IMG/VR virus record: IMGVR_UViG_3300025467_000007
Coordinates: 96,127-160,126 of that record
Source of the DNA: a virus
Reading direction: 5' to 3' (one strand)
DNA length: 64,000 nt
Of the stretch, positions 1 through 64,000 are shown in pieces. The position numbers and the translations under genes are program-made. The notes under the pieces were generated by a model that saw only the letters and a program-made list of their open reading frames with translations, ran no database searches and was not told the DNA's origin. The stretch's first letter is position 1. Each line of letters starts with the position of its first letter.

Positions 1-106
1 TCATAGGAAATAATACGCTTATCTCATAATCATCTTCTTTTATGAGATGAGTTACGAGTTCTTCGCCTGTAACCAACTTCATTACGATGTAACGATCGCC
101 GATCAT
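1..106 (-). CDS. Small LSm-like protein, partial (runs off the left edge)
   Basis: The gene starts at ATG 106-104, sharing an ATGA overlap with the uvsW stop, and is open to base 1. The 35 visible residues begin MIGDRYIVMKLVTGEELV and continue with T-H-L-I-K-E-D-D. The order of a hydrophobic strand, a T-G-E-E turn, another strand and an acidic turn, followed later by a Phe-Pro, resembles the first strands of the Sm/LSm (Hfq-like) fold. Small Sm-like proteins are known among T4-like marine phages. This is a pattern judgement on a fragment, so the family call is tentative. The overlap with uvsW indicates translational coupling in one operon (uvsY-uvsW-this gene). Confidence 0.6.
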   Translation of the reverse strand, partial: MIGDRYIVMKLVTGEELVTHLIKEDDYEISVLFPM

Positions 107-1596
107 ATGTTTACCTCGTGGACTTTGTATTCGAACCGTTCATCTGAATAGATCTTGATTCGCTCTTCAAAGTGGTTAAATGTATGGTTCTTTCTTGTCT
201 TATATTGTAAATCATCAGCTACATCATATAGTTTAAGGTGTGTCTTACCGTCTTTAAGCCTTAACCCACGACCGATAGATTGGAGGTTTCGGATCTTAGA
301 CTTAGTAGGAGAAGCAAAGATAATGTTCTCTATACTAGGTATATTTATACCCGTGGAGAATGTGGCGTATGAGGCAACTATGATTGTATTATCATCAAGT
401 TCGGTATTCTTACGGATGTCTTCACGATCTAATGTATCCACTCCGCCATGCACGAAGTATACCGTCTTGTCAGGGGCTTTAGTCTTTATCATATCATATA
501 AGACAGCTCCATGTTTCTCTACGTATTGGAATAGGACAAGAGTGTTACCCTTACAGTTGATAGCAAGGTTCCTAATAAACTTATTGCGGGCCTCATTTGA
601 TATGAGGAAGTCCATCTCTTCTTGGTACATATGTTCTTTACATGCTTTCCTTACCTCTTCCTTATACTTAAGTAAGATGCAGTTGATGTCTATGTTTACT
701 ACCTTACCAGAATCCATCAGTTCTTTTGTTGTCGTTACTCTATGAACTGGTCCAAATAAACCTTCGAGCGTGAGTTGGTTTAACTTTTTATTATCAATCG
801 TACCCGTGGTACCTATACGATACTTAACATGCTTCATCTTTTCCATTATGGATATCAAGGATGTGGCTTTGAATTGGTGCGCCTCGTCTCCAACTATGAC
901 GTCAAACTGCTCGAACCATTGTTTTGGTTGGGTGTAGATGGACTGCCAAGTGGTGATAAGGACGTTAGATGTTATGTCGCGCGTAAAACCTGAATATAGT
1001 TTTTGGCAGTTAGACTTAACTGACCATCCATTATGCGATGAGTAGTCTTCAAAATCCGAATACATCTGCTCGACTAATGATGTGGTAGGCACAACGATGA
1101 TGATCTTACGATCCTCTTCAAGGTGCCATCTCATCAGACAATAGATCATGAATGATTTACCAGATGCAGTAGGTGATAGTAACACTGTACGGTTAAGGTT
1201 TAATGCTGTGCGTACTGCTTCTATTTGATAATCTCGTGGTGTTATTGGTTGACCACGACCGTACAAGTCAAGGTCATAGATGAACTTAGATATTTGGTCT
1301 AACGTGTAGTTATGTAGATCAAGTGGTTTTGGATAATCATCTGTTGGGTTGAACGTTAGCTCGTAGTTATTACGTTGTGCAAACTCTAAGACATATTGAT
1401 ATAGACCAGCGTATAATGTCTTCTTGATTAATGAGTACAGTCGAACCTTACCATCCCATAACCTAGCTTTAAACTTAGGTGTAAACCTTGCACCAGGAAC
1501 TTCGTAAGTAAAGAACGCTTCGAGTTCTTGCTCACAACCTAGATCGCCGTAAACACGGATGTTTACTTCATTAATCTTTTCAATAGTTAATTTCAT
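103..1596 (-). CDS. uvsW: UvsW-type recombination DNA helicase
   Basis: Superfamily 2 helicase of about 497 aa (T4 UvsW is of similar size). It unwinds or remodels branched DNA such as stalled forks, R-loops and Holliday junctions during recombination-dependent replication. Seen: an N-terminal substrate-binding domain with F-T-P-K-F-K and W-D-G-K-V-R as in T4; Walker A SPTASGKS near residues 141-148; DEAH near 237-240; a T-T-G-T-type motif III; and motif VI Q-S-I-G-R-G-L-R. The start is placed at ATG 1596-1594, which overlaps the uvsY stop as TAATG and aligns with the N-terminus of the family. A longer in-frame start at 1623 would add nine residues inside uvsY. It is co-transcribed with uvsY, its recombination partner. 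Confidence 0.95.
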   Translation of the reverse strand: MKLTIEKINEVNIRVYGDLGCEQELEAFFTYEVPGARFTPKFKARLWDGKVRLYSLIKKTLYAGLYQYVLEFAQRNNYELTFNPTDDYPKPLDLHNYTLDQISKFIYDLDLYGRGQPITPRDYQIEAVRTALNLNRTVLLSPTASGKSFMIYCLMRWHLEEDRKIIIVVPTTSLVEQMYSDFEDYSSHNGWSVKSNCQKLYSGFTRDITSNVLITTWQSIYTQPKQWFEQFDVIVGDEAHQFKATSLISIMEKMKHVKYRIGTTGTIDNKKLNQLTLEGLFGPVHRVTTTKELMDSGKVVNIDINCILLKYKEEVRKACKEHMYQEEMDFLISNEARNKFIRNLAINCKGNTLVLFQYVEKHGAVLYDMIKTKAPDKTVYFVHGGVDTLDREDIRKNTELDDNTIIVASYATFSTGINIPSIENIIFASPTKSKIRNLQSIGRGLRLKDGKTHLKLYDVADDLQYKTRKNHTFNHFEERIKIYSDERFEYKVHEVNI

Positions 1597-2033
1597 TACA
1601 TTCCAGCTAGGAACTTCTTCCATTCGATACCGTTTTTAAGTTGCCAATCTCTTGCTTTGATTTGCCCTAAGATACCTTCGAGTAGGTAACCCATAGTCTC
1701 GAGGTATTCGATCTTTGTATTTAGTGTAATTAAATCTTGATCGCCTTGAAGGAACTCGTCCATCTCGTTCTTAAGTGGCTTGATTAGTTGATATGGTTGC
1801 CAACCTAAAGCTGCTAACTCTTCACGTGATAGTTCACCACGATAGTAGCGAAACTTATTCTTACGTAGCAGGTTGTATTCGGCTCTAGACTTAGTAAGGC
1901 GTAGCTTTACCTGAACCATTAGTTTGATGTACTTAGCATGGACCTTTGCTGTCTCAGTCGATGCTTCACCCAAATGGTTGTCATCGATAAGACTGTCCTG
2001 CTCCCACATCGTTTGAATCTCTTCAATATTCAT
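1596..2033 (-). CDS. uvsY: UvsY recombination mediator
   Basis: 145 aa (T4 UvsY is 137 aa). UvsY loads the UvsX recombinase onto gp32-coated single-stranded DNA. Seen: a highly helical, charged protein with an acidic N-terminus (I-D-D-N-H-L), a basic central stretch rich in K/R with R-Y-Y-R-G, and the C-terminal pattern L-E-G-I-L-G-Q-I-K-A-R-D-W that corresponds to the T4 A-L-D-A-I-K-S-R-G-F segment. The gene overlaps uvsW by TAATG and is preceded by its own sigma70-like promoter in the 57-base gap at 2034-2090. That fits an early or middle recombination operon separate from the late head genes upstream. Confidence 0.9.
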   Translation of the reverse strand: MNIEEIQTMWEQDSLIDDNHLGEASTETAKVHAKYIKLMVQVKLRLTKSRAEYNLLRKNKFRYYRGELSREELAALGWQPYQLIKPLKNEMDEFLQGDQDLITLNTKIEYLETMGYLLEGILGQIKARDWQLKNGIEWKKFLAGM

Positions 2034-2058
2034 AATTAAATCCGCTTATCAAAACTAC

Positions 2059-2087
2059 ATTATACCATAATAATTAATTAATGTACA
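2059..2087 (-). promoter_or_regulatory. Sigma70-like promoter of the uvsY-uvsW operon
   Basis: Reading the minus strand, TGTACA (2087-2082) is followed by exactly 17 bases and a perfect TATAAT (2064-2059), about 25 bases before the uvsY ATG. The same architecture (T-K-TACATTA, 17-base spacer, TATAAT) recurs at 22828-22856 and 31814-31842, which strengthens the call. Host-type promoters normally mean early or middle expression. Confidence 0.65.
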
Positions 2088-2090
2088 TAG

Positions 2091-2657
2091 TTAAATTATA
2101 GTAAAGAAAGTGTATCCAAAGGTTGCAGTCCCCGTCAGATATTGGATGTCGTCCACGTTTGATTGGAACTCAAGTGAGCCCAAGCTAATTGGGTGTAGAT
2201 CTATAAAGTGAATAGATCTAACTGGAACATTATTACTGCCTAGGATCTGTAAGATACCATCAGAGTAGTTACCTACTTGGGTGCCAAAGTTTGGAGTAAG
2301 GCTGTTTGATTGTGCTACACCAGAAGTACTATTTTGTGAACCATTAATCAAAGCTTGGTATTGTGCCCAATCTTGTGGGAAACCTAAACCTATTAACCAA
2401 TTCCATATAGCGGAGTAGTTAGTCATCTTCTCATCTACCACAAAGTTGATGGTTAAATCGCCAAACCTAAGTAGTTCACCAGGAACTTTATTGATAGACA
2501 ACGGTGTTGCCATGGCAACGTTTTCTAGTGTAACTTCAGGTAGCGTAGCTATCTGACAGAAGTATGTCACTTCTGGGATCTTAGTGATTGATAGTTGAAA
2601 CCCGGTAGGTGATAATGGATTAATGCTACCTGGTACTGGACATAATGCGTTTGCCAT
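2091..2657 (-). CDS. Tail tube-like protein (gp19-family paralogue)
   Basis: 188 aa. It resembles the gp19 tail tube protein encoded at 9458-10054: both have T-L-P-x-x-T-x-E-N in the first third, a central segment ending near an I-W-N-W or M-E-K-W helix, and a C-terminal Y/H-P-x-S-x-G strand pair leading to a final aromatic strand. In several marine T4-like phages the slot between gp23 and uvsY holds a gene annotated as gp3 (tail completion), which has the same fold, so this could be the tube terminator or initiator rather than a second tube subunit. It has its own late promoter (2682-2689) and lies behind the gp23 terminator, so it is expressed late but independently of the head genes. Confidence 0.7.
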   Translation of the reverse strand: MANALCPVPGSINPLSPTGFQLSITKIPEVTYFCQIATLPEVTLENVAMATPLSINKVPGELLRFGDLTINFVVDEKMTNYSAIWNWLIGLGFPQDWAQYQALINGSQNSTSGVAQSNSLTPNFGTQVGNYSDGILQILGSNNVPVRSIHFIDLHPISLGSLEFQSNVDDIQYLTGTATFGYTFFTII

Positions 2658-2681
2658 AATAATTTCCTTAACGTTATATAC

Positions 2682-2689
2682 TATTTATA
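2682..2689 (-). promoter_or_regulatory. T4-type late promoter box
   Basis: TATAAATA on the minus strand (2689-2682), 25 bases upstream of the ATG of the tail tube-like gene. It is an exact match to the T4 late -10 element used by the gp55/gp33 RNA polymerase. Confidence 0.8.
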
Positions 2690-2694
2690 TGCAA

Positions 2695-2717
2695 TAAAAA
2701 GGGCTCTTTCGAGCCCT
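2695..2717 (-). terminator. Intrinsic terminator after gp23
   Basis: On the minus strand a perfect GGGCTC-GAAA-GAGCCC hairpin (stem 2716-2711 with 2706-2701) is followed by TTTTTATT. GNRA-type loops are common in T4 terminators. It sits 32 bases after the gp23 stop and just before the next late promoter, so it separates the highly expressed capsid gene from the tube-like gene. Confidence 0.85.
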
Positions 2718-2748
2718 CTTTATCAATGTAGTGTCCTTGCGGATCTTA

Positions 2749-4080
2749 TTACATGAGATTTGTGACGGCAACTTTCCTGTAGTAGTAGTTCTTGTTAGCA
2801 ACGATAACGTTGTTATCAGAATTACCATCATCTAAGTTAACAAATGGGTTAGCTACGATACCGTAACGTGTCTTGAAACCAATTTTTGGTTGGAAGCTAT
2901 TAGGATCAACAGCTCTAACTAATTGGAGAGGAACGTATGGGCAATAGAATAAACCAGCATCAAATGCTGATGTACCTTTGTAACCAACTACAAAGAATTG
3001 TGAACCATTTGCTGATGGGTTGTTACCGCCAGAATATGGATCAATGTATACTTTGTATTTGCCATTTAAAACACCAGCGAATGTTGTTGAAGCTTCATCA
3101 ACGTTCAATGATGTTGAAAGAGCTGGAGCGTAATCTAATACACCTGCCATAGCTAGAGCTGAAGCTGTATCTGATGAGCAGATTAAGAAATTACCACGAC
3201 CTCTACGAGTTTGTTGAGCAATCGCATTAGCTTCACGTTCGATTTGAAACAAGAGGCCTTTGAATTTTTCAACAGACCAACGACCGTTTGAGTCAACATC
3301 AAGGTCAAATGTACCAGCAGTAGCTGTACCGTATTGAGCACCAACTTTAGCACCGTAGTAAACTGTACGGATAACTTCACGGTTGATTTCAGCAAGGATT
3401 TCAGTTGAAAGGATGTTGCTTAATTCACCTTCAGCATCTAAACCATGAACTGATTTCAAGTCTTGTGCTAACTCGATTGAGTACTCAGCTTTAAGAGCAC
3501 GAGTCTTAGCAGTTACGCTAGTTTTTTCAATTGAGAAAGCCATTTGAGCGAAGTCAGCAGCAGGTGAACCTGTACCTAATGCTTCAGCATCAGCTGTAGT
3601 AATACCACGGCCAGTGTTTGTGAAGTCATCAGTGAATGGGTTACCACCAGCATTTGGTGAAGTACCATCACCACCGAAACCTGTATCAGCTTCGTTGAAT
3701 AATGCTTCAGTGCCGTTTTGTTGTGTGTAACGTGATTTCATCGCGAAGATGAGACCAGTAGGTTGTGTCATTGGTTGAACGCCTGCGATATCGTAAGCGA
3801 TCATTTGTGGCATAGCACGACGTACTAAAGCGATAAGTACTGGGTCGAAACCAGATACTGTACCAGTAGAAGCACCAGCACCACCTAAACCAATACCAGA
3901 ACCACCAGAGTTGCTAGGAGCAGCTTCGAAAAGAGCTTCAGCGCCTTTTTGCATTTCACGTTCTTGGTTTTCTAAAAGAATCGCAGTAACTTCCTTACGG
4001 TAGTTATCTTTGATTTCTGGGAGTGAGCTATGCTCTAAAATCGGCTCCCATTTTTTTACTAAGTCTTGACGAATTGTCAT
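2749..4080 (-). CDS. 23: Major capsid protein gp23
   Basis: 443 aa. It forms the hexamers of the T4-type head (HK97 fold). The gp23 signature is clear: F-D-P-V-L-I-A-L-V-R-R-A-M-P-Q-M near residues 78-93, then the G-L-I-F-A-M-K-S-R-Y segment. A glycine-rich linker separates an N-terminal delta domain with the likely prohead protease site L-F-E|A-A-P-S after Glu52, matching the (L/I)-x-E rule of gp21. The protein is shorter than T4 gp23 (521 aa), as in marine relatives, because the insertion domain is small. It follows gp22 by 10 bases, is presumably read from the late promoter at 5179-5186, and ends at a strong terminator. Confidence 0.97.
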   Translation of the reverse strand: MTIRQDLVKKWEPILEHSSLPEIKDNYRKEVTAILLENQEREMQKGAEALFEAAPSNSGGSGIGLGGAGASTGTVSGFDPVLIALVRRAMPQMIAYDIAGVQPMTQPTGLIFAMKSRYTQQNGTEALFNEADTGFGGDGTSPNAGGNPFTDDFTNTGRGITTADAEALGTGSPAADFAQMAFSIEKTSVTAKTRALKAEYSIELAQDLKSVHGLDAEGELSNILSTEILAEINREVIRTVYYGAKVGAQYGTATAGTFDLDVDSNGRWSVEKFKGLLFQIEREANAIAQQTRRGRGNFLICSSDTASALAMAGVLDYAPALSTSLNVDEASTTFAGVLNGKYKVYIDPYSGGNNPSANGSQFFVVGYKGTSAFDAGLFYCPYVPLQLVRAVDPNSFQPKIGFKTRYGIVANPFVNLDDGNSDNNVIVANKNYYYRKVAVTNLM

Positions 4081-4090
4081 TTTGTTTTCC

Positions 4091-5137
4091 TTATTTAATG
4101 TTATTGAGTACGGACATATATCTCTTAATTGAAGGATTAACAGCTTTTTCTTCTGTTAATGGTTCAACTGGAGTATCTGTCACAACTGACTCAACTAATG
4201 TTGATGTTGCCTTGTTTGTGAAATAATTTTCACGAATTACCTGAACTTTCTTAGAGAATGATTCAGCATCTTCAAAAGCTAATTCTTCAGCTAAGCCAAC
4301 GAATTTTTCTTTATCAGTTTCTGTTAAACCATCTAAAGCATCAGCAACGATTTCGTTTTTAGCGGATTCGTTAAGGGCTTTAGCCATCTCAACGTTAGCT
4401 GCAACTTGTTCGTCTAGCTTAGCTTGTAATTCAGCGATAGTTTCTTCTTGTGCACCTAACACATCGAATTTTTCCTCTGGAACATCGATATAGTGCTCTT
4501 CGAATAAACCTTTCATACCGCTTACAAAGCTTTCTAAGATTTCAGACTTCATACCACTTTCAAGGGCGATTTCATTTTGTTTAACCCACTGCTCAACTAC
4601 GTAGTTGAGGTATCCATCAACTTTTTCAACAAGACCCTCTTGATTCTTTGCTGCTTCCTCTTGGAGGCGAGCTTCGAATTCTTCTTCAATAGTAGTCATG
4701 GCTTCGTTAATACGAGTCATAACTGCTGCTTCGAAGATAGTAGTTGCTTTGTCTTTAAACTCTTCAGTAAGTTCTTCACCGTTGAATAAAGCATCCATAT
4801 CTTCTTTAAAATTAACTGCATGGCCAGGTGCGTGAGCTGGGATAGAATCCTTAGCTGTACGGATAACTGCTTGATCACCTGCTTCAGCCTTAGCTGTAAC
4901 AACGTTAGGTTTCTTAGAAGTAGCTTCTGCAGCTGGATCTTCGTCTTCTACATTGTTTTTAGCGTTAGCTTCGTTAGGTGTTTCACCACCATTTGGCACT
5001 GAACCATGTGGACGAATAACTGCTTGGTCACCCGCTGCAGCATGTTTCGTCACAACATTGTCCTCATTTAACTCTTCTGCATTATCTGTAGCTCTTGATT
5101 CAGCTAAGATTTGTGCAATTTTTTGTTCGATTGACAT
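4091..5137 (-). CDS. 22: Prohead core scaffold protein gp22
   Basis: 348 aa, very acidic and Ala/Glu/Lys rich, with long predicted helices (for example the segment around E-E-E-F-E-A-R-L-Q-E-E-A) and no disulfide or catalytic pattern. That composition, and its place between protease gp21 and capsid gp23, identify the main scaffold of the head core, which gp21 degrades after assembly. An imperfect repeat near the N-terminus contains A-G-D-Q-A-V-I-R twice (about residues 35-42 and 86-93). It is longer than T4 gp22 (269 aa). A late box precedes it at 5179-5186. Sequence similarity to T4 is low in this family, so the call rests on synteny and composition. Confidence 0.85.
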   Translation of the reverse strand: MSIEQKIAQILAESRATDNAEELNEDNVVTKHAAAGDQAVIRPHGSVPNGGETPNEANAKNNVEDEDPAAEATSKKPNVVTAKAEAGDQAVIRTAKDSIPAHAPGHAVNFKEDMDALFNGEELTEEFKDKATTIFEAAVMTRINEAMTTIEEEFEARLQEEAAKNQEGLVEKVDGYLNYVVEQWVKQNEIALESGMKSEILESFVSGMKGLFEEHYIDVPEEKFDVLGAQEETIAELQAKLDEQVAANVEMAKALNESAKNEIVADALDGLTETDKEKFVGLAEELAFEDAESFSKKVQVIRENYFTNKATSTLVESVVTDTPVEPLTEEKAVNPSIKRYMSVLNNIK

Positions 5138-5178
5138 CTTAATCTCCTAAATTTGTGTATCTTTTTAAGATATACTAT

Positions 5179-5186
5179 TATTTATA
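5179..5186 (-). promoter_or_regulatory. T4-type late promoter box before gp22-gp23
   Basis: TATAAATA on the minus strand, 42 bases upstream of the gp22 ATG and just beyond the gp21 stop. It would drive gp22 and gp23 as one late unit ending at the 2695-2717 terminator. Confidence 0.8.
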
Positions 5187-5187
5187 G

Positions 5188-5838
5188 TTATTTAATTTTC
5201 GCAAGGAATGATTGGAATGCTCTAATCTTTGCCTCTTGTAAATTTTTGCTTGAAGCTTTTCTAATAAATGCTTGTGCTTCTCGCAAGTCTTTCTCCACAA
5301 ATTTTCCATCGACCATAACCCATTCTTTAGACTCCATGACACCCTCTACGAAAGCATTAGGGGCGGACGGGTCAGCAACTATATCAGCTGCTGTCGCTAA
5401 AGTAAAATCTTTACCTACATAAGAAACATCACCTTTACGATCTAGTGATCCCATACCTCTGGAACTAACGCCAAGTCTAGCTCCTTCATCGATAAGTGAC
5501 TTCACTATCTTACCATATGGTGTATCCATGATCTTAGCTTTACCAATGAAGTTATCACCTTCTCGATGAAGCTTTTTAATCATATGAGACACCCTGTCAA
5601 GGTTGATCGTAGGGGAATCAGGATGACCTAACTCACCAAAGGCACGATTCTTATTGACATACTCATCGTTATATCGTTTTACCTCACCATCAAGTATCTC
5701 TACTGGATAGATACGGCCGTTACGATTCTTTAAGTTCGATTGAAGGAATACACCTTCAATGAAGTATTCTTTACCTTTACCTAGTTTCTCTTCAACTAAG
5801 TACTTAACCTCTTCGGTATGTTCTTTAATTAGCTTAAT
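5188..5838 (-). CDS. 21: Prohead protease gp21, apparently starting at ATT
   Basis: 216 aa if begun at ATT 5838-5836 (T4 gp21 is 212 aa). It is the serine protease of the herpesvirus-assemblin type that matures the prohead. Seen in order: Y-F-I-E-G-V-F-L-Q (25-33), N-R-N-G-R-I-Y-P (38-45), the catalytic-His motif G-E-L-G-H-P (68-73), and the catalytic-Ser motif G-V-S-S-R-G (123-128). No ATG, GTG, TTG or CTG occurs between the in-frame TAA at 5853-5851 and these motifs. The first GTG (codon 83) lies after the catalytic His, so a start there would give a dead enzyme. AAAGGAG ends 7 bases before the ATT, and ATT-AAG-CTA-ATT matches a Met-Lys-Leu-Ile beginning. A point error in the start codon is the main alternative. 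Confidence 0.88.
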   Translation of the reverse strand: MKLIKEHTEEVKYLVEEKLGKGKEYFIEGVFLQSNLKNRNGRIYPVEILDGEVKRYNDEYVNKNRAFGELGHPDSPTINLDRVSHMIKKLHREGDNFIGKAKIMDTPYGKIVKSLIDEGARLGVSSRGMGSLDRKGDVSYVGKDFTLATAADIVADPSAPNAFVEGVMESKEWVMVDGKFVEKDLREAQAFIRKASSKNLQEAKIRAFQSFLAKIK

Positions 5839-5843
5839 TTTAA

Positions 5844-5912
5844 TTCTCCTTTATGCTTGCAGTTATTAAAATGCCAACGATGCATAGCAACTATGTTGTT
5901 ACCACTCTTAAG
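5844..5912 (-). pseudogene. Remnant 3' end of a homing endonuclease
   Basis: In the frame ending at 5829, the minus strand between the 159-aa structural gene and gp21 reads KSGNNIVAMHRWHFNNCKHKG. The R-W-H-F-N-N-C-K block is identical to the end of the intact GIY-YIG endonuclease at 28884-29564, and the flanking G-x-N-N and K-G-(D/E) also match. The rest of the gene, including the catalytic domain, is gone. The last codons (Lys-Gly-Glu) provide the AAAGGAG ribosome-binding site of gp21. This explains the roughly 70-base gap in an otherwise tightly packed head operon. Confidence 0.75.
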
Positions 5913-6387
5913 CTCCAGGACTTCCAGAAATGTTTTGAGCACCGACTTTAGTTTCATCATCGTACTCACCATATTTTTCGTACTCAACTTTAGAGTAGAA
6001 GCCTTCTTGTTTATGAAGCACTAAGTAACCAGTGACTGGAACACCAGATGCACCTTCTTTGATGATAACGATATCCTTGTTATTGTTTCGATTTTCAGTA
6101 ATACCGTTGCCTGTTAAATCTAAAAATGGAGCATTTTCTGGAGCACATGCAAGGATGTTCTCGCCATTTCTAGTAATCCTAATAGCAGATCCAAGTTCTC
6201 CAGTAAAAATCATCTTAGCTATATTAACTACAGGACCAGTTGCACCAGTAGCACCAGTTGCACCTAATACTTGGTCTGCAGAAGCTAAGCTTGTAAGAGC
6301 AAGTACTCCAGTAGCACCATCGACAGTATCTACTTTAACAACTACTTCTTTGTTTGTGTTCTTGATTATGTAGGTATATACAGCCAT
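5908..6387 (-). CDS. Virion-associated protein with a short collagen-like stretch
   Basis: 159 aa, no recognised family. Residues 1-40 look like beta strands (Y-T-Y-I-I-K-N-T). They are followed by a short Gly-X-Y run ([11 protein letters not shown], about residues 43-53), then a beta-rich domain with G-Y-L-V-L-H-K-Q and a Y-E-K-Y-G-E-Y segment near the end, and a second small glycine cluster at the C-terminus. Its position between head core and protease genes suggests a head-associated or decorating protein. Its stop codon lies at the edge of the homing-endonuclease scar. Confidence 0.75.
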   Translation of the reverse strand: MAVYTYIIKNTNKEVVVKVDTVDGATGVLALTSLASADQVLGATGATGATGPVVNIAKMIFTGELGSAIRITRNGENILACAPENAPFLDLTGNGITENRNNNKDIVIIKEGASGVPVTGYLVLHKQEGFYSKVEYEKYGEYDDETKVGAQNISGSPGA

Positions 6388-6389
6388 TC

Positions 6390-6929
6390 TTATTCTCCGA
6401 TTTGTTTAAGCACATCGATAAAGTTTTCTTTGCTTTCTCTCATGTGCTCAATGATTTCTTGTTCATCATGAAACAACTCAGCCAACTTATCTTGAGTAGT
6501 CTCATTGATAGCAATAATTGTGCCATCTTCCAATTTGTAGTCGATCTTACCTTCTACGATCTTATCAAACTTATTAAGATTCCTAATATCTCTTACGACA
6601 GGGTCTACAGTAAATTGTTTAGAGGAAGCAAAATCTACGTATGACTCTATTAAAGTATCTGTTACTTTTACATCGTAATATTCTTTAATAATGTTTGCTA
6701 TCTTGTTATCTGATATGTCTTCGTATAGTTCTGTCTTAATTTGCTCTTCTATGTTTCTTGTCGTATGTTTTGTCTTAATGTATTGTCTTGCTTCCTCTAA
6801 ATCTGTAAAAGAAGTCTTCTCACCATCGATAAGGATCTTACCGTTGGATGCCTGCTCAATAAGGTGTCCGTATGAGTGGACTCTAGCTGTAGTGCCAGTT
6901 AAGGCCTTAAGAAAGCTTCCGTATTGCAT
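6390..6929 (-). CDS. Conserved hypothetical protein of the head gene cluster
   Basis: 179 aa, acidic and mostly helical, ending with a Glu-rich helix (E-Q-E-I-I-E-H-M-R-E-S-K-E-N-F). No catalytic motif, signal peptide or membrane segment is visible. It overlaps the upstream 154-aa gene by TAATG and ends two bases before the next start, so it is certainly translated in the head operon. T4 has small prohead core proteins (gp67, gp68) at this place, so a core or assembly role is plausible but not shown. Confidence 0.7.
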   Translation of the reverse strand: MQYGSFLKALTGTTARVHSYGHLIEQASNGKILIDGEKTSFTDLEEARQYIKTKHTTRNIEEQIKTELYEDISDNKIANIIKEYYDVKVTDTLIESYVDFASSKQFTVDPVVRDIRNLNKFDKIVEGKIDYKLEDGTIIAINETTQDKLAELFHDEQEIIEHMRESKENFIDVLKQIGE

Positions 6930-7393
6930 TATTTTGTTCTATCTGAACGTAAAAAGTTGCTGCACGTAACCATATAGTCTTCAGCTAACGTGATCTTTGT
7001 TTCTACCCATTCGGGCAATAGATCATCAGGCTTGATCATAGCAAGCAACTCAGTGGTGTTATGTAGTACACTCTTTAACTGGTTGATTGACATACGAGCA
7101 TCCTTCTTAGCATCGAATGACTTTTCTGTCTCTTCTTTATGATACTGAGCTGGACCACCAGGATTAACTTCCTGATCTCCAAACACACCTTCCTTCTTCA
7201 TCTTTTTCTTCTTGCTTTCATAGGCAATGTTTAAAGACGTAGATGGCATCGCATCTCCCTTAGAGCCGCTTGGTTCTGCTTGTAAGTCGTTCATAGAGCA
7301 TGTAGGGTTATATGCTGACTCTTTACTGCAAGCACATTTCCTAGCAGCTTCTAGTAAGCTAGGATCGAACTGTGATGCGTCTAGTTTACTCAT
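6929..7393 (-). CDS. Conserved hypothetical protein of the head gene cluster
   Basis: 154 aa. The N-terminal third has four cysteines (A-C-A-C near 20-22 and later N-P-T-C), then a Lys-rich linker (K-K-K-K-M-K-K) and a C-terminal helical part with L-L-P-E-W-V-E-T-K-I-T-L-A-E-D-Y-M. A motif of this kind, a P-E-W-V helix followed by K-I-x-x-A-x-x-Y, recurs in marine T4-like phage proteins of unknown function near the portal gene. It overlaps the upstream core gene by 8 bases. A virion role is inferred from position only. Confidence 0.7.
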   Translation of the reverse strand: MSKLDASQFDPSLLEAARKCACSKESAYNPTCSMNDLQAEPSGSKGDAMPSTSLNIAYESKKKKMKKEGVFGDQEVNPGGPAQYHKEETEKSFDAKKDARMSINQLKSVLHNTTELLAMIKPDDLLPEWVETKITLAEDYMVTCSNFLRSDRTK

Positions 7394-7844
7394 GACCCAT
7401 CTTCTTGCCAGCCGCGGCAGCTTTTTGGAACTTTTCTTTACCGTATTTTTTACGGCCGATTGCTGCTGCTAAAGCACCAGGATTCTTAACACCAGCTTTA
7501 TGAGCTAGTTCACCTTTAAGCTTTGCAAAGCCTTCGTATTTTTCTTCTAGTTCAAGAGTATTCTCTTCATCAAGACCTTCGAAGTCTTCGTCTGTTAAAG
7601 ACTCGATGATAGATGCTAATTCATCTGTATCGATCTCTTCTGCAAAGAGTTCTACTTCCTCTTCAACAACTTCTGCTTCTTGTTCTGATTGTTCTGTTGC
7701 AAACATACCCTTAGCAACGTTAACTCTCATATCTTCTAGTCTTGTAGAGATACGTGTAGCCATTTCTGCTTGAAACGCTGCATCGATAGCTTGTGAATCA
7801 CCAGAATCGATAGCTTGAATTAAGTCTTGTACGCCTTGTGACAT
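7386..7844 (-). CDS. Prohead core protein (gp67/gp68-like)
   Basis: 152 aa. The N-terminal helix carries D-L-I-Q-A-I-D-S-G-D, the middle is extremely acidic (residues about 55-105, mainly Glu/Asp), and the basic C-terminus has A-A-A-I-G-R-K-K-Y-G-K-E-K-F. The G-R-K-K-Y-G ending after an acidic segment is typical of small prohead-core proteins next to the portal in marine T4-like phages. The gene overlaps gp20 by TAATG, matching the T4 order of gp20, core proteins and gp21. Assignment to gp67 or gp68 specifically is not possible from sequence reading alone. Confidence 0.7.
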   Translation of the reverse strand: MSQGVQDLIQAIDSGDSQAIDAAFQAEMATRISTRLEDMRVNVAKGMFATEQSEQEAEVVEEEVELFAEEIDTDELASIIESLTDEDFEGLDEENTLELEEKYEGFAKLKGELAHKAGVKNPGALAAAIGRKKYGKEKFQKAAAAGKKMGHE

Positions 7845-9424
7845 TATACTTCTCCTTTAGTTTTATTTGGTGGTGGTAGTGATGGTGCGGTTGGACCTGC
7901 GCCCATTCCACTATCAACTGGAACACCGTTTTGCATAGCCATCATGGCCTGAATCTCTTCTTGTTCTGCGTTAATCTGTTTCTCTATCTCTTCAATCTCT
8001 TCTTCAGACTGCTTGAGTACATGACGTTTTACAAACTCCATGCTGTAGAACGTACCAATATATGGCTGTATCTGGCTTAACGTACTGATCCTATTAGACA
8101 ACACCTCGGCTTCTTTTAACTCTGCAAAGTGGTTGTCTTCTTGGAAGTCAAACCGTATATCTTGTACGATCAATGGCCATTCATCTGGTCTAATGATCTG
8201 TTTTGCAATCAATTGTACCCTAAGAGCTTCAGCAAACAACACAGAGAACTTACGTCTAACGCGTTCAATGAACTTATTGAACTTGATCTCATCTCTTGTT
8301 ACTTCTGTAGTTCTACCAAGACTAAAACCTTCTTGTGATTGTAACCTTCCAATAGGTACATTCAAGCATTGATATAGTTTATTTTGGAAATATTGTATGT
8401 CTTCGATCTGACCGAGGTTTTGACCGCCGGAAAGGGTAGTGATTTCAGTACCTTTTCCACCTTCTCTTCGAGGCATCCAAAAGTCTTCCATCATAGAGAG
8501 GTGTTTACGGTCGTCTCGTATCTCGCCAGTGGCTGCATCGTAGACAACTTTATTTCTATACTTGTTCATGATATCATTGACGTACTGCTCAGCTTTAAGC
8601 TTTGGCAAGTTACCTACGTCAATGTAAAATATACGTCTTTCAGGTGCTCGCGATACCCTGTAAATAACTAGAGCATCTTCGATCATCTTTAATTGGTTTA
8701 CAGGTTTGATCGCTTTATGTAGGTAACCTAACATTGAGTTAGAGTTAGCATCGATCAGTCCTGAAGGACAGTAGATTACCGAATCAATCGATAACTTAAC
8801 GCCTTGACTTGTATTCTCGTTGATACCCTTATCGTTATAGATATAGAACTCTTCTATGCCTACTACGACGTCGATACCCTTATCGTTCTTACCTTTCTTG
8901 ATATTCTTGATACGTCTGATCTTGCGTGGATCAATGAAACGTAGTTCTTGAATACCGTTCTTAAGGTTCTCTTCATCTAATAGTATGTGATAGTAAAGTC
9001 TACCATCCACATACCAAGACCTAAATATATCGTGACCTTTTGTACCAAACTTATAAAGCTTAAGTATCTCATCAAACTCTGCCTGTATCATCTTCTTTAC
9101 AGAACTAGATAAGTTTACATCATCTAGTACTACCTCTACAGGAGCTTCGTCTGAATTAGCTACGATAGCTTCATTAACAATGTCTTCCACGGCATTATCA
9201 CAGTCGCCGTATTGGGAGATCTCCCTATAACGACGGATTAAGTCGTTCTCATTTTTGATAACACCTTCAAGGTCTACAGTCATGCCGTAGTAGGCAGCTG
9301 CAGCTCCTAGTGTAGATATTACCGTGGAACCATCATCAGGAGCCGGGGTAACAACCTCAGCTCCAGGTCTTATCTTTCTCTTGTCTTTCTCAGCACGATT
9401 TATTTCAAATCCAAATATTTGCAT
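7844..9424 (-). CDS. 20: Portal vertex protein gp20
   Basis: 526 aa (T4 gp20 is 524). The dodecameric portal is the site of head initiation, DNA entry and neck attachment. Diagnostic segments: R-R-Y-R-E-I-S-Q-Y-G-D-C-D-N-A-V-E-D-I-V-N-E near residue 65-90; F-I-D-P-R-K-I-R-R-I; S-R-A-P-E-R-R-I-F-Y-I-D-V-G-N-L-P; and F-W-M-P-R-R-E-G-G-K-G-T-E-I-T-T-L, followed by a Leu-Gly-Gln segment. The last is the best conserved part of gp20. The C-terminal tail is Met/Gln-rich and ends in a Pro-rich segment. It lies between tube gp19 and the core proteins, as in T4. Confidence 0.97.
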   Translation of the reverse strand: MQIFGFEINRAEKDKRKIRPGAEVVTPAPDDGSTVISTLGAAAAYYGMTVDLEGVIKNENDLIRRYREISQYGDCDNAVEDIVNEAIVANSDEAPVEVVLDDVNLSSSVKKMIQAEFDEILKLYKFGTKGHDIFRSWYVDGRLYYHILLDEENLKNGIQELRFIDPRKIRRIKNIKKGKNDKGIDVVVGIEEFYIYNDKGINENTSQGVKLSIDSVIYCPSGLIDANSNSMLGYLHKAIKPVNQLKMIEDALVIYRVSRAPERRIFYIDVGNLPKLKAEQYVNDIMNKYRNKVVYDAATGEIRDDRKHLSMMEDFWMPRREGGKGTEITTLSGGQNLGQIEDIQYFQNKLYQCLNVPIGRLQSQEGFSLGRTTEVTRDEIKFNKFIERVRRKFSVLFAEALRVQLIAKQIIRPDEWPLIVQDIRFDFQEDNHFAELKEAEVLSNRISTLSQIQPYIGTFYSMEFVKRHVLKQSEEEIEEIEKQINAEQEEIQAMMAMQNGVPVDSGMGAGPTAPSLPPPNKTKGEV

Positions 9425-9457
9425 TATATAACCTTTATAATATTAATTTCCCGCCAA

Positions 9458-10054
9458 TTAGATTGGTAATGGGAATGTACCTACTGGTGTAGTTACAGAA
9501 GCATTAACGCCGAAAGCGCTGGTACCGACTGTAGTATTAGAAGTCCAGTAGTTGTAGTTAAACTCAACGTCGAACATTTCAATTTGATTGTTGGCATCAT
9601 AGTCAAGTGTAATTTGGCCCACTGATGTAGGATACGCATCATGGAACTTATATGACTTGATTGTTGCGCCGTTACGATCTAATTGATTAACTATTAAGTC
9701 AACTTGATAAGCTCGTGGGTTTGTAAGGCCGTTTGTTTGTGCGTTGTTCATGATACCATCTGACCATTTTTCCATAGCATCCCTGATCAAGAACGTTGTA
9801 TCGTTATAGATCGTTACTGTCCATGGAGCAAATGCTCTTTCACCTGCAAAGTTAACTTGACGGCCTCTGTATAAGATCTGCATGTTCTCTACTGTAGAAG
9901 CTGGTAATGTAGTAGCTTTACATAAGAACTGTGAACTTAAACCTACAGCCGCACCAGTTTGTACGAATGCTGGGAATGTTAATTGAACATTAAACTGGTT
10001 GGGACGAGCTCCGCCACCAATCAGTTGTGCTTTAAAATCGCTAATGTTTGCCAT
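9458..10054 (-). CDS. 19: Tail tube protein gp19
   Basis: 198 aa (T4 gp19 is 163). It polymerises on the baseplate hub to form the inner tail tube. Seen: N-terminal N-Q-F-N-V-Q-L-T-F-P strand, the T-L-P-A-S-T-V-E-N loop, a Y-R-G-R-Q-V-N-F-A-G-E-R segment, F-x-x-W-T-V-T-I-Y-N-D, and the C-terminal Y-P-T-S-V-G-Q-I-T-L-D-Y plus F-N-Y-N-Y-W strands that define the family. It sits between the sheath gp18 and the portal gp20 exactly as in T4. Its late box is 27 bases upstream. The gene at 2091-2657 is a diverged paralogue. Confidence 0.95.
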   Translation of the reverse strand: MANISDFKAQLIGGGARPNQFNVQLTFPAFVQTGAAVGLSSQFLCKATTLPASTVENMQILYRGRQVNFAGERAFAPWTVTIYNDTTFLIRDAMEKWSDGIMNNAQTNGLTNPRAYQVDLIVNQLDRNGATIKSYKFHDAYPTSVGQITLDYDANNQIEMFDVEFNYNYWTSNTTVGTSAFGVNASVTTPVGTFPLPI

Positions 10055-10080
10055 ATTTTATCCTTTATTTTTCCTATTAT

Positions 10081-10088
10081 TATTTATA
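10081..10088 (-). promoter_or_regulatory. T4-type late promoter box before gp19
   Basis: TATAAATA on the minus strand, 26 bases upstream of the gp19 ATG, in the short gap after the gp18 stop. Confidence 0.8.
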
Positions 10089-10090
10089 TG

Positions 10091-11800
10091 TTATGCACCG
10101 ATTTCAGAGAAACTTACTGAAGATCTTGCTGCAATAAAGTTCAATGTAATGAAGTTGATTGAACGGTTAGGTTTAATATAGATATCGGCAACAAATTGGT
10201 TAGCGTCGATAACTTGACCTGTATTATTTGTATCGTCACAAACAACTGCAAAGTCAGTAACACCACGTCTACCTTGAACGTCTCTTAAGTAAGGAGTGAT
10301 CAAGTTAACGAACTGAGCTCTTGTAAAGCTGTCATTAAACTCAAATAATTGGTACTTAGCTGCAACTGCAATAGCTTTTTCAAGTACGATGAATAACCTA
10401 CGTACGTTGATACGATCAAATGCGCTTGGTTTAGCAAGCAATGTCTTATCACCGTAGAGGATTGTACCTTGACCAGGGAATGTTACTACTGGGTTTACAC
10501 CAGCTGCATATAACATGTCTCTGTCTGTTTGCATTGGGTTAACTGCAAGCTTAACAACGTTCTTAATTTGACCTCTGTTGAAGCCACCTGGTGACCACCA
10601 TGGATCATTTGTATGATCTGTACGGGCGCATAGACCAGCAACGTCACCGTTTAATGGAACCCATCTGTATACGTCGTTGTATCTATCGTATTGGTATTTG
10701 TAACCAGAATCTAACACTGCATAAGAAGTGCTTGATAATGAGTTTCTAAACGTTACGATGTTATCGATAGCATTAGCAGCTCCTGGAGTAATGATGTCAT
10801 TACTTGGATCTAATGGAGAGATGAACACAACGCAGTCAAGTCTTGTCTCTGCTACGTTACTGATAACGTATTGAGCGACAGTTGAAGAAACTTTACCTGT
10901 TGGGATCAACGCGATGTCGTATTGATCTGCATTAGCAAATATATCAAAGCCATCTTGTAATTCACCGTCTGTAGCAGCAAAGTCATCTACACCGCCTAAG
11001 AGCGTCTTAGTAACGACAGCTGAAAGGTCTTTAAAGCCATTGTTAAGAGCTACAGAGCCCCAAGCCACGCCGCTTGTACCAACTCCATTGACTGAAGTAG
11101 ATACTGATGTTGTATGATCCATCCACCAGATGTATTGTGATTGGCTGTTGATTACGTTCTTATAGTAGTTGTTTGTACCATTTGTTTGTACTGCGTCTGA
11201 TGCTTTAGATACGTATGAGTATTTTTCTAAGATAGCACCGATAGTACCAGTCCATAGACCATGTGCATCTACTACAACGATATGGAGTTCGTCATTTGAA
11301 CCACCAACTGATGCTGCGTATGTAGATGTAGAAGGAGCCAATGGGAACTCTGACTCATATTCCCAACCTGAGAAGGTTGTTGCATCAGCCATTGAAACTG
11401 TGATTGAGTTACCTAATGCACCTGGGTACTTAGCAGCCCATTCACCTACAGAAGCTTCGCCAGCAGCAAAGTTTTCTAGGTAATGATCTTGGTTTTTAAT
11501 CTTAATAGCTGTTCCAGAAGCTACTGCATTTTTAGCATTAGTAGTGTCTACTCGAACGGTTAATAGGTTATTTGTGTAAGCAAGGAAATTTGCTGCAGTG
11601 AAAAATGATTGCGCTGTCGCATCTGTTGGTCCACCAAAACGTTGGACTAAAATTGTTTCAGATGAGATTGTAACAGGATCTAATACGGGACCCCAAGCAA
11701 ACACACCAGCGAAAGCACCTGTAGATGTTGAAACTGCAGGAACGATCTCTGAAAAATCTTTTTCTACTACCGCAACTCCTGGAGATAATTGGAACGGCAT
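10091..11800 (-). CDS. 18: Contractile tail sheath protein gp18
   Basis: 569 aa (T4 gp18 is 659). It forms the sheath that contracts to drive the tube into the host. N-terminus: L-S-P-G-V-A-V-V-E-K-D-F-S-E-I, then F-A-W-G-P-V and V-Q-R-F-G-G-P-T, typical of myovirus sheaths. C-terminal conserved domain: Y-A-A-G-V-N-P-V, P-G-Q-G-T-I-L-Y-G-D-K-T, I-N-V-R-R-L-F-I-V-L-E-K-A-I and F-V-N-L-I-T-P-Y-L-R-D-V-Q-G-R-R-G. The shorter length reflects a smaller exposed domain. A late box stands 61 bases upstream, beyond which lies the terminase stop. Confidence 0.96.
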   Translation of the reverse strand: MPFQLSPGVAVVEKDFSEIVPAVSTSTGAFAGVFAWGPVLDPVTISSETILVQRFGGPTDATAQSFFTAANFLAYTNNLLTVRVDTTNAKNAVASGTAIKIKNQDHYLENFAAGEASVGEWAAKYPGALGNSITVSMADATTFSGWEYESEFPLAPSTSTYAASVGGSNDELHIVVVDAHGLWTGTIGAILEKYSYVSKASDAVQTNGTNNYYKNVINSQSQYIWWMDHTTSVSTSVNGVGTSGVAWGSVALNNGFKDLSAVVTKTLLGGVDDFAATDGELQDGFDIFANADQYDIALIPTGKVSSTVAQYVISNVAETRLDCVVFISPLDPSNDIITPGAANAIDNIVTFRNSLSSTSYAVLDSGYKYQYDRYNDVYRWVPLNGDVAGLCARTDHTNDPWWSPGGFNRGQIKNVVKLAVNPMQTDRDMLYAAGVNPVVTFPGQGTILYGDKTLLAKPSAFDRINVRRLFIVLEKAIAVAAKYQLFEFNDSFTRAQFVNLITPYLRDVQGRRGVTDFAVVCDDTNNTGQVIDANQFVADIYIKPNRSINFITLNFIAARSSVSFSEIGA

Positions 11801-11860
11801 TTTTTTGTTTCTCCTTAAATTATGATTTTTATGATATAGTTAGAGTCACCTCTACACATA

Positions 11861-11868
11861 TATTTATA
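11861..11868 (-). promoter_or_regulatory. T4-type late promoter box before gp18
   Basis: TATAAATA on the minus strand, 61 bases upstream of the gp18 ATG, just past the gp17 stop at 11873. Confidence 0.75.
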
Positions 11869-11872
11869 AGTC

Positions 11873-13462
11873 TTAAAAATTCAATAGGACCTGTTCGTCC
11901 TGACCGCCCCTACCATCATCCATGAATCCGAATGGGGTCAGCTCATCCTCTATCTGTTTGATACGATTCTCATACATTATCTCTCTCAAGTTAACGTTGT
12001 TGAGCTCTTTAAAGTATGGGTTGGTGGTCAGCCAACTAAATAGTACTAAAGTCATGACCAAATCATCATGATACCCTTCATCCGCCTCGTAAGAGCCTTT
12101 GTTGTTCTCGATGAAGGTCGAGATCTCAGCTATGGTGTCCATGTCCTGTATAAGCAGCTTGTTCTCTTCCACCAAAGACTTGAAATTCATACAACCAATA
12201 CGTTTTACTTTCTTATCAGTGTTGACACCTAGTTGAGTCTTACCTCCACCAAAGCCACCTGACACTACTTGACCGTCTACGCCTCTATTGACAAACAATA
12301 GGTTATCATACTCCATCTCACCGTATAGGATCTGCGCTACTTGTTCTGAGGAGTTAACCTCAAGCAATACGTATGCTTTATTATACTCTGTCGCTACTTT
12401 GTATATGACTGAAGGGAATAGCATAGGGCTAATCTGGTTGTCCCTATACTTTGCCACTTGCTTGTATGGTGCTGCTGTCACGTCTATGATTGAGAATGAT
12501 GAGAAGTCACCTCCCACACCCTTTGCAGTATCAGCCACTAAGCAATAGCTATGATCCTTGATAGGCTTTTCATATACATCAAGGCCATCCTTACTATGTA
12601 TAATGAAGCCAGCAGATAGCCTCCCGATCACATCGGCACGCACCAGAGTGAGTGCAGAACCAAGGAAGTTACACATAACCTCTTGGTTATATTTTAGTTC
12701 ACCAAGCTGTCTCCTTTGCTCCTCTGCCCACTTCTCATCCCTACCTGGGATTCGTGTGTACGGGATATATAATGGAACAAAGTCATTGCGCTTATTTTCT
12801 GCATCGTTCCAAAACTTCCAGAAGTGGTTGTAACCTAATGGAGTAGAGCTTAGTAATATCTTTGTCGTTTCACCTGCAGATATCGTTGGGTAGACTGAAG
12901 TAAAGAAGTCATCAGCTACGTTGTTAGGTATGATCGCGGCTTCGTCCACATACAGCATGTTGACAGATTTACCTCGGATACCAGAAGATGTTGTAGCTGC
13001 AGTGAACACCTTTGAATTGTTCTCAAGTTCTATATCTCCCTTGTTCCATGTAGTAACACCCTGTTGTAACCACATAGGTAAGTTCTCATACATCAGCTGA
13101 TACCTGTATAAGACCTCACGGGCGGCGGTGGCTTTGTTTGCCAAGATCGCGACTTGCTTCGATTCCTGAAATAGTGTATACCATAAAATATATGCTGCAC
13201 TAGTTGTCGTCTTACCTTGTTGACGACCTTCCATAAGGATAACTTTTCTATTCTCATGTATAACCTTCACCTTTTCCTTTTGGCAATCATATAGTTTAAA
13301 ATCAATAAGACCATGATCAAGTGATATGATCTTACAATAAGTTTCAATAAAGTAGATCGGGTCGGCAGCACACTTCATGTACTCCTTGACTTGATCCTCA
13401 GTAAAAGGGATGTTGACACCAGCAGCCTTTAACTGACTATTGGCGTTGTAGTTCTTTGACAT
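11873..13462 (-). CDS. 17: Large terminase subunit gp17 (ATPase-nuclease)
   Basis: 529 aa (T4 gp17 is 610). It is the DNA-packaging motor that docks on portal gp20 and cuts the concatemer. Seen: Walker A GRQQGKTT at 79-86; Walker B L-Y-V-D-E-A-A at 170-176 with catalytic Glu174; coupling motif L-L-S-S-T-P-L-G near 203-210; nuclease Asp311 in V-A-D-T-A-K-G-V-G-G-D; a second acidic site in L-L-E-V-N-S-S-E; and the final H-D-D-L-V-M-T cluster. The order is a T4-type terminase. It overlaps gp15 by TAATG. No small terminase gp16 is seen in the window. In T4, gp16 directly precedes gp17, but here gp15 does. Confidence 0.96.
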   Translation of the reverse strand: MSKNYNANSQLKAAGVNIPFTEDQVKEYMKCAADPIYFIETYCKIISLDHGLIDFKLYDCQKEKVKVIHENRKVILMEGRQQGKTTTSAAYILWYTLFQESKQVAILANKATAAREVLYRYQLMYENLPMWLQQGVTTWNKGDIELENNSKVFTAATTSSGIRGKSVNMLYVDEAAIIPNNVADDFFTSVYPTISAGETTKILLSSTPLGYNHFWKFWNDAENKRNDFVPLYIPYTRIPGRDEKWAEEQRRQLGELKYNQEVMCNFLGSALTLVRADVIGRLSAGFIIHSKDGLDVYEKPIKDHSYCLVADTAKGVGGDFSSFSIIDVTAAPYKQVAKYRDNQISPMLFPSVIYKVATEYNKAYVLLEVNSSEQVAQILYGEMEYDNLLFVNRGVDGQVVSGGFGGGKTQLGVNTDKKVKRIGCMNFKSLVEENKLLIQDMDTIAEISTFIENNKGSYEADEGYHDDLVMTLVLFSWLTTNPYFKELNNVNLREIMYENRIKQIEDELTPFGFMDDGRGGQDEQVLLNF

Positions 13463-14204
13463 TAGAATTGAGCTTCCCAGTTCTCAGTCACTGGAGCAGT
13501 TGGAGAGTCAGCTGTTGCAGTATACTTATTGATAGGATCTGCACCTTCTTGTTGTGATACGTTCGCCTTAACAGTGGTGATGAGGCTTTGATCTTGTACT
13601 GGGCCATACATGCTAGTCTTGATAGTAAACGATAGTGTATGGACTACGAAGCGTCTCTCAGTAAATTGACCATCATAGTTATCTTCGACAGTTACGCTGT
13701 TTAATATGATCGGTATACGTTGTGTGATCTCTACACTCGGTAAAGCATTGATTGCTAAAGAGTATTCTGGATTAAACGTAGGTAAGATTTGCTCGATGAT
13801 CTGCATCGCGTCTTCCTGCGTCTTTGTCAACACATACAGGTTGATGTTTATATTGTATGGCGTTGGAGATAATACAGACTTACGGATAGGGTTTGATGCA
13901 GTACTCTCGTCTGTACAATTAATCATCTGCATCTTATTGGTCTTACGTGAAGAGTCGTATGTATAACCAGTTATCTCAAATGATAGTCTTGGTAAAGATA
14001 TGTAGGTATTATTTGTTAAGTTTGGGTCTTGCTCGATACGAAGCAGCCACTTCTCCTTAGGAGCATAGGCAAGCGGGACGGCAAGGGTTTGTACCACGTT
14101 ACCGTTGTTGTCTTCTCGAGCTATCTTGATATCAGAGAATAAACGACCAAACGCAACGATCGTCTTTCGTATGGTACCATGATAGTATGTTAACCCATTA
14201 AGCA

Positions 14205-14205
<1 letters not shown>
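13462..14205 (-). CDS. 15: Tail sheath stabiliser / tail completion protein gp15
   Basis: 247 aa (T4 gp15 is 272). It forms the hexameric ring that caps the tail and joins it to the neck. Similar to T4 in the N-terminal F-G-R-L-F-S-D-I-K-I-A-R (T4 has a G-D-L-F-S-N-I-Q-I-K-R counterpart), P-L-A-Y-A-P-K-E-K-W, L-P-R-L-S-F-E-I, the S-P-T-P-Y-N-I-N-I-N-L-Y-V strand, and I-I-E-Q-I-L-P-T-F-N-P-E-Y, followed by R-R-F-V-V-H-T-L-S-F-T-I-K. The C-terminal tail after residue 215 is low complexity. It overlaps both neighbours (TAATG), so it is tightly coupled to gp14 and gp17. Confidence 0.93.
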
Positions 14206-15535
<1,330 letters not shown>

Positions 15536-15536
15536 A

Positions 15537-16556
15537 CTATCCTAAAAAGAATTCCAACGGAGCAGCCTTATTCAGCATCTCATCTTCGAGGTCTTTGATC
15601 TCCGCTATAGCTTCTGAATATAGAGAAGCCCCATCAAGGATCACACCGCCTGGTAGTTGGATATTACCAAACTTCTTGATGTTTGTAGCCCATTGGCGTT
15701 TGAATAGTGCTGTAACGTAGTGACGGAACCAAGGTTCATTCCATACTTTACTGAAAGTTGCTGGGTCAAGAGCTCTGTAGCACTCAACAACGATGAAGTC
15801 ACCGATAGTCAACGCAGAGTCCCAGTTAACATCAAGGCTTAACCTACCCATCATACGGTTAAACCTATATAGTGGATAGCCGTTTAGTTCTAGGTTAAGT
15901 AGAGAGATGTGTGACATAACAGTCTTATAGTAGATCAATGACGTTGAAGTCAAGTCATATAAGTCGTTAAGTCTTAGTTGATATTGTAAGTCAAATAAGT
16001 TCTTTGAGCTGGATGCTGCATTAAACGGGATGACTCTTGTGATACCATAGATGTAGTCTGGTAGCGGGAAGTAATGTAGGTCATATGTACCTAATACTGC
16101 TCCGTCTGCAGATATAACCGCTGTCGCTCCATTAGATCCGGTGATGGTCTCACCTACTATGAATGCTGGTAGAAGCTCTGAAGTAAATTGATTTTGAGAT
16201 GTAGTACCATCATTTTGGCCTGCTATCGTCATGTTTTGACATACGATCTGTGTATCTACAGGATTACGACCATACTGCATGCATACCTTAGCTGTTGCAC
16301 CAGATGTGCTTCCAGTGATCTTTGTACCTATGGGGAAATCAGTTTGTGTAGGAGTAGTGATGTTGATGATTGAGCCAGTGATCTGTGCTTTAAGATACAT
16401 ACGTTCTGCACCATCAAAGTGGTATTGGTTCCAATAGTCAAGAGCTTCATCGATACGCTCATTTAGTTGGACATCGTCCACGTTGATTTCAACTACTGGT
16501 TCGCCTAGAGCTCTAAGGCAATATTGAGTTAATTCTTCTCTGCTAGTAACGGCCAT
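15537..16556 (-). CDS. 13: Neck protein gp13
   Basis: 339 aa (T4 gp13 is 309). It binds the portal and, with gp14, closes the head. Seen: N-terminal Y-C-L-R-A-L-G-E-P-V-V-E-I-N-V and R-I-D-E-A-L-D-Y-W-N-Q-Y-H-F-D-G, and C-terminal F-I-V-V-E-C-Y-R-A-L-D-P, F-K-R-Q-W-A-T-N-I-K-K-F-G-N-I-Q-L-P-G-G. These are strong gp13 signatures. Residues about 60-150 hold an added Thr/Gly-rich segment with two G-S-x-G-A-T-A-x-V repeats. A late box lies 25 bases upstream, so gp13 opens the neck-tail-head run. Confidence 0.94.
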   Translation of the reverse strand: MAVTSREELTQYCLRALGEPVVEINVDDVQLNERIDEALDYWNQYHFDGAERMYLKAQITGSIINITTPTQTDFPIGTKITGSTSGATAKVCMQYGRNPVDTQIVCQNMTIAGQNDGTTSQNQFTSELLPAFIVGETITGSNGATAVISADGAVLGTYDLHYFPLPDYIYGITRVIPFNAASSSKNLFDLQYQLRLNDLYDLTSTSLIYYKTVMSHISLLNLELNGYPLYRFNRMMGRLSLDVNWDSALTIGDFIVVECYRALDPATFSKVWNEPWFRHYVTALFKRQWATNIKKFGNIQLPGGVILDGASLYSEAIAEIKDLEDEMLNKAAPLEFFLG

Positions 16557-16580
16557 TATACACTTCCTAGTTTATTGTAT

Positions 16581-16605
16581 TATTTATAACTATAAGGTAT
16601 TTATA
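16581..16605 (-). promoter_or_regulatory. Two late promoter boxes before gp13
   Basis: TATAAATA occurs twice on the minus strand, at 16588-16581 (25 bases upstream of the gp13 ATG) and at 16605-16598 (inside the last codons of the APS kinase gene). They mark the switch from the modification cassette to the late morphogenesis genes. Confidence 0.7.
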
Positions 16606-16994
16606 ATGGAGTGTATAGAGTAATCATGATCCTGGATACGAAGGTTATATTTAGTAGGTGGTTCAAATATCTTATCAGTGTCTTCATACTTTGATATGAC
16701 TACTGTATCCATCCAGATAATAAAGTCAGCATCAAATATGTCTCTACTTTCTTGTAATGGAGCTATAAAATCTACGATAGTATAGTCATCATCAACATTA
16801 GCTAAGTCGGCTAGTCTTTTGGCTTGTCTAATTCGTCCTTCATATGAGAAGTCCCAGTCTTGATATAGAGACCTTATCTTATCAGCATTTAACCATGTGA
16901 CAGACTTTCCTTCTTGTTTAAGACTAGCCTCAAGTCTACCTGCAAGAGTAGTCTTACCAGATCCAGGAAGACCCATGATTAATATTTTAAACAT
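16590..16994 (-). CDS. APS kinase-like P-loop kinase (PAPS synthesis)
   Basis: 134 aa, shorter than cellular CysC (about 180-200 aa). The predicted reaction is phosphorylation of adenylyl sulfate to PAPS, the universal sulfate donor. Seen: Walker A GLPGSGKTT at 8-16; W-L-N-A-D-K-I-R, which takes the place of the CysC D-G-D-x-x-R motif; R-I-R-Q-A-K-R-L-A-D-L-A; V-D-F-I-A-P, matching the CysC S-x-F-I-S-P block; and a final F-E-P-P-T-K-Y-N-L-R-I like the CysC Y-E-x-P ending. The lid region with R-D-P-K-G-L-Y is missing, so a general nucleotide kinase is possible. The next gene upstream is a sulfotransferase overlapping by 8 bases, which supports a PAPS role. Confidence 0.8.
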   Translation of the reverse strand: MFKILIMGLPGSGKTTLAGRLEASLKQEGKSVTWLNADKIRSLYQDWDFSYEGRIRQAKRLADLANVDDDYTIVDFIAPLQESRDIFDADFIIWMDTVVISKYEDTDKIFEPPTKYNLRIQDHDYSIHSIINTL

Positions 16995-17775
16995 ATTGTT
17001 TTTCTATCTCAACGAACCTATTGTATAGCTCTTCACCAAGAACTTCCTTTGCAGGCTTTGATATCTTTTCTAGTTTAGGTCTAATAGTATGTAAACCTTC
17101 AAATCCCCAAGCTAATAAGTCATCATCGTTGGTGTCATTCTGGATATTATTAAAGTCGTACTCATGTTTTGGTAACTCTAAGAATTGTTCTATACGAGCG
17201 ATCTCATGTTTAGGATCGTTAACTATATCATCGTACTTAACAACTATGATCTGATCTGGAACATCTTTCTTGATCTGTTGAGCACCTTCCATACAATCTT
17301 TAACCATATTAAACCACATCTCTGCCATCCGATTATCATCAGTTGCTGGATAACCTTTTAATATAAGGTTCTTATCAAAGTCTGATTTAGTTTGGTTTTT
17401 AATGATAGTTAACCAGCTTGCCATGATACTAGGAAGATCACGTTCCACTACAATAACCTTGATCTTTTCCCCGAATAAAGCATTGACTGTAGGCATGTTT
17501 TTAGCCCATCCACGACCTTTATCTATGATGATTGGTTCTGACCTATGCTGCCAAAATGCCGGTAATATCGCCTTAGTTAAGTTTCTTGCTTGTTCTTCAA
17601 AGTAGTTAGCTTTAACTGTTGGATCCTCTCTCCACGCTTCTTGCATCTTTACTGCTACGTTAAGCATAGGAGAAGTAGGAGTTACGTATATCGCTGGGTT
17701 TTGGTTAAGTATTGAAGATAAGACTGTTGAGCCAGATCTTGGCAATCCCGATAGAAAGTGTAATTTTTGTTTCAT
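16987..17775 (-). CDS. Sulfotransferase family protein
   Basis: 262 aa. It transfers sulfate from PAPS to a sugar or protein hydroxyl. Seen: the 5'-phosphosulfate-binding loop G-L-P-R-S-G-S-T at 10-17; the T-P-T-S-P-M segment; and the 3'-phosphate-binding strand I-K-V-I-V-V-E-R-D-L-P-S-I-M-A-S-W. A V-V-K-Y-D-D-I-V-N-D-P segment like the Y-E-D-L of sulfotransferases is followed by an F-L-E-L-P helix. Because the gene overlaps an APS kinase downstream (8 bases) and a glycosyltransferase upstream (ATGA), donor synthesis, sulfate transfer and glycan building are translationally coupled. The acceptor is unknown; candidates are phage fibre glycans or host surface sugars. Confidence 0.88.
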   Translation of the reverse strand: MKQKLHFLSGLPRSGSTVLSSILNQNPAIYVTPTSPMLNVAVKMQEAWREDPTVKANYFEEQARNLTKAILPAFWQHRSEPIIIDKGRGWAKNMPTVNALFGEKIKVIVVERDLPSIMASWLTIIKNQTKSDFDKNLILKGYPATDDNRMAEMWFNMVKDCMEGAQQIKKDVPDQIIVVKYDDIVNDPKHEIARIEQFLELPKHEYDFNNIQNDTNDDDLLAWGFEGLHTIRPKLEKISKPAKEVLGEELYNRFVEIEKQYV

Positions 17776-18602
17776 AATATAGACTTGATAGATGAGTGGA
17801 TTAACTCTCTTTGTTCTGTATTTATAGATGCATTCCTGTATATGTCTATGAGCTGCGTGCTTATCTTCTTATACCAATCATCATCACGTTTATGATGGTC
17901 GACAAATAAACATGCAGCTGGTATATATTTGTCGATCTGATTACTATTTTTATAATGATAGAGAAGATACCAAAGGTTCCATGTATTAGTCGGGTTATCT
18001 CGATACTCGTCTTCCATCATCTTAACGTATAGTTCAGGTCTTTCTTTCTTTTGAAAGTCTTGATCATGTACTAAGAATATCTCATCAGCATATAGTTCAT
18101 TCTCATTACGATCTTTATGTATCCAACTTAGGTGTTCATAGATGGGTTGGTTCCATGTGTAATCAGCTCTAAGGTGGATCTTGTTAGTAGCTATAAAGTT
18201 TGGTGGTCCGACACGAACAGTCTTAGAGTAGATGTCTAGTCTATCACACGCTATGTTTGTTATAGTAGGTACAGCAGCTATGATGATATCCATCTGTTCA
18301 CGTGTATTGATAGAGAAGTACTCATCAAGGTCTGGAGATAAACACCAAGTAACCTCTTCAGGCACCATAGCAAGGTTATGTCTACGAGCAACATCAAACC
18401 TCCATGGAGTAAACGTCTTTTGTTCGATGATTAAGTTTGGATCTTTCTTAGCATACTCTTGTAGTAGTTCCCATGAACCATCAGTAGAACCAGTATCTAA
18501 CAGGACTCTATAATCATAAGGCTGAGTATAGTACATCCATTTTTCAATGAACTTCTTTTCGTTCTTAAGTATAGTATATGCGGCTGTCTTAAACTTTTTC
18601 AT
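17772..18602 (-). CDS. Glycosyltransferase (GT2-like, GT-A fold)
   Basis: About 276 aa from ATG 18602 (an in-frame start at 18629 would add nine residues within the preceding gene). The N-terminus K-K-F-K-T-A-A-Y-T-I-L-K-N-E-K-K-F-I-E is followed by D-T-G-S-T-D-G-S and a hydrophilic W-C-L-S-P-D-L-D-E-Y-F motif (the D-x-D-type metal site). This is the arrangement of small phage and bacterial GT2-like enzymes. Further on are H-L-S-W-I-H-K-D and a C-terminal helical part. It probably adds one sugar in the cassette 22811-16590. It overlaps the YkgJ-type gene by 14 bases and the sulfotransferase by ATGA. A TATAAATA at 17826-17819 near its 3' end may be a weak late promoter for the sulfotransferase pair. 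Confidence 0.85.
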   Translation of the reverse strand: MKKFKTAAYTILKNEKKFIEKWMYYTQPYDYRVLLDTGSTDGSWELLQEYAKKDPNLIIEQKTFTPWRFDVARRHNLAMVPEEVTWCLSPDLDEYFSINTREQMDIIIAAVPTITNIACDRLDIYSKTVRVGPPNFIATNKIHLRADYTWNQPIYEHLSWIHKDRNENELYADEIFLVHDQDFQKKERPELYVKMMEDEYRDNPTNTWNLWYLLYHYKNSNQIDKYIPAACLFVDHHKRDDDWYKKISTQLIDIYRNASINTEQRELIHSSIKSIL

Positions 18603-18966
18603 TACCAAATTTTTCTCTTGCATGATCAATTAATGAAGGATGATGACCCTTACGACAATCAAACTGTCGACATGATATTGGTCTATAACTATATATAGAA
18701 CATTTCCCATCTATAAACATACCACAACCGCCCTCTTTCTTACGATACAGTGTGACTATAGGCCCGACTTGTGAGTTGTCAGCTCTATGCTGGTCAGTGG
18801 GGTTAATGAAGCTTAAAGGGTATAATCCAGAAGCTATCTCTTCAGGTGTTAAGTATGGTGTTAACTTCTCACAACACAGTGAGCATGTACCACATGGCAC
18901 ATCTTCTATAGGCTCATCAGAACCTACTGAAGTTAAGTTGATGTTTATGATCTTATAACTATGCAT
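18589..18966 (-). CDS. YkgJ-type cysteine-cluster (metal-chelating) protein
   Basis: 125 aa. The pattern C-G-T-C-S-L-C-C near the middle, then G-G-C-G-M-F, G-K-C-S-I-Y-S-Y-R-P-I-S-C-R-Q-F-D-C, is the signature of the zinc/iron-chelating YkgJ family. In other bacteria members occur beside methyltransferases and oxygenases and are thought to carry an Fe-S or zinc site, but their reaction is unknown. Here the gene overlaps a 2OG-Fe(II) oxygenase gene by 8 bases and a glycosyltransferase by 14 bases. A joint role in modifying a sugar or fibre protein is inferred from that context only. Confidence 0.82.
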   Translation of the reverse strand: MHSYKIININLTSVGSDEPIEDVPCGTCSLCCEKLTPYLTPEEIASGLYPLSFINPTDQHRADNSQVGPIVTLYRKKEGGCGMFIDGKCSIYSYRPISCRQFDCRKGHHPSLIDHAREKFGNEKV

Positions 18967-19579
18967 CTTGTTTTATAAAGAATACTTGTGTTAATCGGCC
19001 ATCTTGTAAGGTGTCTCCAAAATAATCATTCGACTTATGATACGTATTACCTGGATAAAGTACTAACCTATTGAAAACGTTTCCTATAACATCTATAGGT
19101 TCAAATAGATCTTGATATAGCTGCGTATTTTCTACCCTATTAATGGTCTTAAGCGTGTTATAACCTTCACCAGTTGACATATATGACTGCCATCTTTGTT
19201 CGTCTTTACACCTATAAAGTGATGTTCCTGAAGATACAGGCGCATCTGGATTAAGATACAGTATAGCGGCAAGATCCGTATCGTTGTCTTGATGAACCCA
19301 ACTATCACCATCATCTTTTGTAGTTAGTTGAAAATACGATCGAATCGATACGTTAGTTAAGCCAAAGTGTTTATTAGCAAGACTAGCTATGTTTGTTAAT
19401 ACAGTGTTAGCATATATCTGGTCCAGATCCATCACGTGTTTCGTTCTTTTTCCTGGCCAATCAGTGTGTTTACCATACATCTCTGTAAATTCTTTAGAAT
19501 CATAAAATTGTTGGTTGATCGCCCATGTCCTAACTTGATTAGGAAACATTATGAAGTTATCAATGATCATCACACTCAT
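18959..19579 (-). CDS. 2OG-Fe(II) oxygenase-like protein (DUF6445-like)
   Basis: 206 aa. It has a double-stranded beta-helix core with the iron facial triad visible: H96-Q-D98, distal H181 in the segment G-N-T-Y-H-K-S-N, and R195 for 2-oxoglutarate. Supporting segments are A-A-I-L-Y-L-N-P, G-T-S-L-Y-R and N-R-L-V-L-Y-P-G. This pattern fits a hydroxylase family common near phage and bacterial surface-modification genes. The substrate is unknown; a sugar, a glycan or a residue of a fibre protein are all possible. It overlaps the SGNH hydrolase and YkgJ-type genes, so it belongs to the same operon. Confidence 0.78.
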   Translation of the reverse strand: MSVMIIDNFIMFPNQVRTWAINQQFYDSKEFTEMYGKHTDWPGKRTKHVMDLDQIYANTVLTNIASLANKHFGLTNVSIRSYFQLTTKDDGDSWVHQDNDTDLAAILYLNPDAPVSSGTSLYRCKDEQRWQSYMSTGEGYNTLKTINRVENTQLYQDLFEPIDVIGNVFNRLVLYPGNTYHKSNDYFGDTLQDGRLTQVFFIKQDA

Positions 19580-20268
19580 CTTAGTTCCTTTATTAATAAG
19601 TCTGCTACTTTAATATGCTCTTCCTTTGTCCAATATTCTTTATCAGTATCTTTTCCAGCGATACCTCTAGAAGCGTTTAGTAAGTTTGTACCTCTTAGTA
19701 TATAGTTTGGTACATCTGTAAAAACATCATCATCACACTGATCACACCATACATCAAATGCTAACCATCTACATTCAGATTTATCTAGTATATTTTGGCA
19801 AGAAGTAAACATGACCTTAAACATCTCTTTATACCATGCTTCTGAATTAAACGGTCCATATGCACCCCACATAAATTGTTTTGCATATGGACATGTGGTT
19901 GAGTCCATAAGATGGTATGACATGCGCTTAGTCTTTATACCATCATCTTCATTCATGTCAGTTATCCTATAATGGATATCAGGATGACTTGGTATACTAT
20001 CATAATCATCAGCTAACCCAAATTCAAACCTTGTAGGAGCTGTCCATCCTATCAACACGATATCGTCTTTTGTTAGGTTTAAAGACTGTAGTTTTCTAGC
20101 TATACGCCAGTTACTAGATGCTGGCAAAGAGAAGTCTGTAAGCGGTTGACCTAACTTATCAGCAAGCACTGATGGCCATATCAATCGTTTTTGTTCCTCA
20201 TCGTTTATACTTGCATCTATATAGAAGTTCCAGCCCCATGTATAGCTATCACCAAAAGTATATATCAT
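19576..20268 (-). CDS. SGNH/GDSL-type hydrolase-like protein
   Basis: 230 aa. The N-terminus is T-F-G-D-S-Y-T-W-G with the nucleophilic Ser8, like other SGNH esterases. A S-L-P-A-S-S-N segment and I-V-L-I-G-W-T follow at the places of blocks II and III, and W-T-K-E-E-H-I-K-V-A-D-L with a near-terminal His218 stands for block V. There is no signal peptide. It could add or remove acyl groups on glycans, consistent with its glycosyltransferase, methyltransferase and sulfotransferase neighbours. It overlaps the next and previous genes by 4 bases each. Confidence 0.8.
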   Translation of the reverse strand: MIYTFGDSYTWGWNFYIDASINDEEQKRLIWPSVLADKLGQPLTDFSLPASSNWRIARKLQSLNLTKDDIVLIGWTAPTRFEFGLADDYDSIPSHPDIHYRITDMNEDDGIKTKRMSYHLMDSTTCPYAKQFMWGAYGPFNSEAWYKEMFKVMFTSCQNILDKSECRWLAFDVWCDQCDDDVFTDVPNYILRGTNLLNASRGIAGKDTDKEYWTKEEHIKVADLLIKELR

Positions 20269-21563
20269 AGCATGTCTTTTAATTCTTTTAGAGGAGCGTT
20301 CCAGTTATCATACTCACGCTGTCTAAGTACGGTTAAGTTATCACCATACCATTTTGTGTGGTAGCCTAATTTTGCCCACGTATAATAAGTTAGTATAGGT
20401 ATGATGACTATAGATTCTTTACCTATAGCTCCAGCCGCATGGATCAAAGATGTGCAACTCGATACGATGATATCCATCTGATTGATATAATCTAATGTAT
20501 CGTCCCATGTCTTGATCTTGTCTTTCAATGGTATGACTCGTGGATGAGTAAAGTCCTCGTCTATATGAAAGGAGTATATCTCATAGTCTTCAGGTATAGA
20601 GTCGATCAGCTGTTCGAATGGTATGGTTCTATGTAAGTCTTGATCATACTTAGGATTTCCCATACACTTGATACCAATTCGTTTCTTGCGGTTATTTGGA
20701 AGTAGAGGTGCTTTGTTTAATGGAGTTAAGTATGGACCATACCATAGATCGTCTTCTTCTAGGTCTAAGTATGTGGGCGATGGCATAGAGTATGTCCATA
20801 GCCAATCATGCGGTATAGCATTGATGTTAGAAACAGTCTTGAAACCGTTCCTCTCAAATATAGCAGCGATATCTTTTCTATCAGTATACCATATAGGATT
20901 CATACCAACATCTTTAAAGTGTTTCATGAACCGTACTGATATGATCTCGTCACCTATACCGCCTTCTGCACAGAGGATTATAGTCTTTCCTGGCTGTGGA
21001 GTACCTTCCCATAGTTGACTCTTAGGAAATTTAAACTCGTGCCAGATATTCAACTTACGACCATCGAGTAACACATGACGAAGGCCTTCTTTAAACTTAC
21101 CGTTCCTTAAGTCGTATGTTCCTAGGTTAAAGTTGACTCTAAAGTTAATATCTTGTGTATGTGGTTCTGTAAGTATCTTGCGAAGGATCTTTTCTCCTTC
21201 ATCCTTCTTATCAAGCAAAAAGAAACACATGGCTTTGTCCATCTGGTTTGGATGGTCGTTGGGTTGTTCTTTCTCGTTAATACCCACATACGTTAATGCT
21301 TCTATGGGTTTATTTAAGTTGAGGTATGCTCTGATGATGTTGACTCGTGCATCAAACTTAGCGTGTGGAGTTTGTACTAATGCATAGATCCTTTCAGCAA
21401 GCTCTAACGTATCATTGAACTCTCGAATATCTGCATAAAGCTTCCCGATCTGATCGATCTCTTCTATCCGTTGAGCATAAGGCTTTAGTAGATCGAGGAC
21501 GATCTTAGCTTTGTCAAACTGTTTGAGATGTATAAAAAACTCAGCTGTTGCTAGGGGATTCAT
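20265..21563 (-). CDS. TPR-glycosyltransferase fusion (GT9/OGT-like)
   Basis: 432 aa. Residues 1-160 form helix pairs in the tetratricopeptide style (F-D-K-A-K-I-V-L-D-L-L, A-E-R-I-Y-A-L-V). Residues about 195-430 form a glycosyltransferase-B domain of the heptosyltransferase/OGT kind: T-I-I-L-C-A-E-G-G-I-G-D-E-I-I-S-V-R-F as donor-site loop, H-R-T-I-P-F-E-Q-L, and M-D-I-I-V-S-S-C-T-S-L-I-H-A-A-G-A-I-G near the end. TPR-linked enzymes of this type often glycosylate Ser/Thr of proteins, which would fit a phage fibre as acceptor, but this is not established. It overlaps FkbM by 23 bases. Confidence 0.85.
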   Translation of the reverse strand: MNPLATAEFFIHLKQFDKAKIVLDLLKPYAQRIEEIDQIGKLYADIREFNDTLELAERIYALVQTPHAKFDARVNIIRAYLNLNKPIEALTYVGINEKEQPNDHPNQMDKAMCFFLLDKKDEGEKILRKILTEPHTQDINFRVNFNLGTYDLRNGKFKEGLRHVLLDGRKLNIWHEFKFPKSQLWEGTPQPGKTIILCAEGGIGDEIISVRFMKHFKDVGMNPIWYTDRKDIAAIFERNGFKTVSNINAIPHDWLWTYSMPSPTYLDLEEDDLWYGPYLTPLNKAPLLPNNRKKRIGIKCMGNPKYDQDLHRTIPFEQLIDSIPEDYEIYSFHIDEDFTHPRVIPLKDKIKTWDDTLDYINQMDIIVSSCTSLIHAAGAIGKESIVIIPILTYYTWAKLGYHTKWYGDNLTVLRQREYDNWNAPLKELKDML

Positions 21564-22251
21564 TAGGTATCACGAAGTAGTTCACGAATATGTCACGCTT
21601 AATCTCTTGATGCACACTATGTATCTTGTAGTTATTATCTATAAGCCATTGATCAAAGTCTTCATAGTTTTGTTTGGATACTTCTATGAACATCTTTGGT
21701 CTACACCTATCGATAGTTTCTTTTAGACCAGCAAGAGCTACCATCTCCATGCGCTCTACGTCCATCTTAATAAAATTAACATCGATGTCTTTAAACAATG
21801 AATCACCTGTTACTACACGGACAGGTTCAAGAGCTAAATCATTCTCGCTGTCATATAGAGTAGGACTGATGGTCGCTGCACCTAAGTTGTCTTTACCATA
21901 TATTAAATGTGGGTAACCAACGCACTCTCTATCTCCCAGTGCTAGTCCAATAAAATCTAAGTTGACGTTATGACAATAGTTCAGAGCTACGTTAGCAAGC
22001 AACAACCTATAGGAGCGTGGGACTGGTTCAACGACATAAATGGTCTTAGCGTCTGTGAACTTACTGAAGTAAACAGTATGATTACCGATGTTAGCACCAA
22101 TGTCTATCAATACTGTATCAGCATCGATGTGCTGCTTCATGAACTCTAGTTCCTGTATCTCAAAGAACCTATTATTGACTAGATGAGATTGTATGATATC
22201 TTTTGGATTATCTAGTATCCATCTCATGTCTTTTTTGATTTCATAACTCAT
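21541..22251 (-). CDS. FkbM-family methyltransferase
   Basis: 236 aa. SAM-dependent O-methyltransferase. Motif I D-I-G-A-N-I-G-N-H-T near residue 50, then I-Y-V-V-E-P-V-P-R-S-Y, the V-T-G-D-S-L-F loop, and F-I-K-M-D-V-E-R-M-E-M-V-A-L-A-G, which is the FkbM hallmark (D-V-E-G-x-E). FkbM enzymes usually methylate sugars or polyketides. It sits in the early cassette driven from 22828-22856. Confidence 0.9.
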   Translation of the reverse strand: MSYEIKKDMRWILDNPKDIIQSHLVNNRFFEIQELEFMKQHIDADTVLIDIGANIGNHTVYFSKFTDAKTIYVVEPVPRSYRLLLANVALNYCHNVNLDFIGLALGDRECVGYPHLIYGKDNLGAATISPTLYDSENDLALEPVRVVTGDSLFKDIDVNFIKMDVERMEMVALAGLKETIDRCRPKMFIEVSKQNYEDFDQWLIDNNYKIHSVHQEIKRDIFVNYFVIPNESPSNS

Positions 22252-22811
22252 CGTGTACTCACCTTTTCTTTATTAACGTACCACTTGATATGGTACTCAA
22301 CGACTACATTATTAAACGTCCTTGCTGTATAGTCACACTGTTCTTCAGTCATCTCTTTAAATCTTGGTAACCAATACTCGTCTAACACTGGTTGATAATC
22401 TAATACATACATGTCTACATTATATATGAACCCTATTGGTGTCTCAGTTCCACCCGCATCCATGTCTTTTTGGTTTCGTGTCTTAGAGAACATATCAAGG
22501 GTATGTGGATAGATAGGACGCCTGTGTGTGGGGTCTATGAGGAAAGTATCATGGTTGGGGTGTGGGACATGGACATCGATGATCGTGCCGTGCTTACATA
22601 CTCGGTATAGCTCTTGTACGCAGTTGAAGAACCCTTGACCAAGGTGTTCTAGGATATGATGTGCTATGACTCCATCAATAGAGTCATCATCAAATGGGAG
22701 TCTTTCATTCTCGATATCGACAACAAAGTCTGGATTAGATCCAGCATCGATGTCTATATTCAAGTAACCAGGATATCGTTTAGTACCAGAACCAAGATTT
22801 ATCTTCATCAT
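22248..22811 (-). CDS. Class I SAM-dependent methyltransferase
   Basis: 187 aa. First gene of the cassette. Motif I is K-I-N-L-G-S-G-T-K-R-Y-P-G-Y-L-N-I-D; then D-S-I-D-G-V-I-A-H-H-I-L-E-H-L, the motif II/III region typical of small UbiE/Methyltransf_11-type enzymes in polysaccharide loci. It starts at ATG-ATG with AAAGGTGA just upstream. It overlaps fkbM by 4 bases. The acceptor is probably a sugar. Confidence 0.88.
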   Translation of the reverse strand: MMKINLGSGTKRYPGYLNIDIDAGSNPDFVVDIENERLPFDDDSIDGVIAHHILEHLGQGFFNCVQELYRVCKHGTIIDVHVPHPNHDTFLIDPTHRRPIYPHTLDMFSKTRNQKDMDAGGTETPIGFIYNVDMYVLDYQPVLDEYWLPRFKEMTEEQCDYTARTFNNVVVEYHIKWYVNKEKVSTR

Positions 22812-22827
22812 TCACCTTTTATTTCAT

Positions 22828-22856
22828 ATTATATACCATATTATATATAATGTAAA
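22828..22856 (-). promoter_or_regulatory. Sigma70-like promoter of the large modification cassette
   Basis: Minus strand: TTTACA (22856-22851), 17 bases, TATAAT (22833-22828). The stretch ATAATTTTACATTA at and after the stop of the RCC1 gene is repeated at the other cassette (31834-31851). It would drive the nine genes from 22811 to 16590. Confidence 0.75.
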
Positions 22857-22861
22857 ATTAT

Positions 22862-24046
22862 TTATGTGATGCTTGTTAACGCGGCCATATGACTATAAAA
22901 TTTTCCAGATCCCACCGACTTCCAGTTAGTACCACCCGCGACAGTCTGGACTGGGCTGGATCTATGAGTTGTAGTATTATCACCTAGTGTACCATTACTG
23001 TTGTTACCCCAGGTCCATAATGTGCCATCTGTCTTGATGGCTGCTGAGTAATAAGCACCACATGCTACTAGTTTCCAGTTAGTACCACCAGCAACAGTCT
23101 GGATTGGACTGGATCTATGGACTAAAGTATTGTCACCTAGTGTACCATAGCCATAATAATTACCTCCCCAGAGCCATAATGTGCCATCTGTCTTGATGGC
23201 TGCTGTATGATAGGATCCACATGCTACTAGGTTCCAGTTAGTGCCACCTGCGACGGTCTGGATAGGACTAGATCTATGGACTTTAGTATTGTCACCTAGT
23301 TGACCAGCGTTATTATCACCCCAAAGCCATAAAGTACCATCAGTCTTAACAGCCGCTGTATAAGTTGATCCACACGCAACCTGTTTCCAATTAGTGCCAC
23401 CAGCTACGGTTTGGATAGGACTAGATACAAGGGTTGTAGTATTGTTACCTAGTTGACCATAGCTACCAAGCCCCCATGTCCATAGCGTACCGTCTGTCTT
23501 AATGGCTGTTGTAAAATTGCTTCCAGCTGCGACTTGTTTCCAGATAGCTCCACCGGCTACTGTTTGAACCGGACTAGATTTACGAACACTCGTATTGTCA
23601 CCCAGTTGACCAAAGGGGTTCTGTCCCCAAGTCCATAGTGTGCCATCAGTCTTGATGGCTGCTGTATATAAAGATCCACAAGCCACTTGTTTCCAGTTAG
23701 TGCCACCAGAAACAGTCTGGACAGGACTGGATCTATGGGTTATGGTATTGTCACCTAGTCCACCATAGCTGTTTTGTCCCCAAAGCCATAGTGTACCGTC
23801 TGTCTTGATGGATGATGTATGATATTGTCCACCTGCTACTAGTTTCCAAATAGTACTACCAGCAATAGTTTGGACTGGACTAGATCTAGGAGTTGTAGTA
23901 TTGTCACCTAAAGTTCCAATGTTGAAGTTATATCCCCAAAGCCATAAACCCGCATCAGAGAACAAGTTGATGTTGACAAAGGCATCAGCGAAGTCTGCTG
24001 GATATCCGCCGTTATTAAACTTAAAGTTAGTTGGGTTCTTTGCCAT
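22862..24046 (-). CDS. RCC1-repeat beta-propeller, copy 3
   Basis: 394 aa made almost entirely of seven blades of about 50 residues. Each blade reads roughly L-W-x-W-G-x-N-x-x-G-x-L-G-D-N-T, S-S-P-(V/I)-Q-T, W-K-x-V-A-x-G, A-I-K-T-D-G-T. Seven such blades close an RCC1-type propeller. A short N-terminal leader precedes blade 1. Variation is confined to the loop between L-G-D and S-S-P and to the residues after the second Trp. In phages such propellers are found in tail fibres or adhesins, so a receptor-binding role is the best guess. It overlaps the small gene upstream by 20 bases. Confidence 0.85.
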   Translation of the reverse strand: MAKNPTNFKFNNGGYPADFADAFVNINLFSDAGLWLWGYNFNIGTLGDNTTTPRSSPVQTIAGSTIWKLVAGGQYHTSSIKTDGTLWLWGQNSYGGLGDNTITHRSSPVQTVSGGTNWKQVACGSLYTAAIKTDGTLWTWGQNPFGQLGDNTSVRKSSPVQTVAGGAIWKQVAAGSNFTTAIKTDGTLWTWGLGSYGQLGNNTTTLVSSPIQTVAGGTNWKQVACGSTYTAAVKTDGTLWLWGDNNAGQLGDNTKVHRSSPIQTVAGGTNWNLVACGSYHTAAIKTDGTLWLWGGNYYGYGTLGDNTLVHRSSPIQTVAGGTNWKLVACGAYYSAAIKTDGTLWTWGNNSNGTLGDNTTTHRSSPVQTVAGGTNWKSVGSGKFYSHMAALTSIT

Positions 24047-24539
24047 CTTTTTCTCTTAACCTAAATGTTTGTATTAGTCCTGAGTCAAACGAATGAAACA
24101 GCCATGGTCTAAACATCACGCCTTGTCCTGGTTTTAATAAGTAGTTTATCGTTAAGTCCCATGCAAATAAATCTCTGTAAGGTAACTCATGCCCTTCTAA
24201 TGCGTTCTTTGGACCTTTCAAGCTCTCGTATACGTTGAAGGTACTGTTATCAAGAGCTACAGCAAACACCCATTCATTTAGTGTATCAAAGCCCTCAAAG
24301 TGTATGAATAAGCTAGGATACCTAAACCTACCCGAGTATTCCTCTAACACTTCTACCTCTGCACCTAGTATAGCACTAAACTGTTCGTTGGCATCAGGCG
24401 CTATCAGGTAAAATTCTGGTATCTCCTTACCAAACTCTGACTCTTTGTACTGGAGATCTCGCACACAGTTATGCATCTGTGTCGCTTGGTCCTGATTAAA
24501 GAACCCGTCTATAGTAACGATCTTGACCAGAGGATGCAT
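24027..24539 (-). CDS. DSBH-type (cupin/oxygenase-like) small protein between propellers
   Basis: 170 aa. Strands with F-I-H80-F-E82 and later W-L-F-H149-S-F and F-R160-L-R are spaced like the metal and co-substrate residues of a double-stranded beta-helix, and K-P-G-Q-G-V-M-F-R-P is a typical turn. The H-x-E (not H-x-D) makes an oxygenase possible but uncertain. The gene lies between two RCC1 propellers, overlapping one by 20 bases and the other by TAATG. It may modify or chaperone the propeller. Confidence 0.55.
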   Translation of the reverse strand: MHPLVKIVTIDGFFNQDQATQMHNCVRDLQYKESEFGKEIPEFYLIAPDANEQFSAILGAEVEVLEEYSGRFRYPSLFIHFEGFDTLNEWVFAVALDNSTFNVYESLKGPKNALEGHELPYRDLFAWDLTINYLLKPGQGVMFRPWLFHSFDSGLIQTFRLREKDGKEPN

Positions 24540-25747
24540 TACATGTCGTCCATCGAGTCATCACGGATGCATGCTGTATGATAGACTCCAGCTGTCACTA
24601 GTATCCAGTTAGTGCCACCTGAAACAGTCTGGATAGGACTGGATCTATGGACTATACTAGAACCATCACCTAGTTGACCTTGGCTGTTATGTCCCCAGGT
24701 CCATAGTGTACCATCTGTCTTGATGGCTGCTGTATGATAGAATCCACTCGCTACTTGTTTCCAGTTAGTACCACTAGCAATAGTCTGGACAGGACTGGAT
24801 TTAGCGGCTGCAGTATTATCACCTAGTTGACCATAGGTGTTATATCCCCAGAGCCATAGTGTACCGTCAGTCTTGATGGATATTGTATAATACCGTCCAC
24901 ATGCCACCTGTTTCCAATTAGTACCACCGGCAACAGTCTGGATAGGACTGGATTTAGCGGCTGCAGTATTATCACCTAGTGCTCCATAGAAGTTATTTCC
25001 CCAGGTCCATAGTGTACCATCGGTCTTGATGCATGCTGTATGATAGGTTCCACCTGCCACCTGTTTCCAGTTAGTACCACCAGCAACAGTCTGGACAGGA
25101 CTGGATTTAGGAACTGTAGTATTATCACCTAGTTGACCATAGGTGTTATATCCCCAGAGCCATAAGGTACCGTCTGTCTTGATGCATGCTGTATGATATT
25201 GTCCACCCGCCACTTGTTTCCAGTTAGTACCACCAGCAACAGTCTGGACAGGACTGGATTTAGCGGCTGCAGTATTATCACCTAGTGCACCAACGCCGTT
25301 ATGTCCCCAGGTCCATAGGGTACCGTCTGTCTTGATGCATGCTGTATGATAGTAACCGCCCGCCACTTGTTTCCAGTTAGTACCACCAGCAATAGTCTGG
25401 ATAGGACTGGATCTATGGACTATACTAGAACCATCACCTAGTTGACCATAGGCGTTCTGTCCCCAGGTCCATAGTGTACCATCGGTCTTGATGCATGCTG
25501 TATGACCGTAGCCACCCGCCACCTGTTTCCAGTTAGTACCACCAGCAACAGTCTGGACAGGACTGGATTTAGCGGCCGCAGTATTATCACCTAGTGCACC
25601 AAGGGAGTTAAATCCCCAGAGCCACAACCCAGCAAACCTGAAAGTATCGACTAGTTCAGGATACCTGTCTATGAGGTATGACTTCTCGACCAATGTTGAC
25701 CCGATGTCAATACCGGCACTATTCTTATAGTTGGTGGTTAATCCCAT
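24539..25747 (-). CDS. RCC1-repeat beta-propeller, copy 2
   Basis: 402 aa with seven RCC1 blades. Four blades carry A-A-A-K before S-S-P, two carry S-S-I-V-H-R, and one T-T-V-P-K, so the variable loop appears in only three forms. The C-terminus T-A-C-I-R-D-D-S-M-D-D-M differs from the other two copies. Most blades share long identical nucleotide stretches, so the gene is a strong substrate for recombination. It is probably a tail adhesin. The stop overlaps the next gene's start and the beginning is 3 bases from the DUF4376 gene. Confidence 0.85.
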   Translation of the reverse strand: MGLTTNYKNSAGIDIGSTLVEKSYLIDRYPELVDTFRFAGLWLWGFNSLGALGDNTAAAKSSPVQTVAGGTNWKQVAGGYGHTACIKTDGTLWTWGQNAYGQLGDGSSIVHRSSPIQTIAGGTNWKQVAGGYYHTACIKTDGTLWTWGHNGVGALGDNTAAAKSSPVQTVAGGTNWKQVAGGQYHTACIKTDGTLWLWGYNTYGQLGDNTTVPKSSPVQTVAGGTNWKQVAGGTYHTACIKTDGTLWTWGNNFYGALGDNTAAAKSSPIQTVAGGTNWKQVACGRYYTISIKTDGTLWLWGYNTYGQLGDNTAAAKSSPVQTIASGTNWKQVASGFYHTAAIKTDGTLWTWGHNSQGQLGDGSSIVHRSSPIQTVSGGTNWILVTAGVYHTACIRDDSMDDM

Positions 25748-25750
25748 GGT

Positions 25751-26374
25751 TTACTCGGTTATGTTGATACCAGCTAAGTCTTCTGAACTAGCACAAGCAT
25801 CGATAGCTTGTAGCTTGGTGTATTCCCAGTCAAAAGATGATTGTACGTGTACTAACACTGTAGACAACACTGTCTGAACATCAGAAGGAGCCAATGTTAC
25901 CCATGTCTCTCTGTCTTGTTTCCAGTTGATGTTATCGGTACTAGCTTGTGCGTTCATTAAGACAAGACGTGTAGCTCTGTCAGTACCGAAACTATAGTCA
26001 GTCCCGTTTAAGTTTACTGTAACACCGCTGTTTTCTTTGGTCCATCGTTCTGCTGCGACTCGGTCTTTTAGCATAGCCTTGGCTGCGTCTAATGGTAGAG
26101 GTTGTACAATGTAACTCATGATAGCTACGGTGTCTGTGAATTCCCAGAATGGACCATGTAACATCTCTATCGTGGGGTTGAACTCGGGATTCTCTGTACC
26201 TTGGACTGGTAGGATCTTGATGTTATCTGATACTGTGATAGGGTCTAAGTTATCATTAGTAGCAGGCAAAGTAGTATCTACCTCACACTCCTCTAAGATA
26301 GTGTTCTCAAACTTAAATCGGCTCCAACGCATCGGGCCTAAGATTACTGTGTTATCGTGAACTATTACAAACAT
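25751..26374 (-). CDS. Tail-fibre-associated protein with DUF4376-like domain
   Basis: 207 aa. The C-terminal half (about residues 95-200) has R-V-A-A-E-R-W-T-x-E-N-S-G-V-T-V-N-L, then T-D-R-A-T-R-L-V-L-M-N-A-Q and V-Q-S-S-F-D-W-E-Y-T-K-L-Q-A-I-D-A. That is the layout of DUF4376 proteins, which are linked to tail-fibre genes in many phages. The N-terminal half is probably a beta domain. Because it separates two RCC1 propellers, it could be their connector or assembly factor. Confidence 0.7.
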   Translation of the reverse strand: MFVIVHDNTVILGPMRWSRFKFENTILEECEVDTTLPATNDNLDPITVSDNIKILPVQGTENPEFNPTIEMLHGPFWEFTDTVAIMSYIVQPLPLDAAKAMLKDRVAAERWTKENSGVTVNLNGTDYSFGTDRATRLVLMNAQASTDNINWKQDRETWVTLAPSDVQTVLSTVLVHVQSSFDWEYTKLQAIDACASSEDLAGINITE

Positions 26375-26388
26375 TTTTATTTTCCTTT

Positions 26389-27591
26389 TTAACTTGATGG
26401 GTATAGTTTTCCTGCTTCGTAGAAGAATACGGCTGCTGTATACACTCCACCCGCCACCTGTTTCCAGTTAGTACCGCCAGCAATAGTCTGGATAGGACTG
26501 GATTTACTGACTAGAGTGTTGTCGCCTAGGTAACCTTGGGCGTTATTTCCCCAGATCCATAGTGTACCATCGGTCTTGATAGCTGCTGTAGCACCAAGAT
26601 TAGCCACCTGTTTCCAGTTAGTACCACCAGCAACAGTTTGCACAGGACTGGATTTATCGACTACAGTATTGTCACCTAGTTGACCAACGATGTTATATCC
26701 CCAGATCCATAGTGTACCGTCCGTCTTGATAGCTGCTATATTATAGCCTCCACCTGCCAACTGTTTCCAGTTAGTACCACTAGCAACAGTCTGGACAGGA
26801 CTGGATTTATTGACTATAGTGTTGTCACCTAATTGGCCATTGGAGTTCTGTCCCCAGGTCCATAGTGTACCATCTGTCTTGATAGCTGCTATATAAGAGA
26901 TTCCACTTACCACCTGTTTCCAGTTAGTACCGCCAGCAATAGTCTGGATAGGACTAGATCTATGGGTTATACTAGTACCATCACCTAGTTGACCTTGTTG
27001 GTTCCATCCCCAGGTCCATAGTGTACCATCTGTCTTGATAGCTGCTGTATTAGTATATCCACAACCCACCTGTTTCCAGTTAGTACCACCAGCAACAGTC
27101 TGGACAGGGCTGGATTTTAGGCTTGCAGTATTGTCACCTAGTTGACCATATAAGTTATGTCCCCAGGTCCATAGTGTACCATCTGTCTTGATAGCTGCTG
27201 TATGATATTGTCCACCTGCCACCTGTTTCCAGTTAGTACCACCAGAAACAGTTTGGATAGGACTAGATCTATGGGTTATACTAGAACCATCACCTAGTGC
27301 ACCATAGGTGTTACGTCCCCAGGTCCATAGCGTACCATCTGTCTTGATACATGCTATATGATAGTTTCCACCCGCCACTAGTTTCCAGTTAGTACCACCA
27401 GCAACAGTTTGCACAGGACTGGATTTATCGGCTGCATTAGTAAGTGCTGCAGTATTGTCACCTAGTTGACCATAGGTGTTACGTCCCCAGGTCCACAGTG
27501 TTCCAGTCGCAGCGTACTGGTCGATCATAGCATAGTCGGTGACGAATAGCTGTTCTAGGTCGCCTTGACGGCTTTGGAATTGTCCGGCCAT
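26389..27591 (-). CDS. RCC1-repeat beta-propeller, copy 1
   Basis: 400 aa, seven RCC1 blades. Blade 1 contains a longer loop (D-N-T-A-A-L-T-N-A-A-D-K before S-S-P), others carry I-T-H-R, S-L-K, I-V-N-K, V-V-D-K or L-V-S-K. A short N-terminal segment (about 30 aa) with D-L-E-Q-L-F-V-T-D-Y may attach it to the virion. It has the longest upstream gap (142 bases) with an exact late box, so it probably leads the propeller group of late genes. It is likely a virion adhesin. Confidence 0.85.
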   Translation of the reverse strand: MAGQFQSRQGDLEQLFVTDYAMIDQYAATGTLWTWGRNTYGQLGDNTAALTNAADKSSPVQTVAGGTNWKLVAGGNYHIACIKTDGTLWTWGRNTYGALGDGSSITHRSSPIQTVSGGTNWKQVAGGQYHTAAIKTDGTLWTWGHNLYGQLGDNTASLKSSPVQTVAGGTNWKQVGCGYTNTAAIKTDGTLWTWGWNQQGQLGDGTSITHRSSPIQTIAGGTNWKQVVSGISYIAAIKTDGTLWTWGQNSNGQLGDNTIVNKSSPVQTVASGTNWKQLAGGGYNIAAIKTDGTLWIWGYNIVGQLGDNTVVDKSSPVQTVAGGTNWKQVANLGATAAIKTDGTLWIWGNNAQGYLGDNTLVSKSSPIQTIAGGTNWKQVAGGVYTAAVFFYEAGKLYPSS

Positions 27592-27733
27592 CCTATGCTC
27601 CTACAACTTTAATGCTTATATTAAACTGCATGTATTATATCATCCTGTTGTTAACCAGAATATCAATAATAAAGGTACACCGCCACTTATATTAGGTTAT
27701 ATTTGTTATCCTATTATTTATAAGAAAAACTAC
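27592..27733 (-). promoter_or_regulatory. Intergenic region with late promoter before the propeller genes
   Basis: 142 bases without a gene. An exact TATAAATA lies at 27722-27715 just after the GT4 stop, giving a leader of about 120 bases to the first propeller gene. A TATAAT hexamer occurs nearer the start, but no -35 element is properly spaced from it. An AGGAG-like site (GTAGGAGC) lies just before the ATG. No hairpin terminator was recognised. Confidence 0.65.
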
Positions 27734-28891
27734 CTAGTACTTGCGACCAGGATACTTCTTAAGTGCATAGTCCATGTCTGTACGACCAGGATTCTCTTCG
27801 TACCAGCCTTTACCAGTATGGATATTAAGCACGGCTTGGAAGTATTCCTCATACATCTTAGCCACATGATCTAATGAGAAGTTATTGATAGCCCAATCTC
27901 TACAGTCTTGAGGTTTGATACGATCGATGTTCTTGAGAGCCCATACGAACTCTTCAAACGTACGGCATCTGTAACCTGTAACACCATGGATATTGTTTTC
28001 TGTGAATGAACCCCAGTCAGTGGTGATGGTTGGTGTACCAGAGAATAAGTTCTCGATCTGTACTCCACCAAATGGCTCAACGTACATAGAAGCGACCATA
28101 GAGACTTTAGCTTTTGACATAAGCTCTCTGCGTTTCTCTACGTCTGCATAACCGATGAACTCTACATGAGATGGGATCTCTTTATAACCACATGCTTGTA
28201 GGTTATTCTGACCTGCAACCTTAAGTTTCATGCCAGCTTTCTCTGTAGCCTGGATAGCTATATGGATACCTTTACCTTCATACACTCGACCTAAGAATAA
28301 GCAGTAGTCTTCCTTAGTTTCAGGTGCAAAAGTAAAGTCATCTGGGTTGAAATAATTTGGTATTACTGTGTCATAGAAGTTGTTTTTACATGTACCGACA
28401 GCCTCAAGACCATAGTATGCATGCATGATAGCATATGATTCAAAGATCTTAAACCTTGCCCAGTGTCCACCAGCGTATCCGATACCGGGTTCTACGCAAA
28501 TTAAGTCTGGATGTGCATCACACACTGGACGAGTACCTGATCCCCAGAATGGTAAAATAAAATCGTGTTTTTGTTTTCTAAGTCCTACTTCTCGAATCGC
28601 GTTTTTGTAAAATGTCTGATAAGCATGGTCGTTTGTGGCAAACTTGAAGAAGTTCTTACGCCAATCATAAGAACCATATGCTATCTCTAGATCTTTATTA
28701 GTAGTAACTGTAACGTGTTCAGTGGCTTCAACAATTGAATCTTCATGACCATAATGAATCACTTCATGACCGCGTTCGGTCATCATCTTACAGAACTTTA
28801 GAACTTTCATTGTATATGCACAGGCCACATATTCTGGAGAAGTTACTGTATGAGGGAGGCCTAGTGCATGGAATCTAAATTTATTACTCAT
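27734..28891 (-). CDS. GT4-type glycosyltransferase (glycosyl transferase group 1)
   Basis: About 385 aa from ATG 28891 (M-S-N-K-F-R-F). The GT-B fold is shown by the C-terminal half: Y-C-L-F-L-G-R-V-Y-E-G-K-G-I, L-K-V-A-G-Q-N-N, V-E-F-I-G-Y-A-D-V, then E-P-F-G-G-V-Q-I-E-N, the E-x7-E donor-binding motif of GT4. Its start lies inside the homing-endonuclease 3' end, and the endonuclease codons contribute its AAAGGTG ribosome-binding site. It is the last gene of the cassette from 31789. Confidence 0.9.
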   Translation of the reverse strand: MSNKFRFHALGLPHTVTSPEYVACAYTMKVLKFCKMMTERGHEVIHYGHEDSIVEATEHVTVTTNKDLEIAYGSYDWRKNFFKFATNDHAYQTFYKNAIREVGLRKQKHDFILPFWGSGTRPVCDAHPDLICVEPGIGYAGGHWARFKIFESYAIMHAYYGLEAVGTCKNNFYDTVIPNYFNPDDFTFAPETKEDYCLFLGRVYEGKGIHIAIQATEKAGMKLKVAGQNNLQACGYKEIPSHVEFIGYADVEKRRELMSKAKVSMVASMYVEPFGGVQIENLFSGTPTITTDWGSFTENNIHGVTGYRCRTFEEFVWALKNIDRIKPQDCRDWAINNFSLDHVAKMYEEYFQAVLNIHTGKGWYEENPGRTDMDYALKKYPGRKY

Positions 28892-29564
28892 TGTTATCAC
28901 CTTTTAATTTACAATTATTGAAATGCCATCTATACATGTTATTTGAACCGCCTAACATGTTACAGTGGGGACATACTATTTTTGTTTTAGGTTTTCTCAT
29001 GGCAATTTTTGCTTCTTCTGTCACTATCTTGCCTTTATGAGAATCACTAATCTTTTTCTTGGTTTCTTCTGAATGCATTATTACTTGTTTACTTCGTGCT
29101 GATTTTATTTTTGATTTAGTTTCTTCTGTTCTTTTTCTATCTTTTAATTTTGATTTAGTTTCTTCTTTACATGGTACACCTTTATTCCATGCAGCAAATC
29201 CTTTTCTTGCTTGACTCATTCTTTGTTTTTCTTCATCTGTTCTTGGAATACCTTTATTCCATGGTGTAATACCAGGTATAGCACCATCTAATCCATTCTC
29301 TATCTTAAGATTAGCCCATTTGTCAGAGTTAACTATGTCCATCTCTTCAGATATTAGTGTTGCAAACTCAACCAATTTACTTTTATCTGTAAATGGTTCA
29401 GAAACCCAAATCGTCTTAACATGATATAAACCATGTTTATTGATATGTCTAACCCAGTGTTTACCAGATCCTTGATACTTATATGGATCAGATTTAGTAG
29501 TCTTACCAAGATATCTCATCCCAGTAATACTATGTTCTTTTATATAAAGGTAAGTTGGTTTCAT
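28884..29564 (-). CDS. GIY-YIG homing endonuclease
   Basis: 226 aa, free-standing mobile endonuclease in the SegA-like style. N-terminus Y-L-Y-I-K-E-H and M-R-Y-L-G-K-T-T give the GIY and YIG strands. A later L-V-E-F-A-T-L-I-S-E-E may hold the catalytic Glu. Several NUMOD3-type repeats follow (T-P-W-N-K-G-I-P, A-W-N-K-G-V-P, E-E-T-K-S-K-I-K), ending in a zinc-finger-like C198-P-H-C201...H214-F-N-N-C218. It is inserted between tylF and the GT4 gene without disturbing either frame and looks intact. A relative once lay upstream of gp21 (see 5844-5912). Confidence 0.92.
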   Translation of the reverse strand: MKPTYLYIKEHSITGMRYLGKTTKSDPYKYQGSGKHWVRHINKHGLYHVKTIWVSEPFTDKSKLVEFATLISEEMDIVNSDKWANLKIENGLDGAIPGITPWNKGIPRTDEEKQRMSQARKGFAAWNKGVPCKEETKSKLKDRKRTEETKSKIKSARSKQVIMHSEETKKKISDSHKGKIVTEEAKIAMRKPKTKIVCPHCNMLGGSNNMYRWHFNNCKLKGDNNE

Positions 29565-30188
29565 CTATTCCTTATAGTGTTCAAATAATTTTGTTATCAA
29601 CGCTTTATGTGATAAAGCACCATTTAAACCTTTTAACTCTACAACTTTTTCTGGCTTGTCTGCAAAGAACTCGTCTACTGCTTTCTTTACACCAGGCCAA
29701 TATTCATCACCATAATCATCTACTAATATGACACCACCAGGAACCACACGATCGTATATCAACTTAAGTGGATCCATTATACTTATATATAAATCCCCGT
29801 CAAGGTGTGCAAAGGAAATCTTTTCTGGTACTTGTTCTGGCTTGATATCACTGAACCAACCCTTACGTATATATGGTATTCTTATACCATCATAGGTAAA
29901 GTTCTCACATAGTAGATCGAGCGATGTCTTCATCTCACCCGGTAAGTTCTCTTCCGATTCTGGTAATCCTTCAAAGCTATCATATACATATAGCCATTTA
30001 TCTGAGATGTATGATATCAACTTTGAGGTGTGACCGCAGTAGCAGCCAAACTCAACTATATCACCTTCAAGGTGTTGCGTCTCAAGCACATAATGACATA
30101 TATGAACTATCCTTGAGAAGTCTTGCATCTCAAGTGTGTTCCTTAGTAAGACATCAGCCTTACGTGAAACGTTTATATCATGCGCCAT
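29565..30188 (-). CDS. TylF/MycF-family O-methyltransferase
   Basis: 207 aa. SAM and metal dependent sugar O-methyltransferase. Seen: E-F-G-C-Y-C-G-H-T-S as motif I, Y-D-S-F-E-G-L-P-E, F-A-H-L-D-G-D-L-Y-I-S (the D-G-D-x-Y signature), and P-G-G-V-I-L-V-D-D-Y-G with the metal-binding Asp pair. TylF-type enzymes methylate deoxysugars in antibiotic and polysaccharide pathways. It overlaps the GT2-HtrL gene by TAATG. Confidence 0.92.
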   Translation of the reverse strand: MAHDINVSRKADVLLRNTLEMQDFSRIVHICHYVLETQHLEGDIVEFGCYCGHTSKLISYISDKWLYVYDSFEGLPESEENLPGEMKTSLDLLCENFTYDGIRIPYIRKGWFSDIKPEQVPEKISFAHLDGDLYISIMDPLKLIYDRVVPGGVILVDDYGDEYWPGVKKAVDEFFADKPEKVVELKGLNGALSHKALITKLFEHYKE

Positions 30189-31789
30189 TATCTATTCCTG
30201 ATAGTATTCAAGTAGTTTTTGATATCACCATTAGGCATAGCAAACCTACTTACTAATTCTGGCTTCATCATCTCTACCATCGTATATACGGCTTCTTCTG
30301 TTCCGATAGTACCTTGATCTAGTAGCTGTCTTATTGTGTCATAGTAGTACTTATTAAACTCTGTAACCTGATCCTTTGACCCACCAAATAATGTTGCACG
30401 ACATACATAACTTGGTTTAGTTCCTACTATATTTGTCATGACATTGATATTACAACCATGGATCTCAGAGTTTGTTTGGTACGGGTATGATGTTAAGAAG
30501 AACTTATCTTTAGGTAGGAACAAGAAGTTATATGTACCGATAGGTTCTGTAATACCAAAGCTGTTTGACATACCTGAATCTATCCAATAGAATCGTTTAG
30601 ATCCTAGCGGGTTTTGTTCTGCCACGTCTTGTAGTAACTTGTTCTTAATGAGTGTTAGTGGTATGTAGTATGGGTTTCTTAGTGCAGAGTCTTTGATCCA
30701 ATCAGATTGATTAATGAACGCATCGCTGTTGATGATGGTTTGTATCTCTTGGAACGGCGTGTTGTTCTGGATATCTTGTAGTGTTAATACTCTACACTCA
30801 ATACGATTGTTTGATGTAGCAATGCTTAGTTGTTTGCGTCTTAAACGTATATAGTCATGATACTTAGGATCTGCATAGACTACTAATGGGTTACGTACAG
30901 ATAATAGATGATCTAGACCTTTGATATAGTGTTCTTCGAATGATCGATCTCCACGTGATATATCAACTGCCATGGTAACTAGTGTTACATCACCAGGATA
31001 CTCATACGTATAGTCCATGGCTCTGAAATCAATATAAGGAGCAGTGCGATTCTTTAGTAGTTCCTTAGGATAGAAGTCATATGGAACTTTAGAATCGTCT
31101 GGTCTTTGTCCAGCCATCTTAGAGCAATGGTCACCAAGGTGTCGAGCATACTCGCCATTAAGATAAACACCTTTGAATCCTAATGCAGTAAACTTACGAT
31201 CGATGTTCCATTCATTATGCCACTTCTCTACTCGACCTAACATGATAAGGTCATCTCTGCGTCTTAAGTTAGGAGAGCCGCACCATGCATGCCATGCTAA
31301 GTGATGGTCAGTTATCTTCCATGGTTTCTTCCAAAAGAACTCACCGTCTACAAGACCTTTTTGATAGGAGTCTATACCTTGGAACTCGAATGTTCTCCAT
31401 GAGATGTCAACAACACCGACTTCTCGATACTTTTGTAGGATTGCTTTAGATTTATTCAGGTAACCTGGTTGTGTAAGTTCCCAGTCGTCTTCAAGGTAAA
31501 AGATGTAATCTGAATCACAATATGAGCACATAAAATCCATCGCCCACCATTGTGATCTGTTTCTTGGGAAGCATATGACGTCACATATATCTCCATACTC
31601 TTCAACTAACTTCTCAAATACACCTTCCTCAGCGGAGTCATCTACGATCACCATCTTGGTGACATAGTCTTGGGTATCAAAGAATGATTGAAGTGTCTTG
31701 GCTAAGACATCTAGTCTGTTACAGGATAGTACAAAGGTAGTTGTATCTGAATCTGGTTGGTCAACGGTGTGGAACTTCACTTGTGACAT
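30188..31789 (-). CDS. Two-domain glycosyltransferase: GT2 plus HtrL/YibB-like
   Basis: 533 aa. Residues 1-260 form a GT-A domain (V-L-S-C-N-R-L-D-V-L, I-V-D-D-S, Y-I-F-Y-L-E-D-D-W with the metal-binding acidic triad). From about residue 270, V-T-L-V-T-M-A-V-D-I-S-R-G-D-R-S begins a second domain with V-V-Y-A-D and R-F-Y-W-I-D-S-G-M, the pattern of HtrL/YibB proteins of polysaccharide loci. This is therefore a fusion of two transferase domains. It is the first gene of its cassette, with GAGGAG before the ATG and a sigma70-like promoter about 25-50 bases upstream. Confidence 0.85.
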   Translation of the reverse strand: MSQVKFHTVDQPDSDTTTFVLSCNRLDVLAKTLQSFFDTQDYVTKMVIVDDSAEEGVFEKLVEEYGDICDVICFPRNRSQWWAMDFMCSYCDSDYIFYLEDDWELTQPGYLNKSKAILQKYREVGVVDISWRTFEFQGIDSYQKGLVDGEFFWKKPWKITDHHLAWHAWCGSPNLRRRDDLIMLGRVEKWHNEWNIDRKFTALGFKGVYLNGEYARHLGDHCSKMAGQRPDDSKVPYDFYPKELLKNRTAPYIDFRAMDYTYEYPGDVTLVTMAVDISRGDRSFEEHYIKGLDHLLSVRNPLVVYADPKYHDYIRLRRKQLSIATSNNRIECRVLTLQDIQNNTPFQEIQTIINSDAFINQSDWIKDSALRNPYYIPLTLIKNKLLQDVAEQNPLGSKRFYWIDSGMSNSFGITEPIGTYNFLFLPKDKFFLTSYPYQTNSEIHGCNINVMTNIVGTKPSYVCRATLFGGSKDQVTEFNKYYYDTIRQLLDQGTIGTEEAVYTMVEMMKPELVSRFAMPNGDIKNYLNTIRNR

Positions 31790-31813
31790 AGTTACTCCTC
31801 AGGGTATTATATG

Positions 31814-31842
31814 ATTATAATATAGATTGTGTTTAATGTAAA
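31814..31842 (-). promoter_or_regulatory. Sigma70-like promoter of the GT2-tylF-GT4 cassette
   Basis: Minus strand: TTTACA (31842-31837), 17 bases, TATAAT (31819-31814). The sequence ATAATTTTACATTA around the -35 is the same as at 22848-22865. It directs transcription of 31789 down to 27734. Confidence 0.75.
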
Positions 31843-31843
31843 A

Positions 31844-34800
31844 TTATTTATCTATCTTTTTAGATAGCTCATCTATTTGTTTTTGTTGTTCTTTGATAGC
31901 GTTGATTAGGAAACCAAACAAGCCGTTGTAGTTAACTGACTTATTACCAGCATCGTCTGTCGTTACGAGGTCTGGTATCACTTCTTCAAGCTCTTGAGCA
32001 ATAACACCGTAAGACTTCATGCCGTTGTTTTTCCATTGGAACTCAACACCGTTTAACTGTGTTATAGTATCAGCAGCGTTCTTGATCTTCTTGATGTTCT
32101 TTTTCTTACGCTTATCTGATAGAGAGTTGAATATCGTAGCGTTGATAGTACCAGTAGATGGGTTAAAGTATAATCCAGCGCTTGCAGTGTATGCAGTAGA
32201 GAAAGTACCAGATGTCGCAGATGACATAACTGGATAGTATGGACCAGCTGACGCATTATCATTAGTGATCGTAGCACCACCACCTGATGCAGATAATGCA
32301 ACACCGTTAAGATATATGCTACTGAAGTAACCAGCTTGTGAAGACATAGAACCGGTAGCACCAACAAAGCCTGTGGCACCTGTTGCACCAGTAACTAAAG
32401 CAGGACCAGTAATATTACCAGTTGCAGTGATAGATCCTGTAGCTCCTACTGTCGCAGTTCCAACTCCTAATGAACCTAGTATGTATACAGCACCAGTCGC
32501 GCCTGTAGCACCAGTAAGTGTACCAAATTGTGCAGTAAATGCTGAGTTATATGCTGTAGATTGTGTTCCTGCAGGACCAGTAGCACCGTTAGTTCCTGCA
32601 GGACCAGTGGCACCGTTAGTTCCTGCTGTACCTGTAGCTCCGTTAGTTCCGTTAGTTCCTGCAGGACCAGTGGCACCGTTAGTTCCTGCTGTACCTGTAG
32701 CTCCGTTAGTTCCGTTAGTTCCTGCAGGACCAGTGGCACCGTTAGTTCCTGCAGGACCAGTAGCACCTGCAGCGCCAGATGCGCCAGTAACTGATACACC
32801 ACCAACAGTTAGTGTATTAAAGTATCCTGATAAACCTGATATAGAGCCAGTAGCTCCAATAAATCCTGTAGCACCTGTTGCACCAGCAACTATGTTTGAT
32901 GATGTTAATATATTAGTAGTAACGCCTGTTGCACCAATCGTACCAACACTTAATGTATTAGTGGTAACACCTGTCGCACCAATAGTTCCAGCAGATAGTG
33001 TTGCGATAGTACCAAGTGATGTTAAGCTTGACGCTGTGATACCAGAACCCAATGTATTTGCACTAAGCACTGACACACCATTGATATAGTATGCTTTGTT
33101 TGTACCAGATAAGTTCCAGTTTTCTGAAGCATTCCAGTAACCAGTGTTTGTTCCACCAGTAGTAGCTGATGATTGCCAGATTAATGTCTTATCTGCTGTA
33201 CCATGTAATGTTATACCACCGCCTGCTGCTGTAGTATCTGTAGGTGTTGTTACTTTACCAAGCTCAACGTTTATATCATTAACGGTTAGAGTAGTTGTAT
33301 TGATTGTAGTAGTTGTACCATTAACTGTAAGGTTACCAGTAACCACTGCATTACCACCAACGTTAAGATCACCTGAGGCATTAATAGAACCTGTTGCACC
33401 AGTAGCTCCTGTGCCAATTTCAAGAGTTTGCAGTGCTGCGTTAGTGGATACTAATGTATTTGTTGTAACACCTGTTGCACCGACTGTGAATGCTGTCAAT
33501 GCACCAGTAGCACCAAGTGTTGTAGATCCAACTGCAAGACCACCACCATGTGCAGCTCCACCGCTTGATACGATAGAACCTGTAGCACCAAGTGTTGTAG
33601 ATCCAACTGCAAGACCACCACCATGTGCAGCTCCACCGCTTGATACGATAGAACCTGTAGCGCCAACAGTTCCTCCACCAACGTTTAGTGGAGCGTTCAT
33701 GTTGATGGCACCAGATGCACCGATAACCATCGCCGCTGTAGATAAGCTATTAATTACAAAGTAGATAGCATTAGATCCGTATGTACCGATAGCTAGGTCT
33801 TGTGACTGTGAACCTAAGTATGCTATACCAGGATTACTGAATATACCTGTACCAGAGAACGTTGGTGAGTTGATACCAAGCTCTGCATAGTTAGTTGAGT
33901 TTGTAGCAAGTGCATTTGATACAACGAAGTTCGTTGATGCATTAGCTGTGTTGCTTGTATTTTGTAAAAGTAGTTGGTTATAGTTATCGACTGATGATGA
34001 CCATGAACCCATGATGTTACCATCTGCATAGTTTAGTGTACCGTATGCAAACGCACCTTGTGTGCCTGATGCACCTATAGATGCTGTCGCTACATGTGTA
34101 GGTGCAGAGAATATACCTGTGCTTGGAGTAAATGAGTATGTAGTTGCAAGATAGCCGTTAGGCATCGGGCCAGTAGCACCTGTCATGACTGGATAGTATG
34201 TTACACCAGTCGCACCTAATCCAATACTACCGATGATACCTGTTGCGCCAGTGGCACCATTTATTCCTGCTGTACCGGTCGCACCAGTTGCACCATTTAT
34301 CCCTGCTGTACCTGTAGCACCATTAGTTCCGTTGGTTCCTGCTGGACCAGTGGCACCTGTTGCACCATTGATACCTGTCGAACCTGACGCACCTTGTGAA
34401 CCATTAGTTCCTGCTGGACCGGTTGCACCAGTCGCTCCACTAATACCTGTCGAACCTGATGCACCTTGCACACCTTGAATACCTTGGATACCTTGAGGAC
34501 CTGTAGCTCCTGTATTACCGGTAACACCAGTCGCACCATTAGTTCCTGCAGAACCAGTCGCACCGTTTGTTCCTGCAGAACCAGTCGCACCGTTTGTACC
34601 TGCACTTCCAGTTGCACCTGCAGTCCCTGTTGCACCGTTTGTACCGTTAATTCCTGCAGAACCAGTCGCACCGTTTGTTCCTGCTGTACCTGTGGCGCCT
34701 GTTAAACCCGTTAATCCTGTAGCACCTTGTACACCTTGAACTCCAGTAGCTCCGGTTAATCCAGTAGAACCTGATGCACCTTGTACACCTTGAGAACCTG

Positions 34801-35872
34801 TAGCACCGCTTGCACCTTGTACACCTTGAGAACCTGTAGCACCGCTTGCACCTTGGATACCTTGAGAACCTGTTGCACCACTAATACCGGTGGCACCTGT
34901 TAAACCAGTAGAACCTGAAGCACCTTGCGTTCCTGATACTATACCAAGGAATAACTGGTGATCATTTGCAAAGTTGCTTGTTCCTGTACCTCCGCTAGAT
35001 ACTAAGGTTACAGGTATATCGTACCAGCTATTAGTACCGCTTGTTTGGTTTGTTACTGTCCCTGATATTGTCCATATCTGGTAGTTATTAGACAAATTTG
35101 CATCTTGAATGATGAACTCTTGACCTTGTTGAAGCAAAGCAAGATAGATGTCGATGTCAATAGCATTAGTAGAACCACCACTTATAGTGTCTTCTGTTAG
35201 GTGACTGACCCAGATGTTTGTTGAACTTATCTGTGTAGAGTTATTCCATACGATGTATCCATCACCAACGTATGTAGAACCGCTTTGAGTCGTTGTCTTT
35301 GCTTGATAGTTGAATATACTGTTTGATTGGCCTGCTGCACCTTGAGAACCTGTGGCTCCAGTATAACCAGTAGCACCAGTTAATCCTGTACCAGTGGCAC
35401 CGGTTAAACCTGTAGAACCTGAAGCACCTTGAATACCTTGAGCACCTGTTGCACCGGTTAAACCTGTAGAACCTGAAGCACCTTGAATACCTTGAGCACC
35501 TGTTGCACCGGTTAAACCTGTAGAACCTGAAGCACCTTGAATACCTTGAGTGCCTGTTGCACCAGTATAACCAGTCGCACCAGTTAAACCAGTACTTCCA
35601 CTTGCTCCTTGAATACCTTGAGAACCTGTAGCTCCTGTTAAACCTGTGGAACCACTAGCACCTTGAACACCGCTTGCACCTTGAACACCTGTAGCACCAG
35701 TATTACCTGTGACTCCAGTTGCTCCTGTTAAACCTGTTGAGCCTGATGCACCTTGAAGAGTTCCGGTCGCGCCGATCCAATTACCGTATTGGTCGATGAC
35801 GTCGACGATGCCTGAGGCACCACCAACGGATAGTCCGTTCTTGATGACGAACGATTTATTGCTTGTAGACAC
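31844..35872 (-). CDS. Collagen-like tail fibre with peptidase S74 chaperone
   Basis: 1342 aa. N-terminal cap ([14 protein letters not shown], then G-N-W-I-G) shared with two other fibres. Long Gly-X-Y tracts (G-A-T, G-A-S, G-L-T repeats) span about 40-560 and 1060-1200, separated by beta-rich segments. The C-terminus (1252-1342) is an S74 intramolecular chaperone beginning S-D-K-R-K-K-K-N-I and containing [14 protein letters not shown]. It helps trimerise the fibre and then cuts itself off. The family Ser-Lys arrangement at the cut is present, so release should work. An internal 75-base tandem duplication lies at 33511-33660. Confidence 0.92.
32588..32776 (-). repeat. Tandem 63-base repeat in collagen-like tract
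   Basis: The unit starting GTTAGTTCCTGCAGG (plus-strand reading) recurs at 32588, 32651 and 32714, encoding near-identical 21-residue blocks of Gly-X-Y (N-G-A-T-G-P-A-G-T). The conserved DNA suggests recent expansion by recombination or slippage. Confidence 0.8.
33511..33660 (-). repeat. Exact or near-exact 75-base tandem duplication
   Basis: Two adjacent copies (33511-33585, 33586-33660) encode [15 protein letters not shown] followed by [10 protein letters not shown], so the frame is kept. It lies outside the pure Gly-X-Y tract, in a beta-rich part of the fibre. Confidence 0.8.
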
Positions 35873-35911
35873 GGTTCATTTTCCCCAGTGTTTATGTGTA
35901 TATGTTATTTA

Positions 35912-38900
35912 TTAGTACCCGTATGTGATCTTATCTAAATCTGTCCTTGATTGGAAGTTACCAGATACGATGTTCACTATCAATGTACTGCCATCCCATG
36001 ATACTATTGTACCAGCTGCAGGGTTTTGTGGACCTATGCCAGCAGAATCAACTGTGATCTCTGTGCCGACCAATGAAGCGAAGTCGATTAAGTTAGACCA
36101 GTATGTATCTGGGTATAAGTATGCTTTACCTAATGGTATCGCGCCGTTATCAGAGTTATTTAATGAGTAGAATAAGTTTAATCCGCTTGGGTCATCAACA
36201 GTTGTTCCACCGATACGACCTTGTACAGACTCTCTTACCCAACTAATCGCTGTGCCAGAAGATGTTGGAGTTACCTTCAATGATATCACTGAACCGTTTG
36301 TTACTGCTGTTACATCCATGACTTTCGTAGCTTTATCTGATCTTAATGTCGCATACTCAGTCATGTAAACTGCAGACGCATTTTGTGTTAAGATAACTTC
36401 TGTAGCTTGTACTTTGTTTGTTGTGCTAACACCTTGTACGATATACTTAGCTGTACCAACTTCGTTAGCAGCAAACATATCTACTGTTGTTTGTGATGTG
36501 CCAGATAATCCTGTTGAACCGTTTGCTAGGCTGTAACCTTGTAGACCTGTGTAACCTTGATCACCGTCAGGACCAGTAGCACCTGAAGCACCAGTAATAC
36601 CAGTAGCACCATCTAAACCGGTTTCACCTTGTATACCTTGGTCTCCGTCTAAACCTGTTTGACCTTGTTCACCAGTTACACCTGAAGCACCTTGTACACC
36701 AGTAGCACCAGTTGAACCTGTATAACCTTGTTCACCGAAAGCACCAGTTGCACCTTTATATCCATTAATACCTGTGGCACCATCTTGACCTGTTACACCT
36801 GATGCACCTTCCATACCGACTGCACCGTCAAGGTTAACATAAAGTGTATCAACTCCTGGAGTACTGTTACCTACTTCTGTTACGATAGTAATATTAATAG
36901 TACCAGTAATATTATCATAACTGTTTACTAAAGCTGTAGCAAAGTTCTCTGAATCTTTAGAGATGATGATAGTTTGACCAGCAGCATATGAATATGAGTA
37001 GTCAAGTGTTTGTGAATCTATTTGTATATTGATATCACCACTTACATTGATATTTACACCGTTATCAATGTAGTAGTCAGTGTTAAGTAATATTGCTTTG
37101 AATCTATGACCATATGAACCAGTTGCACCATCAGTACCAGTCTCACCTGTTGGACCTGATGCACCATCGATACCTTGTACACCAGTAGCACCTGTTGCAC
37201 CGTCTTGACCTGTAGGACCAGTCGCTGCGTCATAACCTAAGATACCTTGTTGACCGTCTGGACCTGTTGGACCTTGTACACCTGTAGCACCTGTCTCACC
37301 AGTTTGACCTTGATCACCAGTTATACCGATTCCGCCATCGATACCAGTTGCACCGTCTTGACCTGTTGGACCTGATGCACCATCAATGCCTTGGTTACCG
37401 TCTGGACCAGTAGCACCTGTTGCACCAGTTGAACCTGTGTAACCTATGTTAGTTGCAGCTGTATTACCTAAATATGTGTATCCACTTGGAACATCATGTT
37501 GTGGAGTAGTTATTAATTCAAACACAGCACCATCGAGTGTGCTTACTGCTGGATAACTATGCGATTGAGCTAATAAGAATGGTGAACCGTTAGTATTAGT
37601 TGCTGGATCACCGCCTTTTGACCATGCTCCACCGTTAACTCTTGCCCAAAATACTCCTGTATTATAATTATAATTAACTGCAACTTCTACTAAATCTCCA
37701 ACGCCCCAATTAATACCTAATGAATCAGTTTGGATACCATTTATCCAAACAGTACCATCTTGTTGGAATCCTTGCGATTGGTCATCATATCTTCCTAATG
37801 CATTATTAACATCAATGCCAGATGTTCCTAAGCCAATGCGATTAGTAGTAGCAGGTATATCAGCATCTAACCTTACACCAAACATACTTAAACCAGAGTT
37901 AGCGTATGTTGCCATTTCAGCAGTAGTTATTGCTGATTCAACATAACCAACTGTACCACTTAATATTGTATTTGCGCCGTTACTGCCGCTTGAAATTGTT
38001 TGATTAGGCCCATAATGACCATAACCAGTATCAAATTGAATTGCAGCTGATGAACCATCACCACCTTGAGCACCAGTAGCACCAGTATAACCTGTTGCAC
38101 CATCTACACCTGTGTAACCTTGTTCGCCATCAGGACCTGTTGCACCATCTAAACCTGTTGAACCTTGGATACCATCAGCACCAGAAGCTCCGTCTATACC
38201 AGCTTCACCAGTTGCACCTTGAAATCCTCGTTCACCTGTAGCACCAGCAACACCAGTTGCACCAGTTAAACCTACTGTACCTGTAGCACCATCAGCACCA
38301 GTTGCACCTCTGGCATTATATGTACGACCTTGCAATCCTCGTTCGCCATCGATACCTTGTGCGCCGTCTTGACCGGTAACACCAGTAGCACCAATTTGAC
38401 CTACTGCTCCGTCAAGGTTGATTACCCATGCGTTATGTGAACCAGTACCTACGTGATCTGTTTGTGTAAATGCAAGGATGTTTGTTACTGGATCGTAACT
38501 TGTAACTGTACCATGTTGATGTATACCACCACCATCGGTAAGAATAATTGTTTCACCACCACCATAACTTAATCTTTCATCTACGACTACAACTCCTGTA
38601 GCACCTGTAGATGCAAGTGTAAATGCAGTGGTTGAAGAAGTTTTGTATCTGTGACCATATGAACCAGTTGCACCAACTTCACCTGTTTGACCTGTTGCAC
38701 CTATGTAACCAGCATTTCCTGTTACACCACGACGTAAGAATGTGAATCCGCTTGGAACACCGTATTCAGCAACATCATTGATAGTAAATTGTGCAGGACC
38801 ATTAGAACCATAGATACCTACTGCTGGATAAACACCAGCACTAAATACAGAATTATCAACTGATAAACCGCCAACACCAGTAGCTGGATCATTAGAGATA

Positions 38901-40021
38901 TTACCATTCCAGTAACCATTGTTTACTCTGAACCATATTAAATGGTTATCAGTGTCTACAGCTATATCAATCTTGTCTCCACTAGTATAGCTATCATAAT
39001 GAGTTACATATGAACCAGCATAATAGATATCACCGTTTTGCGTATAAGCTATGGAGTTTTCATCAGGACCACCAAGCATAGCATTAAGATCAACATTACT
39101 GTTTGCGATACCAACTGAATTAGCGTTGTCACTAAAGTAATCGAAGGTAAAGCTGAACATGTAAGCATTGCCGCCGGCAATGTTTTGAGTACCTAGCGCA
39201 TTATAGTAACCTTCGTTATCATCTGAAATTGTGAAGTAGTCGTCATTTGGGTAATATAACTGACTACCGATATAAGCTGGATCGAATACGTATGTGTTTG
39301 CAATGTAACCACCGAATCCACCTGTAGCACCATCAAGACCTGTTGGACCTTGATCACCTGTTACACCTTGAACACCAGTAGCACCGTCATAACCTTGTGC
39401 ACCATCTTGACCAGTTACACCTTGAGAACCTGTAGCACCTTGGGCGCCTGTTGCTCCTGTAGCACCTGTCTCACCAGTTGGGCCAGTTGCACCTGCATAA
39501 CCTGTATTTGTAGCAGCGCTATATCCTGTAATTGTGATTGTTGCATTTACTGGAATATCACCTAAAGTTATAGGTGTGTTTGTTAAACCTAAGAAAGATA
39601 TATCACCTTGATCTACATAATTATAAACTGTGTATGTAACTGAGTTATATACAAACGTCATTCCTGGTGCAGGAGTAGCTGATAGCGCTCTACCATCAAT
39701 ACGAATGTAGCTACCGTAGAGCGTTGGATATACTAACCAAGCGTTATCTAATGCAGCTGTTACAGTTGCATCGATTGATACATATGTACCACCATTACCG
39801 CCTGTAGCACCTGTTTGACCAGTTACACCAGAAGCACCATCAATACCGGTAGCACCAGTAGATCCTGTCTCTCCTCTAACACCTGTTGCACCGTATGGTG
39901 ATTCACCTGGACCAGAAGCTCCGACCCATTCACCAGCTGTGTTGATGACCTCAAATCCAGAGGCACCGACCGCTAGTCCGTTCTTGACGTTAAACTTTAT
40001 ATCATTGGTTGGTAGTGACAC
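35912..40021 (-). CDS. Collagen-like tail fibre with two SPRY-like lectin domains
   Basis: 1369 aa. N-terminal cap [13 protein letters not shown], then alternating Gly-X-Y tracts and globular domains. Two domains (about residues 240-430 and 680-870) contain S-V-G-I-A-N-S / R-I-G-L-G-T-S, a Gly-Asp strand such as [10 protein letters not shown] or [10 protein letters not shown], and [10 protein letters not shown] / [10 protein letters not shown]. This is the pattern of SPRY or concanavalin-like sugar-binding folds. Two further domains end in [10 protein letters not shown]. The C-terminal domain (T-A-K-Y-I-V-Q, T-E-V-I-L, T-E-Y-A) is shared with the next two fibres. Probably a receptor-binding fibre. 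Confidence 0.88.
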
Positions 40022-40049
40022 GTGCCTATCTCCTGAATTTTATTTGTTA

Positions 40050-42326
40050 TTAAGCTAGTACTGCTTCTCTTAAGAAGTCGATTGTTGTGTTTGTATTTAC
40101 TGGTGATACTTTAACGTATACTGTACCAGAGTCATAGTTTGCACTTACAGTCATTAGAGACGCTGTTGAGTACATCGTTGCATACTCTGTAACTGAAGCA
40201 TCTGAACCATCATGCGTTACCAATACTTCTGTTGAGTGTACATCGCTACCATGTGTAGCTTGGATGATATACTTAGCTGTCCTGTAAACTGTAGCATCAT
40301 ATGAATCGATAGTTTGGTTAGCAACTGTAGTTGTTAATGGATCGTTTCCTGCAGTTAAACCTGTACCTGTAGCACCAGTTAAACCTGTTGAACCACTTGC
40401 ACCTTGGTAACCAGTAGCTCCATCTAATCCTTGAGGACCTGTTGCTCCTGTGAAACCTGAAGCACCTTGGATACCAGTTGCACCAGTATAACCTGTTGCA
40501 CCAGTATAACCAGTCGCACCATCTACACCTTGAGGACCTGTTGCACCAGTGAAACCTGTAGCACCTGATGCACCTTGGAAACCAGTGGCACCTGAAGCAC
40601 CATCGATACCTGTTGCACCTGTGTAACCAGTTGCACCTTGAACACCTTGTGCACCATCAAGGTTAACTGTCCATGCTGTATGTTCACCTGAACCAACTGC
40701 TGTTGTCTTGTCGAATACTAATTGGTCACCGCTGTAACTTACAACTGTACCTAATTGATAATTTGTATCATCGTAAGCAACTACGATTGATTGAGCTGGA
40801 GTATAAGCTAAACCAGAATCAACTGTTAATGTGATTTGACCAGTTCCGCCGATAGTGAATCTTGAAGTTGATGATGTTGCATAGAGGTCACCGTTAGCAC
40901 CGCTAGCACCAGCAATACCTGTTGCACCTGTGTAACCAGTTGCACCATCGATACCTGTAGCACCTGAAGCGCCGTCAATACCAGTTGCACCAGTATAACC
41001 GGTTGCACCATCGATACCTGAAGCACCGTCAATACCTGTCGCACCTGTGTAACCTGTAGCACCATCGATACCAGTTGCACCTGTATAACCTGTAGCACCA
41101 GTATAACCTGTCGCGCCACTTGCACCGTCGATACCTGTAGCACCTGTATAACCTGTTGCACCATCGATACCAGTTGCGCCTGAAGCACCTTGATATCCTT
41201 GTACACCATCGTTACCTTGAGCACCTGTTGCACCACTTGCACCTACTGGACCAGTAGCACCTGTATCACCAGTATAACCTGTAGCGCCGTCAGCACCAGT
41301 TGCACCTGAAGCTCCTTGAATACCTGTCGCACCGCTTGCACCATCAGCACCGGTTGCACCAGAAGCACCATCAATGCCTGTTGCACCGCTAGCACCTTGA
41401 AAACCAGTAGCACCTGATGCACCTTGATCTCCTTGAGAACCGGTTGCACCTGTGTAACCAGTGGCGCCTGAAGCACCTTGGAAACCTGTAGCACCTGATG
41501 CACCATCGGCACCTGTAGCACCGCTTGCACCTTGAATACCTGTTGCACCTGTATAACCTGTAGCACCTTGAACACCGACAGCACCATCAAGGTTTACTGT
41601 CCATGCTGTATATTGTGTGCCTGTTGCATGATCTGCGGTTGTGATGATTAAATCTAATTGACCAGTACCTGAATTGTAGTTATCTACATAACCGATTACA
41701 TAATCGGTAGGATTAGTTTGAGAAGCAACTAATACTGATTGTTGTGGAGTATATGAAAGACCAGTTTCTACATTAATTGTTAATGTAACACCAAGAGCGT
41801 AGTCTGTAAGTGTTAATGGATCAGTTGAGGTTGTTGCGTATTTGTCACCGTTAAGACCGGCAGAACCTGTTGCACCTGTTTGACCAGTTGCACCTGTATA
41901 ACCTGTAGCACCTGATGCACCATCGATACCAGTTGCACCAGTATAACCTGTAGCACCTGTGTAACCTGTTGCGCCGTCAATACCTGTTGCACCTGTAACA
42001 CCAGTAGCACCTGTATAACCTGTAGCACCATCTATACCAGTTGCACCACTTGCACCATCAATACCAGTAGCACCTGTATAACCTGTGGCACCATCAGCAC
42101 CCGTGGCACCTGATGCACCATCGATACCGGTTGCACCGGTATAACCGGTTGCACCGTCAATACCTTGGACACCTGTTGCACCTGTGTAACCTGTGGCACC
42201 TGTAGCTCCAGCAGGAAGTTCGGCTCCTATCCAATTACCGTTTTCGTCAATGACGTCAATTATGCCTGACGCACCCCCTACGGATAGCCCGTTTCTTACT
42301 ACAAAAGTTGAATTATTCGTTGCCAC
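40050..42326 (-). CDS. Collagen-like tail fibre
   Basis: 758 aa. N-terminal cap [20 protein letters not shown] almost the same as the S74 fibre. Very long runs of G-A-T, G-Y-T, G-I-D, G-A-S triplets follow, broken by two beta domains that both end W-T-V-N-L-D-G-A. The C-terminal roughly 100 residues form the shared domain ([22 protein letters not shown]). Many Thr residues occupy the third position of the triplets. Preceded by an exact late box at 42368-42375. Confidence 0.9.
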
Positions 42327-42367
42327 AGTTTGATCTCCTTGATGATGGTGTTAGTGCTTTATACTAT

Positions 42368-42375
42368 TATTTATA
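42368..42375 (-). promoter_or_regulatory. T4-type late promoter box before fibre gene
   Basis: TATAAATA on the minus strand, 42 bases upstream of the ATG of the 758-aa collagen-like fibre. Confidence 0.75.
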
Positions 42376-42385
42376 ATAAATTTAT

Positions 42386-43990
42386 TTAGAGTCCTATCGT
42401 AGTTCTTATGTATTTTATATCAGTATAAGGACTTTGGGGCGTAAATCTTAACTCAATATAGCCTGTCCCAGACCATTGAATACGTGATACTATTAATAAA
42501 GGTGATCTACTTTCAACAGTAGATGCTACGTATACACCTGGGCTAGTCATGATAAACTTACTACTAAGAGTCGCTGATATAGCTCCTCCATTTAATGATA
42601 TTACTGTTGTAGGTATTGCTGATAGTAATGCTTGTACTGCTGAATTTGATGTAGAGTATATAGTTAATGTTGTTCCAGTCCAGAACGACAGAGCCGAAAT
42701 GTTGATATCTGGTGATGAATAGTCATTATCTACAGGTGAGTAATACGTAGCGAATGATCCTAATGATTCACCCATACCTGCATACTCTGTAAAGAATACG
42801 TTTGCTTTATCCCATAAGAGTAATAACTCTTCAGCATAGTAGTTTGTACCTTTTGTCAGCTGTACCTGATACTTTGCACTCCTATATATTGAGGTATCTA
42901 AGATGTCTATTAGCTGTTCATCTGTTGTGTTATTGGTGGTAAAGTCAATTACGTTGTCTACACCAATACCAGATGCACCTACAGGACCTTCGATACCTGT
43001 TGCACCTGTAATACCTATAGGTCCAGTAGCACCAGTCGCTCCAGCACCCTGTGCACCTGTGGCACCGTATGGACCAGTAGCACCTGGTAAACCTACTCCA
43101 GTTGCTCCTGCAATACCGCTTGCTCCTTGTGTACCAGAAGCACCTTGAATTCCAGTAGCACCTGTTTGACCTGTGGCACCTTGTGTACCTGTCGCTCCAG
43201 TTAAACCTGTTGAACCACTTGCACCTTGAATTCCAGTAGCACCTGTTTGACCTGTGGCACCTTGTGTACCTGTCGCTCCATCCAAACCAATAGTACCAGA
43301 AGCACCATCGATACCACTAGCTCCTTGTGGACCAGTAGCACCTGTTGCACCAGAACCTGATGCTGTTGCAGATATAGTTAATGATTGTGGGTTTGCTGAA
43401 TGATCTGTTGTGATGGTGATACCAGTACCACCAATGATATGTAGTGTATCTTCTGCTACAGCTACGAGGTCTGTCTGACCGTCTACTTTGATAGTCTTGA
43501 ACGCAGAACCAAGACTTACTTTAACTTCACCGCCACCAAGATCTGATACGTTGAATCCTGTATCCCTATCGAACCTTAGAGCGTTTACACCTGTTACTTC
43601 GTTAGTGATTGATCCTGTAGCACCACCAGTTGCACCACTGATGTTACTTACCGTGATGTTTGCAACACCAACACCGCTCGCACCAGTTACACCGCTTGCA
43701 CCTTGTGCACCGCTGGCTCCGATACCAGATGCACCTTGTGTACCTATTGCACCGCTTGCACCTTGAATGCCTTGTTGACCTTGTGCACCTGATGCACCAA
43801 TACCTGAAGCGCCTTGTTCTCCTTTAGGACCTGTAGCACCGCTTGCACCCTGTGGGCCTGATGCACCACCTGTATCTCCCTGTGGGCCTGTTGCACCAGT
43901 AGGACCGGTAGCACCAAAGCCAGCACCGTTACCTGATAGCCCTTGTATACCAACGGCCGCGACTTCTACGTATACGTCTCCTAATGCCAT
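42386..43990 (-). CDS. Collagen-like fibre protein
   Basis: 534 aa. The N-terminus ([11 protein letters not shown]) differs from the other fibres, so it probably attaches elsewhere. Gly-X-Y tracts at about 20-115 and 215-330 flank a beta segment with [16 protein letters not shown]. The C-terminal 200 residues contain the shared domain ([23 protein letters not shown]) and a longer insert. An 81-base direct repeat lies in the collagen part at 43141-43281. Confidence 0.88.
43141..43281 (-). repeat. 81-base-period direct repeat in collagen tract
   Basis: A stretch of about 60 bases beginning CACCTTGAATTCCAG (plus strand) at 43141 recurs at 43222, coding the same Gly-X-Y block ([13 protein letters not shown]) in frame. 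Confidence 0.75.
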
Positions 43991-43999
43991 TCTTATTCC

Positions 44000-44353
44000 T
44001 TATATGATCTCTGGAGGATCAGATTGCGTTATTTGTGGTGTGAATATAATAACACCTTCTGAGACTCTTAATGATTCTCCAAAAGGTGATGTCACGTATA
44101 CATCATACATGTATCTTCCAGGTTTAATCGATGCAGTATCAGCTGCAGACAATGATAGTCTTACTTGTCCACCTGTAGTAGAGTATACTTCAGCATGAAA
44201 GTCAATATGATTATGAGCTATATAAGACTTACGTATGTAAGCCCGAGTAGTAAAACCCGATAAGTTTAGTGGCAGTCCGTCTGAACCCACCACAGTGATT
44301 ACTGCACCAAAGTTTGATCCAGTGTCAATATAAAAATTTGTTATAGCTGCCAT
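44000..44353 (-). CDS. Small Ig-like virion protein
   Basis: 117 aa. Pattern of a beta sandwich: F-Y-I-D-T-G-S-N-F, V-V-G-S-D-G-L-P-L-N-L-S-G, R-A-Y-I-R-K-S, V-R-L-S-L-S-A-A-D-T, P-G-R-Y-M-Y-D-V-Y-V-T. The S-L-S-A-A-x-T-x-x-I-x-P-G-x-Y-x-Y-D-V segment is typical of Ig-like baseplate upper proteins in several phages. It lies between the maturase gene and the collagen fibres. The start ATG lies only about six bases after an exact late box, so its mRNA might be leaderless. Confidence 0.75.
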   Translation of the reverse strand: MAAITNFYIDTGSNFGAVITVVGSDGLPLNLSGFTTRAYIRKSYIAHNHIDFHAEVYSTTGGQVRLSLSAADTASIKPGRYMYDVYVTSPFGESLRVSEGVIIFTPQITQSDPPEII

Positions 44354-44359
44354 AGTTAT

Positions 44360-44367
44360 TATTTATA
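44360..44367 (-). promoter_or_regulatory. Late promoter box very close to the start codon
   Basis: TATAAATA on the minus strand (44367-44360), only six bases before the ATG at 44353. T4 late transcripts start about six to seven bases after the box, so initiation would fall at the A of the start codon. It may be a chance match, since the gene could also be read from upstream. Confidence 0.45.
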
Positions 44368-44381
44368 CGACACTGGTTCCT

Positions 44382-45758
44382 TTAAATTGGTTGTATGCTT
44401 ATAATCTTCTTACCAGTCTTAGGTTCTGGTATCCCTTTTACAGCTCCGATGATGTCTTTTCTAGACTCATCAAGGTCTCCGTCAATATAGTATGGGAGAC
44501 ATCCTGTTAACATCTCAAACGCAGCCATGAAGAACGGTATGTTATCAGAGTAAGCGTTATCACATGCTAGGCTCCACATATCTCCATGTAAAAACATGCA
44601 TGAACCTTGACATATCTGTAATACTGGACATGTAGGACACTCTTCTCTATGACTCCAGTGTGTACTAGTCTTTAACTTGATGTTGTCAAAGTCATTAACG
44701 TTACCGATAAGGTGACTCTCACCATTAAATCCTATAGCTACAGAGCTAACGTTTTGACATGTTAGCACGTTACCTTTTAAATCTACTGCAATATTGTGTT
44801 CATCATCCATCGTACACTTCTGACCTACAGCAACAGCTGGTCTTTTGGTTTGTATAGATGTTATGAACTCGTTGATCTTCTTCTTAGTGGCACCAACATT
44901 AGTTCCAAGTCCACTTCTTACTTCTTTAAACGTATTAGCTCGATAGTTAAGGTGATCGTGTTCATCAGTAAAACAAACGCTAGCACCACCTTCATCATAT
45001 GGATCAATGAACCCACCTTCTCCGATAGGTACATCAAACCCAAGTTTATCTTTAAACCATTGACTTATGGCTGCACGGCTTTGGTTATCTTTATTCACCA
45101 TAGCGTTAAAGCTCATACGATTCTTTGGTCCTAACCTATTCCATAGATCCATGATCATCGCGAATTGTTCTGGATCATCGAATGGGTCTAACCCTCTAAC
45201 ATGATAACCTGGTCCATCATGTGATATACCAACACTAAACCCTAAGTTATCAAGCCATTCATTCTTTTCTAAGTCTAATATAGTACCATTAGTCACTATA
45301 CCAAATGCTATGTTTGGATACATCTTCCTCATGCCTTCAGCAAGAGGCTTTAGACTCTTCCAATATACAAAGGGCTCACCACCCCAAAATTCTACTTTAA
45401 CTCCAGTACCGTCTTTATTATCACCACCATCAAACCATGTTGGTAGTTGATCTAAGAACGGACCTACATCATCCTTTGTCATCTCATCAGCTTTAGGTAC
45501 AAACCTTTGACTGCAGTAGACACATTCATAATTACAAGATAAGCCTAGCTGTATCTTGAGGATCTTAATATCTTTACTCTTTTTTGCTGGAGTGTCTTTA
45601 CTTGTAGTAAACACTTCTTTATAGGAACGAGTATTACCGTTACTAAAATCTATCACGTTTCCATTTGCATCTGATATCTCAGAAGTCATGTTATCATACC
45701 AAAACTCTACATCTTCATTTGTTACAGGTCTCACACATTTTATATTAAACTTCGCCAT
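44382..45758 (-). CDS. Radical SAM/SPASM peptide maturase
   Basis: 458 aa. N-terminal about 60 residues are unassigned. The radical SAM site is C75-x3-C79-x2-C82 in L-S-C-N-Y-E-C-V-Y-C, followed by W-G-G-E-P at 125-129 for SAM binding. The C-terminal SPASM domain is complete: C315-x13-G-x4-C334, then C374-x2-C377-x5-C383-x3-C387 and C399, which should bind two auxiliary Fe4S4 clusters. Such enzymes modify peptides or proteins (thioether links as in sactipeptides or ranthipeptides, or formylglycine in sulfatases). Three genes upstream in the same operon encode proteins with Cys-rich tails. No sulfatase is present, so those tails are the best candidate substrates (inference). Confidence 0.92.
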   Translation of the reverse strand: MAKFNIKCVRPVTNEDVEFWYDNMTSEISDANGNVIDFSNGNTRSYKEVFTTSKDTPAKKSKDIKILKIQLGLSCNYECVYCSQRFVPKADEMTKDDVGPFLDQLPTWFDGGDNKDGTGVKVEFWGGEPFVYWKSLKPLAEGMRKMYPNIAFGIVTNGTILDLEKNEWLDNLGFSVGISHDGPGYHVRGLDPFDDPEQFAMIMDLWNRLGPKNRMSFNAMVNKDNQSRAAISQWFKDKLGFDVPIGEGGFIDPYDEGGASVCFTDEHDHLNYRANTFKEVRSGLGTNVGATKKKINEFITSIQTKRPAVAVGQKCTMDDEHNIAVDLKGNVLTCQNVSSVAIGFNGESHLIGNVNDFDNIKLKTSTHWSHREECPTCPVLQICQGSCMFLHGDMWSLACDNAYSDNIPFFMAAFEMLTGCLPYYIDGDLDESRKDIIGAVKGIPEPKTGKKIISIQPI

Positions 45759-45778
45759 TTCATGTCCTTAATTATAAA

Positions 45779-46423
45779 TTATAATGTAACGTAATTCCTT
45801 ACAGATTCAACAACCTTTATGTTAGTAACTAATGCAATAGTATCAACGCTTCCTAAGTTAACTTCAGTAGTATGGAATATTGAAGAAGGATGTATAGTAA
45901 ATGTTCCTAGTACAGGACTTATTGGGAATAACATCTCATGATTCAATAATCTACTTCTTGAAGAAATAGGATCGATTATGTGTAACCTATTTCCTGCAGG
46001 TTTTTGATGAGTATTATTATTTGGAAAGTCTGTGACTTCCATAGATACCCATAAAACTGCCACGTAGTCAACGCTTCTATGATTGTGAGGCTTTGCATAC
46101 TCACCAGGAGCAAACTTACGTAAGCTAGTGATAGCTTCAAACTCTACTTCTTCTGGATTAATAAAACCTTCAGCTGCAGCTAACTGAGCCATCCTAGATT
46201 TTAACATACTTTTAAATAGCTGGCATTCTGGACGAGGATCAGCTAGTAAGTTATAAGCTGCCTCTTTTGACTTACGCATATAATAAGGGACATGAGCCTC
46301 AGGATGCTGAGCTTCATATTCTTCACCAATACTAATAATATTCTTTAAAAAATCATCAGTAGCTTCAACCGCTCTTTGTTCAATAAGAATATTGGTTGGC
46401 CATAGTTGTGCAATATTAGTCAA
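45779..46423 (-). CDS. 2OG-Fe(II) oxygenase-like protein
   Basis: 214 aa. L-R-K-F-A-P-G-E-Y-A-K-P-H113-N-H115-R, then V-D-Y-V-A-V-L-W-V-S, and F-T-I-H-P-S-S-I-F-H184-T-T-E-V follow the layout of the putative 2OG-FeII_Oxy_5 family often found in T4-like marine phages, with an H-x-H site in place of H-x-D. The function is unknown. It lies 20 bases before the radical SAM gene and overlaps the preceding gene by 8 bases, so the two oxidative enzymes are co-expressed. Hydroxylation of a fibre protein is a possibility, not shown. Confidence 0.75.
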   Translation of the reverse strand: MTNIAQLWPTNILIEQRAVEATDDFLKNIISIGEEYEAQHPEAHVPYYMRKSKEAAYNLLADPRPECQLFKSMLKSRMAQLAAAEGFINPEEVEFEAITSLRKFAPGEYAKPHNHRSVDYVAVLWVSMEVTDFPNNNTHQKPAGNRLHIIDPISSRSRLLNHEMLFPISPVLGTFTIHPSSIFHTTEVNLGSVDTIALVTNIKVVESVRNYVTL

Positions 46424-47192
46424 GTGTTACTACCTTAGTAGATACGCCAGTCCAGTATTTGTATCCAGTTTTAATTGTTACTACTTCACCAGCATTTAAT
46501 CCAGTAGTGTCTAAGTTAAATGTACCACCATTCGTTACACGTGATCTATTAATTACACCAATATCAGATGAAAGATAAACCGTAGTGTTTGCTGGAGCCG
46601 TCACTGTATATGCATGTGTATCACCAGCTTTAATAGTACTTGGTCCATTAACTATGATAGGTAACCATGATTCTAAGAATGCATGCATCGATACTATAGA
46701 TGTAGATGAAGGAGCTGATCCGTTAACTGTGATGTTTGCACCATCTCTAAATATGATAGTTAGTTCGCTGGTAGGACAATCCTTATATGGTGTTAAGATA
46801 TACAAGTAACCATATGAAGAGTATCTACTGTTGATAACTGACCATGGTGAACCTGGATATGTTTTACCTTCTGCCGCTGGTGTCACATCAGTTTTTTGAT
46901 AGATCATACCTGGATCACCTCCGCCCTTTTCACTTAATGAAAGTTGTGTAGTCTCCATAGCCATGAATTCTTGAGTATCTGGGATATGCATTGCTTTTGG
47001 AAACAACGCGATACATCCATGATCCTGAGAATATTTTTGTACTAGTTCTGCTAGATTGAATGTACCAACAGCATTGGTTGTTCCAATTGCAGTAACAGTA
47101 GTATCAGAAATCTCCAATGTCAAGATATCATTTTTGATAGTGACATCGTTTTTTGATAACGTTCTTGTTGTACTTAGTGAGTAAAAATTCAT
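46416..47192 (-). CDS. Structural protein with C-terminal Ig-like domain
   Basis: 258 aa. Residues 1-70 are beta-rich without a recognised family. The middle has Y-G-Y-L-Y-I-L-T-P-Y-K-D-C-P. The last 85 residues (G-P-S-T-I-K-A-G-D-T-H-A-Y-T-V-T-A-P and the repeated N-G-G-T-F-N-L-D-T) look like a bacterial Ig-like beta sandwich. It probably belongs to the fibre or tip. It sits between the Asn-Cys-tailed proteins and the two oxidative enzymes, and may be part of the complex they modify. Confidence 0.7.
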   Translation of the reverse strand: MNFYSLSTTRTLSKNDVTIKNDILTLEISDTTVTAIGTTNAVGTFNLAELVQKYSQDHGCIALFPKAMHIPDTQEFMAMETTQLSLSEKGGGDPGMIYQKTDVTPAAEGKTYPGSPWSVINSRYSSYGYLYILTPYKDCPTSELTIIFRDGANITVNGSAPSSTSIVSMHAFLESWLPIIVNGPSTIKAGDTHAYTVTAPANTTVYLSSDIGVINRSRVTNGGTFNLDTTGLNAGEVVTIKTGYKYWTGVSTKVVTLD

Positions 47193-47216
47193 TGTTTTTT
47201 CCTTTTTATCTATTTA

Positions 47217-47582
47217 TTAGCAATTACATGCACAGTTACAGTTATAGTTTTGTAAAGTTAAAGCTCCGGAAGCACCAGTAGCACCGTTCCAATATAATCC
47301 CCAAACTCCACTTGTAAGGTGACCTACTCCTCCTCTTCCGCTACCGCATGCGCTAATAACACCACTGTTAAGGTTATCACCGCTTATGAGGTTTCCAGCT
47401 GATAAGAATGGTCCATAGTTACCAAGATCATTAGTAAACTGACTTAGTGCTGTTGGTCTTCCAACTATACCTGTGGCTCCTGTAGCGCCTGATGCACCTA
47501 CAGTGCCCCATACAAATGATGCTGTACTTAAAGTAGTACCATCACCAAATTTTATATCACCATTTTCTAATATCGTTGCCAT
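47217..47582 (-). CDS. Asn-Cys-tailed small fibre-like protein 3
   Basis: 121 aa. N-terminus A-T-I-L-E-N-G-D-I-K-F-G-D-G-T-T-L-S-T-A, a short Gly-X-Y run ([10 protein letters not shown]), then A-L-S-Q-F-T-N-D-L-G-N-Y-G-P-F. The same blocks occur in the next two genes. It ends N-Y-N-C-N-C-A-C-N-C with four Cys alternating with Asn or Ala. The N-terminal blocks are typical of phage fibre tips. The Cys tail is the unusual part and the possible target of the nearby radical SAM enzyme. Confidence 0.8.
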   Translation of the reverse strand: MATILENGDIKFGDGTTLSTASFVWGTVGASGATGATGIVGRPTALSQFTNDLGNYGPFLSAGNLISGDNLNSGVISACGSGRGGVGHLTSGVWGLYWNGATGASGALTLQNYNCNCACNC

Positions 47583-47591
47583 TTATTATCC

Positions 47592-48095
47592 TTAGCAGTT
47601 ACAGTTGCAATTACAATTATTAGCATTGATTGACAAAGTTGTACCATTCCAGTTTAAGTGTCTTGGACCATATTCATTATATGCATAGTAACCTGATAAT
47701 GTCATCTGATAAAGTTTTGTACTAGCTAAATTTTGTGAAACGCTGACCACATATACTCCAGTACCTCCTGTAGCGCCTGAAGTCTGTGATACAAAATATG
47801 TACCGTTTGCAACACCAACACCGTTTAATGCATTAGGACCAAGATTATTGCCGATAGCTATGCTACCAGATATGATACTTGTTACAGTTAGATTGGTTCC
47901 TGATATACTTCCAATAAAAACTGCAGCATGACTTAAATTATCAATTGTAATAAATGGATAGTAGTTGCCAAGATTATTAGTAAACTGACTAAGATTAGTA
48001 GGAGCACTAGTTAATTGTGATTGTGTAACATTTGCAGAAGATAGTGTGGTGTTATCTCCAAAAACTAATGATCCATTTGTTATTTTTGTTGACAT
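47592..48095 (-). CDS. Asn-Cys-tailed small fibre-like protein 2
   Basis: 167 aa. Same opening (N-G-S-L-V-F-G-D-N-T-T-L-S-S-A and N-L-S-Q-F-T-N-N-L-G-N-Y), a longer middle beta region with G-A-T-G-G-T-G-V-Y-V, and the end N-A-N-N-C-N-C-N-C-N-C. The Asn-Cys pairs use mixed codons (AAT/AAC, TGT/TGC), so the pattern is held at protein level. Other than the tail there is no Cys in the protein. Confidence 0.82.
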   Translation of the reverse strand: MSTKITNGSLVFGDNTTLSSANVTQSQLTSAPTNLSQFTNNLGNYYPFITIDNLSHAAVFIGSISGTNLTVTSIISGSIAIGNNLGPNALNGVGVANGTYFVSQTSGATGGTGVYVVSVSQNLASTKLYQMTLSGYYAYNEYGPRHLNWNGTTLSINANNCNCNCNC

Positions 48096-48103
48096 CTATT
48101 ATC

Positions 48104-48388
48104 CTAACAATTACAGTTACAGTTACAGTTGCAATTACCATCAGTTATCAATGTTAAATTGCCCGCACTGTTTACTCCAACACCTATATTAGCAAAAGCA
48201 CCAGTACTGTACGCGGTAGTATCTACACCTGTGACAGGGAAAAAACCACCATAGTTACCCAAGTCATTAGTAAATTGACTAAGGTTTGTTTTTTTGTTTG
48301 TTATATTTGCATATGGTAAATTAGCGCTACTTAGTGATGTGTTATCACCAAATGTTATATTACCATTACCTATCTTAGTTGTTGCCAT
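48104..48388 (-). CDS. Asn-Cys-tailed small fibre-like protein 1
   Basis: 94 aa, the shortest of the three. N-G-N-I-T-F-G-D-N-T-S-L-S-S-A, then N-L-S-Q-F-T-N-D-L-G-N-Y-G-G-F, and a short middle, ending I-T-D-G followed by five Asn-Cys pairs. No other Cys is present. It follows the S74 fibre by eight bases. Such a protein (leader-like conserved front, variable middle, Cys-rich end) looks like a precursor for modification or a metal-binding tip. Confidence 0.82.
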   Translation of the reverse strand: MATTKIGNGNITFGDNTSLSSANLPYANITNKKTNLSQFTNDLGNYGGFFPVTGVDTTAYSTGAFANIGVGVNSAGNLTLITDGNCNCNCNCNC

Positions 48389-48396
48389 CTTTTATC

Positions 48397-49308
48397 CTAG
48401 TTACCTTTTAAAGAGTTAACTTCTGCTCTTAATTCTTTGATAGCTTCGATCAACAGTGGTACTAATCTTTCATATCGTACGGTTAAGTACTGTGTATCTA
48501 CTGGAGCGTCTGTAACGATCTCTGGTAGTACTGCTTGAACTTCTTGTGCAGATACGCCAACTTCCCTCTTAACAGCAAAACCTAAAGCTTGAGCTGATTC
48601 ATTAGCTTCATAGTAGAAGCCAGATAAAGCATCAACCTTATCAAGTGCATTTTCTATACCACCTAACTTTGTCTTTAATCTTTCGTCTGAGTAGTATGAT
48701 GTGATTTGGTTTGTAGCACGGATCTCACCGACAGTACCAGATGCAGTTGTACCAACACCAAGGCTGCTATATTGTATATTTGATGAACTACCAGGAATAT
48801 CAAACCCTGTAGCTCCAGTAACTCTACCTGCGGTATCAACTGTAATTCCTGGGATAACTGTAGCAGAACCGTATGTTGCAGCAGAAATACCAGTCGTAGT
48901 AAGCTTAGAACTTGGGATACTTCCAGCTAACATGGTAGCTGTCACTGTACCAGTATCTGTAGTATACACACCGTTTGTAACTGTACCAGCATTACCTGAT
49001 ACACTACCTGTGACGTTACCTGTTAAGTTTGCTGTGATGACGTTTGCAGCAAAGTTACCAGATCCATCCCTCTGTACGATCGTGTTTACTGTACTAGTAG
49101 TGGCGGGTAAGTAACCATGAAGCTTATCAGCGTCAAGCCCTGAACCAGAACCATCTACTGTTTCTAATTTAGTTAATATATCAGATGCTGTATAAGCTGA
49201 TGCGAGCAACCTTGTACCAATATCTGTACTCAGATTGGTAAAGTTAGTATCCATCTCAGTGTTTGTTAAAGGTGCACCTTTTACTGATCTAAGCGTTAGT
49301 GTTGTCAT
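48397..49308 (-). CDS. Fibre protein with peptidase S74 chaperone domain
   Basis: 303 aa. N-terminus L-R-S-V-K-G-A-P-L-T-N-T-E-M-D-T-N-F-T-N, a common cap of marine phage fibres. The middle is a beta repeat region with G-N-V-T-G-S-V-S-G-N. The S74 domain (207-303) begins S-D-E-R-L-K-T-K-L and has V-G-V-S-A-Q-E-V-Q-A-V-L-P-E-I. The chaperone assembles the trimer and is then cleaved off. Overlaps the small gene upstream by 20 bases. Confidence 0.9.
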   Translation of the reverse strand: MTTLTLRSVKGAPLTNTEMDTNFTNLSTDIGTRLLASAYTASDILTKLETVDGSGSGLDADKLHGYLPATTSTVNTIVQRDGSGNFAANVITANLTGNVTGSVSGNAGTVTNGVYTTDTGTVTATMLAGSIPSSKLTTTGISAATYGSATVIPGITVDTAGRVTGATGFDIPGSSSNIQYSSLGVGTTASGTVGEIRATNQITSYYSDERLKTKLGGIENALDKVDALSGFYYEANESAQALGFAVKREVGVSAQEVQAVLPEIVTDAPVDTQYLTVRYERLVPLLIEAIKELRAEVNSLKGN

Positions 49309-49495
49309 TTGTCATCCGTTCTATGATTGTTTCTAGTTTATTTATTCTTTCTGCAAGATCGTCTATCTTGTTTTCTCTCTCAGCTATAGCGTTTTGTATA
49401 GCTCTATGCCTATTTAACTTTACAACATCAGTCTCTAGGATAGCTCCTGTATTAAGGTCCCTTACTAAAGTCTGGTTTTGTATCTTTGCTCTCAT
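49289..49495 (-). CDS. Small coiled-coil protein
   Basis: 68 aa. R-A-K-I-Q-N-Q-T-L-V-R-D-L-N-T-G-A-I-L followed by a coiled coil (about residues 35-62, heptads I-D-D-L-A-E-R-I-N-K-L-E-T-I-I). It overlaps the 1720-aa gene by TAATG and the S74 fibre by 20 bases, which supports its translation. Probably a small assembly or fibre-attachment factor; no function known. Confidence 0.7.
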   Translation of the reverse strand: MRAKIQNQTLVRDLNTGAILETDVVKLNRHRAIQNAIAERENKIDDLAERINKLETIIERMTNDNTNA

Positions 49496-52400
49496 TATGT
49501 ATCCAATGCAATGATTCTAAGGTTTTGTAGCAATGGTGTCACTGCTGTATTGCTTGATAATAATACTATCTTGATTTGGAAAGCATTAAACCTTGTTGCA
49601 ATAGGTGAGTTTTGTGGCACACCATACTGATCAAAAGCACCAGTTGGGAAGAAACTATACTCTGAGAACTTATAGTTAGATGTTGATGGAGCTGCTGTGC
49701 TCTCAAGGTTCATTAGTACCCAATATTCATCAGTGATAGGTGTCGTAGCAGAAGTTGGTAGTGTTCTATAGTAACACTTGATACTTGTACCAGCTGGAGC
49801 GTTGACATCAACCCTAACGTTTAAGTTTGTTGATTCAAACCCAGATGCAAGGTTGATAGGTTTACTTACGTATCTTGCAAAGGCTGTACCACCTGCAGAT
49901 ACTCCAGCTTCACCTGATGCATCATTGTTGATCTTATTAAGAGCTGTCACTACAGCAACGCTTGATGTATCAATGAATGGAGATACTTGGTCGTTTGTAG
50001 TTGTTAGTGTAGCTTGTAACCTTAAGCTTGGAGTGCCACCGATACCAGCTGCAGCAGCTATCTGTTTCAATGATGGGTAGTCAATGTTTTGACTTAAGTT
50101 GATAGATGCCCATGCAGAGTCAAAGGCCGAACCGTTATATGCTTTTGCAGCCCATGTTAGTGTTGTACCTGTTGGGGTAACAGCCGCGATGTTAGTATAT
50201 AATGTTTGATAGCTGAGTGCAGATGCAGGGTCTTCTATATCAAACTCAATGGTACCTGTAGAAGTAAAGCTTGCTCTGTTGATATTAAACATGAGGTCTG
50301 AGTTTTGATCAGCAGTCCATGTAGAAGCATTTTGTGATCTAAATAGAGAACCAATGTATGGTTGTTTATCTATCAACCTTGTACCATTTAATAGTGTTGA
50401 ACCTACAGTTGCAGTAAACACTTCGTATTGGTTAGAGTTAGATGATACAACGATAGCATATTCACCAGGAACTAAATGGATAGGGCTTGGGAACATAAAG
50501 TTAGTAGCTACTGTTGCAGTATCAGAAACGTTTACATCTTCAGCGTTTAACGTTACAGAAGCAAATGGTATAGTACCAACTGAACTTGGATAACCATTAG
50601 CTGTAGTCCTGATCTCTACTGTTACAGGAACTGAAGTATCTGCAGACTTAAAGTATAAGTCGATAGATGTAACATGCATGCCTTGTGGGTATAATCCAGC
50701 ATCTACAAGGAATGACTCTGCTGTAGGGTCATAATAGTAACCAGTTGTAGTTGTTACTTGTTGGTTTTGTACAGCACGTGTAGTTAACAACGTTGTTTGT
50801 TCTTTTTGTAGTAGACCTACAGCTGTATACGTTGCTTGACCAACAGACTCTTCAAGAGCCATATCGTTTGTATTGTTATCAATTAGTCTGATGACTCTTT
50901 GACCTGTTGCAAAAGTATTAGCTGGAACATCAAACTCAAATGCAACATTGCCATGTTCATCAGGGACTAATGCATCACCAAGAGCTGGTACAGCACTAAC
51001 CGCTGTTATTTGTCCATATACACCACTAGATGAACCTACAACGTATTGACCATTACTTGGAGTTACAGATGCACCAAATATGTATAGTAGTCTCTTTGTA
51101 GGATCAGATGCTAAAGGAGCAGAGAACAACGCTGCGCTAGCAGTACCTGTCTGTGTACCAGTATAACTTGTATTATGGAAAGTTAATGTCTCATAGTTAG
51201 CTGCATCAAACATACCTGTAGCACCATTTACTGTAAGCACTAGTAATGGTTTAACATACGATGAGATGCTTGTATTATCAAAGAATGGGTATAGACGAGC
51301 ATTAGGTTTAAACTTGGTACCGACACCGATGATAGTACTTGGTCTGATATAAGGCACAGATTGAACTGATACAACGCTTGTTCCTAGTGTTGTAGTGCTT
51401 GTACTTACTAAGTTTGTATTTACTGTGCTTGATGTAGAAGTTGTAGCCCAACGCATACCAGGATGAACACCATAGTAACCAGTAACGACTGTATCACTAA
51501 GTGATGATGCATCAGGTAATTGGATAGTCACCACGTCATTTACTGATGGTAACACTGAGGTATCTACCCATTGATCAAATGGAGGGTCTAACTGGATATC
51601 ACCTACATATCTGATAACATTGAATGGGTTGATGTTAGTGTATTCACTAGCAAGAGGTTGATTGATAGCTGATGTCTCAGTATATGATAGCGTTGCTATG
51701 TCACCTGTAACTTGTGTAGATACAGGATTAGCTGGAGTAAATTGATGATAGTTAACATCAAATGTTGCTCGTGCGTTTTGGTTATATGGATCAATAGCTA
51801 CCTTAAAGTCAAGGTCTGCTGCGTTAGCGATTGAGTTGTTATTATAGTTTGTGGATGCAGAGTTCCATGTATTTGATCCATTGAACCATGCTGCCCACCA
51901 ACCCCATGACTTCTTATCCCAATCTACTTGTGATGAAGCATATATGTCTGAGCTTGTAAAAGCATCTACTGCAAAGCCGTTCTTAAACTTCTCAAGGTTT
52001 GATGCATCAGTGATTGATGTACCTTGCGCTTGAGATTCTAGTAATGATAGTTGTGTGTAGTATTCTAGATTTGCGATACGTTTTTCAAGACCGCCGATGT
52101 CATGCATGGTGTATCGTTCGTTGTTGATGTACTCAACTTGAATGTCTGATACCTTTGCTGTATATGGAGGTATGACAAGGTTATAGATCGCCATGCTATT
52201 ACCAATATTTGTGGGCACCGTGGGGTAGACTGCAGGAATGCCTGATAATACGGTAAGGTTTTTATCTGCCGTAGCAAGGATAGTGTCGATACGTGCAAGG
52301 TAATACTGGTATGCTGTAGTTAAACCAGTAGAGCTAGTTGGGTCTGGTACTTGACCGTTAGTTAATGATGTATCACCATCAGCCCTTCTAGGTCTGAAGT

Positions 52401-54657
52401 CAATACAATCTCTAAGGTTATACGTTACACCTGATGAAGGGTCTATAAATGTTGGGATGTCTTCGTATGCTACAGGATATGAGTTTACTGCTAAGTATCC
52501 ATTGCCACTATGACTAAAGTTTTTATATATCACTAATAGGTAATTAGTATCTGTAGGTGCCGTACCTGTCAATACTAAGTTACCATGATCATAGATCTCT
52601 GAACGCTGACCGTTATCAACTATGTAGTTTGATGTAACTTCTGTATATGCTACTCCGTTCCAGTCAATAACCATTGTATTACTATCTACGTTAACAGCGG
52701 TAGGATTTGTTGAACCAGTGTTATATACAGCATATACTTGATATATGTCTGACACGCTTAGTGTATCTTTACCACCATAAGTTGTATTTAATCCAGATGC
52801 AGAACCAGTACCTAAGATAGCTGTAGAGTATCCGCTTAACCCTTTGGTCTTATATGATTGTGTAGTTAATGTAACTTCTGCGATGATTGTAGCAGTACAT
52901 GAGAAGCCTGTATCATTAACATTAAATTGTGCCTGTGAAGCACTACCTGTAGATGATACTACGATCGATCTTGAGTTTGCATCTTCAAATGAGATGATAG
53001 ACCCTACACTTAAACCTGTGGAACTCGCAGTTAAGTTTCCTGTGATGACAACATGGTAAGATTTATTCTTTATAGAATCTGTTAGTCCACCACCAAAACC
53101 TGTCGTTACGCCATCACCCTCAAAGTTTTCTGTACTGTCTTCTGTGTCTATATGTGCAACTCCACCTGAGAAACTTACACCAGTAAATGTTCTTTGGATA
53201 GAATAACTGCCGTTTTGTATAGTCTTAACATATTGGTTAGGTATTGGGAATACTAAACCTGGACTGTCAGAGCCGTATAGGATAGTATTACCAGAACCAC
53301 CTACTTTACTTGATGCATCGATGTCAGCTGATGATGTAGATGTGATGATAGACTTAACGCTCTCAAACTTTTGACCACTATTCATCGTGATGTTGAATAG
53401 GTACATCGCATAGACCGCTGAAGTTCCTGGGATACCTGAAACTTGCTGTAAGAACCTTACTTGTGCAGTACCGATCTTATATGTTGATCCAGACACTGAA
53501 GCAGTCACTACGCTATGTAGTTCTACAGACGTGTATGGTACAGTTGAAAGTTCAGTTATCTTTTTATTTGTGACGAATGGACCAACTAAGTTTGTAACGT
53601 TTACATAGTTACCGTAGTTTGTATTAACATCTTTACTGATTAAACTTGAAGGAGTCCTTGCTCTAGGTACAGACAAAGGCGTTGTACTGATAGTTTCAAA
53701 TTCATATCCTTGAACATAACCTTTACCAGGACCTAATGCGGCAGTGAAGAACCCTGTGGCTCCATCAACTGCATCTGTGATATGAAGAGGCCATACATTA
53801 ACTGTATAGTTACCTGCTTCATCGAATGTCCTTTGTGCCATCTCATTGCCGATAGCAGAGTATACAGTGTTAGTTTTATTAACTACTAATGCTCCATCAA
53901 CTATACGAGCGATCTCCGTGAAACCATCAACAGAGTCTGTTAAACCTTTTGCTGTTAAAGTTAAGCTTGCATGGTAGCGATCTGCACCAGGAGCTGCATA
54001 GTTTGGTGTACCAGTAGCATTATCAAGTAATGATGTATCTGTGTTTGATGATGCAAAGCTTTCATTGAGTACAAGACCTACTGATGCTGAAGATGTATTG
54101 GAGTACGCATCTACTGCAATGGTTTGTGGTTCAACATATACGAACATACCGTTAACAAAGAATACACCTGAATCAATAGAGAATGCCATTGACTTATTGA
54201 GTGATGAACCAGTTTGGATAGTTGCTACAGCTGTACCTGAGATAGTTAAGTTCTCACCAACAGAAAATGCAGAACCAGAAGTGATTGATACTAATAAGGT
54301 TTTAGGTTGTGTAGAAGTAGCGTCTAAGCTTAGCTTGACTAAAGCTTTAGTACCAGAAGAAGCACCAACGATGGTAGCTCCATTAAATATAGCCATGTTG
54401 ACAGCATTACCGCCAAATGATGGGTCAATCTTGATTGACTGTAGAGTATTTTCAAATAAACGGCTGCAACCAGTAACCACTGTACCGTTAACAAATATAT
54501 TCTTACCAAACTTGGCTATTTGGTCTTGGATCTGTGTCTGGAGTTGTGTTAACTCACGGGCTTGGACAGCATATCCAGGTTTAAATAGTATACGATGATA
54601 GTTCTTGGTATCATCAAAGTCATCAAAGTATGGATTTGTGGTAAAATTAAGTGACAT
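49495..54657 (-). CDS. Large baseplate/tail structural protein (DUF4815-like)
   Basis: 1720 aa. The N-terminus N-P-Y-F-D-D-F-D-D-T-K-N-Y-H-R-I-L-F, then P-G-Y-A-V-Q-A-R-E-L-T-Q-L-Q-T-Q-I-Q, is the clear start of the DUF4815-type virion proteins in T4-like marine phages. Then come many beta segments, the central I-Y-N-L-V-I-P-P-Y-T-A-K-V-S-D with D-C-I-D-F-R-P-R-R, and a long C-terminal beta part with S-F-L-V-D-A-G-L-Y-P-Q-G-M-H-V-T-S-I-D. Likely a baseplate-peripheral protein holding fibres. A late box precedes it at 54683-54690. Confidence 0.88.
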   Translation of the reverse strand: MSLNFTTNPYFDDFDDTKNYHRILFKPGYAVQARELTQLQTQIQDQIAKFGKNIFVNGTVVTGCSRLFENTLQSIKIDPSFGGNAVNMAIFNGATIVGASSGTKALVKLSLDATSTQPKTLLVSITSGSAFSVGENLTISGTAVATIQTGSSLNKSMAFSIDSGVFFVNGMFVYVEPQTIAVDAYSNTSSASVGLVLNESFASSNTDTSLLDNATGTPNYAAPGADRYHASLTLTAKGLTDSVDGFTEIARIVDGALVVNKTNTVYSAIGNEMAQRTFDEAGNYTVNVWPLHITDAVDGATGFFTAALGPGKGYVQGYEFETISTTPLSVPRARTPSSLISKDVNTNYGNYVNVTNLVGPFVTNKKITELSTVPYTSVELHSVVTASVSGSTYKIGTAQVRFLQQVSGIPGTSAVYAMYLFNITMNSGQKFESVKSIITSTSSADIDASSKVGGSGNTILYGSDSPGLVFPIPNQYVKTIQNGSYSIQRTFTGVSFSGGVAHIDTEDSTENFEGDGVTTGFGGGLTDSIKNKSYHVVITGNLTASSTGLSVGSIISFEDANSRSIVVSSTGSASQAQFNVNDTGFSCTATIIAEVTLTTQSYKTKGLSGYSTAILGTGSASGLNTTYGGKDTLSVSDIYQVYAVYNTGSTNPTAVNVDSNTMVIDWNGVAYTEVTSNYIVDNGQRSEIYDHGNLVLTGTAPTDTNYLLVIYKNFSHSGNGYLAVNSYPVAYEDIPTFIDPSSGVTYNLRDCIDFRPRRADGDTSLTNGQVPDPTSSTGLTTAYQYYLARIDTILATADKNLTVLSGIPAVYPTVPTNIGNSMAIYNLVIPPYTAKVSDIQVEYINNERYTMHDIGGLEKRIANLEYYTQLSLLESQAQGTSITDASNLEKFKNGFAVDAFTSSDIYASSQVDWDKKSWGWWAAWFNGSNTWNSASTNYNNNSIANAADLDFKVAIDPYNQNARATFDVNYHQFTPANPVSTQVTGDIATLSYTETSAINQPLASEYTNINPFNVIRYVGDIQLDPPFDQWVDTSVLPSVNDVVTIQLPDASSLSDTVVTGYYGVHPGMRWATTSTSSTVNTNLVSTSTTTLGTSVVSVQSVPYIRPSTIIGVGTKFKPNARLYPFFDNTSISSYVKPLLVLTVNGATGMFDAANYETLTFHNTSYTGTQTGTASAALFSAPLASDPTKRLLYIFGASVTPSNGQYVVGSSSGVYGQITAVSAVPALGDALVPDEHGNVAFEFDVPANTFATGQRVIRLIDNNTNDMALEESVGQATYTAVGLLQKEQTTLLTTRAVQNQQVTTTTGYYYDPTAESFLVDAGLYPQGMHVTSIDLYFKSADTSVPVTVEIRTTANGYPSSVGTIPFASVTLNAEDVNVSDTATVATNFMFPSPIHLVPGEYAIVVSSNSNQYEVFTATVGSTLLNGTRLIDKQPYIGSLFRSQNASTWTADQNSDLMFNINRASFTSTGTIEFDIEDPASALSYQTLYTNIAAVTPTGTTLTWAAKAYNGSAFDSAWASINLSQNIDYPSLKQIAAAAGIGGTPSLRLQATLTTTNDQVSPFIDTSSVAVVTALNKINNDASGEAGVSAGGTAFARYVSKPINLASGFESTNLNVRVDVNAPAGTSIKCYYRTLPTSATTPITDEYWVLMNLESTAAPSTSNYKFSEYSFFPTGAFDQYGVPQNSPIATRFNAFQIKIVLLSSNTAVTPLLQNLRIIALDT

Positions 54658-54682
54658 ATCTACTCTTTCAATTGATTATATC

Positions 54683-54690
54683 TATTTATA
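54683..54690 (-). promoter_or_regulatory. T4-type late promoter box overlapping the gp8 stop
   Basis: TATAAATA on the minus strand, 25 bases upstream of the 1720-aa gene. It begins within the last codons of gp8. Confidence 0.75.
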
Positions 54691-57514
54691 CGGTTAAAAG
54701 GGTTCTTACTGTAACAATTTGCTGTGCAGAAGGAGCAAACGGCTCCATGACTTCAACAAAGAGGAAGTCCCCAGAGAATGGGTTTATAGTCCTATTTGTA
54801 ACAGCTGTAACATCTATTGTAGTAATCGGCACTGTAGGGTTTGGTATCAATGCAATACCAGTAACTGGATTAATATCAAAAGGATCTGAGATCAGTGTAT
54901 CACCCACTTCTATAGAGAAGTCATTGAATACTGATAACAAGATCTGGGTTGAATTAAAGTCAACCACCCTATACTTCTTATAGTTTGCTGAGCCGTTACT
55001 TTCTACTTTATACAACAGCATGTCATGCAATATCTTTGAGACATCAAAACTACCAGTGATTAGTACACAACCAGAACCTACAGATCCTGTGAACTTAGGT
55101 CCACTGTTTCCTGTATACCCTTGAACATTAGACTGCTGTGATTGTAAGTTTCTAATCAGACCACACTTACGGTAGTCATTATTGATGATGAATCCTTGGT
55201 TAACTTCTGAAGCAAATGAACTATAGAAAGCTAATGTATTTGCATATAGCTCTTCAACAGCGTTTGAACCGTGACCACCTAATGGTGACATGATTGCTCT
55301 TGCTACAGCTCCTGTACCGTTACCTTCAATGATCACGTCTGTCCAAGTATATCCAGAACCTACATTTGTCATCTCGATAGCTACTACTTTACCTCCAGAA
55401 CATACAGCACGTGCTGTAGCACCTGTACCATCACCTTTGATAGTTATTGTGGCAGAACCATAACCTGTGCCTTGATCTACTACTTTGATGACTTCAATCG
55501 TTCCAGGTACAGCGAGTAACTCAACGTTTGCTTGAAGCGTGTTGATATTACCAATATTTAGATTAGGCGTTAATACTGCACCAGAACCGGATCCAGATGT
55601 GTCTATCACCGTGATGTTAGCTGATGTATACCCTATACCACCATCTAAGATAGCATAACCAACGATATTTCCACCAGTACCTAAACTAGCAAAAGCGGTT
55701 GCCCTAGAAGCAGATGTTTGTATTACTAACTTATGATCTGCACCAGTACCAGCTGTTATTGATATGTATGTACCGTTAGTTGCATCAAGAGCTGAAGTTG
55801 CTAGTTGGATTGTATTTGTATCAACGACTATGACATAGTAGTTAAATGTAGAAGTTAAACCTCCAACACCAGTACCACCATTATCGATATACTCTACTTC
55901 ATCACCAGTATTAAACAGATGACCATCATAAGTTATGGTGTGATTAGTATTATTAACTGCAGTCGCTGCATTAAACGTATAAGTTGGGCGATCTATAGTA
56001 ACGCTAGGAGCAGTGAGGTATCCATTACCAGCTAGAGTTACTCCCACATATGTCACTACACCGTTTGATACGTTAGCTATAGCATTAGCTGTAGTACCAC
56101 TTGGTGGGTCTGAAATAGTTACGTTAGGAGTCTCAACGTATTGTGCACCTTCATTAGTTAAAGATACAGTGTATAAGCTATCAACCCCTGCACTAATGAT
56201 TAAGGATATCTCTGCTTCTGTCTTTGTGATATGAGGTGTTATGACTGCATCAGCACCTATATACTGTATGCTTGCAGTACCATCTGTAATGATGTTACCA
56301 GTAGTATCAATAGGAGCTACAGTGCCTGTTGTGCCAGCAGTAGTAACTTCATAATAGATACCATTTGAATTTAATATCTCGCCCAGAGTCACTGTAGTTA
56401 GTCGACTCCAGTTTGTACTTCCTGATATGGCTTGTGATACAGTGATGGTAGGAGCAGAGCTATATCCATATCCAGAATCTATTAAGTTAACTTGGCTAAC
56501 AGATTCAGAAGTGATGACAGCATTGGCCACAGCTGTAGTACCAACATATTGAAGTTGTGCTGTACCATTATTGACTGTGCCACTTGTATGGATTGGTCCA
56601 GCATTACCTAACTGGGTACCAGAAATTACAAGGTAAAAGTTTGTACGGTTAGTAGCTGGGTTTGTGTATGCTACGTAGCTTCCAGTATTAAGGTTAAAGT
56701 ATGCAGACCATTCAATATAGTTTGTGATAGGAGGAGATACCGTAAGCGTGATAGTAGAATAACCATAACCAGGGTTTTGTATGATTAACGAGTCGATAGT
56801 ATATGGGTTTGCTTCTAAGTAACCATCACCGCTGATGACAGCAGAAGTAGTGCCTTGATTATATCCATAACCACCATTGACGATGTTGATGTTATTGATA
56901 GTACCATTAGAATAGAACTGGTTAGTTAAAGCTGTAGATACTGGCATCCAAGTAGAGGATAAGAACCTATTCCTTAATGACACAGGGATGGTATACATGA
57001 ACTTCCACTTATAACCATCAGCTGTAGTAAATATGTTTTGCGTTGTACCTATAGGCATATAGGTTGATTTTGCATTGTAGTTGTTATCAATACACTTGTA
57101 TACGTTATAGTCAGTTGTTAATACATAGAAGTTAGCTGTATCTAAACCACCTGCACCAGAGTATGCTGGACCGTATCCATAACCTTCTGTTGGGTTGATA
57201 GCATCATCATACATATCATATACTGTATCACTAACCCAATCAATACGACGGATAACTAATGATACATCACCAGATGTGATCTTCTTAGCAGTTAGTATAT
57301 CTCGACGTACGTGTAGTTCATACCTAAAGTTGTCTTGTGGTGCACCTGGATAATCACCATCAGATGAAGGGATGAAAGGGCTTAAGAAGTCCTGCCATGT
57401 ATTCTCTTTACCAATCCAATGATAATAACTTGATGTGTTAGATACCACCTCATTATAGACAGCTTGTGCTATAGTGGTCTTAAAGATTGGCTTGAATATT
57501 GAGTATGAGATCAT
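54686..57514 (-). CDS. 8: Baseplate wedge protein gp8 (enlarged)
   Basis: 942 aa (T4 gp8 is 334). The N-terminal part matches the gp8 plan: F-R-Y-E-L-H-V-R-R-D-I-L, I-R-R-I-D-W-V-S-D-T-V-Y, Y-K-C-I-D-N-N-Y, and the T-T-A-D-G-Y-K-W-K-F-M-Y-T-I-P segment (T4 has a D-G-Y-V-W-E-Y-L-F counterpart). The added middle consists of at least eight G-x-G-Y-x-x-x-x-(V/I)-x-(V/I) strands, and near residue 515-600 there is a domain also found in the next gene. The C-terminus returns to the gp8-like fold (S-G-D-F-L-F-V-E-V-M-E-P-F-A). Part of the wedge gp25-gp6-gp7-gp8. Confidence 0.88.
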   Translation of the reverse strand: MISYSIFKPIFKTTIAQAVYNEVVSNTSSYYHWIGKENTWQDFLSPFIPSSDGDYPGAPQDNFRYELHVRRDILTAKKITSGDVSLVIRRIDWVSDTVYDMYDDAINPTEGYGYGPAYSGAGGLDTANFYVLTTDYNVYKCIDNNYNAKSTYMPIGTTQNIFTTADGYKWKFMYTIPVSLRNRFLSSTWMPVSTALTNQFYSNGTINNINIVNGGYGYNQGTTSAVISGDGYLEANPYTIDSLIIQNPGYGYSTITLTVSPPITNYIEWSAYFNLNTGSYVAYTNPATNRTNFYLVISGTQLGNAGPIHTSGTVNNGTAQLQYVGTTAVANAVITSESVSQVNLIDSGYGYSSAPTITVSQAISGSTNWSRLTTVTLGEILNSNGIYYEVTTAGTTGTVAPIDTTGNIITDGTASIQYIGADAVITPHITKTEAEISLIISAGVDSLYTVSLTNEGAQYVETPNVTISDPPSGTTANAIANVSNGVVTYVGVTLAGNGYLTAPSVTIDRPTYTFNAATAVNNTNHTITYDGHLFNTGDEVEYIDNGGTGVGGLTSTFNYYVIVVDTNTIQLATSALDATNGTYISITAGTGADHKLVIQTSASRATAFASLGTGGNIVGYAILDGGIGYTSANITVIDTSGSGSGAVLTPNLNIGNINTLQANVELLAVPGTIEVIKVVDQGTGYGSATITIKGDGTGATARAVCSGGKVVAIEMTNVGSGYTWTDVIIEGNGTGAVARAIMSPLGGHGSNAVEELYANTLAFYSSFASEVNQGFIINNDYRKCGLIRNLQSQQSNVQGYTGNSGPKFTGSVGSGCVLITGSFDVSKILHDMLLYKVESNGSANYKKYRVVDFNSTQILLSVFNDFSIEVGDTLISDPFDINPVTGIALIPNPTVPITTIDVTAVTNRTINPFSGDFLFVEVMEPFAPSAQQIVTVRTLLTV

Positions 57515-57517
57515 TTA

Positions 57518-58225
57518 TTATCCTACAGAAACTACCCATTGAATCGCGATGGTTTCAGATGATGATTTAGAGATTACTGGGAATGTTGTCCTTGCAAGCA
57601 TATAACCATGCCTAATAGTGTGGTTGATTCCAGAACCAGGAGTTATAGTTAATGCTGTGTTTGATCCAGCATGGGCATAAGTGTCAGCTAACTTGATATT
57701 ATCACCATCTACTTTGATTACATAGTAGATGCCGCCTTCTGATAGTCCACCTATAGCGGTACCACCGCCTGCAGAGTATGCGATCTGATCACCAGTATTT
57801 AAACCATGGCTCGATATGGTGATCTCATTGTTTGAACCACCCACTGCTGTAGCAGCATTGAATGTTAATAACGTTGAAGAAGATTCATTGAATATACCAG
57901 CTTCTGTGATTGAACCTATACCTACACCATTACCAAAAGTAGCAGTAAACACTGCGCTTGTACCTGAAACTGTAGCAGTAGATAAGCTAACTCGTGCTAG
58001 CTCATTGAATAGTTGGATCTGTGTAGAGTCAGCTGTAGTGGAGCTTGAACCGATAGCCATATAGTTCATCACGTCAAGCGTGTTACTGGCTAACCTTGAT
58101 GCTATGAAGTTTTTACCCAACGTCACTATAAGGTTATTAAACTCTTCTGAATAGATTAGTTCTTTATTTTCATTGTATTTTTGTATCAACAACTTACCAG
58201 TTAATACAACGCTGTCTTTTAACAT
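57518..58225 (-). CDS. Virion structural protein with shared beta module
   Basis: 235 aa. N-terminal I-V-T-L-G-K-N-F-I-A-S-R-L and M-A-I-G-S-S-S-T-T-A-D are common in phage tail-collar/baseplate proteins. Residues about 120-205 form a module (T-F-N-A-A-T-A-V to I-T-P-G-S-G-I-N-H) strongly like one in gp8. It ends 3 bases before gp8 and 17 after the gp7-type gene. Role: probably baseplate attached; no known T4 counterpart. Confidence 0.75.
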   Translation of the reverse strand: MLKDSVVLTGKLLIQKYNENKELIYSEEFNNLIVTLGKNFIASRLASNTLDVMNYMAIGSSSTTADSTQIQLFNELARVSLSTATVSGTSAVFTATFGNGVGIGSITEAGIFNESSSTLLTFNAATAVGGSNNEITISSHGLNTGDQIAYSAGGGTAIGGLSEGGIYYVIKVDGDNIKLADTYAHAGSNTALTITPGSGINHTIRHGYMLARTTFPVISKSSSETIAIQWVVSVG

Positions 58226-58241
58226 TTAGTGCTCCTTTATT

Positions 58242-59711
58242 CTATCCAGTAAACGTATGTGTCTCTGGAGGATTATAGTGTTCTGATGGGTCCATGTATA
58301 CTTGTGAATCGTATGGATCAATACCGATTAGACCACTACCAGTACCAGGTGTTAGATAGTCTGTTATCGTAGGTATATTTATAGTGGTAAATGTAGCTTG
58401 TGATATCCATTGACCTACTTCATTTGTAGCCCCAACTATTGGTCCATAAGTATTTTGTATCTGGAACTCTCCAAACAAGGCAGTACCTGCTGGATGTAGG
58501 TAAGACTTAAGTATGTTTATGTAGTCACTTAGTCTTTCGTTTACTGTTACTATGTATGAGTACTTTTGATACTTATAGCTGTCTTGGATGACTATATCAT
58601 CATCAAGGAACCCGTTATTGGAACTGTAGTAGCCTTGGTATTTTGCTACAGCTCCTATAGTAAAACCAATCAATAAGTAGTTAGGAGCTACTGTCTTACT
58701 AGTGTTAGCTTCTTGATAGAACTGCTGTAGTATTTCGCCCACATATGTAGGGTCTTGATAATCAGTCTCATCATAGTTAGGGTTAATGATATAACCATAG
58801 TCAGCAAATTGGTTTATGATACTATCATTGTTCAAGCTGTATTGGGTAGTTCCATCTTTGTCTATCTGTAACGTGGATGGTGTAGATATGGCTTGGTTTG
58901 ACTGTAATAAGTAAAAGTCAGTGGTATACCCGCAACCAAACTCAATGTTTGTTACAGCAGTTACCCCTCCCACATTATTGACGGCTGTCACCTTAAGCTT
59001 TTGTGTTATGATAGAACCATTTGATATCGTATTACCAACTATCAAGTCACCTACCCTGAACCCGTTACCAGGATTTGCTATGTAGTATGATACGGTAGTT
59101 GGGATTATCTTACCGGTTACACCTGTGAAGGTAACAGTATAGCCAGTCTTTATATCACCATAGTAGTTTCTATCAATAAAGATCTCATAGATGTTATCTC
59201 TCACATAGTTTACACGTACTACTATGACCTTTATGATTTGGTTTGGGCCGTTGATATCGATCCTATTTCCAGGAAGTGTATTGATATCAGCAGTAGATCC
59301 TGTAGTATCAACGAAGATTGATATGTCTTGTTGCCATTGACCGCTTGATGGGATCAATACTGATTTCCATGGGTATGATACATCAGCTGTCTTATTATAT
59401 AAGATCTTAAATAAGAACTTGTATGCTTCTTCAACACCCTTCTTAGTGAATAACTCTTTAGCTTTCCTTAAGAATAGCCTTTGATCGATGTATGGGTATG
59501 TTGTGCCATAGATATCAAGTTCGTTCTTAAAGTACTGTATGAAAGAATCTAACGTCTCGTCGATGTCTCTTAAGCTTTGGATATCTTTATACTCATACTC
59601 ATCTTGATAAGCATAGTAAGCTTCTATAAACTCTACGAATAAAGGGTACTGAGACCTGATAAATTCAGGTATCTGTTTAGTGACCGCAGTATGTAGAGGT
59701 ATGTTTGACAT
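58242..59711 (-). CDS. Baseplate wedge protein (gp7-type)
   Basis: 489 aa. The N-terminus Q-I-P-E-F-I-R-S-Q-Y-P-L-F-V-E-F-I-E, L-R-D-I-D-E-T-L-D, and F-L-R-K-A-K-E-L-F-T-K-K-G then A-Y-K-F-L-F-K is the conserved head of a structural protein that in marine T4-like phages lies between gp6 and gp8. By position it corresponds to gp7, though T4 gp7 is twice as long. The C-terminal half is beta-rich, with L-K-S-Y-L-H-P-A-G-T-A-L-F-G. It overlaps gp6 by TAATG. Confidence 0.75.
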   Translation of the reverse strand: MSNIPLHTAVTKQIPEFIRSQYPLFVEFIEAYYAYQDEYEYKDIQSLRDIDETLDSFIQYFKNELDIYGTTYPYIDQRLFLRKAKELFTKKGVEEAYKFLFKILYNKTADVSYPWKSVLIPSSGQWQQDISIFVDTTGSTADINTLPGNRIDINGPNQIIKVIVVRVNYVRDNIYEIFIDRNYYGDIKTGYTVTFTGVTGKIIPTTVSYYIANPGNGFRVGDLIVGNTISNGSIITQKLKVTAVNNVGGVTAVTNIEFGCGYTTDFYLLQSNQAISTPSTLQIDKDGTTQYSLNNDSIINQFADYGYIINPNYDETDYQDPTYVGEILQQFYQEANTSKTVAPNYLLIGFTIGAVAKYQGYYSSNNGFLDDDIVIQDSYKYQKYSYIVTVNERLSDYINILKSYLHPAGTALFGEFQIQNTYGPIVGATNEVGQWISQATFTTINIPTITDYLTPGTGSGLIGIDPYDSQVYMDPSEHYNPPETHTFTG

Positions 59712-61558
59712 TAGTTATAGCTTGATGTGAATACGAAGTTAGAACCACCTGATGAGTTACCAACTGATGGCTTATCAATCACCACGTTAACGTTGATGTT
59801 AGCCGTTGGTATAGTAACTAGTTGGTTACGGACAGACACCACGTCATTTGATTGAGGTTTGATGTTTAATAAGAATAACCCACCAGCTTGACTTAGATCG
59901 ATGCCTGTGATCTCAAGGTCCGACATGATGATGTCACCATTACTATAGTTGACTGAACCAAAAGTACGTACGTACGTCTTCACGTCTCCATTATAGTAGA
60001 ACATCCTTAGCTGCCCAGTCGTACCACTTCCTGGCAAGTCTTCTATGTACATCTTGTTAGTGTTATTAGGGATATAGAAAGCTGTTGATAGGATAGATTG
60101 TTCTGCAACACCTGCATTATAGATCGGGTTACCAAGGTTGATGGTATAAGTTGCAGTAGTGTTATACTGTACAGCAACTTCCCTTTGTAGCTTAATAGTA
60201 GTGATGTTAGATACGATCGATGGCTCTGTCGCGTCTATCTGTGATGATAAGTTTGAGAACCTAAAGATACCAGTAAATGATTCAAGGTTCTTAGTATTAT
60301 AAGCTTGGATAGTTTGAGATACCAATGTCTTGATATCACTGCTTTGTAGAGATGTTAAGTTAGGGTTATAGTATACTGTAGTGTTTACCTCAAGGTTGAT
60401 GTACTCCGGATCAACGATGACCGGTGTTATGGATACTACGTTTAATGGCGCTAGCAATTCATTGATGATGTATGTCTTATCAGTCTCAGTTAAGTATTGT
60501 GATGACTTTGGTTGGATAGATAAGAATACTTGACCATACACTGGAGGGACATTACTCTCTCCTCCCCATACGTTGACTGACTGGGCGTTTGAGTAGTTAT
60601 TGAGGATGATGGTTTGATAATCGTTTGCAGTTACAGCTCTATTCTGTGTATTGAATGCTCTTGGTGCATTGAACCTAATTGATTCGATCGGCTCAACGTC
60701 TGAACCACCTTCTGCAGGTGTGAGTGTAGTTACAGCTACTGATCCACCCAATAGTGTTGGACCAGTGTATAAGAATATGTTTGCACCGTTTGGAGCATCA
60801 AGGTGTGTTATCATGTAGTTGATGTTAACTACGTTGCCGTTTGATAGTGCTTTACCTATGACTCCGTTACCAAACTCTATCTCATACTGTTGTCCTTGTA
60901 TCTCTTTTACAAAGTATACTGCTGATTCACCGTTTAAGTTTGTTATGTTCTCTTCGTTTATGAAGGAAGTAAACACTGATGAAGTAGAGTTATCTTGTAC
61001 ACGCACGTTTAATGTAGATAAGTCAACTGGATTATTAGGTATGATGTATTGTACACCATCCGCTACAGTATAGCTATAGTTTAAATTTACACCTTCTGTT
61101 AACTTAACATTTGTAAAAGTATATGTAGACCCACTCAATGATGCTTGGATAGCTTCCATGTTATAGAAAGTATAAGTAGTGCCGTTTACGTTTGATGTAA
61201 ATGAGCTCATCGCTGGGATGATAAGGGTTGCTGGTGTAGTAGTAGTTGCAGACACAGTGATGTTGACTGTTGCTGTCGCGCATCTTGCAGAGTAAGGTAC
61301 GTAACCGATCTCCTTAGCTCGTGATACAACAGATGCCCTCTTACTTGCAGAGTCAAGGAACGATTCGTTTACAGCAAGATTAGTGTATAAGCCGTTGTAG
61401 TGTGTATTGTAGGCAAGGATGTCTAGTAGTACTGATAAGCCAGAACCATTGAAGTTATAGTCAGAAAACGTGCTTTGACCTTGTAAGTATGTTTGGATGT
61501 TAGCCTTGATCTTGTCAAAGTCTAATTCAGATACTGATATGTTGTTATTTGCTGGCAT
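59711..61558 (-). CDS. 6: Baseplate wedge protein gp6
   Basis: 615 aa (T4 gp6 is 660). Core of the baseplate wedge (Baseplate_J family). Seen: V-S-E-L-D-F-D-K-I-K-A-N-I-Q-T-Y-L, G-S-G-L-S-V-L-L-D-I-L-A-Y-N-T-H-Y, N-E-S-F-L-D-S-A-S-K-R-A-S-V, A-K-E-I-G-Y-V-P-Y-S-A-R, the gp6/J diagnostic region. Later: R-A-V-T-A-N-D-Y-Q-T-I. It overlaps gp25 and the gp7-type gene by TAATG on both sides. Confidence 0.96.
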   Translation of the reverse strand: MPANNNISVSELDFDKIKANIQTYLQGQSTFSDYNFNGSGLSVLLDILAYNTHYNGLYTNLAVNESFLDSASKRASVVSRAKEIGYVPYSARCATATVNITVSATTTTPATLIIPAMSSFTSNVNGTTYTFYNMEAIQASLSGSTYTFTNVKLTEGVNLNYSYTVADGVQYIIPNNPVDLSTLNVRVQDNSTSSVFTSFINEENITNLNGESAVYFVKEIQGQQYEIEFGNGVIGKALSNGNVVNINYMITHLDAPNGANIFLYTGPTLLGGSVAVTTLTPAEGGSDVEPIESIRFNAPRAFNTQNRAVTANDYQTIILNNYSNAQSVNVWGGESNVPPVYGQVFLSIQPKSSQYLTETDKTYIINELLAPLNVVSITPVIVDPEYINLEVNTTVYYNPNLTSLQSSDIKTLVSQTIQAYNTKNLESFTGIFRFSNLSSQIDATEPSIVSNITTIKLQREVAVQYNTTATYTINLGNPIYNAGVAEQSILSTAFYIPNNTNKMYIEDLPGSGTTGQLRMFYYNGDVKTYVRTFGSVNYSNGDIIMSDLEITGIDLSQAGGLFLLNIKPQSNDVVSVRNQLVTIPTANINVNVVIDKPSVGNSSGGSNFVFTSSYN

Positions 61559-61950
61559 TATCGGCTTCTCGTTAAAATGATATCTACAGCTATCGGTGTA
61601 GATGTGTTTACAATAGTAAATGTTACTGACACATAGACTTCATTATTATCTGGTGAGAGTGTGACTAGTACATCTATCAAGTTAACTCTTGGTTCAAAGT
61701 TGATGATGACGTCTTGTATAGCTCTCTTAAGTAATACGTTGAGCATCGGTGTTGCTGGCTCAAATAATAAACCTCTTACCTGTGATCCAATCTCTGAATG
61801 GAATGGCCTCTCATAGTTTTGTGTAAGCACTAGGTTCTTTACAGAAGCCTTGATGTCTTCTGCATCATACTTGATATTAACATCATGCGTGACAGGGTGC
61901 ATCGCGAACGATAAGTCTATATCAGAGAATGTCCTTGTATTACGTGCCAT
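61558..61950 (-). CDS. 25: Baseplate wedge protein gp25
   Basis: 130 aa (T4 gp25 is 132). It joins gp6 to the sheath and starts sheath assembly. Seen: F-S-D-I-D-L-S-F, N-Y-E-R-P-F-H-S-E-I-G-S-Q-V-R-G-L-L-F, and F-E-P-R-V-N-L-I-D-V-L-V. The P-F-x-x-E-x-G-S/C-x-(L/V)-x-x-L-L-F motif is the family signature. Confidence 0.96.
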   Translation of the reverse strand: MARNTRTFSDIDLSFAMHPVTHDVNIKYDAEDIKASVKNLVLTQNYERPFHSEIGSQVRGLLFEPATPMLNVLLKRAIQDVIINFEPRVNLIDVLVTLSPDNNEVYVSVTFTIVNTSTPIAVDIILTRSR

Positions 61951-61963
61951 TTATTATTTATGC

Positions 61964-62248
61964 CTATCCAAAGAATACGTTTTGTGAGCCTTGTGCTACT
62001 ACAGACCCACAATCTATCGGGTCACCTATACGCATAGCAGCTCTTCCATTAATGAATACTTTACTTGATCCTTCTTGTCCTCTCCCATCATGACATATGA
62101 TGGTACAACAATGTGTTTCCCATAGATCACCTACACGTGCAATACCTACACCGTTTGCAAACACGTTGCTAGATCCTTCCATCACAGTACGTGGTGGGAA
62201 ACAACCATGTCCTGAACAAACATCACCAATCCTAGTTCCAGCTGCCAT
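61964..62248 (-). CDS. PAAR-repeat spike tip protein
   Basis: 94 aa. Three PAAR-like units: R-I-G-D-V-C-S-G-H-G-C-F-P-P, R-V-G-D-L-W-E-T-H-C-C, R-I-G-D-P-I-D-C-G. They form the sharp, metal-binding tip that caps the central spike (T4 gp5.4). Cys and His residues positioned for a metal (Zn or Fe) are seen. It lies between gp25 and a collagen fibre. Confidence 0.93.
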   Translation of the reverse strand: MAAGTRIGDVCSGHGCFPPRTVMEGSSNVFANGVGIARVGDLWETHCCTIICHDGRGQEGSSKVFINGRAAMRIGDPIDCGSVVAQGSQNVFFG

Positions 62249-63582
62249 TATGCAATAGTACCATAAGAAGTAACACTTTGTACAGTAGTGAGGTTACCGT
62301 TTGAATCAAGCATAGCTACATGTACACCAGTAGTTCCAGTTAAGTACATGAATATTAGTTGTCCACTTGCACCTTGTAATACAGTCCAATTTGTTGTTCC
62401 GAATCCTGGTCCTGTTGGTCCTGATGCACCACCCGTTGGACCTTGAATACCTGTAGCTCCTGTTAAACCCGATGCACCTTGAGTTCCTGTAGCACCTGTA
62501 GCACCTGTTTTACCTGTGGATCCGCTTGCACCTGATGCACCACCAGTTGGACCTTGAATACCTGTTGCACCAGGCAAACCTGTAGATCCACTCGAACCTT
62601 GAGTTCCTGTAGCACCGCTTGCACCTATTGGTCCTGTTGAACCAGTAGCTCCTCTACCAGTCGCACCTATTGGTCCTGTTGCACCTGGAATGTTTGATAC
62701 ACCCGCTGGACCTGTAGATCCTGTCGGACCAGTAGCACCTGATGCACCGCTTGCACCCTGTGGACCTGATGCACCACCTGTATCTCCTTGCGGGCCTGTT
62801 GCTCCTGTATAACCTGTCGCTCCTGTCGCACCAGTATAACCTGTTGCACCTGTCGAACCAACAGGTCCTGATGCACCACCAGTTGGACCTTGAATACCTG
62901 TTGCGCCAGGCAAACCTGTCGCTCCACTTGCACCAGTAACACCTGTTGCACCTGTATATCCTGTAGCACCGCTTGCACCTTGATAACCTGTAGCACCTGT
63001 AGCACCAACACCGCTTGCACCTTGTGGACCTGTAGATCCTGTTGAACCTGGTAACCCTGCACCTGTAGCGCCAACACCGCTTGCACCTTGTGGACCCGTA
63101 GATCCTGTAGCGCCCGTTAATCCTGCACCTGTCGCACCTGTCGAACCTGTTAAGCCCGTCGATCCGCTCGAACCTTGGATACCTGTGGCACCTGTCGAAC
63201 CTGTTAAACCTGTTGAACCACTCGCACCTTGATAACCCGTCGCTCCTGTAGTTCCAGTATAACCTGTGGCACCTTGTGGACCAGTTGCACCTTGTGGACC
63301 TGTAACGTTACCTACGTCAACCCATGATGCACCTTGCCAAACCCATAAGTGACCAGTATTAGTCGTGATGTATCCATCACCTATTGTATTTCCAGTGAGT
63401 GGTAGTAATGATGAGTTAGCAACAGAACCTTTAATCGTTACTGATTGACCGATAGGACCTTGTGCACCTGTTGCACCTGGAGTTCCTGTAGCTCCTGTGT
63501 ATCCTGTGGCTCCAGTAGAACCTGTAGAACCTATCGGTCCTTGTATCGTTCCTGAAGCTAGTTGTTGTAGAGTTATCGTCAT
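62248..63582 (-). CDS. Collagen-like tail protein
   Basis: 444 aa. Starts [13 protein letters not shown], a short beta domain ([15 protein letters not shown]) and [10 protein letters not shown], within long Gly-X-Y tracts ([12 protein letters not shown]). The last 60 residues are globular: [15 protein letters not shown]. The stop overlaps the PAAR gene by one base. Found near the spike, so it may be a central or short tail fibre. Confidence 0.85.
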
Positions 63583-63591
63583 TTATTTTCC

Positions 63592-64000
63592 CTATACATA
63601 CTCATAGATGATTACTATACCTGAACCACCTTGTCCGCCCGTTTGATATCCTGGAGTTCCAGCTCCACCACCTCCACCACCGCCTGCAGAACCAGGCCCA
63701 GCGTTTCCACCACCGTGTCCACCACCAAACCCGCTTCCAGATCCGAGGTAACCAGCACCGCCTTCACCACCACCTGTAGTAGAGTATATACCACCGCCAC
63801 CTGCAGAGCCACCTGATCCAATCAAGTTAACGTCACCGCCTGTCGCAGTACCACCAGCACCACCCGCGTTTGTTCCTGCACCGCTGTTACCGTTTGATCC
63901 ACCTGTACATGTTAGGAAACTACCAAACGTTGTCGTACCAGCTGGTCCACCCACAGTTATAGCAGTGATAGTAGATAGCACGTTTGACATGATCTTCTTG
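63592..64000 (-). CDS. Glycine-rich tail fibre C-terminus, partial
   Basis: Open to the right edge; 132 aa are visible from ATG 63990, but the frame continues upstream (K-K-I before the Met), so this is likely the end of a longer protein. A run of Gly-rich repeats (G-G-G-G-G-A-G) closes with G-G-Q-G-G-S-G-I-V-I-I-Y-E-Y-V, the typical finish of glycine-rich adhesin domains in phage tail fibres. The start is uncertain. Confidence 0.7.
   Translation of the reverse strand, partial: KKIMSNVLSTITAITVGGPAGTTTFGSFLTCTGGSNGNSGAGTNAGGAGGTATGGDVNLIGSGGSAGGGGIYSTTGGGEGGAGYLGSGSGFGGGHGGGNAGPGSAGGGGGGGAGTPGYQTGGQGGSGIVIIYEYV

Follow-up and report, generated by a model that had tools for sequence, protein, structure and literature searches.

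What does a radical SAM/SPASM enzyme act on when its gene lies in the structural operon of a phage? The question is raised by a locus in a 64,000-nucleotide stretch of viral DNA (the window), where such an enzyme is encoded together with three small proteins that end in alternating Asn-Cys (NC) tails. We assign a probability of roughly 0.7 to the reading that the locus encodes a fibre-tip maturation system, in which the enzyme would act as a maturase on the NC tails and would most likely install thioether cross-links.

The operon and its Asn-Cys-tailed proteins

The enzyme gene, the three NC genes and the Ig-like and 2OG-Fe(II) oxygenase genes all lie on the minus strand at the positions in Table 1. 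The operon genes overlap or are separated by gaps of 8–24 nt, AGGA-type ribosome sites precede most of them, and no terminator above chance level was found within the operon. The three small ORFs share a front (FGD.T.LS.A and T.LSQFTN(D/N)LGNY) and their tails run to the stop codon (YNCNCACNC* in the third), as the sequence-only reading had described. NC2 weakly matches tail fibre families (phrog_38233, 1e-9). A tblastn search of phage records with NC1 gave no matches.

Table 1. Genes of the NC operon and their immediate neighbours, with window coordinates
Feature	Position	Strand	Remarks
Fibre protein with C-terminal S74 chaperone (context)	48397..49308	-	PF13884, 8e-12; directly upstream in operon
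NC1, 94-aa fibre-tip protein, ends NCNCNCNCNC	48104..48388	-	tail codons 48107-48136; presumed substrate
NC2, 167-aa fibre-tip protein, ends NNCNCNCNC	47592..48095	-	tail codons 47595-47618; presumed substrate
NC3, 121-aa fibre-tip protein, ends NCNCACNC	47217..47582	-	tail codons 47220-47243; presumed substrate
Ig-like partner protein, 258 aa	46416..47192	-	conserved system member
2OG-Fe(II) oxygenase-like protein	45779..46423	-	TTG start, overlaps Ig-like gene; optional system member
Radical SAM/SPASM enzyme (putative maturase), 458 aa	44382..45758	-	Cys 75, 79, 82 (SAM cluster); 315, 334, 374, 377, 383, 387, 399 (SPASM)
Beta-sandwich protein, related to L-shaped tail fibre assembly proteins (context)	44000..44353	-	phrog_3304; directly downstream

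Each tail is a run of alternating Cys residues, usually with Asn before each Cys, and the spacing follows a strict two-residue periodicity. Each tail in the window mixes synonymous codons, as do 101 of the family's 117 distinct tails, so the (NC)n tract is not a DNA microsatellite. The shared front had been described as leader-like. This fails as a family feature: the front is a fibre module limited to closer relatives, the fronts of NC proteins are unrelated across the family, and the tail is the sole common part. The NC proteins bear tail-fibre bodies, and many are fibre-like proteins of 300–690 residues.

Small, duplicated Cys-tailed proteins encoded beside a SPASM enzyme are the usual look of a peptide natural product cluster, and the locus had been likened to a sactipeptide or ranthipeptide cluster. 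That assignment did not survive closer analysis, given the length and fibre-like character of many of the substrates, the lack of a protease or exporter between the genes, and an enzyme model in which no RRE is seen (below). It is likewise highly improbable that the product is a RiPP bacteriocin, secreted as a peptide natural product and carried along with the phage without being part of the virion, since in most relatives the NC tail closes a 300–690-residue fibre-like protein and no exporter or peptidase was noted between the genes in the windows.

Co-occurrence of the enzyme, the tails and partner genes

We scanned 2.9 million viral contigs for DNA encoding NCNC.CNC followed by a stop codon, which yielded 75 credible NC-tailed loci. 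An enzyme of the window family is encoded in 60 of these; in the remaining 15, the DNA after the tail is too short to reveal one. Control repeats matched once for (DC)n and 32 times for (KC)n, with the enzyme beside none of them, which rules out chance or composition as the source of the pairing. Thirteen pattern matches with TGG in place of the stop codon were all out-of-frame noise. For the reverse count, enzyme homologues were collected down to ~30% identity, and clusters with at least 3 kb of upstream DNA were retained (n = 126). An NC-rich, mostly fibre-like protein lies beside the enzyme in 113 of them, and about eight, which count against the proposal, have no NC protein in the DNA examined; homologues regularly lacking Cys-tailed neighbours, which would have refuted it, were not encountered. 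Campylobacter phages with distant radical SAM genes have no Cys-rich tail nearby and were therefore excluded from the membership count.

The Ig-like and 2OG genes, suspected earlier of belonging to the system, recur between the NC gene and the enzyme gene (in 92/126 and 71/126 enzyme clusters, respectively), which strongly supports their membership. The window Ig-like protein has no Pfam match and its label is weak by sequence; relatives and the AF2 model back an Ig-like C-terminal domain. Foldseek matched this partner only to generic Ig folds in the PDB and to uncharacterised phage proteins in BFVD. The window oxygenase scores just under the Pfam cut-off (24 bits against 27) and clearly matches phrog_81 (1.5e-12), with His113 and His184 conserved family-wide.

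The frequency of the Ig-like gene could mean that the enzyme modifies another operon product, such as the Ig-like protein, with the NC tail as a passenger. This is the least credible of the readings we weighed: NC proteins adjoin the enzyme where no Ig-like gene was detected (e.g. L002, L049, L232 and L235), nothing else is as constant as the NC protein, and a second repeat type accompanies a second enzyme. A second radical SAM gene accompanies the added (CSY)n repeat in each of the two loci that have one, and is also present in the (CSG)n jumbo phage locus.

In ten loci from several lineages, the window not among them, an intein-like Hint domain comes immediately after the tail, a layout that forces at least three changes on the enzyme tree. 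In the fibre-Hint protein of Achromobacter phage JWF (PJWF_00028), the Hint profile PF05203 matches from residue 308 (47.5 against a cut-off of 32.1); the tail NCNCDCNCNCS is followed by CFPAGT, and the profile match starts at the catalytic Cys. The other nine loci have the same layout by motif.

Sequence comparison establishes that enzyme and NC tail form a dedicated pair, that their context is a fibre one, that partners recur and that cluster ligation is of the CteB type; the pairing in a phage structural operon, first suggested by the window alone, is strongly supported by these counts. It appears that numerous bacterial viruses encode a radical-chemistry enzyme of their own. A role in metal binding is also conceivable for alternating Cys. 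If the tails bound metals or Fe-S, three fibre chains would stack Cys layers round ions and the radical SAM enzyme would act indirectly or on another residue. The CxCxC spacing at a fibre tip fits three-fold metal sites and resembles the HxH motifs of T4 gp37, but the T4 tip is not known to need an enzyme of this kind and the near-perfect SPASM linkage would be left unexplained; we regard this reading as quite unlikely.

Cluster ligation and probable chemistry of the enzyme

The window enzyme contains the SAM-cluster motif C75xxxC79xxC82 and the canonical seven SPASM cysteines (C315-GX4C334-C374X2C377X5C383X3C387-C399), the full set that had been noted at the outset. It exceeds the cut-offs of Pfam Radical_SAM (PF04055; 31.2 bits against 29.5) and NCBIfam SPASM (TIGR04085; 33.9 bits against 27), placing it in this superfamily and subfamily, and matches phrog_1802 at 2e-68. 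Across the 46 enzymes aligned, the cluster cysteines number exactly 3+7 in every case, and C75/C79/C82 and the seven SPASM Cys are invariant. The first SPASM spacing, at 18, is slightly longer than the textbook CX9-15GX4C, and none of the 46 has a Cys between C315 and C334.

With seven SPASM cysteines only, AuxI is left with three Cys ligands, as in CteB, which forms thioethers, and RumMC2 (PMC6231123, PMC8172795). By its cysteine pattern the arrangement is of the AlbA/RumMC2/CteB type and not of the anSME type; an open AuxI site alone is no proof of thioether formation. Judged by profile scores, likeness to known thioether enzymes is low: no curated NCBIfam maturase family cut-off is passed, the best being geopeptide (59.6 against 400) and PapB (56.7 against 340). 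An RRE (N-terminal winged helix) is not seen in the confident enzyme model, where only three strands, and no helix, precede residue 95; an RRE may instead reside on a separate protein.

The top Foldseek match of the enzyme is anSME, and the JWF homologue is annotated as such. An anSME-type oxidase would convert tail Cys to formylglycine, whose reactive aldehyde groups would allow covalent adhesion. We consider this very improbable, because the eighth SPASM Cys, which gives anSME a fully ligated AuxI, is absent from all 46 enzymes, the Asp that follows the GX4C cysteine, catalytic in anSME, is Gln in 42 of the 46, and the anSME profile scores 42 against a cut-off of 349.

The enzyme might alternatively epimerise alternate tail residues from L to D and so turn the tails into an uncrosslinked beta-helical needle with alternating chirality. 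The tails' strict periodicity suits this, and the epimerase EpeE/YydG is among the enzyme's distant structural relatives; epimerases nevertheless rank under anSME, TigE and CteB in both sequence and fold, and epimerisation gives no reason for invariant Cys with Asn as the preferred neighbour. We find it unlikely.

Proposed maturation of the fibre tip and known systems

In the maturation reading, the enzyme would recognise the C-terminal tail of the fibre-tip proteins and modify it in the cytoplasm, ahead of assembly. We are confident, short of certainty, that the NC tail is the substrate; for a thioether as the product, the case is evenly balanced. Thioethers of the Cys-Asn type are known from other systems. 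The product would be an intramolecular thioether series from Cys sulfur to a neighbouring-residue carbon, with a loss of 2 Da per Cys used, and the outcome a rigid tip resistant to oxidation and protease, which may serve adsorption or stability. The Ig-like protein probably serves as an adaptor or as a partner at the tip, the 2OG oxygenase, where encoded, might add a second modification, and in some phages the Hint domain is predicted to cleave itself off, exposing the tail. We put at even odds the wider proposal that phages build covalently cross-linked (Asn-Cys)n needles at their fibre tips by a dedicated radical SAM enzyme, one per repeat type, with Hint domains acquired on several occasions to uncover the tip, as a widespread and previously undescribed class of virus maturation.

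Phage host range is decided by fibre tips. The chemistry with which phages probably rebuild the tips that touch the bacterium has until now been known chiefly from peptide antibiotics. Were the tips to bear cross-links installed by radical chemistry, the part of many phages and prophages that binds the receptor would be wrongly described by sequence and structure prediction alone, and fibres expressed recombinantly in the enzyme's absence would be incorrect. The system would also offer a new SPASM substrate class, with more than 100 natural repeat variants for chemistry studies. Literature searches for phage with SPASM, for tail fibre with radical SAM and for NCNCNC returned nothing relevant, no description of the system was found in the searchable literature, and publications on relatives of JWF are silent on the radical SAM gene; as far as this search shows, a virion modified by a radical enzyme would be without precedent. 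The isolated Achromobacter phages JWF and 2-1 carry the system, which makes direct testing feasible.

In T4, the HxH motifs of gp37 bind iron at the tip of the long tail fibre. In the NC tips, too, ligand residues alternate at the distal fibre end, with Cys where T4 has His, and we know of no modifying enzyme for the T4 tip. anSME shares the overall fold and acts on protein Cys; the phage enzyme lacks its eighth SPASM Cys, the Asp after the GX4C cysteine and a sulfatase target. QhpD, the quinohemoprotein amine dehydrogenase maturase, also belongs to the SPASM enzymes; it cross-links a polypeptide with a structural role and, as proposed for the phage enzyme, its target is no peptide natural product. 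The NCBIfam QhpD family (TIGR03906) matches the window enzyme weakly; QhpD is non-viral, with another target and another enzyme subfamily.

Cluster 59 comprises Asp-Cys repeat RiPP candidates, described as a peptide pathway of three genes with a recombinase (PMC9062424). It shares an X-Cys dipeptide, in up to six repeats, beside a radical SAM/SPASM enzyme; compared by description, its repeat has Asp and not Asn, and no phage or fibre link is stated. The sactipeptide and ranthipeptide maturases (CteB, AlbA, RumMC2 and PapB) also combine radical SAM and SPASM domains, with seven SPASM Cys and a three-Cys AuxI in CteB, AlbA and RumMC2, and have a Cys-rich C-terminal target encoded beside the enzyme. 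A short precursor with a conserved leader, a peptidase and an exporter were not found in the phage loci, where the intervening genes are of the Ig-like and 2OG families. The phage system would work like these maturases, yet stands outside their families: its presumed target is a fibre protein of 80–690 residues with an alternating NC tail, and its enzyme shows no RRE in the model and scores far under every NCBIfam family cut-off.

Gene order and partners of the enzyme

The 64-kb window closes a virus record of 160,126 bases and includes contractile-tailed phage genes (for sheath, portal and baseplate wedge proteins). The system lies on the - strand, flanked by baseplate genes on one side and very long collagen-like fibre genes on the other, and runs from an S74-chaperone fibre gene through three small proteins with alternating Asn-Cys C-terminal ends (NC tails), an Ig-like protein and a 2OG oxygenase-like protein to a radical SAM/SPASM enzyme; neighbouring genes are 8-24 nt apart or overlap slightly. 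Two proteins from the structural gene region have matches in phage families whose annotation is regulator of chromosome condensation (RCC1-like repeats).

Positions of features in the window and in related loci (L-numbers)
Feature	Locus and position	Remarks
NC1, NC2, NC3 (small NC-tailed proteins)	window, within 47217-48388 (-)	
Ig-like protein (I)	window, 46416-47192 (-)	
2OG-Fe(II) oxygenase-like protein (O)	window, 45779-46423 (-)	
Radical SAM/SPASM enzyme (R)	window, 44382-45758 (-)	458 aa
Run of four very large collagen-like fibre genes (G-A-T/S-G repeats)	window, 31844-43990	same direction, after the system; 534-1369 aa
RCC1-like proteins	window, 24539-25747 and 26389-27591	400 aa each
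Other Cys repeats	L238 3-248; L279 3036-4061; L004 4156-4958; L329 about 2981-3400	two radical SAM genes adjoin each
Two radical SAM genes close to baseplate genes, Campylobacter phage CP220 and relatives	L326 2650-3444 and 6028-7131	distant kin of the NC-tail enzyme family
NC-rich protein with roughly 150-aa C-terminal domain (NCSKIICTKLYELG...ADQAFG)	L183 7465-8388; L192 2779-3717; L172, L181, L190, L199-L202	

An enzyme profile built from 24 sequences was run on viral contigs and GTDB genomes; each scan contributed its best 80 loci, which tilts the sample to closer relatives, and some enzyme clusters entered through the tail scan described below. This gave 155 clusters at 90% identity, of which 126 have 3 kb or more of upstream DNA. 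By a strict rule (a regular expression), 113 of the 126 encode an NC-rich protein, counted as clusters that are not phylogenetically independent events. Inspection added L183, L191 and L193; L189 and L279 have Cys repeats of other kinds; and about eight clusters have no NC protein within the available flanking DNA. Viral contigs are fragments. The NC protein is nearly as regular among loci that only the GTDB scan supplied, a scan blind to the NC pattern. The bacterial loci, including Limnohabitans, Burkholderia MSh1, Rhodobacteraceae and Magnetospirillum, are probably prophages. In L189, a CQCDCVCACECQCDCLC run lies in an ORF ~1.3 kb downstream of the enzyme start and is followed by a glycine-rich collagen-like stretch, not by the C-terminus.

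Working from the tail, we scanned 2.9 million viral contigs for a DNA pattern encoding NCNC.CNC-stop, a query in which the enzyme played no part. Of 98 stretches, 85 encode the motif in frame and close it with a stop codon; 13 others, with TGG in that place, were dropped as out-of-frame noise. Ten of the 85 are confined to ORFs of 8-36 aa, and their contigs yielded no full-length enzyme (one weak partial match, 23 bits). A 36-aa ORF ending CFICNCNCNCNCNCNC, seen in three enzyme-less contigs (L028, L043, L057), is probably not a gene. The enzyme lies close by on the same strand for 51 of the 75 credible ORFs (-0.25 to 3.8 kb, negative values being open-frame overlaps) and elsewhere on the contig for nine more; in the remaining 15, the DNA after the tail is no longer than 1.6 kb (2.4 kb in one case). 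In the surrounding DNA examined, no enzyme accompanied the single, out-of-frame match to a degeneracy-matched (DC)n control or any of 32 matches to (KC)n. On this sequence evidence, the pairing is dedicated in both directions.

The Ig-like protein and the oxygenase recur in 92 and 71 of the 126 clusters, most commonly in the order n-I-O-R or n-I-R (n, NC protein), and therefore both belong to the system, the oxygenase optionally.

Composition and setting of the NC tails

Asn precedes Cys in 70% of cases across 117 distinct tails and in ~90% for the first two Cys; Ala, Asp, Val, Gln and Arg occur before later Cys. Synonymous codons are mixed in 101 of the 117, so selection operates at the protein level. 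The segment preceding the tail often has extra NC dipeptides, and no common leader is apparent across the NC proteins compared. In the larger NC proteins it is the body that matches tail-fibre families. Because an LSQF.N(D/N)LGNY module also lies shortly upstream of the tail in full-length relatives, the three small window proteins appear to be final fibre segments with genes of their own.

In the window and most loci the tail is the extreme C-terminus. In a second architecture (Achromobacter phages JWF and 2-1, Burkholderia MSh1, Rhodospirillaceae, others) an intein-like Hint domain follows directly, its catalytic Cys extending the alternation. The Hint label requires four changes (gains or losses) on the enzyme tree, a quick tree with long branches, three of them forced by well-supported branches. 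That a self-cleaving domain has been used repeatedly at exactly this place hints at the importance of a tail end that is free or newly acylated. In a third architecture, the NC-rich region precedes a further domain starting NCSKIICTKL. The roughly 150-aa domain listed in the table is a possible alternative to Hint.

Enzyme architecture and proposed chemistry

Exactly ten Cys (three radical SAM, seven SPASM) are invariant in 46 diverse enzymes 28-71% identical to that of the window. AF2 gives a confident model (pLDDT 94.6), whose closest solved folds are anSME, TigE, CteB, ChlB, SkfB and SuiB; the model has no N-terminal winged helix, and thus no leader-binding RRE is seen. The clusters of anSME are fully ligated, and AlbA, like the phage enzyme, has seven SPASM Cys (PMC6231123). 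Unlike anSME, none of the 46 has a Cys between SPASM residues C315 and C334, and 42 have Gln for the Asp that follows the GX4C cysteine. CteB has an open auxiliary cluster (AuxI) site, where substrate Cys is bound in the structure (PMC6231123); AuxI of RumMC2 carries three Cys (PMC8172795).

We put the probability that the NC tail is the substrate at roughly 0.85, judging from sequence. With one tail Cys on AuxI, the enzyme would take a hydrogen from residues of the tail; S-C bonds would be made and the step repeated along it. Hydrogen abstraction with S-C bond formation is the most economical reading, and we give a thioether product even odds. Enteropeptins, sactionine peptides that also contain thiomorpholine, have thiomorpholine links between adjacent residues. 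Cys-Asn sactionines are known in ruminococcin C1 (Cys3-Asn16) and thurincin H (Cys13-Asn19) (PMC8172795). As rivals to thioether formation, the enzyme may epimerise the tail or form formylglycine on it, or the Cys-rich end may be a metal-binding tip.

Related repeats and known systems

L238 and L279 have an additional repeat type, (CSY)n, and an Erwinia jumbo phage (L004) has (CSG)n tails, each with a second, diverged radical SAM gene. The (CSY)n loci are those of Boseongicola and Parasutterella; (CSG)n comes from jumbo phages of Erwinia and Salmonella. They may be sister systems, each repeat type with its own enzyme. Elsewhere a second gene is rare (L246; L282, as a fragment at the locus edge), and in L227 and L251 the pair appears to be one gene split in two. 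The pattern fits one enzyme per repeat type, in small numbers. No Cys-rich tail lies within 6 kb of the CP220-type genes.

Expression, virion location and modification are predictions from sequence. Radical-enzyme maturation of virions, if true, would be a new class; searches of the open full-text literature, relative to which novelty is judged, found no description of a fibre-tip NC tail with a radical SAM enzyme. The closest published item is Cluster 59, where Asp-Cys repeats occur with a recombinase and an rSAM gene and which its authors treat as a RiPP pathway (PMC9062424). Because its chemistry is unproven, we place the phage system within a kind already known, a SPASM enzyme with a Cys-repeat target.
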